Source: an uncultured Lachnospiraceae bacterium
GTDB lineage: Bacteria; Bacillota; Clostridia; Lachnospirales; Lachnospiraceae
DNA: 42,740 nt
Assembly (NCBI GenBank): GCA_949287925.1
Contig: CASEIR010000068.1
Coordinates: forward strand, 1-42,740
Reading direction: 5' to 3'
Shown piece by piece: positions 1-42,740 of the stretch. Below the pieces are notes generated by a model. The model ran no database searches, had not been told where the DNA came from, and saw only the letters and a program-made list of their open reading frames with translations. The position numbers and the translations under genes are program-made. The first letter of the stretch is position 1, and the number at the start of each line of letters is the position of its first letter.

Positions 1-3
1 AAC

Positions 4-33
4 AAAAAACCTTGAAAACTTGCGTTTTCAAGG
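4..33 (-). terminator. Intrinsic terminator of the tRNA-Leu gene
   Basis: Positions 10-19 and 24-33 form a perfect 10-bp stem with a four-base loop. Read on the minus strand it is followed by six T residues (A run at 4-9). It sits 10 bases past the tRNA 3' end, so it should end the tRNA transcript. A shorter T run on the other side could let it work in both directions. Confidence 0.85.
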
Positions 34-43
34 TTTTCTTCCA

Positions 44-126
44 TGCGGAGAAAGGGACTTGAACCCTCACAGAGTTGCCTCCACTAGAACCTGAATCTAG
101 CGCGTCTGCCATTCCGCCATCTCCGC
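44..126 (-). tRNA. tRNA-Leu, anticodon CAG
   Basis: The minus strand folds as a class II tRNA. The acceptor GCGGAGA pairs with TCTCCGC, there is a D arm, and the anticodon stem CTAGA/TCTAG closes the loop TTCAGGT, giving anticodon CAG (plus-strand bases 91-93). A long variable arm typical of Leu/Ser and a T arm with GGTTCAAGTCC follow. The discriminator base is A. CCA is not encoded, so the 3' end must be added by nucleotidyltransferase. It reads CUG leucine codons. Confidence 0.95.
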
Positions 127-138
127 TCGACAAAAAGT

Positions 139-167
139 ATAATACCATAGTTTGAACTATAATGCAA
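139..167 (-). promoter_or_regulatory. Promoter of tRNA-Leu
   Basis: On the minus strand, TTGCAT (162-167) and TATTAT (139-144) are separated by 17 bases, a good sigma-A promoter about 13 bases before the tRNA 5' end. The spacer holds a small inverted repeat, ATAGTT-TG-AACTAT (147-160), whose meaning is unclear. Confidence 0.75.
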
Positions 168-213
168 ATACTTTTTGCGATTTTTTTGAAAAAAATTAAA
201 TAAGTGGAAATCT

Positions 214-1335
214 TTATCTTCGAATCTCAATTCCATTCACTTCCAGGTGGTCGTCAATGGCAATGACCAGGCAGCGCCGGCCATCGATTTCCCGGGTCTC
301 CACCAGGTCGGAACGCTCTGGGTTCACCTTGAGGATGATGTCGGGCGTCTCAATCTGGAAAGTGCGGGTATTGGCGATATTGGAAGCCAGGAATGTTTTC
401 TGTTCGCCCATCACCTCTTCAAATCCTTTATCAAAGGATTCCATCTGCTCCGGCTGGACACCGCTGCGCTCCAGCAGCCGCTTTACATCTGGCTTGGACA
501 GCTCCAGCGGTTCCGGTTCTTCTTTGGCTTCCTCCAGCATTTCATTGAGATTATCGTGAATATTGCGAATCACATCGTAGTCACAGGCATCTCCAAGAGT
601 ATCGCTGACGATAGCCTGGAAGGAAGTCTTCTGATCGCCTGCGGTCAGAGGAATCTGGCTGCCCAGCACTCCATCGATGAAGCTGGGATTCAAGTCTTCC
701 GGCTTCTTGGTATAGTAGAGAACATGGTGTACATCGCTGGCCCGGTCTTGGAAAGCCGGGAACAGGAATCCTTTGACAGGGGCTTCCACGATCCAGTCAC
801 GGATCCGGTCCTCGATATGATTGGTCCGGGCATTGTAGCTAAGACCCGCCTTGCTCAGGTTGACCGGACAAATGCTGCAGAGAAGATGCTCATACACCGT
901 ATCCGAAGCATCGAACATTTCCATGCCGTCGGAAGCTTTCCCGGGCACATCATAGACTGCGTGAATCAGGATGATATAATAATTTTCGGCGTAATCGTAA
1001 GACGCGATTACCTTATCGTAGAACTCTTCCACCAGCATATCATCTTCCAGCCGGCTGTCCCGCAGCTTCAGAAGAAACTCCTGGGTACCGCCGTGCTGTT
1101 CCTGGGCAAGGGGAAATTCCATATCGATCATATTCTTCCCAAGTGTTCCGGACAGAGTGTGGCGGAAAATGTCAAAATACTTGAACGCCTCTTCCTCAGG
1201 CAGGGACAGAAACGCTTCTTTAAGTTCCGTCTTTTTTTCTTTTTCATGATCTACATAACAGCCGCAGATACGGGTGATAGCACAATTTTCCGGAGAAAAC
1301 TGCCTGCGGATCTCTAATACTTCCTTTTTATTCAT
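214..1335 (-). CDS. DUF4317 family protein
   Basis: This 373-residue protein matches my memory of DUF4317, a family common in Lachnospiraceae and related clostridia with no known function. It starts MNKKEVLEIRRQF, has the early 'ITRICGCYV' motif, and carries a 'VIASYDYAENYYIILIHAVYDVP' type core and an acidic stretch around residues 280-290 (EEAKEEPEPLEL). There is no signal peptide or membrane segment, so it should be cytoplasmic. A GAGGAG Shine-Dalgarno lies about 8 bases before the ATG. It is the last gene of a minus-strand run but is separated from the phosphoesterase gene by 91 bases, with a possible weak promoter (TTGTAA, 17 bases, TACCCT) between them. Function is unknown. Confidence 0.85.
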   Translation of the reverse strand: MNKKEVLEIRRQFSPENCAITRICGCYVDHEKEKKTELKEAFLSLPEEEAFKYFDIFRHTLSGTLGKNMIDMEFPLAQEQHGGTQEFLLKLRDSRLEDDMLVEEFYDKVIASYDYAENYYIILIHAVYDVPGKASDGMEMFDASDTVYEHLLCSICPVNLSKAGLSYNARTNHIEDRIRDWIVEAPVKGFLFPAFQDRASDVHHVLYYTKKPEDLNPSFIDGVLGSQIPLTAGDQKTSFQAIVSDTLGDACDYDVIRNIHDNLNEMLEEAKEEPEPLELSKPDVKRLLERSGVQPEQMESFDKGFEEVMGEQKTFLASNIANTRTFQIETPDIILKVNPERSDLVETREIDGRRCLVIAIDDHLEVNGIEIRR

Positions 1336-1426
1336 ATCGTACTCTCCTCGCTGTAATATTTCATCAGATAACGTTTCCTAAGGGTAACACATTACAGCCG
1401 GATTTACAATTCCCTTCCAGAAAAAA

Positions 1427-2296
1427 CTATTCCAGAAACACGGGGCCGCTTAAGATTTCCCGGGCCACATAGAGGGTAAAATCCTTCCGGGTGCGTACGG
1501 TCCATTTTACCAGAACGGCTTGCAGATCCCGAATTTCTATGGCAGTTATGCATCGGGGATGGATGCAGCTGCCTGTGTTGTAATAAGAAGACCCTTTCTC
1601 CAGCATAGGCCGGTGAGTATGTCCGGTGATCAGAATACAGTCGTTGGCATAAGCCCACCGGGACAAACGTTCCTCGATCAGCTTCTTGCGGGTGTTGTTT
1701 TTGGCAGCGCTGGTAGGATCCAGGAAACCTCTTTGCTCCAGTGGTTTCCAGATATAGCGGACCAGAAAACGGGACGGACGCCAGAGAACACTGTTGAGAA
1801 AATCCGCCTGATGGCCGTGGGTCAGATACAGGTCATGCCGCCCGTCTTGCCGGCGGAGAATCAGGCTTTCCAAGAAGCGGATCCCTGGAAATAATTCCTG
1901 CTCTCCGCAGGCGCTGCAGGGGTAAGAAGTACAGCTGCAGGTCACGAAACGGGGAGAACGTTTGACCATGTCATGATTGCCGTAGAGCATATACAGCCGT
2001 CCGGCGTTATAGAATCTGGACAACAGCCAGAAGGTATTGTTGTGGATCTGCTTAATGGCCTCGAAAGAACGATTTTCCCACAGCTCATCTCCGTCTCCCA
2101 GTTCGATGTAAGTGTAGCCCTGGTCAAAATAGCTGGACAGAGCCGCGAAGTACAGGTGCTGGTTTTTGAGAAAATTATCGCCGGCCAGTCCGGTCCCCCG
2201 ATGACAGTCGCTGATCAGGACATACCGGTCTGCCGGAGTCAGAGGAAGAACAGGAGCATCCCGGAAGGCCCGGGTAAGCCTGTTACCGGCGGCCAT
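1427..2296 (-). CDS. Metallophosphoesterase (calcineurin-like)
   Basis: This 289-residue hydrolase has the full two-metal phosphoesterase motif set: D30-x-H32 (ISDCHRG), GDGDE at 67-71, GNHD at 106-109, then THGH and GHTHRP near the C terminus. The family cleaves phosphomono- or diesters. UDP-2,3-diacylglucosamine hydrolase LpxH is a relative, but no lipid A genes are visible here and the substrate is unknown. No signal peptide is seen. I chose the ATG at 2296 because AGGAAGGG lies just upstream; a longer reading frame opens at 2371 inside the preceding gene. The start overlaps the end of the DUF4474 gene by 14 bases, so the two are probably translationally coupled. Confidence 0.88.
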   Translation of the reverse strand: MAAGNRLTRAFRDAPVLPLTPADRYVLISDCHRGTGLAGDNFLKNQHLYFAALSSYFDQGYTYIELGDGDELWENRSFEAIKQIHNNTFWLLSRFYNAGRLYMLYGNHDMVKRSPRFVTCSCTSYPCSACGEQELFPGIRFLESLILRRQDGRHDLYLTHGHQADFLNSVLWRPSRFLVRYIWKPLEQRGFLDPTSAAKNNTRKKLIEERLSRWAYANDCILITGHTHRPMLEKGSSYYNTGSCIHPRCITAIEIRDLQAVLVKWTVRTRKDFTLYVAREILSGPVFLE

Positions 2297-3191
2297 AGGC
2301 AGTTCCCTTCCTATGAAGGCGCCGCTTCCGTCGGCAGAAGGTGCGCCGGAAGAATGCAGGAAGATATTCATAGAGATACAGGAGCCGATCCGGCGTGCAG
2401 CAGAACGGTGCTGTCATTTTGCGGTACAGGTACAAAAAGAACCGGTTGCGCAGCCGGGTCCAGGCACAGATCAGCGGCTGATAGGCGCGGGGCTGCAGAG
2501 AATGGGGCGTATCCAGAGTGAAGGACACACACCGGTCACAGACACACAGGCCGGACCGGTTCAGACCGGCTTCTCTGCAGCCATTGAGAAATGCAGCCTG
2601 CATTTCGGCATGAGGGAACGTAATGGAGATGCGGCAACTTAACATTTCTGGCTCTTCCAGTGTCCCCATGCGAAAACAGGCCAGCCACCAGTGCCTTTTG
2701 GCAGTGCGGCAGACTGGAACCGTACCGCGGCGCAGCTCCAGATCGAAAACAGGCAGTTCCTCGTCCGATATCGTATGGAAAATAGCAGATGCCCGGCGGT
2801 TTGACGGGACGATTTCATGAGACCGGTAAATTCCGGCCTCGGCGCCGATATTAATTCCATACTGTCCCTTCCAGAATTCGATCAGCCAGGTATGCCCCTG
2901 GTAATCGAAATAGATTGGCTCGCAGTCAAACAGCATGCCCCAGCCTGGAGCGGCCACATCGTAGAGCCGGCAGTAACCGTATTCCCGCTGCCAGGCATCC
3001 CGACGGGACACGAAGATGTCCTGGGCCAGTTGGTATTCGAAGCCGAAGGGCTCCAGAAGCTCGTTGAGACGGCACAGCTTTTCCTGGACAGTGAGACTGC
3101 AGATGCGCCGGATGATACGCTGTCTGCGGCAGCGCATGAACACGGCCAGGAACAATAATAATAAAAGAAATATAGGAAAAATGATATACAT
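2283..3191 (-). CDS. DUF4474 domain membrane-anchored protein
   Basis: This 302-residue protein opens with a hydrophobic segment (about residues 2-19, IIFPIFLLLLLFLAVFM) followed by RCRRQRIIRR. It is therefore likely anchored in the membrane with the basic side facing the cytoplasm. Residues about 45-130 match my memory of DUF4474, with 'SRRDAWQREYGYCRLYD', 'FDCEPIYFDYQG' and 'LIEFWKGQYGINIGAEAGIY'. The family is found in clostridia and has no known function. The C-terminal 170 residues are Cys/Arg rich and not recognised. The overlap with the downstream phosphoesterase gene suggests a joint role. A possible minus-strand promoter has -10 TATACT near 3232-3237 with a poorly spaced -35. Confidence 0.8.
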   Translation of the reverse strand: MYIIFPIFLLLLLFLAVFMRCRRQRIIRRICSLTVQEKLCRLNELLEPFGFEYQLAQDIFVSRRDAWQREYGYCRLYDVAAPGWGMLFDCEPIYFDYQGHTWLIEFWKGQYGINIGAEAGIYRSHEIVPSNRRASAIFHTISDEELPVFDLELRRGTVPVCRTAKRHWWLACFRMGTLEEPEMLSCRISITFPHAEMQAAFLNGCREAGLNRSGLCVCDRCVSFTLDTPHSLQPRAYQPLICAWTRLRNRFFLYLYRKMTAPFCCTPDRLLYLYEYLPAFFRRTFCRRKRRLHRKGTAYGRR

Positions 3192-3268
3192 AAATCAGAA
3201 CCCTTTTTGTGTATTTATTTTTGTTGATTTAGTATATGAGAAAATCCCCGGACCGGTTCAATTATTCG

Positions 3269-3297
3269 TTGTAAACCTATCTTTATATCGGTATAAT
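3269..3297 (+). promoter_or_regulatory. Promoter of the serine dehydratase operon
   Basis: TTGTAA (3269-3274), a 17-base spacer and a perfect TATAAT (3292-3297) lie about 45 bases before sdaAB. The interval is a divergent promoter region shared with the DUF4474 gene. Confidence 0.7.
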
Positions 3298-3342
3298 AAA
3301 AAATAGAACTATGTCAATCAAAAATAAAGAGAGGATAAGCAG

Positions 3343-4011
3343 ATGGGAAGTATTTTTGACATTTTGGGACCGGTTATGGTAGGACCTTCCAGTTCCCACA
3401 CGGCCGGGGCGGTCCGGATCGGACTGATCGCAAGGCAGCTGTTCGGGAGCCAGCCGGATCATGCGACGGTGTATCTGCACGGATCATTTGCGGCTACCGG
3501 GAAAGGACATGGCACAGATCGGGCGCTGATCGCCGGATTGTTGGGGATGAAGCCGGACGACATGCGGATTCCGCACAGTTTTGAGATCGCACAGGAACAG
3601 AGGATGGAATTTGTGATCGAATGTAAGGATCTGAAGGGGGCCCACCCCAACACAGCCCAGATCATCATGGAGAAAGCAGGAAAGAAAACCATGAAGATCC
3701 AGGCATATTCCATCGGCGGCGGACGGATCCGTGTCAGCAGACTGGACGGGATCGACGTGAATTTCAGCGGGGAGAGTAACACTCTGATCGTTCGAAATGT
3801 AGACCAGCCCGGGCGGATCACGGAGGTGTCTGCAGCATTAAGCAGGGATAACATTAACATTGCAACTATGACCGTATTCCGGGATAAAAGAGGCGGATTT
3901 GCCGTAATGGTAGTGGAAACGGATCAGATCGTTTCAGAAGAAGCCATCCGTATGCTGGAGAGCAAGGAAGGAATTATTAAAGTTATATTCCTGAAGGCCA
4001 ATGGAGCTTAG
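3343..4011 (+). CDS. sdaAB: L-serine ammonia-lyase, iron-sulfur-dependent, beta subunit
   Basis: The 222-residue beta subunit of the two-subunit [4Fe-4S] L-serine dehydratase. With the alpha subunit it turns L-serine into pyruvate and ammonia in the cytoplasm. The N-terminal part has the typical 'SIFDILGPVMVGPSSSHTAGAVRIG' region, including the SSSHT motif, then 'HGSFAATGKGHGTDRAL' and 'GAHPNT'. Residues about 146-222 form an ACT domain (TLIVRNVDQPGRITEVSAAL), which in this family may be regulatory or structural. The start ATG follows GAGAGGATAAG. The alpha gene follows after 30 bases, the normal clostridial arrangement. Confidence 0.95.
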   Translation: MGSIFDILGPVMVGPSSSHTAGAVRIGLIARQLFGSQPDHATVYLHGSFAATGKGHGTDRALIAGLLGMKPDDMRIPHSFEIAQEQRMEFVIECKDLKGAHPNTAQIIMEKAGKKTMKIQAYSIGGGRIRVSRLDGIDVNFSGESNTLIVRNVDQPGRITEVSAALSRDNINIATMTVFRDKRGGFAVMVVETDQIVSEEAIRMLESKEGIIKVIFLKANGA

Positions 4012-4041
4012 TGACAGGAGAAATGGAGGAGCAAAGAGCAT

Positions 4042-4911
4042 ATGTCATTTCAATCAGTAGAAGAAGCATATGAAAGATGCGAAAAAGAAGGGGTCGAGTT
4101 CTGGAAAGCCATCCAGCTGGAAGACGTATCCGAGCGGGATGCGACAGAGGAAGATTCCTGGAAACAGATGAAGAAGATGTGGCAGGCCATGCTGGACGGT
4201 ATTGATGCCTATGAGCCGGAACTGGTGTCTGGAAGTGGACTGGTGGGAAGAGAAGGCGGACAGATGGAAACTTACCGTCAGAAAGGAGATACCCTTTGCG
4301 GAGACTATATGGGTAAGGTTATGACCAATGCCTTAAAGATGGGATGTAATAATGCCTGTATGAAACGGATCGTGGCGGCGCCCACTGCCGGGGCCTGCGG
4401 AGTGCTGCCGGCGGTGCTGGTGACCTATTACCGGGAGTATCAGGTGCCGGAGGAAACGATGATCAAAGCTATGTATGTGGCGGCGGGAATCGGGCAGATC
4501 ATTGCTAACCGGGCTTATCTGGCCGGAGCCTCCGGCGGGTGTCAGGCAGAGATCGGATCCGGTTCTGGAATGGCGGCGGCAGCGATCACTTATGTAAAAG
4601 GCGGTACTAAAGAGCAGATCGGACATGCCTGCGCCATGGCGCTGAAAAACCTGATGGGTCTGGTTTGTGATCCGGTAGGCGGCCTGGTAGAAGTGCCCTG
4701 TGTGAAGAGAAACGTAGGGGGCGCCGTGAATGCATTGGCGGCCGCAGACATGGCGCTGGCCGGAATCGAAAGCCAGATTCCGGTGGACCAGGTCATTGAT
4801 GCTATGAAAGAGGTAGGAGACAAGATGGACGTAAGTCTCAAAGAAACCGGCTTCGGAGGAGTTGCTGCCACACCGAAGGCGGCGGAAGTCGTGGAACGGC
4901 TGAACATGTAA
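4042..4911 (+). CDS. sdaAA: L-serine ammonia-lyase, iron-sulfur-dependent, alpha subunit
   Basis: The 289-residue catalytic subunit holding the oxygen-sensitive [4Fe-4S] cluster of serine dehydratase. Conserved blocks are visible: 'NNACMKRIVAAPTAGACGVLPAV', 'GASGGCQAEIGSGSGMAAAA' and 'GLVCDPVGGLVEVPCVKRN', which supply the cysteines that bind the cluster. GGAGGAG lies upstream of the ATG. Length and motifs are normal for the family. It forms an operon with sdaAB. Its stop codon is only five bases from the stop of the convergent LacI-type gene, so its terminator has to lie inside that neighbour. Confidence 0.95.
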   Translation: MSFQSVEEAYERCEKEGVEFWKAIQLEDVSERDATEEDSWKQMKKMWQAMLDGIDAYEPELVSGSGLVGREGGQMETYRQKGDTLCGDYMGKVMTNALKMGCNNACMKRIVAAPTAGACGVLPAVLVTYYREYQVPEETMIKAMYVAAGIGQIIANRAYLAGASGGCQAEIGSGSGMAAAAITYVKGGTKEQIGHACAMALKNLMGLVCDPVGGLVEVPCVKRNVGGAVNALAAADMALAGIESQIPVDQVIDAMKEVGDKMDVSLKETGFGGVAATPKAAEVVERLNM

Positions 4912-4916
4912 CCGGA

Positions 4917-5954
4917 CTATTCGGATTTTTCGGTGGTTTCACGTCGGAACATGACAGGAGGAATTACCTTATGGACCGGCTCTTTTAATGGAGCCGGTCT
5001 TCTTTTTTTGCGCTCATTCATCTGCTCTACCAACAGCTGAACAGCTTCATATGCAAGCTGATCAATCTGCTGGCCGATGGTGCTAATAGACAGTACAGAT
5101 TCCCGGGAGATGGGAGAGTTATCAAATCCTACAAGATAGTAGTCTTTCGGCAGACATCCGTATTTTCGAAACAATAAATTCAAAAATGTATTGGCAAGTG
5201 TATCGTTGGAAATAAAAATGCCTTTTCTTCTGCCGGCATAGGTAAGATCCAGTTCTTCTATGATTTCCGACAGCAGCGGGAGATCGGAATCGTAGGCGCG
5301 TCCAAAATCCCGCAGGTACAATAGTGGTTCCAGGGACTGCTCTTTGCAAAAATCTGTAAACCCCTGGATTCTTCCATAAGCTGGAATATGTACATCCATA
5401 GGAGAATTGATATGAATCAACACATCGCAGTCATGACCGGCGAGAAGCGCGGCAGCCTGATAACCGCCCATATAGTTGTCGGTATTTATACTGCTGATAT
5501 GCTGATCTTCCCGTTCAATGGCAACAATCGGAATCGGAAGTGCGGACAGTTCCAAAGAGGGGATAGTATGACTCATGATGATCATACCTTCAATCTGATA
5601 GGATAAAAGCTCCTGGATATACTGACGTTCTGTATCTTCGTGTTCGTTCCCGATAAAAACCAGAAATTTATATCCAAAGGTTTCATAGGTAGATAAAATC
5701 CGGTTTAAAACTTCTGAAAAGAAATGATGATAAAGATCTGGAATAATGACTCCGATGAATTCCGTCTTCCCATTAGCCAGAATCCGAGCCACCTTATTTT
5801 CCTGATAATTCAGTTTTTCTAATGCATCAGAAATAATCTGCTGATTCTCCAGCGTGAGAGAATCTGGATGATTGAAATACCGGGAAATCGTAGTTTTTGA
5901 AAAATGTGTATATTTTGCAATGTCATCAAAGGTTACTTTTTTCTTGTTTCCCAT
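4917..5954 (-). CDS. LacI/GalR family regulator of the fructan/sucrose operon
   Basis: This 345-residue regulator has an N-terminal LacI helix-turn-helix (VTFDDIAKYTHFSKTTISRYFN, then the hinge helix 'QENKVARILANGKTEFIGVIIPD') and a periplasmic-binding-protein-like effector domain that should bind the inducing sugar. I place the start at 5954, where AGAAAGGA precedes the ATG; the open frame runs further upstream, but that part looks non-coding. It is transcribed away from the ABC transporter/GH32 operon, and the shared 278-base gap holds two pairs of AACCGGTT-type sites, so it very likely represses that operon and perhaps itself. The effector is inferred from the GH32 neighbour to be sucrose, a fructo-oligosaccharide or a related metabolite. 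Confidence 0.9.
   Translation of the reverse strand: MGNKKKVTFDDIAKYTHFSKTTISRYFNHPDSLTLENQQIISDALEKLNYQENKVARILANGKTEFIGVIIPDLYHHFFSEVLNRILSTYETFGYKFLVFIGNEHEDTERQYIQELLSYQIEGMIIMSHTIPSLELSALPIPIVAIEREDQHISSINTDNYMGGYQAAALLAGHDCDVLIHINSPMDVHIPAYGRIQGFTDFCKEQSLEPLLYLRDFGRAYDSDLPLLSEIIEELDLTYAGRRKGIFISNDTLANTFLNLLFRKYGCLPKDYYLVGFDNSPISRESVLSISTIGQQIDQLAYEAVQLLVEQMNERKKRRPAPLKEPVHKVIPPVMFRRETTEKSE
4974..5009 (+). terminator. Terminator of sdaAB-sdaAA, inside the lacI-type gene
   Basis: GACCGGCTC (4974-4982) pairs perfectly with GAGCCGGTC (4991-4999) around an eight-base loop, followed by TTCTTTTTTT. The T tract is only on the plus strand, so it serves the serine dehydratase operon although it lies within the last 30 codons of the convergent regulator gene. 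Confidence 0.85.
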
Positions 5955-6004
5955 GTTGTTCCTTTCTGTGGTTGATATGCAGGCCACTCTGGTTTCTATG
6001 TTTA

Positions 6005-6033
6005 AGTATAACAAAATCTTTGATGCCGCACAA
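6005..6033 (-). promoter_or_regulatory. Promoter of the LacI-type gene
   Basis: On the minus strand, TTGTGC (6028-6033) and TATACT (6005-6010) are separated by 17 bases, about 50 bases before the start codon. The operator pair at 6039-6058 lies directly upstream of this -35. Confidence 0.65.
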
Positions 6034-6038
6034 TAAGT

Positions 6039-6058
6039 AATCGGTAAAGTAACCGGTT
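6039..6058. promoter_or_regulatory. LacI-type operator pair, regulator side
   Basis: AATCGGTA (6039-6046, degenerate) and AACCGGTT (6051-6058, perfect palindrome) have centres 12 bases apart. The geometry is the same as in the pair at 6175-6194. CG-centred palindromes of this kind are typical LacI-family sites. Confidence 0.6.
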
Positions 6059-6133
6059 TTGTAAAATGTGTATGAAAACGAATTCTTACAATCAGATAAA
6101 ATAGACAAAGATTTGTAAATTGCAGAGATTTTC

Positions 6134-6162
6134 TTGACTGTTCAGATCTCAAATGCTAAGAT
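6134..6162 (+). promoter_or_regulatory. Promoter of the sugar ABC/GH32 operon
   Basis: TTGACT (6134-6139), a 17-base spacer and TAAGAT (6157-6162). The expected transcription start, near 6169, falls at the edge of the operator at 6171, so a bound repressor would block initiation. Confidence 0.75.
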
Positions 6163-6170
6163 TAACGAAA

Positions 6171-6194
6171 AAGTAACCGGTTACTTAACCGGTT
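6171..6194. promoter_or_regulatory. LacI-type operator pair at the sugar operon start site
   Basis: AAGTAACCGGTTACTT (6171-6186) is a perfect 16-base palindrome. A second AACCGGTT core overlaps its end at 6187-6194, 12 bases centre to centre. The position at and just after +1 of the TTGACT/TAAGAT promoter fits steric repression by the divergent LacI protein. Confidence 0.8.
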
Positions 6195-6232
6195 TCGATA
6201 ACAGAAAAAGACAAAAATAAGGAGGAAAAAGA

Positions 6233-7609
6233 ATGAAAAAAAAGGTTGTAACCAGGATTCTGGCAATGAGTCTGGCAACATCAATGCTGATGATATCGCT
6301 TACAGGATGCAGATTCGGGTTTGCAAGCGATCCGGATGATCCAAATGAAGTAGAGAAAACAGAACCCATCGATACATCGTTGGATACCTTTACGTATGAT
6401 GCTTCTCTGAGCGGTACCAGTATAACTTTGTTGAATTCAAAAGCGGAGATTCAGACTGCACTGGAGGAGATGTCGAAGCAATATGAAGAAAAATCAGGGG
6501 TACATATTGAAGTAATGCCGGTAACAGATGGCGATTCTCCGTACACGAAGGTAGTAAGCCTTTATAATTCCGGAAATCCGCCTACATTATCTATTCTGGA
6601 TACCACAGACGTCATTGCATTAGCAGAAGAAAAGGCGGCAGACCTCAGCAATGAGATGTGGACGGAAGAGGCACAGGATTACCTGACGGAAATCGATGGA
6701 AAAGTCTATAGTTTTCCGCTGTGTATTGAAGGAAGGGGAATTATCTACAATAAAAAGGCTGTTGAGGATGTGTTGGGAGAACCCTTTGATCCAGAATCTA
6801 TCCGGACCTTAGGGGATTTTAAAAAGCTTTTGGAACGGATGGCAGACGCTGGGATGGAAAAACCAGTATCGCTGGCAAAAGAAGACTGGTCTTTGGGAGC
6901 GCATCATCTCCAGTACGTATATGAGACCTATGACGGCACCTCGGAAGGAGCAGCAGAAGCAATAGATCTGATAAAGAAGGGAAAGCTGGATCTGGCTTCT
7001 TATGATCGCATGAGCGAATTTCTGGACATGTTTGATGTGCTGAAAAAGTATAATGTGGCAAAAGCCGATCCTCTGGGAGCTGATTATGATGAAATGGCTA
7101 TTGATCTGGCAGACGGTAAGACGGCTTTCTGGTTTAATGGGAACTGGGCTTGGCCGAATCTGGAAGAAGCCGGTGCAGAAAAGGAAGATGCATATGGTTT
7201 CCTTCCCTATTATTTTAATGATAATCCGGACGACTATGTAAATCAGAAGATTCAAGCGTCTCCGTCCAAGCAGGTCATGCTGGACGGTCAGATGTCTTCC
7301 GAGAAGGAACAGGCGGCGGCAAAGCAGTTTTTGAACTGGATTGTATACAGTGAAATTGGTCAGCAGATGTTGGTGAAAACCTGCAATCTGATTCCGCCTT
7401 TCCAGAACAATCCTTATGAACCGGCAGATCCGCTGAGTCAGGATGTGTACCGGCACGTACATGAGGGCAAAGCATTCAATGCGGCGGCAATTGTGCCCAA
7501 TGACCACTGGTCGGTGCTGGGGGCGGCAATGCAGAAGTATCTGGCCGGAAGAAGCGATAAAAAGGAATTGATCCAGTCCATGGAAGCATACTGGGCTGAA
7601 CAGAAATAG
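6233..7609 (+). CDS. Sugar ABC transporter substrate-binding lipoprotein
   Basis: This 458-residue extracellular binding protein belongs to the family-1 (maltose-type) solute-binding group. Residues 1-25 are a lipoprotein signal peptide ending in the lipobox LTGC, so C26 is the lipidated residue. The mature part has the usual two-lobed layout, with 'GRGIIYNKKAVEDVLG' in the first lobe and 'ADGKTAFWFNGNWAWPNLEEAG' in the second. GGAGG precedes the ATG. The two permease genes and a GH32 gene follow, so the ligand is probably sucrose or a fructo-oligosaccharide (inference from context). No ATP-binding subunit is encoded nearby; such systems usually share an MsmK/UgpC-type ATPase encoded elsewhere. 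Confidence 0.92.
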   Translation: MKKKVVTRILAMSLATSMLMISLTGCRFGFASDPDDPNEVEKTEPIDTSLDTFTYDASLSGTSITLLNSKAEIQTALEEMSKQYEEKSGVHIEVMPVTDGDSPYTKVVSLYNSGNPPTLSILDTTDVIALAEEKAADLSNEMWTEEAQDYLTEIDGKVYSFPLCIEGRGIIYNKKAVEDVLGEPFDPESIRTLGDFKKLLERMADAGMEKPVSLAKEDWSLGAHHLQYVYETYDGTSEGAAEAIDLIKKGKLDLASYDRMSEFLDMFDVLKKYNVAKADPLGADYDEMAIDLADGKTAFWFNGNWAWPNLEEAGAEKEDAYGFLPYYFNDNPDDYVNQKIQASPSKQVMLDGQMSSEKEQAAAKQFLNWIVYSEIGQQMLVKTCNLIPPFQNNPYEPADPLSQDVYRHVHEGKAFNAAAIVPNDHWSVLGAAMQKYLAGRSDKKELIQSMEAYWAEQK

Positions 7610-7621
7610 GAGGAAAAAACT

Positions 7622-8494
7622 ATGAAATCAAAAAGTGAAGGGAAAGATTTTTGTCTGTTTGCGTTACCCGGTATGTTTTGTTTTGCAGCAGTAGTGATTC
7701 TTCCATTTGTTTATGGAGTCTATCTTACTTTGACAGATTGGGACGGAGTGGCAAGTGTAAAAAATTTTATAGGGCTGCGGAACTTTACGGGAGTGTTAAA
7801 AGACGGCCAGTTTTGGACATCGTTGCTGCTTACCTTTAAGTATGTGATTTTTGTTGTGGTGATTGTAAATGTAATCGCTTTTGCCATTGCTTATCTTCTG
7901 ACAAGAGGGATAAAAGGCCAGAATTTTTTCCGGGCCGGATTCTTCACCCCTAATCTGATTGGAGGTATTGTTCTGGGATATATCTGGCAGTTTGTGTTTT
8001 CCAGAGTTTTTGTCAGTATAGGCGAGGCGACCGGATGGCGTCTTTTTGAGGCGTCCTGGCTGTCGGATCCGGATCATGCATTTGCAGCGCTTGTCCTGGT
8101 GACGGTATGGCAACTGTCCGGTTATATGATTCTGATCTATGTAGCCGGGTTCATGGGACTGAGTGAAGATGTGATGGAAGCAGCCAGCATCGATGGAGCT
8201 AAGGGGTGGATTAAGCTGAAAAACATTGTTATGCCTCTGATGATGTCATCGATTACAATCTGTTTGTTTTTAACTTTATCCAGAGCATTTATGGTTTATG
8301 ATGTAAACCTGTCACTGACGGCAGGAGCGCCATACGGAACAACGGAGATGGCGGCAATGCATGTTTATGAGAAGGCGTTTACGTCCAGGCAGTTCGGCGT
8401 TGGCCAGGCAGAAGCGCTCATTCTGTTTATCATTGTTGCGGTGATCAGTGGTGTGCAGGTATATCTGACAAAGAAAAGGGAGGTAGAAGCATAA
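7622..8494 (+). CDS. Sugar ABC transporter permease (MalF type)
   Basis: This 290-residue inner permease has about six hydrophobic segments, beginning with 'FCLFALPGMFCFAAVVILPFVYGVYLTLTDW'. The cytoplasmic EAA loop that contacts the ATPase reads 'EDVMEAASIDGAKGWIKLKNIVMPLM', matching the EAA---G---------I-LP signature. AGGAGG lies just before the ATG. Its last base is the first base of the next gene (shared A of TAATG), so the two permeases are translationally coupled and should form the membrane heterodimer. Confidence 0.93.
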   Translation: MKSKSEGKDFCLFALPGMFCFAAVVILPFVYGVYLTLTDWDGVASVKNFIGLRNFTGVLKDGQFWTSLLLTFKYVIFVVVIVNVIAFAIAYLLTRGIKGQNFFRAGFFTPNLIGGIVLGYIWQFVFSRVFVSIGEATGWRLFEASWLSDPDHAFAALVLVTVWQLSGYMILIYVAGFMGLSEDVMEAASIDGAKGWIKLKNIVMPLMMSSITICLFLTLSRAFMVYDVNLSLTAGAPYGTTEMAAMHVYEKAFTSRQFGVGQAEALILFIIVAVISGVQVYLTKKREVEA

Positions 8495-9354
8495 TGAATC
8501 AAAAGATGATTGGCGGAACCAAGAGAAAAGTTACGAATGCCCTCGCTATGGCGGGGCTGCTTATCATATTTGTTGCATACATGTTTCCATTTCTTATGGT
8601 GGTGATTAACTCACTGAAGGAAAAAAGAGATATTATTAAAAGCCCGTTTTCCTGGCTATTCACCATCAAGGGACTGTCTTTTGACAATTTTGTTAAAGCG
8701 TATACGCAGATGGATTTTTTAAATGCGTTTAAGAATTCTTTGATTGTTACGGTGTCGGCTACAGTCCTGGTGACTGTCCTGGCGGCTATGCTTGCTTACT
8801 ACATTGTGCGGCATAACAACCGGATTTCCCGGCTTACGTTTGCTCTGATGGTAGCCTCTATGATCATTCCTTTTCAGGCTATTATGATACCGCTGGTAAG
8901 CATTTATGGCGGAACGTTGAATATCTTGAATCACAGACTGACCCTGATATTTATGCATACAGGATTTTCCATGGCCATGTCCGTATTCATGTTCCATGGA
9001 TTTATCAAGGGAAATGTACCGATAGCGCTGGAAGAGGCGGCCTATATTGATGGCTGTACGCATTCTCAGACATTTTTCCGGATAGTGCTTCCGCTGTTGA
9101 AACCGGTAATTTCTACAATGGTTATTCTGAATTCACTGGCATTCTGGAATGATTTTCTGTTGCCGTCGCTGGTGCTGACAGACAAAGAACTATTGACGCT
9201 TCCACTGTCCACTTATAGTTTTTATGGAACGTATTCGGCAGATTACGGTACGATTATGGCAGGGTTACTGCTCTGTGTAATACCAATTTTAATTCTGTAT
9301 ATGATCTTGCAGAAGCAGATTATCGGCGGAGTAGTGGCAGGAGCCGTAAAATAA
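8494..9354 (+). CDS. Sugar ABC transporter permease (MalG type)
   Basis: This 286-residue partner permease has six predicted membrane segments and the EAA loop 'IALEEAAYIDGCTHSQTFFRIVLPLLKPVIS'. The N-terminal 'FPFLMVVINSLKEKRDI' is typical of MalG-type carbohydrate permeases (CUT1 family). It overlaps the upstream permease by one base. A weak hairpin with a short T tail follows 11 bases after the stop, so some transcripts may end here, before the GH32 gene. Confidence 0.93.
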   Translation: MNQKMIGGTKRKVTNALAMAGLLIIFVAYMFPFLMVVINSLKEKRDIIKSPFSWLFTIKGLSFDNFVKAYTQMDFLNAFKNSLIVTVSATVLVTVLAAMLAYYIVRHNNRISRLTFALMVASMIIPFQAIMIPLVSIYGGTLNILNHRLTLIFMHTGFSMAMSVFMFHGFIKGNVPIALEEAAYIDGCTHSQTFFRIVLPLLKPVISTMVILNSLAFWNDFLLPSLVLTDKELLTLPLSTYSFYGTYSADYGTIMAGLLLCVIPILILYMILQKQIIGGVVAGAVK

Positions 9355-9365
9355 TATGTGGAAAG

Positions 9366-9397
9366 GAAAGAGGGATTGATGAATGCCCTCTTTCTTT
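9366..9397 (+). terminator. Weak terminator between permease and GH32 genes
   Basis: GAAAGAGGG (9366-9374) pairs with CCCTCTTTC (9386-9394) around an 11-base loop, followed by TTTATATAATTT. The stem is good but the T tract is broken, so partial read-through into the GH32 gene is likely. Confidence 0.55.
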
Positions 9398-9404
9398 ATA
9401 TAAT
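9376..9404 (+). promoter_or_regulatory. Possible internal promoter of the GH32 gene
   Basis: TTGATG (9376-9381), 17 bases, TATAAT (9399-9404). The -35 lies in the loop of the terminator hairpin and the -10 in its T tail, so one 40-base stretch may both end upstream transcripts and start new ones. Confidence 0.5.
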
Positions 9405-9433
9405 TTAATCGTATAGAGAAGAGGAGCAAAAGT

Positions 9434-10759
9434 ATGATAACAGATGAGCTACATTTAAAAGCTCCAGGGAACTGGATGAATGATCCCAATGGACTGATTT
9501 ATTACCGTGGAGAATATCACATGTTTTACCAGTATTTTCCATACGGACCCAGATGGGGAACCATGCACTGGGGACATGCAGTGAGCAAAGACCTGATACA
9601 CTGGGAGCACCTGGGAGTAGCCTTATATCCCACGAAGGGATATGACAGAAATGGAGTGTTTTCAGGAAGCGCGATGGCAAAGGATGACAGGTTGTATCTG
9701 TATTATTCTGCTGTGAGATATCTGCAGGAAAATGAGGATGATATTCATCTTGCCGGGGATAATGTATTCGAAACCAGTCAGGCAATGTTAATATCTGAAG
9801 ATGGCAGACATTTTGATAATGATCACGCGAAGAAACAGATCATACCGGTTCTTCAGGATGAGCAAACAGGCGACGCCAGGGATACACGGGATCCCAAGGT
9901 ATGGCGCCGGGGCCAGGAGTATTATATGGCTCTTGGAAGCACATTCTGCAATAAAGAGGGAAGAATTCTGTTCTATTACAGCAAAGACGGGATCAACTGG
10001 GAATACCGGAACCAGTATCGAACTGCTGAATTTGGAAAAATGCTGGAATGTCCGGATGTATTCGAACTTGACAATGCCAGTATTCTGCTGGGTTCTCCCA
10101 TGTGGGTGGAAGAGCAGGAAACAGAATACCAGCATCATGCCATGTGCTGGCCGGTGAAGCTTTCTTTTCCGGACTGCCGGATGTGTCTTCTGGGACCAAG
10201 ACAGTTTGTTGACTATGGATTGGATCTTTATGCGCCGCAGACCATGTTGGATGCGGAAGGAAGACGGATCATGATTGGGTGGATGCGGATGCCGCAGCCG
10301 GTAGAAGGGAGAGATGGAAGGAGCCCCTGGATCGGGATGATGTGTCTGCCAAGAGTGGTGGAATGGAACGGTGACAGAGTATGTTTTCGGGTACACCCGG
10401 CGGTGGAGTCTTATTTCTGCCGGGAAGCGCCGGTGTCTGAGATCTGGGAGAGCGGACGGCCGTTTCGTATCTGCACGAAACTTGGAGAAGGAGAGCAGTT
10501 GAACATTGGAGGATTCCGTATATGGATGAGAAAAGGACGTGTCATGACAGACCGTAGTAGTGTGTTTGGAAAGAACTCCGGGTATTGTATGACGGCGCAG
10601 ACTCCGGATATGGGGAAAGGCCAGTGTGAGCTGGATATTTATGTGGATCCGAATCTGGTGGAAATTTTCATAGATAAGGGCAGATATGTGATCAGTCAGG
10701 TGGTCTATGGTCTGGGGAACATTCTGGAAGGAAAAGGCGTACAGATATTCACAGCATAG
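9434..10759 (+). CDS. GH32 beta-fructosidase (sucrose/fructan hydrolase)
   Basis: A 441-residue glycoside hydrolase family 32 enzyme that releases fructose from sucrose, fructo-oligosaccharides or (with phosphate) sucrose-6-phosphate. The three catalytic motifs are intact: WMNDPNG with nucleophile D17, RDP at 152-154 (transition-state stabiliser) and EC(P)D with acid/base E205. 'FSGSA' (76-80) is the substrate-site block. The N-terminal five-bladed propeller is followed by a C-terminal beta-sandwich. No signal peptide is present, so it acts in the cytoplasm on sugars imported by the adjacent ABC system. Because that system is not a PTS, unphosphorylated substrates are more likely. GAGGAG precedes the ATG. 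No fructokinase gene is present next to it. Confidence 0.92.
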   Translation: MITDELHLKAPGNWMNDPNGLIYYRGEYHMFYQYFPYGPRWGTMHWGHAVSKDLIHWEHLGVALYPTKGYDRNGVFSGSAMAKDDRLYLYYSAVRYLQENEDDIHLAGDNVFETSQAMLISEDGRHFDNDHAKKQIIPVLQDEQTGDARDTRDPKVWRRGQEYYMALGSTFCNKEGRILFYYSKDGINWEYRNQYRTAEFGKMLECPDVFELDNASILLGSPMWVEEQETEYQHHAMCWPVKLSFPDCRMCLLGPRQFVDYGLDLYAPQTMLDAEGRRIMIGWMRMPQPVEGRDGRSPWIGMMCLPRVVEWNGDRVCFRVHPAVESYFCREAPVSEIWESGRPFRICTKLGEGEQLNIGGFRIWMRKGRVMTDRSSVFGKNSGYCMTAQTPDMGKGQCELDIYVDPNLVEIFIDKGRYVISQVVYGLGNILEGKGVQIFTA

Positions 10760-10766
10760 TATCTAT

Positions 10767-10800
10767 ATGTATGAGAAAAATGTATGAGAAAAACATTTTT
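10767..10800 (+). repeat. Tandem 13-base repeat with AT-rich hairpin
   Basis: ATGTATGAGAAAA occurs twice in tandem (10767-10779 and 10780-10792). AAAAATGT (10776-10783) can pair with ACATTTTT (10793-10800), whose 3' arm is a T run. It may act as a weak terminator after the GH32 gene, or it may be a simple slippage duplication. Confidence 0.45.
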
Positions 10801-10822
10801 ATGAAAGGAAGTGGTTGCAATT

Positions 10823-11578
10823 ATGGAGACAGGCAGCAGACTGACTGTAAGAGGCTATCATGTGTCCGACGTCTGCTTCGGAAAAGACAACAAAGTAACG
10901 GTGGACGGGCACATGACTATCTGCAAAGACACGGCTGGCCAGATTCTGCGAAAGGAGCCGCTGATAAAAGACATCGGAATCCGCATCATCCGTCCGGATG
11001 AGCATGAACAGCACACCAACACCATCATGGATGTTATCCCGCTTTCTACGAAGGTGCTGGGGAAAGTTGGGGAAGGGATTACCCATACCCTTACAGGAGT
11101 GTATGTATTGCTGACCGGAGTCGATGAAAGTGGAAGACAGGTGTGCAACTTTGGCGCCAGTGATGGAATCCTGGCAGAGAAGATTGCCTGGGGACGGGCA
11201 GGAACACCGCTAAAAAGCGATCTTCTGGTGTCTTTTGATGTGGTGCTAAAGGAAGGTACCTGGGCAGACCGCACGGGACCGGACGCGGCTCACCGCGCCT
11301 GCGACCGGTTCTGCCAGATCTTCCGGGAGCAGATGAAGCGATTCAATGGATACCGGTGTACAGAAAAGCATACCTTTCAGGAAACTTATGAACCCTGGCG
11401 CAAGGATGTTTACATCGTAAAAGAAGTATCCGGCCAGGGGGCGGTCTACGATACCCGGATGTTCGGGGACGAACCTTGCGGATTCGAAGGCGGACGGTCC
11501 GTCATCGATATGGGCTGTATGCCGGTACTGGTTACGCCTAACGAGTTCCGGGACGGCGTGATGAGAGCCATGGATTAA
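10823..11578 (+). CDS. prdD: PrdD-like protein (D-proline/glycine reductase proprotein family)
   Basis: This 251-residue protein resembles the PrdD protein of proline reductase loci and the N-terminal region of the GrdE/PrdA proproteins ('LTVRGYHVSDVCFGKDNKVTVDGHM', 'IIRPDEHEQHTNTIMDVIPLSTK', 'GEGITHTLTGVYVLLTGVDE'). PrdA/GrdE proproteins are cleaved to make a pyruvoyl cofactor, whereas the job of PrdD is not known. Here it is paired with a PrdE-like gene 21 bases downstream, and no prdA, prdB (selenoprotein), prdC or prdF is visible. The start is uncertain: GTG at 10811 (255 residues) overlaps the purine-rich site, so I prefer ATG at 10823. The link to the upstream sugar operon is unclear. 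Confidence 0.7.
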   Translation: METGSRLTVRGYHVSDVCFGKDNKVTVDGHMTICKDTAGQILRKEPLIKDIGIRIIRPDEHEQHTNTIMDVIPLSTKVLGKVGEGITHTLTGVYVLLTGVDESGRQVCNFGASDGILAEKIAWGRAGTPLKSDLLVSFDVVLKEGTWADRTGPDAAHRACDRFCQIFREQMKRFNGYRCTEKHTFQETYEPWRKDVYIVKEVSGQGAVYDTRMFGDEPCGFEGGRSVIDMGCMPVLVTPNEFRDGVMRAMD

Positions 11579-11599
11579 CAAGTGGAGGAGGTGATGAAG

Positions 11600-12085
11600 A
11601 TGGGAATCGGAACCAGTATGAAGGAAACATCCCTTCATTATTACCGGGATCCGCTGGTAGAGGTGCTGTCAGAGGATGCCGATGTGAATCTTCGGGGAAT
11701 TATTATCGTAGGTTCGCCGGATAAGAATGAAGATAAATATCTTTCTGCAGAGCGGATTGGCGTGACTTTAGAGTGCGCCAGGGCGGACGGCGCTGTATTT
11801 TCCTGTAACGGCCTGGGAAATAATCACGTGGATTATGCACATGCCATCGAGGCGACACAAAAAAGAGGCGTGCCGGTAGTGGCGCTGAGTATGGTTCCGG
11901 CCAAAGATTTTGTGGTGCAAAATGATTCATTGGACGGGGTTCAGTGTTATTACAAAGCGTATGAAAAGACCGGAGCGATGGGGGATGAAACCACCGTTCT
12001 TGCTGAAAATACGGTGAACGAGCTGGATGCGAGAAAAGCTCTTGCCAGACTAAAGCTGAAAATGCGGAAAAAAGATTTATTTTGA
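11600..12085 (+). CDS. prdE: PrdE-like protein (reductase component B family)
   Basis: This 161-residue protein resembles PrdE and the C-terminal portion of GrdE/PrdA proproteins: 'MGIGTSMKETSLHYYRDPLVEVL', 'RGIIIVGSPDKNEDKYLSAERIG', 'ECARADGAVFSCNGLGNNHVDYAHAIE', and the end 'ELDARKALARLKLKMRKK'. AGGAGGTGAT, a perfect complement to the 16S rRNA tail, lies eight bases before the ATG at 11600, which sets the start. No in-frame UGA/selenocysteine is seen. The stop codon falls inside the first FabT-like operator of the fatty acid operon. Together with the PrdD-like gene it looks like a split, orphan reductase-type pair; its substrate is unknown. Confidence 0.7.
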   Translation: MGIGTSMKETSLHYYRDPLVEVLSEDADVNLRGIIIVGSPDKNEDKYLSAERIGVTLECARADGAVFSCNGLGNNHVDYAHAIEATQKRGVPVVALSMVPAKDFVVQNDSLDGVQCYYKAYEKTGAMGDETTVLAENTVNELDARKALARLKLKMRKKDLF

Positions 12086-12094
12086 TAATCAAAA
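12080..12094. promoter_or_regulatory. FabT-like operator 1
   Basis: TTTTGATAATCAAAA is a perfect inverted repeat with one central base. It fits the TTTGAnnnTCAAA consensus known for streptococcal and lactococcal FabT. It ends three bases before the -35 of the fatty acid promoter and contains the prdE stop codon. Confidence 0.75.
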
Positions 12095-12097
12095 TAC

Positions 12098-12126
12098 TTG
12101 ACAGACTTATATGCATGATATATACT
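12098..12126 (+). promoter_or_regulatory. Promoter of the fatty acid synthesis operon
   Basis: Perfect TTGACA (12098-12103), a 17-base spacer, and TATACT (12121-12126). This is the best promoter match in the window. Its strength fits a housekeeping operon controlled mainly by repression. Confidence 0.88.
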
Positions 12127-12138
12127 TTGAAAGTCAAA
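12126..12138. promoter_or_regulatory. FabT-like operator 2
   Basis: TTTGAAAGTCAAA has the same TTTGA-3-TCAAA arrangement as operator 1. It begins at the last base of the -10 and covers the expected start site, centre 45 bases from operator 1. FabT bound here would block transcription. Confidence 0.75.
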
Positions 12139-12173
12139 ATAATTTATAATCAAAATAAATCAGGGGAAGACAT

Positions 12174-13157
12174 ATGACGGGAATAATATGCGGGACGGGA
12201 TCTTACATACCGCCCTATTCAATGGACAACAATGACATTGCCAAGCTGGTAGAGACCAGCGACGAATGGATCCGGGAAAGAACCGGAGTTGTAAGACGCC
12301 ACATCATACAGGAAGAGACCACGGTGTCCATGGCCGCGGAAGCGGGAAGAAGGGCGCTGGAGAACGCCGGGGTAGCGCCGGAAGAGGTGGATCTGATTCT
12401 GGTATCCACCATATCATCCAATGTGATATTGCCCTGTGCAGCCTGTGACGTGCAGAAAGAGCTGGGAGCAAAGAATGCCACTTGTTTCGATCTGAATGCG
12501 GCGTGTACCGGATTCCTTCTGGCCTATAATACAGCAGAAGCCTATCTGGCCACAGGAGCTTATAAGACAGCGTTGGTGATTGGAAGCGAGAGCCTGTCCA
12601 ATCTGACTAACTGGAAGGACCGTGGGACTTGTATCCTCTTCGGAGACGGCGCTGGAGCGGCAGTATTGAAAACTGGAGAGGGAAGAATGTACCGTCCGGT
12701 GACTCATTCCCAGGGGCACAAAGGAGAAGCGCTGACTTGTAAGAGCAGGCACAGCAGCAACGGACTGACCAGTCATGCGGAACCGGAAGAACTGACGCAT
12801 GATGAATATTTTATGCAGATGGATGGCCAGGCCGTATTCAAATTCGCGGTCCGAAGTGTTCCGGAAGTGATCCACGAGGTTCTCAGAGTCAATGAAGTGG
12901 AGCAAAATGAGATTGCCTGTTATGTATTGCATCAGGCAAACCGCAGAATCGTAGAAGCCGTAGCAAAACGGCTGGATGAACCGATTGAAAAATTCCCCAT
13001 GAACCTGCAGGAATATGGAAACACTTCTTCCGCCAGCATTCCCATTTTGCTGGATGAGCTGAACCGTGCGGGGAAGCTGGAAAAAGGAAGCAAGATCGTG
13101 CTGGCCGGTTTCGGCGCTGGGCTGACCTGGGGAGCATCGATTGCTGACTGGCAGTAA
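12174..13157 (+). CDS. fabH: Beta-ketoacyl-ACP synthase III
   Basis: The 327-residue FabH condenses acetyl-CoA (or another starter acyl-CoA) with malonyl-ACP and so starts each fatty acid. The catalytic triad is present: C111 in 'FDLNAACTGFLLAY', H253 in 'CYVLHQANRR' and N283 in 'YGNTSSAS'. The N-terminal 'GTGSYIPP' and 'TSDEWIRERTG' are typical. It is the first gene of the operon. Its start follows CAGGGGAAGACAT, and the promoter with both FabT-like sites lies 48-94 bases upstream. As the committing enzyme it is the natural target of the feedback. Confidence 0.97.
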   Translation: MTGIICGTGSYIPPYSMDNNDIAKLVETSDEWIRERTGVVRRHIIQEETTVSMAAEAGRRALENAGVAPEEVDLILVSTISSNVILPCAACDVQKELGAKNATCFDLNAACTGFLLAYNTAEAYLATGAYKTALVIGSESLSNLTNWKDRGTCILFGDGAGAAVLKTGEGRMYRPVTHSQGHKGEALTCKSRHSSNGLTSHAEPEELTHDEYFMQMDGQAVFKFAVRSVPEVIHEVLRVNEVEQNEIACYVLHQANRRIVEAVAKRLDEPIEKFPMNLQEYGNTSSASIPILLDELNRAGKLEKGSKIVLAGFGAGLTWGASIADWQ

Positions 13158-13182
13158 ATCAGGCTGCCGGCCCGACAGTCAG

Positions 13183-13203
13183 TAAACTGTCCTGGACAGT
13201 TTA
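13183..13203 (+). repeat. Inverted repeat between fabH and acpP
   Basis: TAAACTGTCC and GGACAGTTTA are perfect 10-base arms around a single T. In RNA this gives an 8-bp stem with loop CCTGG. No T tract follows, so it is not a plain terminator. It could be an RNase processing or mRNA stability site that lets acpP mRNA reach a different level from fabH. Confidence 0.6.
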
Positions 13204-13255
13204 TGAATATATTTAAGAAAATTAAGAAAAAGAGAGAATGAAAAGGAGAAAAAAG

Positions 13256-13483
13256 ATGTTAGAGCAGATTAAAGAAATGGTAGCAGAAAACCTGGGAGTA
13301 GACGCAGCAAGCGTGACAGAAGAGTCTTCCTTCAAGGATGATCTGGGAGCAGATTCTCTGGATCTGTTTGAATTAGTGATGGCGCTGGAAGAGGAGTTCG
13401 GAATCGAAATTCCTACCGATGATCTGGAGCAGATTGCAACTGTAGGCGATGTCATCAAGTACATCGAGGCTCACAAAGAGTAA
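13256..13483 (+). CDS. acpP: Acyl carrier protein
   Basis: This 75-residue acidic carrier protein holds growing acyl chains on 4'-phosphopantetheine. The attachment serine lies in the classic DSL motif, '[22 protein letters not shown]'. I start at the ATG at 13256 ([11 protein letters not shown]) because AAGGAG sits seven bases upstream; an ATG at 13238 would add six basic residues that ACPs do not have. It lies between fabH and fabK with 98- and 74-base gaps, wider than elsewhere in the operon, which fits separate control of this abundant protein. Confidence 0.97.
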
Positions 13484-13557
13484 TCAGGATCCGGTAAGTA
13501 ATAGGGAAAGAAACTGTAAGTATTGATTATTTAGAAAGAAAAAGCGGGGTTTGAACT

Positions 13558-14496
13558 ATGCAGACAGAAGTAACCAAGTTATTAGGAATCGAATATCCAA
13601 TCATCCAGGGCGGTATGGCCTGGGTTGCGGAGTACCATCTGGCGGCGGCCGTATCTGAGGCCGGCGGTCTGGGACTGATCGGCGCGGCCAGCGCGCCGGC
13701 AGACTGGGTAAGAGATCAGGTACGCGAGGCAAAGAAACTGACGGATAAGCCCTTTGGTGTCAACATTATGCTGATGAGCCCATATGCCGATGAAGTAGCA
13801 AAAGTAATCGTGGAAGAAGGCGTGAAGGTTGTAACTACCGGCGCCGGAAATCCGGAGAAGTATATGGAAATGTGGAAAGAAGCAGGCGTAAAGGTGATTC
13901 CTGTGGTTGCTTCTGTCGCCCTTGCAAAACGTATGGAGCGCTGCGGAGCCGATGCAGTCGTTGCGGAGGGTTGTGAAGCAGGCGGACATATTGGAGAAAA
14001 CACAACTATGGTTCTGGTACCACAGGTTGTGGATGCGGTAAATATTCCGGTTATTGCAGCCGGCGGTATCGCAGACGGAAGAGGAATTGCGGCAGCATTT
14101 CTGCTGGGTGCAAAAGGCGTACAGATGGGAACTCATTTTGTCGTAACCGATGAATCCCAGGTACATGAAAATTATAAGGACAGAATCATCAAAGCGAAGG
14201 ATATCGATTCCCGGGTAACCGGAAGAACCACCGGACATCCGGTACGCGCCCTTCGCAATGATATGACGAAGAAGTATATTGAACTGGAAAATAGCGGTGC
14301 CAGCTTCGAAGAATTGGAGCAGCTGACGCTGGGCGGACTGCGCAGAGCCGTTGTAGACGGAGATGTGAAGAACGGAAGCGTGATGGCAGGACAGATCGCC
14401 GGAATGGTGAAAGAGAAAATGTCCTGTAAAGAGCTGATTGAGAAACTGGTAAAAGAAACCGATGCATTGATAAAAGGAGCAGGATTCTATGAGTAA
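13558..14496 (+). CDS. fabK: Enoyl-ACP reductase II (FMN-dependent)
   Basis: This 312-residue TIM-barrel flavoprotein reduces trans-2-enoyl-ACP to acyl-ACP with NAD(P)H, the last step of each elongation cycle. Visible blocks are 'YPIIQGGMAWVAEYHLAAAVSEAGGLGLIG', 'GVNIMLMSP', 'EGCEAGGHIG', 'PVIAAGGIADGRGIAAAFLLGAKGVQMGTHF' and 'VTGRTTGHPVRAL', all typical of FabK rather than nitronate monooxygenase. No fabI or fabL is seen here, so this enzyme is probably the main reductase and the cell may be insensitive to triclosan (inference from the family). It overlaps fabD by eight bases. Confidence 0.94.
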   Translation: MQTEVTKLLGIEYPIIQGGMAWVAEYHLAAAVSEAGGLGLIGAASAPADWVRDQVREAKKLTDKPFGVNIMLMSPYADEVAKVIVEEGVKVVTTGAGNPEKYMEMWKEAGVKVIPVVASVALAKRMERCGADAVVAEGCEAGGHIGENTTMVLVPQVVDAVNIPVIAAGGIADGRGIAAAFLLGAKGVQMGTHFVVTDESQVHENYKDRIIKAKDIDSRVTGRTTGHPVRALRNDMTKKYIELENSGASFEELEQLTLGGLRRAVVDGDVKNGSVMAGQIAGMVKEKMSCKELIEKLVKETDALIKGAGFYE

Positions 14497-15418
14497 AGTA
14501 GCATTTATCTATCCCGGACAGGGAGCACAGAAGGCTGGAATGGGAGCGGATTTTTATGAGAACTGCCCCTCCGCAAAGGCTCTTTACGATCAGGCAAGTG
14601 AAGCGCTTGGACTGGATATGAAGACGCTTTGCTTTGAGGAGAATGATAAGCTGGATCTGACGGAATATACCCAGGCGGCCCTGGTAACCACCTGCCTTGC
14701 CATGACAAGAGTGGCCGAAGAGAAGGGGCTGCGCCCGGACATTACGGCGGGACTCAGCTTGGGCGAATATTCCGCCATTGCCGCAGCCGGCGGCATGGAC
14801 GACCTGGACGCCATCCGTCTGGTCCGCAAGAGAGGAATCCTGATGCAGAATACGGTTCCCGCAGGTGTGGGAGCTATGTGCGCCATTATTGCTATGGACG
14901 CAGGAAAGATTGAAGAGGTGATTGCGGACATCGAAGGCGTGACCATCGCCAATTACAACTGTCCGGGACAGATCGTCATCACCGGAAAGAAAGAAGCTGT
15001 GGAAGAAGCGGCAGAGAAATTAAAAGAAGCCGGTGCAAAACGTACCATCATGCTGAACGTCAGCGGACCATTCCATTCTCCGCTGCTGGTTCCGGCAGGA
15101 GAAGAGCTTCTGAAGGAGCTGGAACAGACGGAGCTCCATGAGTTGAGGATTCCTTATGTCACCAACGTGAATACGGAGACTATTACCGACATCAGCCGGA
15201 CAAGAGAGCTTCTGAAGGAGCAGGTGAGTTCACCGGTGCGCTGGATGCAGAGCATGGAAGCCATGATTGCGGACGGCGTGGATACTTTCGTAGAGATCGG
15301 GCCGGGTAAGACCCTGGCAGGATTCATGAAAAAGATAGATAAAACTGTAAAAGTATATAATATCGCAGAGCTTTCGGATATTGAGAAGGTTGCTGCAGAA
15401 TTGGAGGCCGTATGTTAA
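14489..15418 (+). CDS. fabD: Malonyl-CoA:ACP transacylase
   Basis: This 309-residue transferase moves malonyl groups from CoA to ACP to supply the extender unit. The catalytic serine is S90 in 'GLSLGEYSA' and the histidine is H196 in '[10 protein letters not shown]'. The N-terminal '[14 protein letters not shown]' is the usual oxyanion block, and '[12 protein letters not shown]' near residue 275 closes the fold. It begins inside the last codons of fabK and ends inside the start of fabG, so the three are translationally coupled. Confidence 0.96.
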
Positions 15419-16152
15419 CAGGAAAAGTAGCAGTGGTAACAGGCGCATCCAGAGGAATTGGAAAGGCTATCGCCTGTAAGCTTGCGTCTCAGGGCGCGAA
15501 GGTTGTGGTCAACTACAATGGTTCCAAAGAAAAGGCAGAAGCCGTAAAAGCAGAGATAGAAGCGCAGGGAGGAACCGCGGTGCTTTATCAGTGCGACGTG
15601 TCTGATTTTGCTTCCTGCGAGACCTTTATCCAGGATGTTATCAAAGAACATGGAAGCCTGGATATTCTGGTAAACAATGCAGGAATCACCAGAGACGGAC
15701 TTCTGATGAAGATGTCGGAGGAAGATTTCGATAAGGTGCTGGATACCAACCTGAAGGGAACTTTCAACACCATCCGCTTTGCCACCCGGCAGATGATTAA
15801 GCAGAGAAGCGGACGGATTATTAACATGTCTTCCGTGGTTGGCGTAAGCGGCAATGCAGGGCAGGCAAATTATGCGGCATCCAAGGCCGGCGTCATCGGC
15901 CTGACCAAGGCGGTGGCAAGAGAGGTGGCTTCCAGAGGAGTTACGGTGAACGCCATTGCTCCCGGATTCATTCAGACAGATATGACGGACGTACTGTCCG
16001 ATAAGGTAAAAGAGGCTATGGTAGGTCAGATCCCGCTGGGACGTTTCGGACAGACGGAGGATATTGCAGCGGCGGTTGCATTCCTGGCTTCCGACAGCGC
16101 GGGATACATCACCGGCCAGGTACTGCACGTAGACGGCGGTATGGTCATGTAA
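15412..16152 (+). CDS. fabG: 3-oxoacyl-ACP reductase
   Basis: This 246-residue short-chain dehydrogenase reduces beta-ketoacyl-ACP to the 3-hydroxy form with NADPH. The nucleotide-binding motif GASRGIG (11-17), NNAG (88-91), the catalytic S140/S141-Y154-K158 set ('NYAASKAG') and the C-terminal '[15 protein letters not shown]' are all present. Length is normal. It overlaps fabD by seven bases and fabF follows after 30 bases. Confidence 0.96.
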
Positions 16153-16182
16153 CAGAGGGCGCAGATAGAGGAGATAGATAGT

Positions 16183-17421
16183 ATGAAAAGAAGAGTCGTA
16201 GTGACAGGGCTTGGCGCAGTAACTCCTATCGGTAATACGGTGGAAGAGTTCTGGAAGAGCATCAAAGAAGGCAAGGTAGGTATCGGAGAGATTACCAAAT
16301 TCGATACCACAGATTATAAAGTAAAGATCGCAGCAGAAGTAAAAGGATTCGTGGCAAAAGAAAGAATGGAATTCAAGGCTGCAAAACGTATGGAACCATT
16401 TTCTCAGTATGCGGTTGCTGCTGCAAAAGAAGCATATGAGGATTCCGGACTGGATATTTCCAAAGAAGATCCGTACCGTGCAGGCGTCATCATCGGTTCC
16501 GGTATTGGAAGCCTGCAGGAAGTAGAGAAAGATTATGAGAAGATTCTGACGAAGGGACCTTCCAAGGTAAATCCGTTGATGGTACCGCTGATGATCGCCA
16601 ATATGGCGGCCGGAAACGTATCCATCCAGCTGGGCTTCAAGGGGAAATGTACTAACGTGGTAACGGCTTGCGCTTCCGGAACACACTGTATCGGAGACGC
16701 GCTGCGGGCCATCCAGTATGGCGATGCGGACGTTATGCTGGCAGGCGGTGCAGAGAGCTGTATCTGTCCCTGCGGAGTTGCTGGTTTTACATCATTGACA
16801 GCATTATCCACCAATCCAGATCCCATGACTGCTTCCAGACCGTTTGACAAGGACAGAGATGGATTCGTTCTGGGCGAAGGAGCCGGTGTTGTTATGCTGG
16901 AGGAGCTGGAGCATGCAAAGGCAAGAGGAGCGAAGATCTATGCAGAACTGGTGGGCTATGGCGCTACCGGCGACGCTTATCACATTACCTCTCCGGCAGA
17001 AGATGGAAGCGGGGCGGCTAAAGCCATGAGCCTTGCTATGGAAGAAGGCGGAATCGAACCGTCTCAGGTAGACTACATTAACGCTCACGGAACCAGCACT
17101 CATCACAACGACCTCTTTGAGACAAGAGCCATCAAATTGGCGCTGGGAGATGCGGCAAAGGATGTGGTAGTCAACTCTACCAAATCCATGATCGGCCATC
17201 TTCTTGGAGCAGCCGGCGGTGTGGAATTCGTGACCTGTGTGAAATCCATCGAGGATGGTTATATCCATCAGACCATGGGAACGAAGGAAGCAGATGAGGG
17301 ATGTGATCTGAACTACGCCATCGGAGCTCCGGTGGAGAAGGAACTGAACTATGTTCTGACCAACTCTCTGGGATTCGGCGGACACAATGCGACACTGTTG
17401 TTGAAAAAGTATGAGGGTTAG
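16183..17421 (+). CDS. fabF: Beta-ketoacyl-ACP synthase II
   Basis: This 412-residue condensing enzyme elongates acyl-ACP with malonyl-ACP. The catalytic residues are C163 ('[13 protein letters not shown]'), H302 ('[12 protein letters not shown]'), K334 and H339 ('[13 protein letters not shown]'). The N-terminal '[24 protein letters not shown]' and the C-terminal '[13 protein letters not shown]' are typical of FabF. No fabB, fabA or fabM is present nearby, so any route to unsaturated chains would have to use FabZ/FabF or enzymes elsewhere. GAGGAGATAGATAGT precedes the ATG. Confidence 0.97.
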
Positions 17422-17441
17422 TTACCCGGGAAGGGATTCGT

Positions 17442-17930
17442 ATGATGGAATTTGAGAATCTGATTAAATTAATTGAAAGTGTATCCGCGTCAGATCTGAC
17501 CGGATTTAAGTATGAAGAAGACGGAGTGAAGATCCAGCTGACCAAGAAAGAAGGTAAGGTTCAGGTAGTATCAGCGCCGATGCCTGTGGCAGCGCCGGCA
17601 TTTGCCCCTGCGGCATCTGCGGCGGCTCCGATGGCGGCAGCAGCGCCGGCAGCACCGGAAACAGCGTCGGCAGAGGCAGAAGAACCGGTAAAGGCCGGTA
17701 AGATTGTGGAGTCTCCGCTGGTGGGAACTTTCTATGCAGCGCCGGCAGAAGATGCGGCTCCGTTCGTGGCGGTGGGCGACACTGTGAAGAAGGGACAGAC
17801 CCTTGCCATCGTAGAGGCGATGAAGCTGATGAATGAGATTGAAAGTGAATTCGACGGCATCATCGCGGAAATTTTAGTAGAAAATGGACAGCCGGTAGAA
17901 TACGGACAGCCATTATTTCGGATTGTTTAA
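17442..17930 (+). CDS. accB: Biotin carboxyl carrier protein of acetyl-CoA carboxylase
   Basis: This 162-residue carrier has three parts: a short N-terminal domain (1-45), an Ala/Pro-rich flexible linker (about 46-82) and a C-terminal biotinyl domain. The biotinylated lysine is K128 in '[12 protein letters not shown]'. Two tandem ATG codons make the exact start uncertain by one residue. It carries carboxybiotin between AccC and the AccDA carboxyltransferase, which are encoded just downstream, so malonyl-CoA supply is built into the same operon. Confidence 0.95.
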
Positions 17931-17944
17931 TCAGGAGGGGCGTT

Positions 17945-18373
17945 ATGAATCATTTAGATATTAATCAGATCAAAGAGATCATTCCGCACCGTCATCCGTT
18001 CCTGCTCATTGATTATATTGAAGATTATGAGCCGGGACAGTATGCGGTAGGTTATAAATGTGTTTCTTACCGGGAAGAGTTCTTCGCCGGACACTTTCCG
18101 CAGGAGCCGGTAATGCCGGGAGTTCTGACGGTAGAAGCTCTGGCTCAGGTGGGCGCGGTCGCCATCCTCAGTATGGAAGCTAATAAAGGTAAGATCGCTT
18201 ATTTCGGCGGCATCAATAAATGTAAATTTAAAGGCAAGATCGTACCGGGAGACAAGGTGCGTCTGGAAACCAAGATCATCAAGCAGAAAGGCCCTGTCGG
18301 AGTCGGCGAGGCAATTGCCAGTGTGGACGGCAAGACAGTAGTCAGTGCAGAATTGACATTTATGATTGGATAG
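17945..18373 (+). CDS. fabZ: 3-hydroxyacyl-ACP dehydratase
   Basis: This 142-residue hot-dog-fold enzyme dehydrates 3-hydroxyacyl-ACP to trans-2-enoyl-ACP. The N-terminal 'IIPHRHPFLLID' and the active-site block 'FFAGHFPQEPVMPGVLTVEALAQVG' contain the catalytic H50 and E64. FabZ-type Glu, rather than the Asp of FabA, argues against isomerase activity. A CAGGAGGGG Shine-Dalgarno lies before the ATG. It sits between accB and accC, a common order in clostridia and streptococci. Confidence 0.96.
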   Translation: MNHLDINQIKEIIPHRHPFLLIDYIEDYEPGQYAVGYKCVSYREEFFAGHFPQEPVMPGVLTVEALAQVGAVAILSMEANKGKIAYFGGINKCKFKGKIVPGDKVRLETKIIKQKGPVGVGEAIASVDGKTVVSAELTFMIG

Positions 18374-18382
18374 GTGGGAAAC

Positions 18383-19717
18383 ATGATTAAGAAAGTTCTG
18401 ATCGCCAACCGTGGCGAGATTGCGGTCCGCATCATCCGGGCATGCCGGGAGATGGGGATCGAGACGGTAGCCGTATATTCACAGGCAGATAAGGAAGCGC
18501 TTCACACCAAGCTGGCGGATGAAGCTATCTGTATCGGACCGGCTCCGTCCAGTGAAAGTTACCTCAGTATGGACCGGCTTATCAGCGCTACCATCGTTAG
18601 CGGCGCAGACGCGATCCATCCGGGATTCGGATTCCTGTCCGAGAACAGTAAATTTGCAGAGCTGTGCGAGCAGTGCAACATTACATTTATCGGTCCCAGT
18701 TCGAAAGTCATCGCAAGCCTGGGCAACAAACAGGAAGCTAGAAATACTATGGTGTCTGCAGGGGTTCCGGTCATTCCGGGAAGCAAGGAGCCCATCTATG
18801 ATGTGGAAACCGGCGCGAAGGTTGCGGATGAGATCGGGTATCCGGTAATCGTAAAGGCAGCCCTTGGCGGCGGCGGCAAGGGGATGCGTGTGGCCCAGAC
18901 TCCGGAAGAATTTGAACAGAGCTTTCGGACCGCTCAGAAGGAGACTCAGATGGCCTTCGGTGACAATACCATGTACATCGAGCATTTCGTGCAGCATCCA
19001 AGACATATTGAATTCCAGATTCTTGCCGACAAGTATGGCAACGTGATTCATCTTGGCGAACGGGACTGTTCCATCCAGAGAAATCACCAGAAGATGATTG
19101 AAGAATCTCCGTCCATTGCCCTTTCAGAGGAACTCAGAGCCAGAATGGGCGATGCGGCAGTAAAGGCTGCGAAAGCTGCCGGATATGAGAACGCCGGAAC
19201 CATCGAGTTCTTGCTGGAGAAGAACGGCAATTTCTATTTCATGGAAATGAATACCAGAATCCAGGTAGAGCATCCGGTCACTGAATGGGTAACAGGAATT
19301 GATCTGATCAAGGAGCAGATCCGGATTGCATCCGGAAAGCAGCTTTCTTATACGCAGGATGAGGTACATCTGACCGGCCATGCCATCGAATGCCGGATTA
19401 ATGCGGAGAATCCGGCCAAAGGATTCCGCCCGTCGCCGGGAACCATTACAGACATGTATCTGCCGGGAGGCAAGGGGATCCGGATTGATTCCGCCATTTA
19501 CAGCGGTTATACGATCCCGCCTTACTATGATTCCATGGTGGCGAAGCTGATCGTGTGGGCAAAGAACCGGAAGGAAGCCATCCGCAAGATGCAGAGCGCC
19601 CTGGGAGAAGTAATCATCGAAGGGATTGATACCAACGTGGATTATCAGTACGAGATCCTGAATCATCCGGATTATCTCTCGGGTAACATTGATATAGAAT
19701 TTATCGAAAGATTGTAA
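18383..19717 (+). CDS. accC: Biotin carboxylase subunit of acetyl-CoA carboxylase
   Basis: This 444-residue ATP-grasp enzyme carboxylates the biotin of AccB with bicarbonate and ATP. Motifs are 'KVLIANRGEIAVRIIRACREMG' at the N terminus, the glycine-rich loop 'KAALGGGGKGM', 'ERDCSIQRNHQKMIEESPS', and 'FMEMNTRIQVEHPVTEWVTG' in the active site. I start at ATG 18383; a GTG at 18374 directly abuts the fabZ stop but lies within the ribosome-binding stretch. The length is normal for AccC. It is followed after 13 bases by the fused carboxyltransferase. Confidence 0.96.
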   Translation: MIKKVLIANRGEIAVRIIRACREMGIETVAVYSQADKEALHTKLADEAICIGPAPSSESYLSMDRLISATIVSGADAIHPGFGFLSENSKFAELCEQCNITFIGPSSKVIASLGNKQEARNTMVSAGVPVIPGSKEPIYDVETGAKVADEIGYPVIVKAALGGGGKGMRVAQTPEEFEQSFRTAQKETQMAFGDNTMYIEHFVQHPRHIEFQILADKYGNVIHLGERDCSIQRNHQKMIEESPSIALSEELRARMGDAAVKAAKAAGYENAGTIEFLLEKNGNFYFMEMNTRIQVEHPVTEWVTGIDLIKEQIRIASGKQLSYTQDEVHLTGHAIECRINAENPAKGFRPSPGTITDMYLPGGKGIRIDSAIYSGYTIPPYYDSMVAKLIVWAKNRKEAIRKMQSALGEVIIEGIDTNVDYQYEILNHPDYLSGNIDIEFIERL

Positions 19718-19730
19718 AAGGTGACGTCCT

Positions 19731-21431
19731 ATGAAATTAGACAATGTGTTTAAGAAAACCAGACTGGCATCGGCCAGATACATTACCCTGAACCATAGCC
19801 GTCCGGAGGTCCCGGAAGGACTTTTGCGCAAATGTAATAAATGCGGAGGAGCTATTATCGCGGAGGATGTAAAAAACGGATTCTATATCTGTCCGAAATG
19901 CGGCGGATATTTCCGGGTACACGCATACCGCCGGATCGAGATGGTTGCCGACGAAGGAAGCTTTGAAGAGTGGGATAAGGACCTGAAGACACGTAATCCG
20001 CTGGATTATAAGGGATATGAAGAAAAGCTTGCGCACTTGCAGGAGAAGACGAAGCTGGATGAAGCGGTCATCACTGGAAAAGCAAAGATTCAGGGATGTG
20101 AGACTGTGATCGGCGTCTGTGACGGCCGTTTCCTGATGGCCAGCATGGGCGAAGTGGTCGGCGAGAAGATCACAAGAGCCGTAGAACGGGCAACCGAAGA
20201 GAAACTGCCGGTGATTATCTTCACCTGCTCCGGGGGAGCCAGAATGCAGGAGGGAATCACTTCCCTGATGCAGATGGCCAAAACCTCAGCTGCTATCAAG
20301 CGCCACAGCGATGCAGGGCTTCTGTATGTGACGGTACTGACGGATCCTACGACCGGAGGTGTAACGGCAAGTTTTGCCATGTTAGGAGACATCATTCTGG
20401 CAGAGCCTAATGCGCTGATCGGTTTTGCAGGTCCCCGTGTCATCGAGCAAACCATCGGACAGAAGCTGCCAAAAGGATTCCAGAGAGCCGAGTTCCTGGT
20501 GGAGCATGGATTTGTGGACGCTATCGTAGAGCGTCCGAAGCTGCGTGAAACACTGGGACAGATCCTGAAAATGCACGGCGCCGGTGAAGAGACAGTGGTT
20601 CCGGCGGCAGAGGAAGCGGCTCCGGAAAGCGCGCACCTTCACAACAAGGTGGCGGACGCCTGGGACCGTGTCCAGATTTCCCGGATGAAGGACCGTCCGG
20701 TGGGAAGCGATTATATCCAGGCGCTGTTCACAGATTTTGTGGAATTCCACGGAGACCGTTATTATGCGGATGACAAGGCCATCGTGGGCGGTCTGGCTTA
20801 TTTCCATGGCATGCCGGTGACGGTCATTGCCCAGGAAAAGGGGACCAATACCAAGGAAAACATTATGCGCAACTTCGGAATGCCGTCTCCAGACGGATAC
20901 CGCAAGGCGCTGCGCCTGATGAAACAGGCAGAAAAGTTTGGCCGTCCGGTCATCTGTTTCGTAGATACGCCAGGAGCTTTCTGCGGACTGGAGGCAGAAG
21001 AACGGGGACAGGGCGAGGCCATCGCAAGAAACATCTATGAGATGTCCGGCCTGAAGGTTCCGGTACTCTCCGTGATCATCGGAGAAGGTGGAAGCGGCGG
21101 AGCGCTGGCCATGGCTACAGCAGATGAAGTGTGGATGCTGGAGAACTCCATTTACTCCATTCTGTCACCGGAAGGATTCGCAAGCATCCTGTGGAAGGAC
21201 AGCAGCAAGGCCAAAGAAGCCGCGGCAGTGATGAAGCTGACGGCAGGAGATCTGTACGAGATGGGGATTGTGGAGCATGTATTTACGGAACCGTCCCACT
21301 ATACGGTACAGAATTTGAAAGAAGTTACAAAAGCAATGGATGCGAAGATCAGAGCATTTATCGAGCATTATGGAACCATGACAGAAGGAGAGCTGACCGA
21401 GCACCGATACAATAGATTCCGCAAAATGTAG
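19731..21431 (+). CDS. accDA: Fused acetyl-CoA carboxylase carboxyltransferase (AccD-AccA)
   Basis: This 566-residue protein joins the two carboxyltransferase subunits that are separate in E. coli. Residues 1-283 are the AccD half, with a four-cysteine zinc finger (C35, C38, C54, C57) and '[13 protein letters not shown]'. A linker at about 284-300 ([12 protein letters not shown]) leads to the AccA half (301-566), with '[15 protein letters not shown]', '[23 protein letters not shown]' and '[12 protein letters not shown]'. The AccA half lacks the usual first 50 or so residues. It transfers the carboxyl group from carboxybiotin to acetyl-CoA, making malonyl-CoA. No stop or frameshift is seen between the halves, so the fusion is real. 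Confidence 0.94.
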
Positions 21432-21443
21432 GAGAAAAGATTG

Positions 21444-22544
21444 ATGAATGCAGCGCCGTTAAAATTGGGGAATATAGAAGCAAAACTGCCGATTATCCAG
21501 GGAGGTATGGGAATCGGTATCAGTCTTGGCAATCTTGCCGGGGCTGTTGCAAAAGAGGGCGGAGTTGGAATTATATCCGCCGCCCAGATCGGTTTTCGTG
21601 AGCCGGACTTTGACCGGAACACGCTAGAAGCAAACTTAAGAGCCGTAAAAAAGGAGTATGACAAGGCCAGAGCCATTGCGCCGGATGGTGTGATTGGTTT
21701 TAACATCATGGTGGCCATGCGTCATTACGAAGAGTATGTACGCGCGGCCATCGACGCCGGAGCGGACATTATCATCTCAGGAGCCGGACTTCCCACGGAT
21801 CTTCCGAAGATTGCCGGAGATTCGGACGTGAAGCTGGCGCCCATTGTATCTACGGATAAATCGGCTAAGGTCATCCTGAAGTTCTGGGATAAAAAGTATC
21901 ACCGGGTTCCGGACCTGCTGGTGATCGAAGGACCAAAGGCCGGCGGACATCTGGGATTTACAAAAGACCAGCTGACGGAGTATACTGATGATATAGCAGT
22001 GAATCCGGCAGAAGATCCGAACCGTTATAGTCAGGCTTATGATAAAGAAGTAGCCAGGATTTTTGCTACGGTGAAAACTTATGAGGAAGCGTACGGTAAG
22101 AAGATTCCGGTAGCTATTGCTGGAGGAATTGAAAACCGGGAACAGGCGGAACATGCATTTTCTCTGGGGGCGGACGCTATTCAGGTGGCGACCCGGTTCG
22201 TGACTACAGAGGAGTGTGATGCGGATATCCGATACAAAGAAGCTTATCTGCATGCGAAAGAAGAGGATATCGTGATTGTAAAGAGTCCGGTGGGAATGCC
22301 GGGACGGGCTATTTTAAATTCCTTTATGAAAAAGGTAATGGCGGGAGAGAAGATTCCCCACAGCCCTTGTCATGGATGTCTTCATAAATGCAATCCGGCT
22401 GAGATTCCGTACTGTATTACGGATGCGCTGATTCATGCCGCTAAGGGCGAGACTGAAGATGCGCTGCTGTTCTGCGGAGCTTATGCATACCGTGCAGACC
22501 GGATCGAGACAGTCAGAGAAGTCATTGATTCACTGATAAGCTAA
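21444..22544 (+). CDS. FabK-like NAD(P)H-dependent flavin oxidoreductase
   Basis: This 366-residue TIM-barrel flavoprotein belongs to the FabK/nitronate monooxygenase superfamily ('KLPIIQGGMGIGISLGNLAGAVAKEGGVGIIS', 'GFNIMVAM', 'EGPKAGGHLGF', 'PVAIAGGIENREQAEHAFSLGADAIQVATRFV'). It is longer than the FabK of this operon and has a C-terminal cysteine motif, 'CHGCLHKCNP...PYC', not seen in the first copy. The role may be an alternative enoyl reductase, detoxification or another flavin reaction. Its place in the fatty acid operon, ten bases after accDA, argues for a lipid-linked role. The ATG at 21444 is preferred over a TTG at 21441, as AGGAG lies nine bases upstream. Confidence 0.85.
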   Translation: MNAAPLKLGNIEAKLPIIQGGMGIGISLGNLAGAVAKEGGVGIISAAQIGFREPDFDRNTLEANLRAVKKEYDKARAIAPDGVIGFNIMVAMRHYEEYVRAAIDAGADIIISGAGLPTDLPKIAGDSDVKLAPIVSTDKSAKVILKFWDKKYHRVPDLLVIEGPKAGGHLGFTKDQLTEYTDDIAVNPAEDPNRYSQAYDKEVARIFATVKTYEEAYGKKIPVAIAGGIENREQAEHAFSLGADAIQVATRFVTTEECDADIRYKEAYLHAKEEDIVIVKSPVGMPGRAILNSFMKKVMAGEKIPHSPCHGCLHKCNPAEIPYCITDALIHAAKGETEDALLFCGAYAYRADRIETVREVIDSLIS

Positions 22545-22619
22545 CGAATCAGACAGTCGCGTCAGCGGCGGGATACAGAAGAAAGTCGCGCGTAACGCGT
22601 TTAGAAAGGGCATTATAGG

Positions 22620-23069
22620 ATGGAAGACGCATATAAGGTGATCAATCATACGTTGGTGAGTCTGATCAATGAAATCTGGGAACTGGAAGAAAAGGCGATT
22701 ATTACGGAAGAATTCAAAGATCTCTCTAATAAGGATATGCATGTGATTGAGGCTGTCGGACTGGGAGACGGGAATAATATGTCGGCCATTGCGAAGAAGC
22801 TGAATATCACGGTAGGCTCGCTTACCACTGCCATGAACAGTCTGGTGAATAAGAAATATGTGGAGCGCAGAAGAAGCGAAGAAGACCGCAGAGTTGTGTT
22901 CGTAAAACTGACGGAAAAAGGCGTGAAGGCGTACCGTCATCATGAGGATTATCACCGGCAGATGACCCAGACGATTCTGGATAAACTGGATGAGGATGAA
23001 CTTCCGGTGCTTTTGAAAACGCTGGATGCCCTGGGAGACTTTTTTAAAGGTTACAGTGAAAAAAAATAG
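22620..23069 (+). CDS. fabT: FabT-type MarR family repressor of fatty acid synthesis
   Basis: This 149-residue winged-helix regulator closely resembles streptococcal FabT. Shared features are the dimerisation helices at both ends, 'FKDLSNKDMHVIEAVG', 'MSAIAKKLNITVGSLTTAMNSLVNKKYVERRRSEEDRRVVFVKLTEKG', and the C-terminal 'LGDFFKGY'. FabT binds TTTGAnnnTCAAA sites with long-chain acyl-ACP as corepressor. Two such sites flank the promoter of this operon, so the last gene probably shuts off the first promoter. In streptococci fabT lies near the start of the locus; here it is at the end. The 75-base gap upstream of it is GC-rich (several CGCG) and unlike the rest. Confidence 0.88.
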   Translation: MEDAYKVINHTLVSLINEIWELEEKAIITEEFKDLSNKDMHVIEAVGLGDGNNMSAIAKKLNITVGSLTTAMNSLVNKKYVERRRSEEDRRVVFVKLTEKGVKAYRHHEDYHRQMTQTILDKLDEDELPVLLKTLDALGDFFKGYSEKK

Positions 23070-23081
23070 ACAAATCAAGAC

Positions 23082-23126
23082 CGCCTTTTGGACGATGGTA
23101 TCAACATCGCCCAGAGGGCGTTTTGT
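23082..23126 (+). terminator. Terminator of the fatty acid operon
   Basis: Positions 23082-23097 pair with 23105-23120 in a 16-bp stem (two G-U pairs, one mismatch) around a seven-base loop, followed by TTTTGT. It lies 13 bases after the fabT stop. Confidence 0.75.
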
Positions 23127-23162
23127 GCAATTTGAATTAGATAAGATATGGGAGTAAGACAG

Positions 23163-23816
23163 ATGATCAGAGGAGTTATATTTGATATGGATGGGCTGAT
23201 GTTTGATACAGAACGGCTGTCCACGGAATTCTGGCGCCAGGCTGGAAAAACATTTGGAACCGAGATTTCCGCGGAAGCGGTGGATTCATTCCGTGGCAGA
23301 AACGGCCAGGCGATTCGAAGCATTTTCGAAGAGCTGTACGGAGAGGTTCTGAATTATGATCAGGTGGTACAGGTAAAGCGACAGCTTGCTGCAGAGCATT
23401 ATCAGACAATCGGAGTGCCGGTAAAAAAAGGTCTTCTGGAGTTGCTGGAATACTTGAAAGAACACCGGATCCGGATGGCAGTCGCCACATCCACCAACCA
23501 CCGGACTGCAGAGTTAATGCTTCAGACTGCCGGAGTCTATGGGTATTTTCAGAAAATCGTGTATGGAGATACGGTGGAACGAAGCAAACCTTATCCAGAT
23601 ATCTTTCAGAAAGCGGCAGAAGAACTGGGGCTTTCCGCAAAGGACTGCCTGGTACTGGAGGACAGTACGGTAGGAATCGAAGCGGCAAAAGCTTCCGGAT
23701 CTCATGTGATTCATATTCCGGATCTGATCCGGGTGCCGGAGGAGGTAAAGAGAGGAATTGACGCAGAACTGGAAAACCTGCATGACGTAATCGGGTGGTT
23801 GGAAGAAGATTTGTAA
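23163..23816 (+). CDS. HAD family phosphatase (beta-phosphoglucomutase-like)
   Basis: This 217-residue HAD hydrolase dephosphorylates, or isomerises, small phosphate esters. Motif I is DMDG (D8 nucleophile, D10 acid/base), followed by 'LMFDTE', which marks a subfamily I cap. Motif II threonine/serine is in 'VATSTNH', motif III lysine in 'RSKPYPD', and motif IV is 'LEDSTVGIEAA'. The ATG at 23163 is preceded by GGGAG at a good distance, so I do not use the upstream ATG at 23148. Substrate cannot be told. It is just after the fatty acid terminator and before the sirtuin gene. Confidence 0.88.
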   Translation: MIRGVIFDMDGLMFDTERLSTEFWRQAGKTFGTEISAEAVDSFRGRNGQAIRSIFEELYGEVLNYDQVVQVKRQLAAEHYQTIGVPVKKGLLELLEYLKEHRIRMAVATSTNHRTAELMLQTAGVYGYFQKIVYGDTVERSKPYPDIFQKAAEELGLSAKDCLVLEDSTVGIEAAKASGSHVIHIPDLIRVPEEVKRGIDAELENLHDVIGWLEEDL

Positions 23817-23874
23817 TGCTTTTATTTTCAGGTGCGTGCAATAGATAATCACAAGCAGACAGGAGGGATCGTTT

Positions 23875-24591
23875 ATGTATGAAGAAGAAAAACGCAGACT
23901 AAAAGAAATTATCGAGGACAGCCAGAAGATTGTATTCTTCGGAGGCGCAGGAGTCTCTACCGAAAGCAATATTCCAGATTTCCGAAGCGCCGACGGATTA
24001 TACCGGCAGCAATATAAATATTCACCGGAGCAGATTGTCAGCCACAGCTTCTTTATGCAGAATACAGAAGCATTTTACGAGTTCTATAAGAGTAAGATGA
24101 TGTTTCTGGACGCGAAACCCAACCAGGCGCACCGCAAGCTGGCTCAGCTGGAGCAGGAAGGGAAACTGACCGCCGTGGTAACCCAGAATATCGACGGACT
24201 CCACCAGGCTGCCGGCAGTAAGAATGTGCTGGAGCTCCATGGCAGTATTCACCGCAATTACTGCCAGCGGTGCGGAAAATTCTACGACGCTGCCTACGTG
24301 AAAAATGCGAAAGGGATTCCGCGGTGCGAGTGCGGCGGAATTATCAAGCCTGACGTGGTACTGTATGAAGAAGGACTGGATCCCGATATTATCCGAAGCA
24401 GCGTTCATGCCATCAGCCAGGCAGATACCCTGATCATCGGCGGCACCTCGCTGATCGTATATCCGGCTGCCGGATTCATCGATTACTTCCGGGGGAAACA
24501 CCTGGTTGTCATTAACAAAAGCGCAACCGCAAAAGAAGTCCGGGCTGAACTCGCTATCGCAGCGCCCATCGGTGAAATCATGAACTTTTAA
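23875..24591 (+). CDS. cobB: NAD-dependent protein deacylase, sirtuin family
   Basis: This 238-residue Sir2-type enzyme removes acyl groups from lysines while splitting NAD. It has 'GGAGVSTESNIPDFR' (NAD site), 'TQNIDGLH', the catalytic H122 in 'LELHGSIH', and a zinc site with C130, C133, C151 and C153. The usual CxxC pair is CxC at the second half ('CECGG'), as in a number of bacterial class U/III sirtuins. The cap 'GGTSLIVYPAAG' is present. AGGAGGGATCGTTT precedes the ATG. It is a single gene ending at a strong terminator. Confidence 0.94.
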   Translation: MYEEEKRRLKEIIEDSQKIVFFGGAGVSTESNIPDFRSADGLYRQQYKYSPEQIVSHSFFMQNTEAFYEFYKSKMMFLDAKPNQAHRKLAQLEQEGKLTAVVTQNIDGLHQAAGSKNVLELHGSIHRNYCQRCGKFYDAAYVKNAKGIPRCECGGIIKPDVVLYEEGLDPDIIRSSVHAISQADTLIIGGTSLIVYPAAGFIDYFRGKHLVVINKSATAKEVRAELAIAAPIGEIMNF

Positions 24592-24592
24592 T

Positions 24593-24638
24593 TGGGGACG
24601 GGGAATTTTCAAAAATTCCCCGTCCCCATTAACTTTTT
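24593..24638 (+). terminator. Strong terminator after the sirtuin gene (GGGGACGGGG type)
   Basis: TGGGGACGGGGAATTTT (24593-24609) is exactly complementary to 24612-24628, followed by T-rich sequence with six T at 24633-24638. The GGGGACGGGG/CCCCGTCCCC sequence is, to my memory, a recurring dispersed hairpin in clostridial genomes, so it may also be a repeat copy. It ends just before the stop codon of the convergent ferredoxin-like gene. Confidence 0.8.
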
Positions 24639-25930
24639 TGTTTCCTCTGCTTGTTTACCTGGCTGGACAGGAGTTTGTCCAGATAGATGGATTTGAATTG
24701 TTTGCTGGCCAGGGCCTGTTTTACCGGCGGCAGTTTCAAGATGGAGCCGAAGATCTGTGCCATGGCCCGGTGGCTGGCGAAGGCCTGGTTGTCGAACAGC
24801 AGGTTCTGAAGGGTGCCTTTTTCGATGGCCTGCAGCACGAATCGGTGGGTGCTGTTAACCGGCGTGATGATCTGTACCGGCCGCCTTGCCAGATGGATGG
24901 CCTTGGTGGGGCAGTTTCTCGCGCAGACGCCGCAGCCCAGGCAGAGTTCTTCGTTCACGACGGCTTTCTTCTCGTGGGTATCCGGATCTTCTTCAATTTT
25001 AATGGCATGCACCGGACAGACCTTGGCACATTTGCCGCAGCCTACGCAGGTCTCGGCCTTGACTTTTGGAATATAGTTGGTGGTTTCCACCGGCTGGACC
25101 GGGGCGAACCGGCGGGCCGCCTGGAGCGCTTCGCAGCAGCAGCCGCAGCAGTTGCAGATAAATGCGGGATTTTCCCGTACGTTTTCACCGATCTGGACCA
25201 GGTTGGCGTCGTAAGAACGCTGGAGAGCGTCCATGGCTTCTTCTTTGGAAATGAGCCGGGCATGTCCTCCGTGCTCTGCCAGGGAGCGGGCTACATTCCC
25301 GAAGGTGAGGCAGACGTCCCAGGGAGCGTTGATCACACAGGGGTGTCCGGCGTGCTCTGCTTTATGACGGCAGTAGCAGAGCCCCAGCCCGATATACTCG
25401 GCTTCTTCCACGATATGGCTGGCCTTCTCGTAATCCAGGATGTGGTTCATCTGGGTATTGGTCAGTACCGGCTCCTGCACGTAGACACGCCCCAGCTTGG
25501 TCTCGGTGGCGTAGAACAGATCCTTGACGAAATCTTCTTCCACGTTCATATACTGGTAATACAGCTCCGCCAGATATTTCTGGTCGATATCGCCCCGGGT
25601 GCGCATCAGGGCAAATTCAATGAAACCGGCCATCGGCGGCGGCATGACGAATTTACGGACGCCGTTGTGTTCTGAATCCACCAGAAGCGCTTTCTCACAG
25701 AGGTGATCCAGCATTTTCTCCGCTTTGGCTTCGGAGGTGTTCCAGATCCGGGCTGCCCGTTTGATGGTAAATGGGCGGACCGGCAGCATGGATACCACCC
25801 GCGCTTCTTTTTCGGTGTAGAGTACCTGAAGAATCTTATAAAAGGTTTCTGAGGCAGGCGCGCCTTGGGTAAACCAGTTGATCCGTTCTTCCAGGCTCTT
25901 GTAAGCATTTTTAGACGTAATATGTCCCAT
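24629..25930 (-). CDS. HTH and dicluster ferredoxin-domain protein
   Basis: This 433-residue protein combines an N-terminal winged-helix-like part (about 25-95, 'FTIKRAARIWNTSEAKAEKMLDHLCEKALLVDSE') with a middle cysteine-rich part ('GLCYCRHKAEHAGHPC' at 182-198 and CNCCGCCC at 259-266), then two [4Fe-4S] ferredoxin motifs (C295/298/301/305 and C330/333/336/340). Such proteins are annotated in clostridia only as 4Fe-4S dicluster proteins. It could be a redox carrier or a redox-sensing regulator. I start at 25930, where GAAGGGA lies upstream; an in-frame ATG at 25981 has no nearby site. It shares a 32-base palindromic promoter region with the divergent DUF5655 gene. Confidence 0.85.
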   Translation of the reverse strand: MGHITSKNAYKSLEERINWFTQGAPASETFYKILQVLYTEKEARVVSMLPVRPFTIKRAARIWNTSEAKAEKMLDHLCEKALLVDSEHNGVRKFVMPPPMAGFIEFALMRTRGDIDQKYLAELYYQYMNVEEDFVKDLFYATETKLGRVYVQEPVLTNTQMNHILDYEKASHIVEEAEYIGLGLCYCRHKAEHAGHPCVINAPWDVCLTFGNVARSLAEHGGHARLISKEEAMDALQRSYDANLVQIGENVRENPAFICNCCGCCCEALQAARRFAPVQPVETTNYIPKVKAETCVGCGKCAKVCPVHAIKIEEDPDTHEKKAVVNEELCLGCGVCARNCPTKAIHLARRPVQIITPVNSTHRFVLQAIEKGTLQNLLFDNQAFASHRAMAQIFGSILKLPPVKQALASKQFKSIYLDKLLSSQVNKQRKQKS

Positions 25931-26017
25931 AAGCAATCCCTTCTTTCTATAGTAAGGTCGTTTTTCCCAGATTTCATGCATGGCTTATCGCAATGAATCC
26001 TTTCCCAATTGCATTTT

Positions 26018-26049
26018 ATTATAACACATTTGTGCAAAAGTGTTATAAT
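26018..26049. promoter_or_regulatory. Overlapping divergent promoters in one palindrome
   Basis: ATTATAACAC (26018-26027) and GTGTTATAAT (26040-26049) are exact inverse copies. Each outer end is a perfect -10: TATAAT on the plus strand at 26044-26049 and on the minus strand at 26018-26023. Each promoter's poor -35 (ATAACA) overlaps the other's -10, 17 bases away, so only one polymerase could bind at a time. Confidence 0.6.
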
Positions 26050-26083
26050 CTAGATAAATGCAGAGAAGAGCGGGTGACAGAGG

Positions 26084-26455
26084 ATGGAGGAGCTTTACTT
26101 TTTCGACGGGCAGCCGGATGCGCTGCGTTTATATGAGATTTTCCGGGACCGGATACAGGAAGAAATCGGGGAGGCGAAGATCCGGGTGCAGAAAACCCAG
26201 ATCACTTTTTCCAACCGGCATGTATTTGCCTGTGTCTCCCAGCTGCGGGTGCGAAAAAAACGGGATCTGCCGCCGGTGTACATCGTCGTCACCTTCGGAC
26301 TGGATCATGCGCTGGAGTCGCCCCGGGTCGACGGGAAGACAGAGCCTTATCCTAACCGCTGGACACACCACATCGTAATCGCGGAGCCGGAGGATGTGGA
26401 CGGAGAACTGATGGAATGGATTCGCGAGGCCTATCAATTTGCCCTGGAAAAATAA
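26084..26455 (+). CDS. DUF5655 domain protein
   Basis: This 123-residue soluble protein matches my memory of DUF5655: 'YFFDGQPDALRLYEIFRDRI', then 'IRVQKTQITFSNRHVFACVSQLRVRKK', 'YIVVTFGL' and 'RWTHHIVIAEPEDVDGELMEWIREAY'. The family is small, widespread and without a known function. It resembles the compact domains often found next to DNA- or nucleotide-handling proteins. The ATG overlaps a GAGGATGGAGGAG stretch. It is divergent from the ferredoxin-like gene and 19 bases upstream of a DUF6472-like gene. Confidence 0.75.
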   Translation: MEELYFFDGQPDALRLYEIFRDRIQEEIGEAKIRVQKTQITFSNRHVFACVSQLRVRKKRDLPPVYIVVTFGLDHALESPRVDGKTEPYPNRWTHHIVIAEPEDVDGELMEWIREAYQFALEK

Positions 26456-26474
26456 ATGAGGAAGGAACACGGAT

Positions 26475-26657
26475 ATGGGATCAGATCAGAAATGTATCAG
26501 CTGTACGTATTATATTTACGATGAGGAATATGACGAATACGTCTGCGACATCAATATGGATGAGGACGAATATATCCGTCTGGTATCGGACAGCCATTAT
26601 GAGTGTCCTTATTACCGGAACGGGGACGACTATAAAATTGTAAGAAAACAGATGTAG
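26475..26657 (+). CDS. Small four-cysteine protein (DUF6472-like)
   Basis: This 60-residue acidic protein has CISC near the start, a third cysteine in 'YVCDINMDEDEY' and a fourth in 'YECPYYRNGDDYK'. It looks like a tiny zinc- or iron-binding fold and resembles the DUF6472 family, common in clostridia and unknown in function. GAGGAAGG lies before the ATG. It follows the DUF5655 gene by 19 bases and probably shares its transcript. Confidence 0.7.
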   Translation: MGSDQKCISCTYYIYDEEYDEYVCDINMDEDEYIRLVSDSHYECPYYRNGDDYKIVRKQM

Positions 26658-26694
26658 CAGGAAAATTCCGGATGATTTTTCCAAGGAGGTAAGC

Positions 26695-26733
26695 TATAAT
26701 AAAAGTGACCGGTCTGTCAGGCGGCAGGCCGGT
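26695..26733 (+). promoter_or_regulatory. guaA promoter -10 and leader hairpin
   Basis: TATAAT (26695-26700) lies without a clear -35; it is preceded by an AAGGAGGTAA stretch. Positions 26708-26716 then pair with 26725-26733 (nine pairs, one G-U) around an eight-base loop. No T run follows, so this is a leader hairpin rather than a terminator. I see no purine riboswitch core. Confidence 0.45.
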
Positions 26734-26762
26734 TAATTCTAAATACAAAGGAGAGGCAGACC

Positions 26763-28055
26763 GTGAAACAGGATATGATTGTAATTCTTGACCTGGGTAG
26801 TACCGAAAATACCGTGCTGGCGCGGCAGATCCGTGATCTGGGCGTGTACAGCGAGATTCATCCCCACGATATTACCGTGGAGGAACTCAAGAAGCTGGAT
26901 AACGTAAAAGGAATCATCCTCAATGGAGGAGAAAACCGGATCGTTGACGGGGCGGCCGTGGAGATCCGGCCGGAGTTGTATGATCTGGAGTATCCCATGA
27001 TTTCCATTGATTATCCGTCATCCAAATGCGATACACAGCTGAAAGAACTGCCGGATGAGGCGGCGCTGAAACAGTTTGTGTTCGAGATCTGTAAGGCAGA
27101 AGCTAACTGGAACATGAAAAACTTTATCGAAGACCAGGTCGAGCTGATCCGCCGCCAGGTAGGAGACGGCAAAGTCCTGCTGGCACTGTCGGGAGGCGTG
27201 GATTCTTCCGTTGTGGCGGCTATGCTGATCAAAGCTATCGGCCAGCAGCTGGTATGCGTGCATGTTAACCACGGTCTGATGCGTAAAAATGAATCCGAGA
27301 GCGTGGTTCAGGTCTTCCGGGACCAGCTCCATGCAAACCTGATCTATGTGGACGCTTCCGAGCGTTTCCTGGGTAAGCTGGAAAATGTGGCGGATCCGGA
27401 GCAGAAACGCAAAATCATCGGCGGAGAATTCATCCGGGTGTTTGAAGAAGAGGCCCGAAAACTGGAAGGAATCGAATTCCTGGGCCAGGGAACTATTTAT
27501 CCGGACATTATTGAAAGCGGAACCAAGACTGCCAAGATGGTAAAATCCCATCACAACGTGGGCGGTCTGCCAGAGGATCTGCAGTTCAAACTGGTAGAAC
27601 CTCTGAAGCAGCTTTTCAAAGACGAGGTCCGCGCCTGCGGCGTGGAGCTGGGACTGCCCCACAGCATGGTTTACCGTCAGCCCTTCCCGGGACCGGGACT
27701 TGGGGTGCGCTGTCTTGGAGCCATTACCAGAGACCGTCTGGAGGCAGTACGGGAGTCGGATGCGATCCTCAGAGAAGAGTTCGAGAAAGCCGGACTGGAC
27801 AAGAAGGTATGGCAGTACTTTACGGTAGTGCCGGACTTCAAGTCGGTGGGCGTGAAGAACAACGCCAGAAGCTTTGATTACATGGTGATCATCCGGGCGA
27901 TCAATACGATCGACGCCATGAGCGCGACGATTGAGCGGATCGACTGGGATGTGCTGCAGAGGATTACAGAGCGGATTTTGGCGGAAGTGGAGAATGTAAA
28001 CCGGGTGTGCTATGATATGTCCCCGAAGCCGCCGGCGACGATTGAGTTCGAATAG
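26763..28055 (+). CDS. guaA: GMP synthase with a degenerate glutaminase domain
   Basis: GuaA makes GMP from XMP with ATP and ammonia. The C-terminal two thirds are intact: the PP-loop SGGVDSS (143-149), 'KRKIIGGEFIRVFEEEA', 'LGQGTIYPDIIESG', 'KSHHNVGGLPE' and the dimerisation domain ending 'YDMSPKPPATIEFE'. The N-terminal class I amidotransferase domain is only about 115 residues instead of about 205. It keeps the opening 'IVILDLGSTENTVLARQIRDLGVY' but lacks the GxCxG nucleophile loop and the HPE histidine/glutamate. At 430 residues it is about 90 shorter than usual, with no frameshift. It should depend on free ammonia or a separate glutaminase. It starts with GTG, with AGGAGAGG upstream. Confidence 0.92.
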   Translation: MKQDMIVILDLGSTENTVLARQIRDLGVYSEIHPHDITVEELKKLDNVKGIILNGGENRIVDGAAVEIRPELYDLEYPMISIDYPSSKCDTQLKELPDEAALKQFVFEICKAEANWNMKNFIEDQVELIRRQVGDGKVLLALSGGVDSSVVAAMLIKAIGQQLVCVHVNHGLMRKNESESVVQVFRDQLHANLIYVDASERFLGKLENVADPEQKRKIIGGEFIRVFEEEARKLEGIEFLGQGTIYPDIIESGTKTAKMVKSHHNVGGLPEDLQFKLVEPLKQLFKDEVRACGVELGLPHSMVYRQPFPGPGLGVRCLGAITRDRLEAVRESDAILREEFEKAGLDKKVWQYFTVVPDFKSVGVKNNARSFDYMVIIRAINTIDAMSATIERIDWDVLQRITERILAEVENVNRVCYDMSPKPPATIEFE

Positions 28056-28065
28056 TAAACAGAGA

Positions 28066-28099
28066 GCCGGGAGACCGCATAAACACTGGGTTTCCCGGC
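28066..28099 (+). terminator. Probable terminator of guaA
   Basis: GCCGGGAGACC (28066-28076) pairs with GGTTTCCCGGC (28089-28099), 11 bp with one G-U. The tail TTATCAT is a poor T tract, so strength is uncertain. The 227 bases from here to the next gene hold no gene and become markedly AT-rich. Confidence 0.6.
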
Positions 28100-28326
28100 T
28101 TATCATATGCTCCGTGGTACTATTTTGGAACTAAAATTACAATGAGTAAAAATGAATAAAGAGATAGAAGATTAAAGCGATAGAAAATGTGCAGAAAGTC
28201 TATTTATTTTTGGTATATAGATATGGTTGGGAATTTTTATGTATGGTTCAAGGTGAGGATGTGCCGAATATGACAAGAATGTATATCCACAGATAATGTT
28301 TTGTTTATGGATTGATAGGGGGAATT

Positions 28327-28875
28327 ATGAAGAAAATCAGTTTGTTTATAGCGATGAGCCTTGACGGATATATCGCGGACAGTAAAGGCAGCGTTGACTG
28401 GATGGTCGGACAGGGAGAAGATGATAATATGGATTCCTATTTTGGATTTGTGAAAGATATAGACACTGTGATAATGGGGTGGAATACTTATCATCAAATT
28501 ATTACGGAGCTTTCGCCAAAAGAATGGGTTTATAGCGATTTTACAACCTATGTTGTAACGCACCGTAGAAAAACATCTTCTGATAAAATCCATTTTACCA
28601 ATAAGGATCCGGTTGAGCTTTTGAAAAAGCTACGCGAAGAAAGGGGAAAAGGCATTTGGATATGTGGCGGGGCCAATTTGATCCAACAGCTTGTCAAAGA
28701 AGATGCGATCGATTATTATCATATTACTGTCATTCCAACAATTTTGGGTTCAGGTATCCGGCTTTTTGAAAAGGCCGGACATGAGATCAAGCTGAGATTG
28801 CTCAAAACACAATCGCATAATGGGATGACAGATTTGATCTATGCAAAAAGATCGTATCTGGATCCGAGTACTTAA
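28327..28875 (+). CDS. Dihydrofolate reductase/RibD C-terminal family protein
   Basis: This 182-residue protein has the DHFR-like fold of the RibD C-terminal family: 'MKKISLFIAMSLDGYIADSKGSVDWM', 'DTVIMGWNTYHQI', 'TYVVTHR', 'KGIWICGGANLIQQLVKEDAIDYYHITVIPTILGSGIRLF'. Such stand-alone proteins (YyaP/YwjB type) are NADPH-binding reductases of unknown substrate, not the housekeeping folate enzyme. AGGGGGAATT precedes the ATG at 28327. It stands alone between the guaA terminator and the structured GC-rich element. Confidence 0.85.
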   Translation: MKKISLFIAMSLDGYIADSKGSVDWMVGQGEDDNMDSYFGFVKDIDTVIMGWNTYHQIITELSPKEWVYSDFTTYVVTHRRKTSSDKIHFTNKDPVELLKKLREERGKGIWICGGANLIQQLVKEDAIDYYHITVIPTILGSGIRLFEKAGHEIKLRLLKTQSHNGMTDLIYAKRSYLDPST

Positions 28876-28936
28876 ATAACTAAAGATATGTCGGGAAGCC
28901 GTGTGCTCTTTTAAGCGGGAGCAGGCGGCTTTTTGC

Positions 28937-29085
28937 GCGATACGCCGGTCGGGCGACCGCCGTGCTTGCACGGGCGGGCATCCTACGGGCAACGGTCATC
29001 GAGCGGCCGTGCCGCGAGATGAGCGAGGTATCGCAGTGATCGGATAGGAGAAGGAATCTCCCCCTATCCGATCGTTCTTGAGAAC
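28937..29085. other. GC-rich multi-hairpin element in a gene-free gap
   Basis: The 363-base gap 28876-29238 has no convincing gene. In its middle is a GC-rich block with nested pairing: GCGATAC (28937-28943) pairs with GTATCGC (29028-29034) and encloses CGGTCG-GG-CGACCG (28946-28959), CCGTGC-TT-GCACGG (28960-28973) and CGGC-CGT-GCCG (29004-29014). Next come GATCGGATAGG/CCTATCCGATC (29038-29073) and GTTCT-TG-AGAAC (29074-29085). This could be a structured RNA, a dispersed repeat, or a remnant of a mobile element. A minus-strand frame (28880-29137) reads as Arg/Ser/Ala-rich sequence and is probably spurious. Confidence 0.6.
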
Positions 29086-29097
29086 ACGGATGGCTTA

Positions 29098-29125
29098 TTG
29101 TTAATTTGTTTATTTCTGATATAAT
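29098..29125 (+). promoter_or_regulatory. Promoter of the nine-gene cluster
   Basis: TTGTTA (29098-29103), 16 bases, TATAAT (29120-29125), with an extended -10 TG one base before it. The transcript would carry about 105 bases of leader before the first gene, including a 16-codon open frame at 29156-29206 of doubtful meaning. Confidence 0.65.
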
Positions 29126-29238
29126 TATATTATTCAATCGACAAATTTAGATTTGATGCATGGGATGGGAAGCAGTATGGAGTACAGAAATGACGTAGCT
29201 GGATAGTTTTCGCTTTATAGAAACGCACTGGCTTTAGC

Positions 29239-30576
29239 ATGTTTGACTTTTTGGGGGATTTTATGCCGGCATTTATAATGATTTTGGGTGGTTTCTTTAT
29301 AGTTAATACAGGTATGTGGTTGATTCGTATAGGGTTGAGCTATGCTTATATATGTAAGGCTAAAGCGGTGGCTGCATCGGATATGCCGGATGATATAAAG
29401 ATAGTGATTCTCATTCCTGTATTGAATGAGGAAAAACGGATCCGGAGAACTATTGAGATGTGCAGCCGTATTGTCCAGGATCATGTGGAGATTGTTTTTG
29501 CCACATCTTCGAAGGAAAGGAAAAAGAGAGACAATACCATCGCGATCATCGATCAATACAGATCAAAATACTCCTGGATAAAAGCTTATAAATATGAAGG
29601 GGACGGCTATATGGCTCATCAGTTGAATTATGCGCTGAAAGCCTATTGTGAGGAGAACCCGGTGGATGGGCGTACCCTTTTTGCGGTTTACAATATTGAT
29701 TCTGTTATCACAAAGGCCACGCTTTTTTGGGTGGCCGAACAGTATTTGGCGCATGGCTGCGGACCGGTCATTTATCAGCAGTATGGTTATTATTGCAAAA
29801 ACTGGAAGGACTGCGAAGGACAGTTCTGGATCAATAAGGCTGTTTTATGGTCCAATATGCTTTGGCAAACACGGTGGAGTATCGGTTTTGAGATGGCCCA
29901 TGCTTTGATGGGACTGCTTTTTTGCAAAAAGAATATATGGTTTATGAATTACTGTATCGGTCATGGCCTGTTTTTTAACAAGATGGTTTATGATATGGTT
30001 GGCGGCTTTGAGGAGAAGTCATTAAATGAGGACGCGATTTTTGGGTTGAAGGCCTGTCTGAATAATATAAAGATTATCCCAGTGCCCTGGTTGGAACGGG
30101 CGGATTCGCCGGATAGTGTCTTTTCATTGTTCCGTCAGAAGATCACATGGATTTATGGACCGGGACAGGCATTTGAATATGGGAGATTCATAAAAGGGGA
30201 GAATAAGACCGGAAAGAGGGGAAAGGGACGATTACTTTGGCTATGTATGCAGCTATTTGAACATGCGATCCGATGGATATTGGTTCCTGTGATCGTTGCA
30301 GCGGCTATTGTAGGCAGCTTTTTTTGTTCGATTTCAGTCGGTATAGTCATAATTTGTTTGCTATTGTTTTATTTGGCCGGGTTAAATCTTTTAACAGTTT
30401 ATCTGTATGATAAAAATAACAATATGTCTTTTAAAGAAATGATCTATGTGATTCTGGGATGTATTCCCCAGTTCCTTTTGCATGGCCTATCCGGCTGGTG
30501 CGGCATTTTCCAGTTGTTGGGGAGATGGCTGTTTGGGAAAAAGATCATAAAAAGAAAGACGGAAATGAGAGCGTAA
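29239..30576 (+). CDS. Membrane GT2-type glycosyltransferase
   Basis: This 445-residue protein has a membrane segment at about 9-30, a cytoplasmic GT2 domain (about 52-320) and three further hydrophobic segments (about 340-425). The domain begins 'KIVILIPVLNEEKRIRRTIE', has 'AVYNIDS' where GT2 enzymes have their DxD, 'NEDAIFGLK' as the catalytic acidic block, and 'RQKITWIYGPGQ' late. The layout resembles processive or lipid-linked sugar transferases. It should act on the inner face of the membrane; donor and acceptor are unknown. The start is weak: 29239 has no clear ribosome site, while ATG 29263 has GGGGGA close by. It is the first gene of the cluster, one base before the methyltransferase gene. 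Confidence 0.8.
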   Translation: MFDFLGDFMPAFIMILGGFFIVNTGMWLIRIGLSYAYICKAKAVAASDMPDDIKIVILIPVLNEEKRIRRTIEMCSRIVQDHVEIVFATSSKERKKRDNTIAIIDQYRSKYSWIKAYKYEGDGYMAHQLNYALKAYCEENPVDGRTLFAVYNIDSVITKATLFWVAEQYLAHGCGPVIYQQYGYYCKNWKDCEGQFWINKAVLWSNMLWQTRWSIGFEMAHALMGLLFCKKNIWFMNYCIGHGLFFNKMVYDMVGGFEEKSLNEDAIFGLKACLNNIKIIPVPWLERADSPDSVFSLFRQKITWIYGPGQAFEYGRFIKGENKTGKRGKGRLLWLCMQLFEHAIRWILVPVIVAAAIVGSFFCSISVGIVIICLLLFYLAGLNLLTVYLYDKNNNMSFKEMIYVILGCIPQFLLHGLSGWCGIFQLLGRWLFGKKIIKRKTEMRA

Positions 30577-30577
30577 G

Positions 30578-31699
30578 ATGTATCAGCTTTTAGATTTTAA
30601 TGTGGACTATCTGGCATTGCAAAAAGCGCCTGTGTATCTGGTAGGAACCGGAAAAGAGGCAGTGAAAGCGTATAAAAGGATATTCATCCGGGCTATCCAG
30701 CTGGGACGGATGTTTCGTATGGCAGGCGTATATACTCTGGATCAGGAGTGGTTTGGGAAAAACTATTGTTCCGCCTTTGTTCGGGATCTAAAGGCGGGAA
30801 AAGATCCAGAGGGGATCTATTTGGTTGCTGAGAATGATTATCATAAAGCAAAAAAGATGATCGACCTGTTGAATGAGAGCGGTATAGGACAGATCATCGT
30901 GACCCTTCCGACACTGCAGTTCCCCTTGAAACGGGAAGAATTTGAGAAAAACCGAAAATTGTTTTTTGAAAACAGGGAAAAGATCCAATATGTTTATGAA
31001 CGGGTAGATGATAAGTCCAAGAAAATATGGGAGAAACTTTTAAGAGCGCGATGGGATCCGGAAAGTGATCAGGCGCTGCTTTACCGTGATGCATTGGATT
31101 TATCCATGGAAACGGGCAGCAGGCAGTATTTTCCTGAGGGAGAGATTTTCAAACAGCCGGAAAAAGAGGGGGTTTTCATAGATGGGGGCGCTTTAAGCGG
31201 ATCTTCTGCCATTGGATTTGCCCGGTGGTGTGGGAAAGATTACGGCAAGATTTATTCTTTTGAGCCAGACACTAGATACCATGATCTTCTGGAGACGAAT
31301 ATTCGATGTCACCGTATGGAGCGGGTAAAGATCATGGATGCAGCCTTGTATGATTATACAGGCGTGGCTGATTTTTCGGCAGAACCCATCGGATCTTCAA
31401 AAGTTGGACAGGGAGAAGGGAAAGTACCTGTAGTCTCTATTGACGATCTGTTTCTGACCAAAAGGGACCGTGTTGCCTATATCAAGATGGACATTGAAGG
31501 TTCTGAATGCAAAGCCTTGGATGGAGCGAAACAGATCATCCAACGGGATCGGCCAAAATTGGCTATATGTATCTATCATGGAGAAGAAGATATTTTTCAA
31601 GTGCCCTATAAGATCATGAGTGAATTGGGATATACCCGGATCCATATCCGGCATTACTCGGATACGGTTGGGGAAAGTGTGGTTTATGCAGTGAGGTGA
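30578..31699 (+). CDS. FkbM family methyltransferase with N-terminal Rossmann-like domain
   Basis: This 373-residue protein has two parts. Residues about 15-115 look like a nucleotide-binding fold ('APVYLVGTGKEAVKAYKRI', 'IGQIIVTLP'), as in sugar-sensing domains of glycan enzymes. Residues about 195-373 are an FkbM SAM-dependent O-methyltransferase: 'VFIDGGALSGSSAIGFA', FEPD (228-231), 'VPVVSIDDLF' and 'YIKMDIEGSE' (301-310). FkbM enzymes methylate hydroxyls on sugars and polyketides. Its start follows the upstream stop by one base, and its own stop overlaps the ribosome site of the next glycosyltransferase gene. Confidence 0.85.
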   Translation: MYQLLDFNVDYLALQKAPVYLVGTGKEAVKAYKRIFIRAIQLGRMFRMAGVYTLDQEWFGKNYCSAFVRDLKAGKDPEGIYLVAENDYHKAKKMIDLLNESGIGQIIVTLPTLQFPLKREEFEKNRKLFFENREKIQYVYERVDDKSKKIWEKLLRARWDPESDQALLYRDALDLSMETGSRQYFPEGEIFKQPEKEGVFIDGGALSGSSAIGFARWCGKDYGKIYSFEPDTRYHDLLETNIRCHRMERVKIMDAALYDYTGVADFSAEPIGSSKVGQGEGKVPVVSIDDLFLTKRDRVAYIKMDIEGSECKALDGAKQIIQRDRPKLAICIYHGEEDIFQVPYKIMSELGYTRIHIRHYSDTVGESVVYAVR

Positions 31700-31704
31700 G
31701 AAGG

Positions 31705-32766
31705 ATGGGTAAGGCAAAGGTTTCGGCGATCATATCTTTTTATAATTCGGAGCAATACGCGGAGAAATGTTTAAGATCTGTCATGGATCAGACGTTAAAG
31801 GAATTGGAAATTATCGTGATTGACGATGGTTCCACGGACAGGACAAGACGGATCGTGGAGGAGACGGCAAAGGATGATCCCCGAGTTGTGTATGTGGCGA
31901 AGGTCAATGGAGGTCTGGCTTCCAGCCGGAAACAGGGGATGGCTTTGGCGACAGGGGAGTATATCACCTTTGTAGACGGGGACGATCATATTCAAAAAAA
32001 TATGTATAACAGCATGTACGAGAAAGCAAAGCAGGAGAATCTGGATATCGTTCAGTGCAATATCATTCCCACGGGAGATCCGGACAAATGGAAAGAGACT
32101 GAGCGTGACCGGAAATATCCGGAAAGGGTGATGACCGGCAAAGATCTTCTGGATCTGTATTTAAAAAGGGAAGTCATGCCTGCGCTTTGGCAAAGGCTGT
32201 TTCGCAATGGGTTGTGGACTGCAGGTCAATTTAAGGATTTTTCCAAAATCATGTCGGATCATTTCAATTTTCCAGAGTGGGCCGTGCGCGCAAAAAGGGT
32301 TGCTTTTTTAAACGAGCCCTATTACTATTGGTTGACCAGAAAAGGCAGTCTGGGACAGCCAGAGGGGAAAAGACATGGGGTGGATGCCAGAAATCGGTTT
32401 TTGTCAGGCATATCTATATTGGCTTTCAGCGGTATGGGAACTATGAAGGATCATGATCTGATATATAGATATCTGATGAGTTATATTACCCAGGCTGTGT
32501 TTCATTTGAGGGAGAATGACTATCAGGACGTGGATATACTGTTTGAATCCTGGGATGGTGTAAAAAAATATGGACCTTTTTATGAGAATGCGATGAGACT
32601 GTATCCCCAATATGCAGGGAGTGTATTTTTTTACTATCTTGAAAATGACAGGAAGAGATTTCGCGCTTATATAAGAGGTGAGTTTTGGAAAGACATGGCA
32701 ATGTTTATCAAAGAAACCCATTATAACGGTGATGACCTGTTTAGAGGAATGACAGAAGATGTTTAA
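31705..32766 (+). CDS. GT2 glycosyltransferase (cytoplasmic)
   Basis: This 353-residue protein has an N-terminal GT-A domain of family 2: 'KVSAIISFYNSEQYAEKCLRSVMDQTLKELEIIVIDDGSTDRT', 'GGLASSRKQGMALATGEYITFVDGDD' with the metal-binding DGDD at 91-94. The C-terminal 150 residues are helical and not recognised, and no membrane segment is seen. It should add one sugar to an acceptor. GAGGTG lies six bases before the ATG at 31705. It overlaps the radical SAM gene by eight bases. Confidence 0.9.
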   Translation: MGKAKVSAIISFYNSEQYAEKCLRSVMDQTLKELEIIVIDDGSTDRTRRIVEETAKDDPRVVYVAKVNGGLASSRKQGMALATGEYITFVDGDDHIQKNMYNSMYEKAKQENLDIVQCNIIPTGDPDKWKETERDRKYPERVMTGKDLLDLYLKREVMPALWQRLFRNGLWTAGQFKDFSKIMSDHFNFPEWAVRAKRVAFLNEPYYYWLTRKGSLGQPEGKRHGVDARNRFLSGISILAFSGMGTMKDHDLIYRYLMSYITQAVFHLRENDYQDVDILFESWDGVKKYGPFYENAMRLYPQYAGSVFFYYLENDRKRFRAYIRGEFWKDMAMFIKETHYNGDDLFRGMTEDV

Positions 32767-34348
32767 ATTTATTTTTTACAGAACTTTAAATTCCCAGTCG
32801 GCTGTTTCCGTCACCGTAGCCAATCTGTGCGGCCTGCTGAAAAGCCGTGGGTATGATGCGGCTATGGCGCTGCTTGAGAAAAAAGATCCGGATATCGCTT
32901 CAAAAATCTGTGAAAATAGGGAGCGGCATCCCATTCTGATCTATAAAGTCAATTCCATGGATTACGAAAAAACTTTCCCGGTACTTTCCAGGCTGGCAAA
33001 GGAGAAGGCATTTGCCAGAATATATCTGATCGGACCTTTTGCCAGCTTAAATGGGGAGCGTATCATGATGCAATATCCCTGGGTGGATGGGGTGATCTTA
33101 GGCACCGGAGAGTATACAATCCTGGAATTGGCAAAGATATGGGAAAAGACAGAAGATTTTGAAGGAGATATCTTTGCGGAAGGCGGAATATGGCGTACAG
33201 CCGCCGGCGGATTTAAACGAAAAGAAATCATCCACCGACTTTCTCTGAAAGAATTGCCTTGCCCATCCAGGGATATCGACAGGATGCAGGAAGAGAAAAT
33301 TACTAATCTGGAGTTTTCCAGAGGATGTGAAAACCTGTGCCGGTACTGTCATATGCGCGCTTATCACGAGCAGTATGGTTTAGATCGGGAGTGCAGAACG
33401 GTGGATCAAGTCATGGAAGATATAGAATATCTGTATGCTATGGGAAAACGGTATTTCGTGTTCAACGACAGCGTTTTTTGGAATGATGACAGGGATACGC
33501 CCCGTCTGATGGAATGGTGTCGGCGCATGAAAGCTTCCAGAATGAAAATATCTTTTATGATCTATTTGTCATTGTATCATTTTCCACCCATGTTCCTGAT
33601 CAAACAGTTAAAGGAAGTGGGACTGATCCGGGTATTTATCGGTGTGGAAAGTTTTGACCCTGAAGTACTCAAAGTTCTCAAAGAATCCGCATATCCCTCT
33701 TTTAAACTGGAAACGATCCGGGAAAAACTGGGGGAACTGTATATCAGCTGTCATATCGGATATATCGTATTTTTTCCTTTTTCCACTTTGGAACAGGTGG
33801 AAAAGAGCATCGAGTATTTAAATTCCATGGAAAAGATGTTTCGGGTGGGCATTATGTTGGAACGGTTACGGTTGATCCCCCATACTCCCATGGAAGTGTA
33901 TATGGAAAGAAGCGAAGATATGCTGGATGGGGCATATGCTTATAAGATGGTCGATGAACGGGCAGAGAAGCTTCAGACTCAGTGGATGGACATTTTTGAA
34001 GTTCAGCTGCGCGCTTCTTATATCAAAATGGAGCTTTTATGCACAGCCGGCGATCTGGCGCTGTCAATCCTGATGCGGGACAGGGATCAGATTCCGGAAG
34101 ATGTGCGGACTGTTTTAGATCAGCATAGGAAAAACATAAAAACTTATAATCGGCGGATCTATCGTTTTGTCCGGGAATCTATCGGACATGCACGTCAAGG
34201 GAGGCCGATCTGCCTGACGGAAATTTTTGAAAATGACTATTGGAATTCCATGGAAAGTTTGCAAAACAGCTGGCAAAAGCTTTACAGGATCATGTCCGCG
34301 TATACAGAGTTTGATCTGGAAAAAATGATCCCTACAGGAGATGCGTAA
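32759..34348 (+). CDS. B12-binding-type radical SAM enzyme
   Basis: This 529-residue enzyme has an N-terminal cobalamin-binding-like domain (about 1-165; 'LLKSRGYDAAMAL', 'IYLIGPFASLNGERIMMQYPWVDGVILGTGEYTILELAK') and a radical SAM barrel with the [4Fe-4S] motif C190-x3-C194-x2-C197 ('SRGCENLCRYCH'). Further radical SAM blocks are 'KRYFVFNDSVFWND' and 'IRVFIGVESFDPEVLKVL'. The usual DxHxxG base-off B12 motif is not seen, so cobalamin use is uncertain. Relatives do C-methylations and rearrangements on sugars, lipids and peptides. The C-terminal 150 residues are helical. It overlaps the upstream GT2 gene by eight bases and the next radical SAM gene starts one base after it. Confidence 0.87.
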   Translation: MFKFIFYRTLNSQSAVSVTVANLCGLLKSRGYDAAMALLEKKDPDIASKICENRERHPILIYKVNSMDYEKTFPVLSRLAKEKAFARIYLIGPFASLNGERIMMQYPWVDGVILGTGEYTILELAKIWEKTEDFEGDIFAEGGIWRTAAGGFKRKEIIHRLSLKELPCPSRDIDRMQEEKITNLEFSRGCENLCRYCHMRAYHEQYGLDRECRTVDQVMEDIEYLYAMGKRYFVFNDSVFWNDDRDTPRLMEWCRRMKASRMKISFMIYLSLYHFPPMFLIKQLKEVGLIRVFIGVESFDPEVLKVLKESAYPSFKLETIREKLGELYISCHIGYIVFFPFSTLEQVEKSIEYLNSMEKMFRVGIMLERLRLIPHTPMEVYMERSEDMLDGAYAYKMVDERAEKLQTQWMDIFEVQLRASYIKMELLCTAGDLALSILMRDRDQIPEDVRTVLDQHRKNIKTYNRRIYRFVRESIGHARQGRPICLTEIFENDYWNSMESLQNSWQKLYRIMSAYTEFDLEKMIPTGDA

Positions 34349-34349
34349 G

Positions 34350-35234
34350 ATGTTAAAAAGACCTGTGGCATATGAAATACAGACGACAAATCGATGCAAT
34401 GGCGGTTGTCTGGTCTGCCCCCATAGAAATATAGAGCAGAAGTATCAGTCCATGGATCGTCTGCTTTTTAAAAAGATCGTGGATGAGATTGCCGTCAGCA
34501 AGGAACCGGTCAGGATCGTGTTATATTTAAACGGAGAACCTTTTTTGGACGAATATTTCCCGTGGCGGCTCCAATATACTCGGGAGACATGTCCTCATGC
34601 CCTCATAGAAGTATCTACAAATCTTTCGTTTCTGAGCGAAGATATCCTGGAGGCTATAAAACAATGGGATATCGATGATTTTAGGATCAGCTGTTTCGGA
34701 TTATCCAAAGAAACCTATGAACAGATCATGCAAGGGCTAAAGTATGAAACCTTTCAAACGAATTTGGAGAAATTGTTGGTATTCCGCAAACGTTACGCTC
34801 AACTCAGAAATGTATCGTTGACTGTGCTGGATTTACCGGAATTACAGGCGGGAGAGAGGGAACTGGCTAGACGGTTTTGTCAGGAAAATCATATGACTTT
34901 AAATTTTTGGGGTTATCTGGATCGGGCAGGCAATGTGAAATATCATTCGAACCATGTGAGCGTTACCGCAGAAGAAGAGGAAAAGAAGGTGTATACCTGC
35001 GCTCAGAACAGACATATGGAACGGATGCACATCCTGGTTGACGGGACGGTCATACTGTGCTGTCAAGATTGGCGGCGGGAAAATGTGTTGGGATCAGTGG
35101 AAACGGACTCTTTACATGATATATGGGCGGGCAAGTCCTATGAAAAGGTCCGGCGGCAGATCGATCAACCGGGCTATCCCTATCCTGAACTTTGCAAAAA
35201 ATGTAAAATCTTATTGGAGGGGAAAAGACAGTGA
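34350..35234 (+). CDS. Radical SAM enzyme with SPASM-type C terminus
   Basis: This 294-residue enzyme has the radical SAM motif C16-x3-C20-x2-C23 ('TTNRCNGGCLVCPH') and a C-terminal cysteine cluster ('YTCAQNRHMERMHILVDGTVILCCQDW', then 'LCKKCK') typical of SPASM or twitch domains that bind extra Fe-S clusters. Family members modify RiPP peptides or oxidise aminocyclitols and sugars (BtrN type). No precursor peptide is evident nearby, so a sugar substrate is more likely. ATG 34350 follows AGGAG by nine bases and is preferred over ATG 34341. Its stop overlaps the GTG start of the next gene. Confidence 0.87.
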   Translation: MLKRPVAYEIQTTNRCNGGCLVCPHRNIEQKYQSMDRLLFKKIVDEIAVSKEPVRIVLYLNGEPFLDEYFPWRLQYTRETCPHALIEVSTNLSFLSEDILEAIKQWDIDDFRISCFGLSKETYEQIMQGLKYETFQTNLEKLLVFRKRYAQLRNVSLTVLDLPELQAGERELARRFCQENHMTLNFWGYLDRAGNVKYHSNHVSVTAEEEEKKVYTCAQNRHMERMHILVDGTVILCCQDWRRENVLGSVETDSLHDIWAGKSYEKVRRQIDQPGYPYPELCKKCKILLEGKRQ

Positions 35235-35923
35235 TCCTTTCGTTTGACGGGAATACTTATTTGGGAAAGACCAGTGTGATACATGCTTTAAAAAAGCGTT
35301 TTCCGGAGAGTGTGGTCCGGGAAGAATACGATACGGATCCGGGCTTTCTGGAGGGACGGACCCATCTGGAAAAGCAGAAATACTATTTTGATCTGGAAAG
35401 GAAAAGACAAGTAGAAGAGGGAGAGAAAAGGCTTGTTTTACTGGATCGGTCTTATCTGTCCATACTGGCTCATTCCTATGCTGTCAGCCGGATCGAAAGG
35501 AAAAACCGGCTGGGAGAAACGGTGGGGCTTTTGAAGCTGCAAAGAGGGAAAGGATGGATCATCCGGCAGCAGGCAGCGGTATTTTTCATCCAGCCGACAG
35601 GGGATGGCGTTTACAGCGATATTGACCAAAAGGGCGGAGAGGCGATTCTTTATAACAGACAGTATCGAAGCTATATTGATGATTTTTACCTGGAAATCCT
35701 CCGTATGCTTTCCAAAGAGGCCATATCCGATCAGCGGTGTTTAAACAGGATATATTTGTGGAAAGAAAGTCGCGACCGGTCATTGGAAAGACTGATCAGA
35801 TGGATGGAAAGATACAGATATTCTGAAAAGATATCGGATGCCTGTGAAGGAGAAGATCTGTTTCCTGTTTTTTTGTCTGCTGTGGAAAAGATTTTATATA
35901 AAGTGGGTAAACAATATGATTAA
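35231..35923 (+). CDS. Thymidylate-kinase-like P-loop protein
   Basis: This 230-residue protein has a Walker A motif near the start ('SFDGNTYLGKTSVIHAL') and 'LVLLDRSYLSILAHSY', matching the DR(x)2S block of thymidylate-kinase-like NTPases. 'RKRQVEEGEKR' precedes it. It may phosphorylate a nucleotide, sugar or the product of this cluster; it lacks the length and features of a housekeeping Tmk. GTG is the start codon, with GGAGGGG eight bases upstream, and it overlaps the previous stop (GTGA), which implies coupled translation. Confidence 0.75.
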   Translation: MILSFDGNTYLGKTSVIHALKKRFPESVVREEYDTDPGFLEGRTHLEKQKYYFDLERKRQVEEGEKRLVLLDRSYLSILAHSYAVSRIERKNRLGETVGLLKLQRGKGWIIRQQAAVFFIQPTGDGVYSDIDQKGGEAILYNRQYRSYIDDFYLEILRMLSKEAISDQRCLNRIYLWKESRDRSLERLIRWMERYRYSEKISDACEGEDLFPVFLSAVEKILYKVGKQYD

Positions 35924-37268
35924 TAAATTACTGCCGTATTACGGTGTGATCATGAAAAAGACGGATGTTCATTCTTATCCTGCATACCGGCTTAGTGACG
36001 GCTTTTCTTTTGTGCCCTATACACCCGGTCGGGAATACGAGTGGTGTCAGATTCAGACAAGGGCCGGTATGACAGAAAATGTCCGAAAAGCAAGAGAAAT
36101 ATTTGAACAAAAGTTTAAGCCTTATACGGAATTATTGACAGAACACTGTATATTTATCGTAGATGACGCAGATCGCGCTGTGGCATCGGCTGCCCTTTGG
36201 CCTGGGAAACATTTTGGGACAGAACATTGGCGGATACATTGGGTGGCGGTGGATCCGGATTATCAGGGGATGGGCATGGGCAAAGCCCTGATGACCTGCC
36301 TGATGGATATCTTTAACTCGGAAGATCATGGAAAATGGCTTTATGTGACAAGCCAGTCCTGGAATTACTGCGCTATCAATATTTACTATCATTTTGGTTT
36401 CCGACCTTATCTTGGAGTGCAGCCGGTGAACTGGTACAGTGAAGATTTTGACCGCTGCAATCAGAAAGGATGGGCATTGATCGACCAGTGGATACATACC
36501 TATGATCATGAAAGTCCGGACATGCTTTGTCTGGGAGAGTGGCGGATCCATGTATCCGGAGACAGATCAGTGATGACGGAACTGAAAAAAATCTTTCCGA
36601 TGACGGAAAAGGATGAGAAAAGATCAGATGGTAAACTGGCGTTTTATTCTGATCAGGATCAGAAAATAACTTATGACGGGAAAGAAATGGACGTTTTTTT
36701 GCATGAAGAAAATCTCCATGACAGGCATATACTTCGGGATATCGGATGGTTTTACTATCATGTTAAAGCGGCTCAAAACGGAAGGATACTGGTCGGAAAG
36801 GACTGCTGTGAAATTGAAGACGGGACAGACGGCGGTATCTGGCTGATATTTTTGCGAAAAGGAAAATACAGGGAATATGATCCGTGTGTGGGCACAGAAG
36901 GGTTGGAACAGTTCTGGGAGATCTTTTTTCAAAACGGCAACTATTATATCCGGGATATCCAGTTTCGTGTATGCCATCGGATCGAGTCGATAAAGTGGCA
37001 TGTATTGAGACGGCAGAAAACACGGAAAACCCCTGTCAGCTGGCAGTCTTTTCAAAACCGGATGCTATCCATGGCCGAACAGGTTATCGCAGCACAGATG
37101 CCTTTGATGGACGGAGGAGAGCTGATATGCCATTTCCCGTATGTGGACAATGAAAATATGGCGAAAAAGAGAAACCGGTTGCTGGAAGGTTTGTTCGAAC
37201 ATATGAAGCCTGAGGAGCTGACAGGAGAGTTGTATCGGGGAGAAGAGGATGCAGAAGATTGTTTTTGA
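35916..37268 (+). CDS. GNAT acetyltransferase fused to an unknown domain
   Basis: This protein of about 450 residues begins with a GNAT domain (about 20-170): 'HIFIVDDADRAVASAALWPG'-like core strands, 'RIHWVAVDPDYQGMGMGKALM' with acetyl-CoA loop QGMGMGKA (117-124), and 'SWNYCAINIYYHFGFRPY'. The remaining 280 residues match nothing I know; they carry 'GWFYYHVKAAQNGRILVGKDCCEIEDG' and 'GGIWLIFLRKGK', which look faintly like the HPr-kinase-like fold of the next gene but without a P-loop. GNAT plus the DegT gene suggests N-acylation of an amino sugar. ATG 35916 overlaps the previous gene; ATG 35952 is another possible start. Confidence 0.75.
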   Translation: MINKLLPYYGVIMKKTDVHSYPAYRLSDGFSFVPYTPGREYEWCQIQTRAGMTENVRKAREIFEQKFKPYTELLTEHCIFIVDDADRAVASAALWPGKHFGTEHWRIHWVAVDPDYQGMGMGKALMTCLMDIFNSEDHGKWLYVTSQSWNYCAINIYYHFGFRPYLGVQPVNWYSEDFDRCNQKGWALIDQWIHTYDHESPDMLCLGEWRIHVSGDRSVMTELKKIFPMTEKDEKRSDGKLAFYSDQDQKITYDGKEMDVFLHEENLHDRHILRDIGWFYYHVKAAQNGRILVGKDCCEIEDGTDGGIWLIFLRKGKYREYDPCVGTEGLEQFWEIFFQNGNYYIRDIQFRVCHRIESIKWHVLRRQKTRKTPVSWQSFQNRMLSMAEQVIAAQMPLMDGGELICHFPYVDNENMAKKRNRLLEGLFEHMKPEELTGELYRGEEDAEDCF

Positions 37269-38211
37269 ATGGAACGGTTTTTGCTGTGTATGCCACTGTG
37301 ACGTACATTCTGAGAAAGTACGGGACATGCTCAGACAGCCAATAGAACTGTTAGGGAAGGGATTTGCAGTACCCCAAAAAGAAATCCCCAATGGGGGGAT
37401 CGTATGTGTCCGTGATCTGATGATAAAAGAAGAGAAAGGAGCGGCTCTTTCGATGGACTGGAGGACCATCGTTTTAAGGGCATCGGAAAAGAATCTGCTA
37501 AAGACAGAGATGATCGCCTGCCTGCTTTTACAAATCTTTCTTGTGGAAGGGTTGAAACAAGGTATTTTAGCTTTCCATGGTTCGGCGGTACACGTAGATG
37601 ATAAAAATATAGTTCTGTTGGGGGAATCAGGAGCAGGAAAAACAACCGTTGCTTTTGCGTTATGCGAGGATAAAGGCGGGAAACTAATCAGCAATGATTT
37701 TATAGCATTAAGATGGCAAGACCCACGATTGAAAATAGTGTGGGATGATGGGACATCCAAAATGTCATTACGAAAAGACGTGTTTTCTTCTTATTCAGAG
37801 AAGAAGCATTCTAAAGACAGGTTTTTGGGCAGTGAAAATAGAAATTACTATGATCTGAAACAGTTAAATATCCAGACATACGAATCTAAAGATTTTATTG
37901 ATGAGATTTGGTGGATCGAATTGTCGGAGACTGGCGAAAACCATACTCGGATGCCGGATTTTCGGGAAAATATGCAAAGACTGTATTTAAACGCAATGGG
38001 TCTGATCACAGGCATTCATCTGAAACTATATGATCATCAGGGAAACTGGGTCGCCAATTGTCCTTATCCGCTTGAGCCGGAAGAGTTAAAAAGGGTTGAC
38101 GATCATCTGACAAGGGTAATACATAAGTTTGGATGCAAAGAGCTGAGAGGAGATCTGCCGTTTGTCTTGACAGCCCTTTGCCCGGAAAAAGGAAAGGAGA
38201 CAGCAGGATGA
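37249..38211 (+). CDS. HPr-kinase-like P-loop protein
   Basis: This 320-residue protein has in its middle 'GILAFHGSAVHVDDKNIVLLGESGAGKTTVAFALCEDKGGKLISNDFIAL'-type sequence, with Walker A GESGAGKT at 125-132 and D150 in 'SND'. This is the HPr kinase/phosphorylase C-terminal fold. The real HPrK N-terminal domain and signature are missing, so it is not the carbon-catabolite kinase. Relatives sit in RiPP and glycan clusters, where some phosphorylate a serine of the product. The C-terminal 130 residues are unrecognised. GGGGAGAAGAGG precedes the ATG, which overlaps the upstream gene by 20 bases; its stop overlaps the aminotransferase start (ATGA). Confidence 0.8.
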   Translation: MQKIVFEWNGFCCVCHCDVHSEKVRDMLRQPIELLGKGFAVPQKEIPNGGIVCVRDLMIKEEKGAALSMDWRTIVLRASEKNLLKTEMIACLLLQIFLVEGLKQGILAFHGSAVHVDDKNIVLLGESGAGKTTVAFALCEDKGGKLISNDFIALRWQDPRLKIVWDDGTSKMSLRKDVFSSYSEKKHSKDRFLGSENRNYYDLKQLNIQTYESKDFIDEIWWIELSETGENHTRMPDFRENMQRLYLNAMGLITGIHLKLYDHQGNWVANCPYPLEPEELKRVDDHLTRVIHKFGCKELRGDLPFVLTALCPEKGKETAG

Positions 38212-39335
38212 TCCCATTAAACAGACCGACTCGGACCGGGAAAGAGATCGATTATATCCGTCAGGCTATTGAGAGCGGCAGCTTGCAGGGAGGCGGGCGT
38301 TTTACTCAAAAATGCATGGAATGGATGGAAAAGAAATTTTCAGCTTCTAAGGTGCTGCTCACCTCCAGCGGGACGGCAGCCCTGGATATGGCAGCGTATT
38401 TATGTTCTATACAGCCTGGGGATGAGGTGATTTTGCCAAGTTTTACATTTTCAAGCACAGCAGTAGCGTTTGCGCGTGTGGGAGCGAAACTGGTCTTTGT
38501 GGATATCTGTCCGGAAACGATGAACTGCGATGCAGATGCGATTGAAAAGGCGCTGACGGTGAAAACAAAAGTCATTGTTGTCATGCACTATGCCGGCGTG
38601 GCCTGTGATATGGAGAAAGTAATGTGTCTTGCAAAAGACAGAGGTATCCTGATCGTGGAAGATGCGGCTCATGGATTTATGAGTACCTATAAAGGCAGAT
38701 ATCTGGGAACGATCGGCCACTTCGGCTGCTATTCTTTTCATGATACAAAAAATTACACAATGGGAGAAGGCGGAGCCCTTGTTATCAATGACCGGAATTT
38801 TATTGAACGAGCGGAGATCCTTTGGGAAAAGGGAACAAATCGTTCCAAGTTTATCCGGGGAATGGTGGATAAATATACATGGGTTGATATGGGAGACAGT
38901 TATCTGCCATCGGAGCTAAATGCGGCCTTCTTAATACCCCAGTTGGAAAAAGCGGATCTGATTTTTAGAGATCGTCTGGAAAGCTGGGATCGGTATTTTG
39001 ATCGATTAAAGGAGCTGATGCTGCGCGGAGACATACAGTTGCCCTCTATTCCGGAAGATTGCGGGCATAATGCGCACATTTTTTATATCAAAACAGGAAC
39101 TTGCGAACATAGGGATCGATTGATGGACTTCCTGAAGGCCAAGGGTATCTGCACGGCCTTTCATTACCTGCCTCTTCACAAATCACCGGCGGGATTGAAA
39201 TATGGCCGTTTTGCCGGAGAAGATCATTTTACATCTTTTGAAAGTGAAAGGTTGCTCCGGCTTCCGATCTATTATGGGATGGAGAGTAAAACTATCGACT
39301 ATATCGTAAAGGCCATTTTTCAATTTTACGGATAG
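38208..39335 (+). CDS. DegT/WecE-type sugar aminotransferase
   Basis: This 375-residue PLP enzyme has the WecE/RffA-like active site 'CYSFHDTKNYTMGEGGALVIND' with lysine K181 and the cofactor aspartate D152 in 'IVEDAAHG'. WecE transfers an amino group from glutamate to a nucleotide 4-keto-6-deoxyhexose, giving dTDP-4-amino-4,6-dideoxygalactose. The motif match makes a 4-amino-4,6-dideoxysugar plausible here, but no rmlA/rmlB-type gene is in the window. The ATG at 38208 overlaps the previous stop (ATGA) and has AAAGGAG upstream. It is the last gene of the cluster. Confidence 0.9.
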   Translation: MIPLNRPTRTGKEIDYIRQAIESGSLQGGGRFTQKCMEWMEKKFSASKVLLTSSGTAALDMAAYLCSIQPGDEVILPSFTFSSTAVAFARVGAKLVFVDICPETMNCDADAIEKALTVKTKVIVVMHYAGVACDMEKVMCLAKDRGILIVEDAAHGFMSTYKGRYLGTIGHFGCYSFHDTKNYTMGEGGALVINDRNFIERAEILWEKGTNRSKFIRGMVDKYTWVDMGDSYLPSELNAAFLIPQLEKADLIFRDRLESWDRYFDRLKELMLRGDIQLPSIPEDCGHNAHIFYIKTGTCEHRDRLMDFLKAKGICTAFHYLPLHKSPAGLKYGRFAGEDHFTSFESERLLRLPIYYGMESKTIDYIVKAIFQFYG

Positions 39336-39347
39336 ATAAACAGTTGA

Positions 39348-39375
39348 TAGACAAAGCGATTACTCTTGCTAGAAT
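39348..39375 (+). promoter_or_regulatory. Promoter of the Nudix gene
   Basis: TAGACA (39348-39353), 16 bases, TAGAAT (39370-39375) with an extended TG at 39367-39368. It directly precedes the tandem repeat at 39375-39390. Confidence 0.5.
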
Positions 39376-39390
39376 AGTACCATAGTACCA
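39375..39390 (+). repeat. Tandem TAGTACCA repeat
   Basis: TAGTACCA occurs twice in a row, starting at the last base of the proposed -10, so it would span the transcription start. It could be a regulator site or a small duplication. Confidence 0.5.
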
Positions 39391-39438
39391 AAGATAAATA
39401 TAAAAAAATACCGTAAATAAAGCAGGGAGGATATGAAG

Positions 39439-39891
39439 ATGCTGGAAGTACAATTTTATGATACTGTGGACGATGCGTTATTAAAATTTGCGGTTATTAT
39501 TTCACAGAGTCATGGTAAATGGGTGTTTTGCAAGCACAAGGAACGGGATACATATGAAGTACCGGGAGGCCATCGTGAACCAGGTGAAGATATTATAGAA
39601 ACTGCGAAGCGTGAACTCCAGGAAGAAACAGGCGCTGTCCGGTTTGAACTTAAGCCAGTATGTGTTTATTCGGTGACTGGAAAGAATCGTGTCAATGAGA
39701 GCGGCGAGGAAACATTTGGATTATTGTGCTTTGCGGAAATAATGGAGTTTTCGGATCAGTTGGACAGTGAGATGGAAAAGATAGTACTCATGGATAAACT
39801 GCCTGAAAACTGGACATATCCATTGATACAGCCCCGATTGATAGAAAGATATCTTCAAATAGAAAATCCATCTTGCTCTGCCAATAGCTGA
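39439..39891 (+). CDS. Nudix hydrolase
   Basis: This 150-residue hydrolase has the complete Nudix box at about 44-66 ('GGHREPGEDIIETAKRELQEETGA', fitting Gx5Ex7REUxEExGU), which cleaves nucleoside diphosphates linked to another group, such as oxidised nucleotides or nucleotide sugars. AGGGAGG lies eight bases before the ATG at 39439; an ATG at 39433 is too near this site. It has its own promoter, so it may not belong to the glycan cluster. The substrate is unknown. Confidence 0.88.
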   Translation: MLEVQFYDTVDDALLKFAVIISQSHGKWVFCKHKERDTYEVPGGHREPGEDIIETAKRELQEETGAVRFELKPVCVYSVTGKNRVNESGEETFGLLCFAEIMEFSDQLDSEMEKIVLMDKLPENWTYPLIQPRLIERYLQIENPSCSANS

Positions 39892-39949
39892 TTTGCGCAA
39901 TTTGTGAATACCCGTTAATTTTTTTGCATTTTCATTAACAGCCCTTCAG

Positions 39950-39978
39950 TTGTGGAAGCATCATATGTCTGATATGAT
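39950..39978 (+). promoter_or_regulatory. Promoter of the XRE-type regulator gene
   Basis: TTGTGG (39950-39955), 17 bases, TATGAT (39973-39978), with an extended TG one base before the -10. Confidence 0.6.
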
Positions 39979-40023
39979 TGAATCAGCAAAGACCGAGGCG
40001 GATCAATGGAAGAGGGTGCGGAT

Positions 40024-41061
40024 ATGACCATAGGGAAAGTGATAAGAAAATACCGGAAGCTCAGGAATATGACACAGGAAGAGATGGCAGGACGGCTTGG
40101 GGTGACAGCGCCGGCGGTGAATAAATGGGAGAATGAAGTTTCCTACCCGGATATCATGATGCTGGCTCCGATCGCCCGGCTGCTGGGAATTTCTCTGGAT
40201 ACATTGCTGTCTTTTCGCGAGGAGTTGACGACAGAAGAGATCACCGGGCTTGTGAATGAAGCAAACCGAAGATTAAAAGAAGAACCCTATGGGGAAGCCC
40301 TTCGGTGGGCAAAGGAAAAGCTGGAGCAGTATCCCAACTGCGAGCCGTTGATCCTGAACGTTGCAGCGATTTTTGATGCCTGGCGCACAATGGAGGATAT
40401 CCCAGATGGGGATCAATATGACGGATATTTCTGCTCTTTGTATTGCCGGGTACTGGACAGCGCCGATGAAGCGCTCCGGGTCAAAGCCGCCGATATGCTG
40501 GTCAGCTTTTATATGCGGAAAAAACAGTATGATAAGGCAGAAAAATATCTGGATTACTTTTCCATACAAAATCCGGAAAAGAAGAGAAAGCAGGCTCAGA
40601 TTTATGCCGAAACAGGGCGGGTAAAGGAAGCGTATAAAGCCTACGAAGAACTGGTATTTACGGATTATCAGAGAACCAGTATGGAACTGCAGGGTATATA
40701 TATGCTCGCCATACAGGAAAATGACAGAAAAAAGGCCCATATGATCGCGGACAAGCAGAAGGAATTGGCAAAATGTTTTGAAATGGGAAAATACTATGAG
40801 ATTTCAAGCGGACTTGATTTGGCCACGTTGGAAAAGGATGGGGATTTGGTGGTGGCGCTGGCGGAAGAAATGCTTTCCTGTGTGGCTCAGATCGGAGCTT
40901 TCAGAAAATCCCCCCTCTACGAACATATGGATTTTAAGGAAGTGAGCGGGGAATTTGTCGGAGAACTAAAAGAAAATCTGCTGAAATGCTTCCGGGATGA
41001 AGAAAGCTATGGTTTCCTGAAAGATGACGAGAGATGGCAGCGTCTGATAAATCCGCTGTAA
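40024..41061 (+). CDS. XRE family regulator with helical repeat domain
   Basis: This 345-residue protein has an N-terminal helix-turn-helix of the Cro/CI (XRE) type ('IGKVIRKYRKLRNMTQEEMAGRLGVTAPAVNKWENEVSYPDIMMLAPIARLLGISLDTLL', residues about 2-60). A long all-helical C terminus with TPR-like pairs follows ('KAEKYLDYFSIQNPEKKRKQAQIYAETGRVKEAYKAYEEL'). Such proteins can sense peptides or proteins and are common in clostridia. The start at 40024 has AGAGGG upstream; ATG 40006 is also possible. No target operator is obvious nearby. Confidence 0.85.
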   Translation: MTIGKVIRKYRKLRNMTQEEMAGRLGVTAPAVNKWENEVSYPDIMMLAPIARLLGISLDTLLSFREELTTEEITGLVNEANRRLKEEPYGEALRWAKEKLEQYPNCEPLILNVAAIFDAWRTMEDIPDGDQYDGYFCSLYCRVLDSADEALRVKAADMLVSFYMRKKQYDKAEKYLDYFSIQNPEKKRKQAQIYAETGRVKEAYKAYEELVFTDYQRTSMELQGIYMLAIQENDRKKAHMIADKQKELAKCFEMGKYYEISSGLDLATLEKDGDLVVALAEEMLSCVAQIGAFRKSPLYEHMDFKEVSGEFVGELKENLLKCFRDEESYGFLKDDERWQRLINPL

Positions 41062-41138
41062 ACTTGATCTGGCAGTCGGCTTTTACGTATAATACTCACC
41101 TTGCGATAGCCCTGAGGCCAGATGTATTGGATTGGGAT

Positions 41139-41630
41139 TTATCGCCTTTTAATGATCCAGTTATCCTTTTGCGTTTTTCTTTCTGCATAGCAGCCGCAAG
41201 GCATATCTTTAAGAATACTGACAGAATGGTCCAGGTCGAACACCGATTTTAGGGATACCAGCCTTGCTTCGGCTGCGCCATGTGTGGCGCCGCACAAAAA
41301 CTGCCACATTCCATCATCTTCATCATGTGATACATATAAGATAGGTTTGCCATCATTTATAATATGGCAGCAGATGATCGCAGCTGTATCAGGCGCATCA
41401 TAAAAAGGGAAATCCATATGTAATGTTTCTTTTATATGAGGTTTTTGCGGATTTCCATATTTTAATGTTAGGCAGATAAAGAAAATGATATCTAAGAATA
41501 GTCCAAGCATGATACCAAATACGATTTCTTCATTCTTTTCTCCCTGCGCGACTTTCAATAATCTGCATAAGACTACTGTGATGATCGGGATTGCTATATA
41601 GATGAGCAGTTTTAGTGCTTTATTTTTCAT
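41139..41630 (-). CDS. Small membrane protein with a DUF2185-like C terminus
   Basis: This 163-residue protein has two hydrophobic segments at about 7-25 ('LLIYIAIPIITVVLCRLL') and 36-55 ('IVFGIMLGLFLDIIFFICL'). A soluble domain follows with 'ILYVSHDEDDGMWQFLCGATHGAAEARLVSLKSVFDLDHSVSILKDMPCGCYAERKTQKDNW'-type sequence, resembling DUF2185-like or immunity-type domains ('HD.DDG.WQFL'). The start at 41630 is chosen over a TTG at 41648. The gene is convergent with the XRE regulator gene, with no clear terminator in the 77-base gap. Function unknown. Confidence 0.6.
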   Translation of the reverse strand: MKNKALKLLIYIAIPIITVVLCRLLKVAQGEKNEEIVFGIMLGLFLDIIFFICLTLKYGNPQKPHIKETLHMDFPFYDAPDTAAIICCHIINDGKPILYVSHDEDDGMWQFLCGATHGAAEARLVSLKSVFDLDHSVSILKDMPCGCYAERKTQKDNWIIKRR

Positions 41631-41684
41631 TTTTCGTCTCACTTTCAAATAAGAATTTGGAAATCATAATTTTACAAGAGGTTA

Positions 41685-41713
41685 TTGCCTCTTCACAAGG
41701 ACAAATATATTAT
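41685..41713 (+). promoter_or_regulatory. Possible upstream plus-strand promoter
   Basis: TTGCCT (41685-41690), 17 bases, TATTAT (41708-41713). AAGAGG-ttattg-CCTCTT (41676-41693), an inverted repeat, overlaps its -35. The transcript would enter the 297-base gap before the DUF6442 gene, which otherwise contains only the CTTGnCAAG site cluster. Confidence 0.4.
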
Positions 41714-41848
41714 ACTGGAGAGGAGCGTAATGAACAAGTAGGTTTTGTATGATGGGAAAAGATGCGGAACGGTCAAAAACAGCACGGATAAACCTGACGC
41801 TTTGCTATTATGACAACAAAAAGGACGTTGTTTTTTGCTACAAAAATC

Positions 41849-41925
41849 CAAGAAAACTTGGCAAAATTCTTGACAAGTACACTTGGCAAGATTACAATGA
41901 AGATGCGACAAGAAAACTTGGCAAT
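41849..41925. promoter_or_regulatory. Cluster of CTTGnCAAG-type operator sites
   Basis: The 16-base CAAGAAAACTTGGCAA is exactly repeated at 41849-41864 and 41909-41924. CTTGnCAA-type palindromes stand at 41857, 41869 (CTTGACAAG), 41882 (CTTGGCAAG) and 41917. They surround and fill the promoter at 41870-41898, so they are probably operators for the XRE regulator encoded two genes downstream. Confidence 0.6.
41870..41898 (+). promoter_or_regulatory. Promoter of the DUF6442-XRE pair
   Basis: Perfect TTGACA (41870-41875), 17 bases, TACAAT (41893-41898). Its -35 is part of one CTTGnCAAG palindrome and the spacer holds another, so a bound repressor would exclude polymerase. Confidence 0.75.
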
Positions 41926-41945
41926 TTTCTATGGAGGTTTCTGCT

Positions 41946-42281
41946 ATGGATAAAGACGAAATATTAGCAAAAAGCAGGGCGGAAAATAAGAACAAGGATG
42001 TATACGAGCAAGAAGTTTTAAAGCAGGCGAGCAGAAGTGCAGTCGTTGTTCAGATGGCTTTGGCAACGCTCTTTTTCGTGACACAGATATTTACCGGCGG
42101 CGGCATCAACTGGGGACTGTGGGCGATCGTTTTCAGTGCAAATATGACGATCAACTGGGTGAAATATATGAAGCTCCACCGTAAATCTGAACTTATGATA
42201 GCCATTGCTTATACGCTTTTGGTATCCGTCATGTCCGGATATCATATCTATCATCTGATCATCTCTCCTGCGATTTTGTGA
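41946..42281 (+). CDS. DUF6442 family membrane protein
   Basis: This 111-residue protein begins MDKDEILAKSRAENKNKDVYEQEVLKQA, a cytoplasmic charged stretch typical of DUF6442, and then has three hydrophobic segments ('VQMALATLFFVTQIF', 'WGLWAIVFSANMTINWV', 'LMIAIAYTLLVSVMSGYHIYHLI'). Function unknown. Members commonly lie directly before a small XRE regulator, as here (13-base gap), which suggests a membrane sensor-regulator pair. GGAGG lies eight bases before the ATG. Confidence 0.8.
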   Translation: MDKDEILAKSRAENKNKDVYEQEVLKQASRSAVVVQMALATLFFVTQIFTGGGINWGLWAIVFSANMTINWVKYMKLHRKSELMIAIAYTLLVSVMSGYHIYHLIISPAIL

Positions 42282-42294
42282 GGCGGTGGCATAT

Positions 42295-42501
42295 ATGGAT
42301 GATAAGCTGATATTAAAAAATCGCCTTAAAGAAACACGGGCAGAATTGAAATTATCACAGAAGCAACTGGCGGATATGGTCGGCGTGTCTCGGAACACGA
42401 TCAGTTCCATCGAAACAGGTCAGTTCAATCCCACAGCGAAATTGGCGCTGGTTCTTTGTATTGCATTGGATAAAAAGTTCGAAGATTTGTTTTATTTTTG
42501 A
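42295..42501 (+). CDS. Small XRE family repressor
   Basis: This 68-residue protein is little more than a Cro-type helix-turn-helix: 'LKNRLKETRAELKLSQKQLADMVGVSRNTISSIETGQFNPTAKLALVLCIALDKKFEDLF'. It follows the DUF6442 gene by 13 bases, with GAGGCGG before the ATG at 42295 (a GTG at 42286 is in the site). It most likely represses the promoter at 41870, using the CTTGnCAAG sites. Confidence 0.9.
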   Translation: MDDKLILKNRLKETRAELKLSQKQLADMVGVSRNTISSIETGQFNPTAKLALVLCIALDKKFEDLFYF

Positions 42502-42566
42502 AACGGCTTGCTGTTCAAAAATAGCAGTATAATTTGTAAAGCCTGGTAAAAATGGGGGGAACATGT

Positions 42567-42740
42567 ATGGCTTATTTTAAGTACCAGGGTAAAATGGAAC
42601 AGGAATACAGAGAAATGGCGGAACTCATTCCCAAAGGGGTGATTCGGATGTTTGAATACGGAGGTCACCCGGCCATAGCGACGAACGCCGAAAAAGCTGC
42701 GGAAATTATTTCTGAATTTGCTTTTTCCCACATAGTTTAG
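42567..42740 (+). pseudogene. Internally deleted alpha/beta-hydrolase remnant
   Basis: The 57-codon frame starts MAYFKYQGK, like the N terminus of many alpha/beta hydrolases. It then jumps directly to what looks like the C terminus of the same family ('YREMAELIPKGVIRMFEYGGHPAIATNAEKAAEIISEF', with the catalytic histidine in GGHP). The nucleophile serine region and about 200 residues are absent. GGGGGG sits before the ATG and a TATAAT lies at 42528-42533, so it may still be expressed. The stop is the last codon of the window. Confidence 0.55.

Follow-up and report, generated by a model that had tools for sequence, protein, structure and literature searches.

Nine genes at positions 29239-39335 of the window, by which we mean the whole 42,740-nucleotide stretch of DNA analyzed from an uncultured Lachnospiraceae bacterium, can tentatively be read as a single-operon cluster for a small amino-deoxysugar glycoconjugate assembled at the membrane. 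A BtrN-like radical SAM protein and a membrane glycosyltransferase are joined here in one putative operon, and a Vibrio plasmid carries relatives of the two close together, next to exporter-like genes. This recurrence of two of the most specific parts suggests a type of sugar biosynthesis cluster that has been little explored. Antibiotic pathways are the main known source of radical SAM enzymes that work on sugars or aminocyclitols. The compactness of the set (two to nine genes) would allow WecE transamination to be tested in combination with the radical oxidation of a sugar and glycosylation at the membrane, and the pair g1 and g5 (the genes are numbered g1 to g9 in their order) offers a search handle for more such clusters.

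The nine open reading frames are complete, lie on the forward strand and fill the interval, with no internal stop in any of them. A single base separates g1 from g2, and the seven remaining junctions, from g2/g3 to g8/g9, are overlaps of 4, 8, 8, 4, 8, 20 and 4 bases, in full agreement with the preliminary description of same-strand genes that mostly overlap or abut. The start of g7 is most likely the ATG at 35916, instead of 35838 as in the list of open reading frames, and that of g9 the ATG at 38208, instead of 38133; the start of g1 is unsure because no Shine-Dalgarno-like stretch was seen ahead of its ATG at 29239. An extended -10 promoter had also been proposed for the cluster, and a forward-strand site of this type does lie at 29098-29125 (TTGTTA-16-TATAAT with TG ahead of the -10, 10/12 matches), one of three sites scoring 10 among the 28 promoter-like sites in 28850-39900, but such sites are mostly due to chance because shuffles of this sequence yield nearly as many (22.8, sd 5.2), so that its role as the operon promoter is plausible from sequence. 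The GC content of the cluster is 0.439 versus 0.474 for the whole window. The nearest flanking genes are unrelated to the cluster: RibD/DHFR-like and GMP synthase genes upstream, NUDIX and HTH-TPR genes downstream. An insertion at an empty site was considered with two genomes of the same genus (G001 and G002), but no such site was demonstrable because most of the flank genes tried lack a clear orthologue there; the HTH-TPR gene is 31% and 28% identical to its matches, a ferredoxin-type gene gave short matches only, and the exception is GMP synthase, with a 77% identical orthologue on an 8.2-kb contig of G002.

Families were assigned by Pfam and NCBIfam profile searches of the nine proteins, and the two agree on two GT2 glycosyltransferases, an FkbM protein, a radical SAM protein, a radical SAM protein with a SPASM-type domain, a GNAT and a WecE. 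The families named at the outset were thus recovered, the HPrK-like one weakly, but that naming covered eight proteins, the ninth being g6, a kinase-like P-loop protein. The transaminase g9 (38208-39335, forward strand, as are all nine genes) is of the dTDP-4-amino-4,6-dideoxygalactose transaminase type: it exceeds both curated NCBIfam cut-offs for WecE (571 vs 375 and 556 vs 435 bits) and matches PDB 4piw at E 1.6e-140, which confirms its earlier identification as WecE/DegT. By Pfam, neither RmlA nor RmlB, nor any other nucleotide-sugar supply gene, is among the nine, again as first described. In the host genome (assembly 83.6% complete, 6.4% contaminated) no RmlB passes the cut-off, the best reaching 109.3 vs 365.1 bits, while 10 of 14 control genomes pass it; an RmlB-like gene is present in 32 of the 54 WecE loci of at least 15 kb and in 40 of all 79.

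The radical SAM protein g5 (34341-35234) has its CxxxCxxC motif at Cys 19, 23 and 26, kept in all 37 aligned rows, and auxiliary cysteines 220, 240, 285 and 288, kept in 37, 34, 37 and 37 of them; from this pattern the auxiliary site looks like one Fe-S cluster. In the PDB, BtrN is its sole strong match (E 2e-13), aligning in two regions, the radical SAM core and the auxiliary region, the second covering g5 residues 231-289. By analogy with BtrN, g5 may carry out a two-electron oxidation of a ring hydroxyl. Its scores against NCBIfam models fall far short of the cut-offs, except that to a short SPASM domain model (19.7 vs 27), and the highest, 69.7 vs 380 bits, is to a tungsten-cofactor maturase model; for this reason we speak of a sugar as its putative substrate only. 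In the second of two trees g5 is closest to a Vibrio protein, in a group that includes one row from a viral contig (support 92/90), and it falls inside no well-supported (starred) group. A viral scan with g5 and its Vibrio relative matched 70 stretches and gave 4 relatives, whose best segments are 25-34% identical. Of the remaining g5-like hits the best three (in genomes G430, G134 and G018) all lie no more than about 1.6 kb from a close WecE, as if WecE and a g5-type radical SAM protein were an inherited pair, but the pairing is not inherited, because both trees put these WecE-linked proteins in a clade separate from g5.

The other radical SAM protein, g4 (32759-34348), matches Pfam Radical_SAM at 50.2 bits and carries its CxxxCxxC at residues 190-197. 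Its N-terminus did not match PF02310 at 0.001; against a profile of the N-terminal domains of nine relatives it scored 51.7 bits, the best of 999 shuffles reaching 5.5, and by this comparison it is probably related to B12-type N-terminal domains. In the PDB g4 matches a single entry at up to 0.01, AprD4 (apramycin biosynthetic oxidoreductase 4, E 0.0054), and AprD4-type chemistry is a possibility for g4 beside C-methylation. A genome scan with g4 matched 4 stretches and a viral scan 1, none of them containing a relative.

Two proteins probably handle sugar transfer. One, g1 (29239-30576), is a membrane-type GT2 (Pfam Glyco_trans_2_3, 42.1 bits, cut-off 27) with hydrophobic segments at residues 4-22 and 361-379; the other, g3 (31696-32766), is a GT2 matching Pfam Glycos_transf_2 at 122 bits. 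Between them lies g2 (30578-31699), an FkbM-type methyltransferase whose residues 199-330 match TIGR01444 (81.3 bits, cut-off 37.7) behind an N-terminal extension of about 195 amino acids. The acyltransferase g7 (35916-37268) consists of a GNAT domain at about residues 1-197 (Pfam Acetyltransf_1, 49.9 bits), weakly similar to a WecD-type model (21.4 vs cut-off 219 bits), and a C-terminal half with no known relative; all matches listed from other genomes of the family fall within residues 1-197, and a PDB search with the C-terminal half gave nothing significant (best E 0.77).

The P-loop protein g6 (35231-35923) has the Walker A motif GNTYLGKT and is probably a small-molecule kinase, judging from its sequence; no Pfam or NCBIfam model matched at 0.001, a PDB search gave nothing significant, and its predicted structure (mean pLDDT 39.9) is too poor for use. 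A single match to g6 in genome G130 (E 7.8e-4) is taken as chance because the matching reading frame crosses a slightly longer one on the opposite strand. As for g8 (37249-38211), the earlier label of an HPrK-like protein fits its Walker A motif GESGAGKT, but its scores lie under the curated cut-offs (23.2 vs 33.3 bits in Pfam, 20.1 vs 240 in NCBIfam), and we do not identify it as an HPr kinase/phosphatase. Plasmid searches with g8 and g6 gave no match.

The full nine-gene set was not found in a second genome, and within the searches made it is an orphan. The closest WecE genes lie in 79 loci, none of which matches g1, g5, g6, g7 or g8. As had been supposed, the set was met in no known cluster, and no paper on such a cluster was found among those listed, judged by titles and the starts of abstracts. 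The preliminary description would have been refuted by genes that do not co-occur in other genomes; this is partly so, the full set not being seen together elsewhere within these searches, but subsets recur, which speaks against a random assemblage. A single co-directional run holds the best plasmid relatives of both g1 and g5, on plasmid pIAM14596 of Vibrio halioticoli (AP024877.1, locus L241, 11555-19153), and both proteins are homologous to their Vibrio counterparts over nearly the full length. The GT2 is about 37% (36.8%) identical to g1 (1e-46; the next best of 3 records 23.8%, 1e-15), and the radical SAM protein is 38% identical to g5 (35.1% at 4e-40; next best E 4e-15 among the 12 of 25 records listed). 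Directly after the Vibrio radical SAM gene, between the g1 and g5 relatives, lies a gene for a P-loop protein, with exporter-like genes behind. That P-loop protein has no detectable relationship to g6 (E 1.9), and the 29-kb Vibrio stretch gave no significant match to g2, g3, g4, g7, g8 or g9. A gene annotated "AAA family ATPase" stands immediately ahead of a g1-like glycosyltransferase in Nocardia, and in Gloeothece ABC-2 exporter genes that match those of Vibrio adjoin a g1-like GT2. A viral scan with g1 and its Vibrio relative matched 53 stretches and no relative; no match came from phages with the Vibrio GT2 as the query, or from E. coli with 3.5 kb of the run. Enzyme mixes comparable to that of the cluster were found in three sugar loci (L074, L162 and L080).

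The earlier proposal of an amino-sugar glycoconjugate still stands as the best reading, with g9 over the WecE cut-offs, the alignment of g5 with BtrN and the putative B12-type N-terminus of g4; the sugar need not come by the usual route of WecE, no RmlB being over cut-off in the genome, and the product may be surface-bound or secreted. In the pathway that we propose, where every reaction, the step order and the product are inferred from the sequences, g9 would aminate a keto-sugar, whose amino group g7 would acylate, g5 may oxidize or invert a ring carbon, g4 may C-methylate or deoxygenate, g2 would O-methylate, and g6 and g8 may phosphorylate an intermediate. The glycosyltransferase g3 and the membrane GT2 g1 would then move the sugars onto an acceptor, probably a lipid-linked one. 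The conserved heart would be g1 and g5 with a P-loop protein directly after g5, as in the Vibrio run, and the rest would be tailoring. Against this reading count the lack of nucleotide-sugar supply, exporter, flippase and polymerase genes among the nine and of an RmlB over cut-off in the genome, and the separate clade of the WecE-linked g5-like proteins.

A possible alternative is that the cluster is an island for decorating a surface glycan, putting a rare sugar onto a capsule, a teichoic-type polymer or a surface protein, with the polymer and export genes elsewhere in the genome. Among 29 loci with g5-like genes from the family and order, 16 hold at least two kinds of glycan genes and 13 a glycosyltransferase, two of them (L071 and L073) counting by construction, having supplied label sequences; in comparison loci, none of the 8 centred on g7 is glycan-rich or has a glycosyltransferase, and those centred on g8 or g6 give 0/8 and 2/8. 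By Pfam, L071, L073, L074 and L222 contain glycosyltransferase and sugar genes, and contig C78 of the host carries a second stretch with sugar-nucleotide and glycosyltransferase-like genes, named by eye. However, no flippase, polymerase or ABC exporter is among the nine genes, as first described from sequence and found again by Pfam, or among ten nearby reading frames scanned, and ABC-2 exporter-like genes, with no Wzx/Wzy set seen there, are neighbours of the closest relatives of g1 and g5.

An unlikely, more radical reading is that the amino sugar is made by a route by-passing the classical dehydratase, in which g5 would dehydrogenate a ring hydroxyl of a glycosylated or nucleotide-bound sugar to a ketone by radical chemistry, g9 would transaminate it and g4 would methylate or deoxygenate. 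Here g9 would be a classical-route WecE put to a new use, and the main hint is the lack of an RmlB over cut-off. If true, these genes together with the membrane GT2 g1 would form a transferable "radical amino-sugar" cassette for a new class of glycoconjugate, so far seen in full in this bacterium and as the g1 and g5 core on the Vibrio plasmid.

We consider it improbable that the cluster makes a RiPP, with HPrK-like and SPASM-type proteins modifying a ribosomal peptide and the GT2s glycosylating it. In locus L186 of a genome from the family an HPrK-like gene does share a run with genes for radical SAM and PqqD-like proteins and, by eye, for an ABC transporter, and several of the weak NCBIfam matches of g5 are maturases, but neither a PqqD-like nor a creatininase-type protein, as in mycofactocin-like clusters, is among the nine, no precursor was recognized, the small reading frames in the 5′ and 3′ gaps being by eye unlike one, and BtrN stays the only strong PDB match of g5. 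A defense island was also rejected, PADLOC giving only two weak matches (g4 1.2e-5, g8 8.5e-4). A chance or transient assemblage with no single product, in an incomplete assembly, would agree with the full set not being found elsewhere, but is very improbable, with all nine genes tightly coupled and free of internal stops and with the Vibrio combination of g1, g5 and a P-loop protein and comparable enzyme mixes, in L074 and L162, recurring.

The amino-deoxysugar cluster that we prefer can be set beside several known systems. WecE belongs to the enterobacterial common antigen route, which the cluster resembles in g9 and in the weakly WecD-type GNAT g7, but its other genes are unlike and RmlA/RmlB are not in the cluster. 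BtrN of butirosin biosynthesis (PDB 4m7s and 4m7t) aligns with g5 in both core and auxiliary region, whereas its context differs, no aminocyclitol pathway being recognized in the cluster. DesII, described in PMC11434129 as a radical SAM deaminase of TDP-4-amino-4,6-dideoxy-D-glucose, has as its substrate a 4-amino-4,6-dideoxysugar nucleotide, of the type that WecE produces; the analogy is one of logic only, and neither g4 nor g5 matched a DesII entry in the PDB. A locus in Syntrophaceae UBA6255 (L162) has a methyltransferase, a GT2, SPASM-type and B12-type radical SAM proteins and a WecE in one run, but at E 1e-3 there is no match between g5 and the SPASM-type protein of this locus, it has aldehyde dehydrogenase and ATP-grasp genes, and nothing in it matches g6-g8. 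The deoxysugar locus L074, from a genome of the same order (G060), lacks matches to g6, g7 and g8, its DegT is distant from g9 (1.8e-26), and it has its own NTP transferase, SDR and RmlC-like genes and a GT4, yet it brings together DegT, B12-type and SPASM-type radical SAM proteins, FkbM and GT2 in one co-directional run. Compared with the cassette of the uncharacterized Vibrio run, which also has SDR-like, nucleotidyltransferase-like and ABC-2 exporter-like genes (named partly by eye), the cluster has neither a homologous P-loop protein nor an ABC exporter, but the two share a g1-like GT2, a g5-like BtrN-type radical SAM protein and a P-loop protein.

The interval 29239–39335 is filled by nine plus-strand ORFs (g1 to g9), and both the ORF list and the junctions measured from g1 to g9 (+1, −4, −8, −8, −4, −8, −20 and −4 bases at the preferred starts) bear out the preliminary description of nine mostly overlapping genes on one strand. 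An extended −10 promoter-like site, one of the three top-scoring sites in the stretch, lies at 29098–29125. By Pfam and NCBIfam, g1 is a membrane-type GT2, g2 an FkbM protein, g3 a GT2, g4 a radical SAM protein weakly similar to many B12-type families, g5 a radical SAM protein with a SPASM-type C-terminus, g7 a GNAT and g9, above cut-off, a WecE protein, while g6 has no match; the families originally named for these genes hold, but g8 is HPrK-like only below cut-off. Both g6 and g8 carry a Walker A motif. The Pfam scan found no exporter among the nine genes, in line with the earlier remark that the cluster has no ABC exporter, and the scanned flanking genes differ in kind from those of the cluster. 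The source genome (2.2 Mb) has a completeness of 83.6% and a contamination of 6.4%, and the window is the whole of its contig C68.

Some neighbouring features can be described beside the cluster. Between the promoter and g1 we saw by eye a mini-ORF of nine codons (ATG to TAG, 29177–29206), a possible leader peptide. The stretch between a RibD-like gene and the promoter (28925–29090) is GC-rich and palindrome-rich by eye, and single in the genome except for a 46-base, 80% match on contig C15. The GMP-synthase-like gene at 26763–28055 encodes 430 residues, its GATase part covers only 1–78 of 190 Pfam model positions, and a same-genus genome (G002) holds a 77% relative plus a longer one at 56%; it is possibly a second, reduced GuaA. 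At 12174–22541 lie ordinary, co-directional fatty-acid synthesis genes (ACP synthase III, NMO/FabK-like, acyltransferase, ketoacyl synthase, biotin carboxylase, carboxyltransferase).

In the PDB, g5 matched BtrN (2e-13), aligning with it in both the core and the auxiliary region; every NCBIfam match was under cut-off. The three core cysteines are invariant across 37 aligned g5-like proteins, and because Cys 220, 240, 285 and 288 are also conserved (37, 34, 37 and 37 of the 37 rows), these proteins probably hold one auxiliary cluster. CxxxCxxC lies at residues 190–197 of g4, whose N-terminus scored 51.7 bits against a profile built from the N-terminal domains of nine relatives (best of 999 shuffles, 5.5); Pfam saw a B12-binding domain in three of the nine (L080, L162 and L074), and none in g4 itself. 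The sole PDB match of g4 up to 0.01 was AprD4 (E 0.0054). Since its N-terminus resembles the B12 type and its PDB match is AprD4, g4 may catalyze either C-methylation or an AprD4-like deoxygenation.

Relatives of the separate genes are unevenly spread. A genome scan with exact-peptide patterns, which detects close relatives only, matched four stretches for g4, none of them a relative; at E ≤ 0.001, g4 matched in 168 of 250 family genomes (own included, as in the counts for g5 to g8 below), the best other match by E-value being 27% identical, and most of these look like generic B12-type radical SAM proteins. Matches to g5 were found in 33 of 98 relatives (E ≤ 0.001) and in 57 of 397 family genomes (E ≤ 1e-8). 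Among the 250 family genomes, g6 matched in two, the sole other match looking like chance, g8 in 41, mostly over 50–100 residues around the P-loop, and g7 in 17; the g7 matches listed for the other genomes all fall within residues 1–197, and its C-terminal half therefore has no relative in those genomes. Scanning genomes with g9 yielded 79 loci that carry a WecE relative (45–60% identical; 25 of the loci shorter than 15 kb), the closest mostly in records whose titles name Clostridiales, Mogibacterium and similar taxa. By phmmer (E 1e-3), 23 of these loci hold a g3-like GT2, two a g2-like FkbM and one a g4-like protein, and none a match to g1, g5, g6, g7 or g8.

We read the cluster as one operon for a small, membrane-assembled amino-deoxysugar glycoconjugate, and we infer every reaction in it. 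PMC11434129 describes DesII as a radical SAM enzyme able to act on a TDP-4-amino-4,6-dideoxysugar. In the cluster, g7 would N-acylate the amino sugar of g9, g5 would oxidise or invert a ring carbon in BtrN fashion, g4 would add a methyl or remove an oxygen, g2 would O-methylate, g6 and g8 would phosphorylate, and g3 and g1 would carry out transfer. The WecE family makes a 4-amino-4,6-dideoxysugar nucleotide, the product also presumed for g9. We place g1 at the membrane because of its hydrophobic segments (residues 4–22 and 361–379).

The surroundings of g5-like genes were compared in 29 loci, each up to 19.5 kb long (9 + 20, chosen among the best hits of two lists, from the 98 relatives and the 397 family genomes). 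A GT is present in 13 of them, and 16 contain two or more kinds of glycan gene, L071 and L073 counting by construction because both supplied query labels. The corresponding numbers were zero and zero of eight for g7-centred loci, and two and zero of eight for g8/g6-centred loci. In the first tree, six of the nine other loci in g5's group hold a GT, L073 among them. Against the reading, three WecE-linked g5-like proteins form a clade separate from g5 in both trees, and in the source genome no RmlB passed the cut-off (365.1 bits, best score 109.3; 10 of 14 control genomes pass), while 32 of the 54 WecE loci at least 15 kb long have an RmlB-like gene. This absence is not decisive, because roughly one sixth of the genome is missing from the 83.6% complete assembly. 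That none of the nine genes encodes an exporter also speaks against the reading.

Radical SAM enzymes have precedents in known sugar clusters. As far as searched, this gene combination and the g1 and g5 pair appear undescribed: the openly licensed literature yielded no publication on such a cluster, a weak negative since most subscription journals lay outside its scope, and within it the earlier remark that a pathway with this set is not known stands.

In a plasmid collection, g1 matched in three records and g5 in 25, and plasmid pIAM14596 of Vibrio halioticoli (AP024877.1) was best for both (g1: 36.8%, 1e-46, 37% in pairwise alignment; g5: 35.1%, 4e-40, 38%). The two genes lie ~0.5 kb apart on the same strand, with a P-loop protein gene between them, and the run also holds an SDR-like gene, two permease-like genes, an ABC ATPase and a 474-residue, nucleotidyltransferase-like protein; the record is unannotated and these names were given by eye, except that phmmer matched the g1- and g5-like proteins and also matched the ATPase with ABC proteins. 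Upstream are what we take, by eye, to be Tn7-type transposition genes. In a tree of 43 g5-like proteins, the Vibrio protein is the nearest row to g5, in a group that includes one viral-contig row (92/90); no starred group contains g5. A g5-like radical SAM protein, 25% identical, also occurs on a contig of the viral collection (IMGVR_UViG_3300009034_000013; L247 9878–10798). On a Gloeothece plasmid, a g1-like GT2 adjoins ABC-2 exporter genes matching the Vibrio ones (3e-67, 2.2e-15, 1.1e-6); as g1 relatives thus adjoin exporter-like genes in both, the analogy suggests that the cluster product leaves the cytoplasm.

On a Nocardia plasmid, an "AAA family ATPase" gene stands directly 5' of a g1-like GT, and ~300 kb away lies a g5-like protein within a seven-gene run (L246 7656–14121) whose gene kinds recur in the same order on a Streptomyces plasmid (L245 7683–14159): radical SAM, radical SAM or hypothetical, creatininase, arylsulfotransferase, GT, methyltransferase and ATP-binding/AAA protein. 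Separately, two family genomes have an HPrK-like gene close to one for a radical SAM protein (L186 8704–11295 and L188 7125–9416); in L186 it also adjoins genes for PqqD, a 125-residue protein without Pfam family and, by eye, an ABC transporter, which makes this a RiPP-like cassette. The family genome G167 holds a co-directional set (L080 1–19499) with an ORF of > 1,700 codons, two radical SAMs, an SHMT/fluorothreonine-transaldolase-like gene, two ABC genes, thioesterase, ROK, dehydroquinase-like and DegT genes, which may be an undescribed natural-product cluster.

In both the Vibrio run and the window, a P-loop gene stands directly 3' of the radical SAM gene. Two points count against the proposed reading: the Vibrio P-loop protein has no detectable relationship to g6 (E 1.9), and homology between the two runs is limited to two proteins. 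Four further loci are comparable enzyme mixes, not orthologous runs. L080 combines a radical SAM, a B12-type radical SAM, a GT, two ABC genes, DegT and others, and L193, on a Solidesulfovibrio plasmid, has three radical SAM genes within a nonulosonate-type locus. L074, from an order-mate genome, holds an NTP transferase, SDR, DegT, RmlC-like, B12-type radical SAM, three g5-like radical SAMs, GT4, FkbM and GT2, and L162, from Syntrophaceae UBA6255, brings together a methyltransferase, GT2, SPASM-type radical SAM, aldehyde dehydrogenase, ATP-grasp, B12-type radical SAM and WecE.
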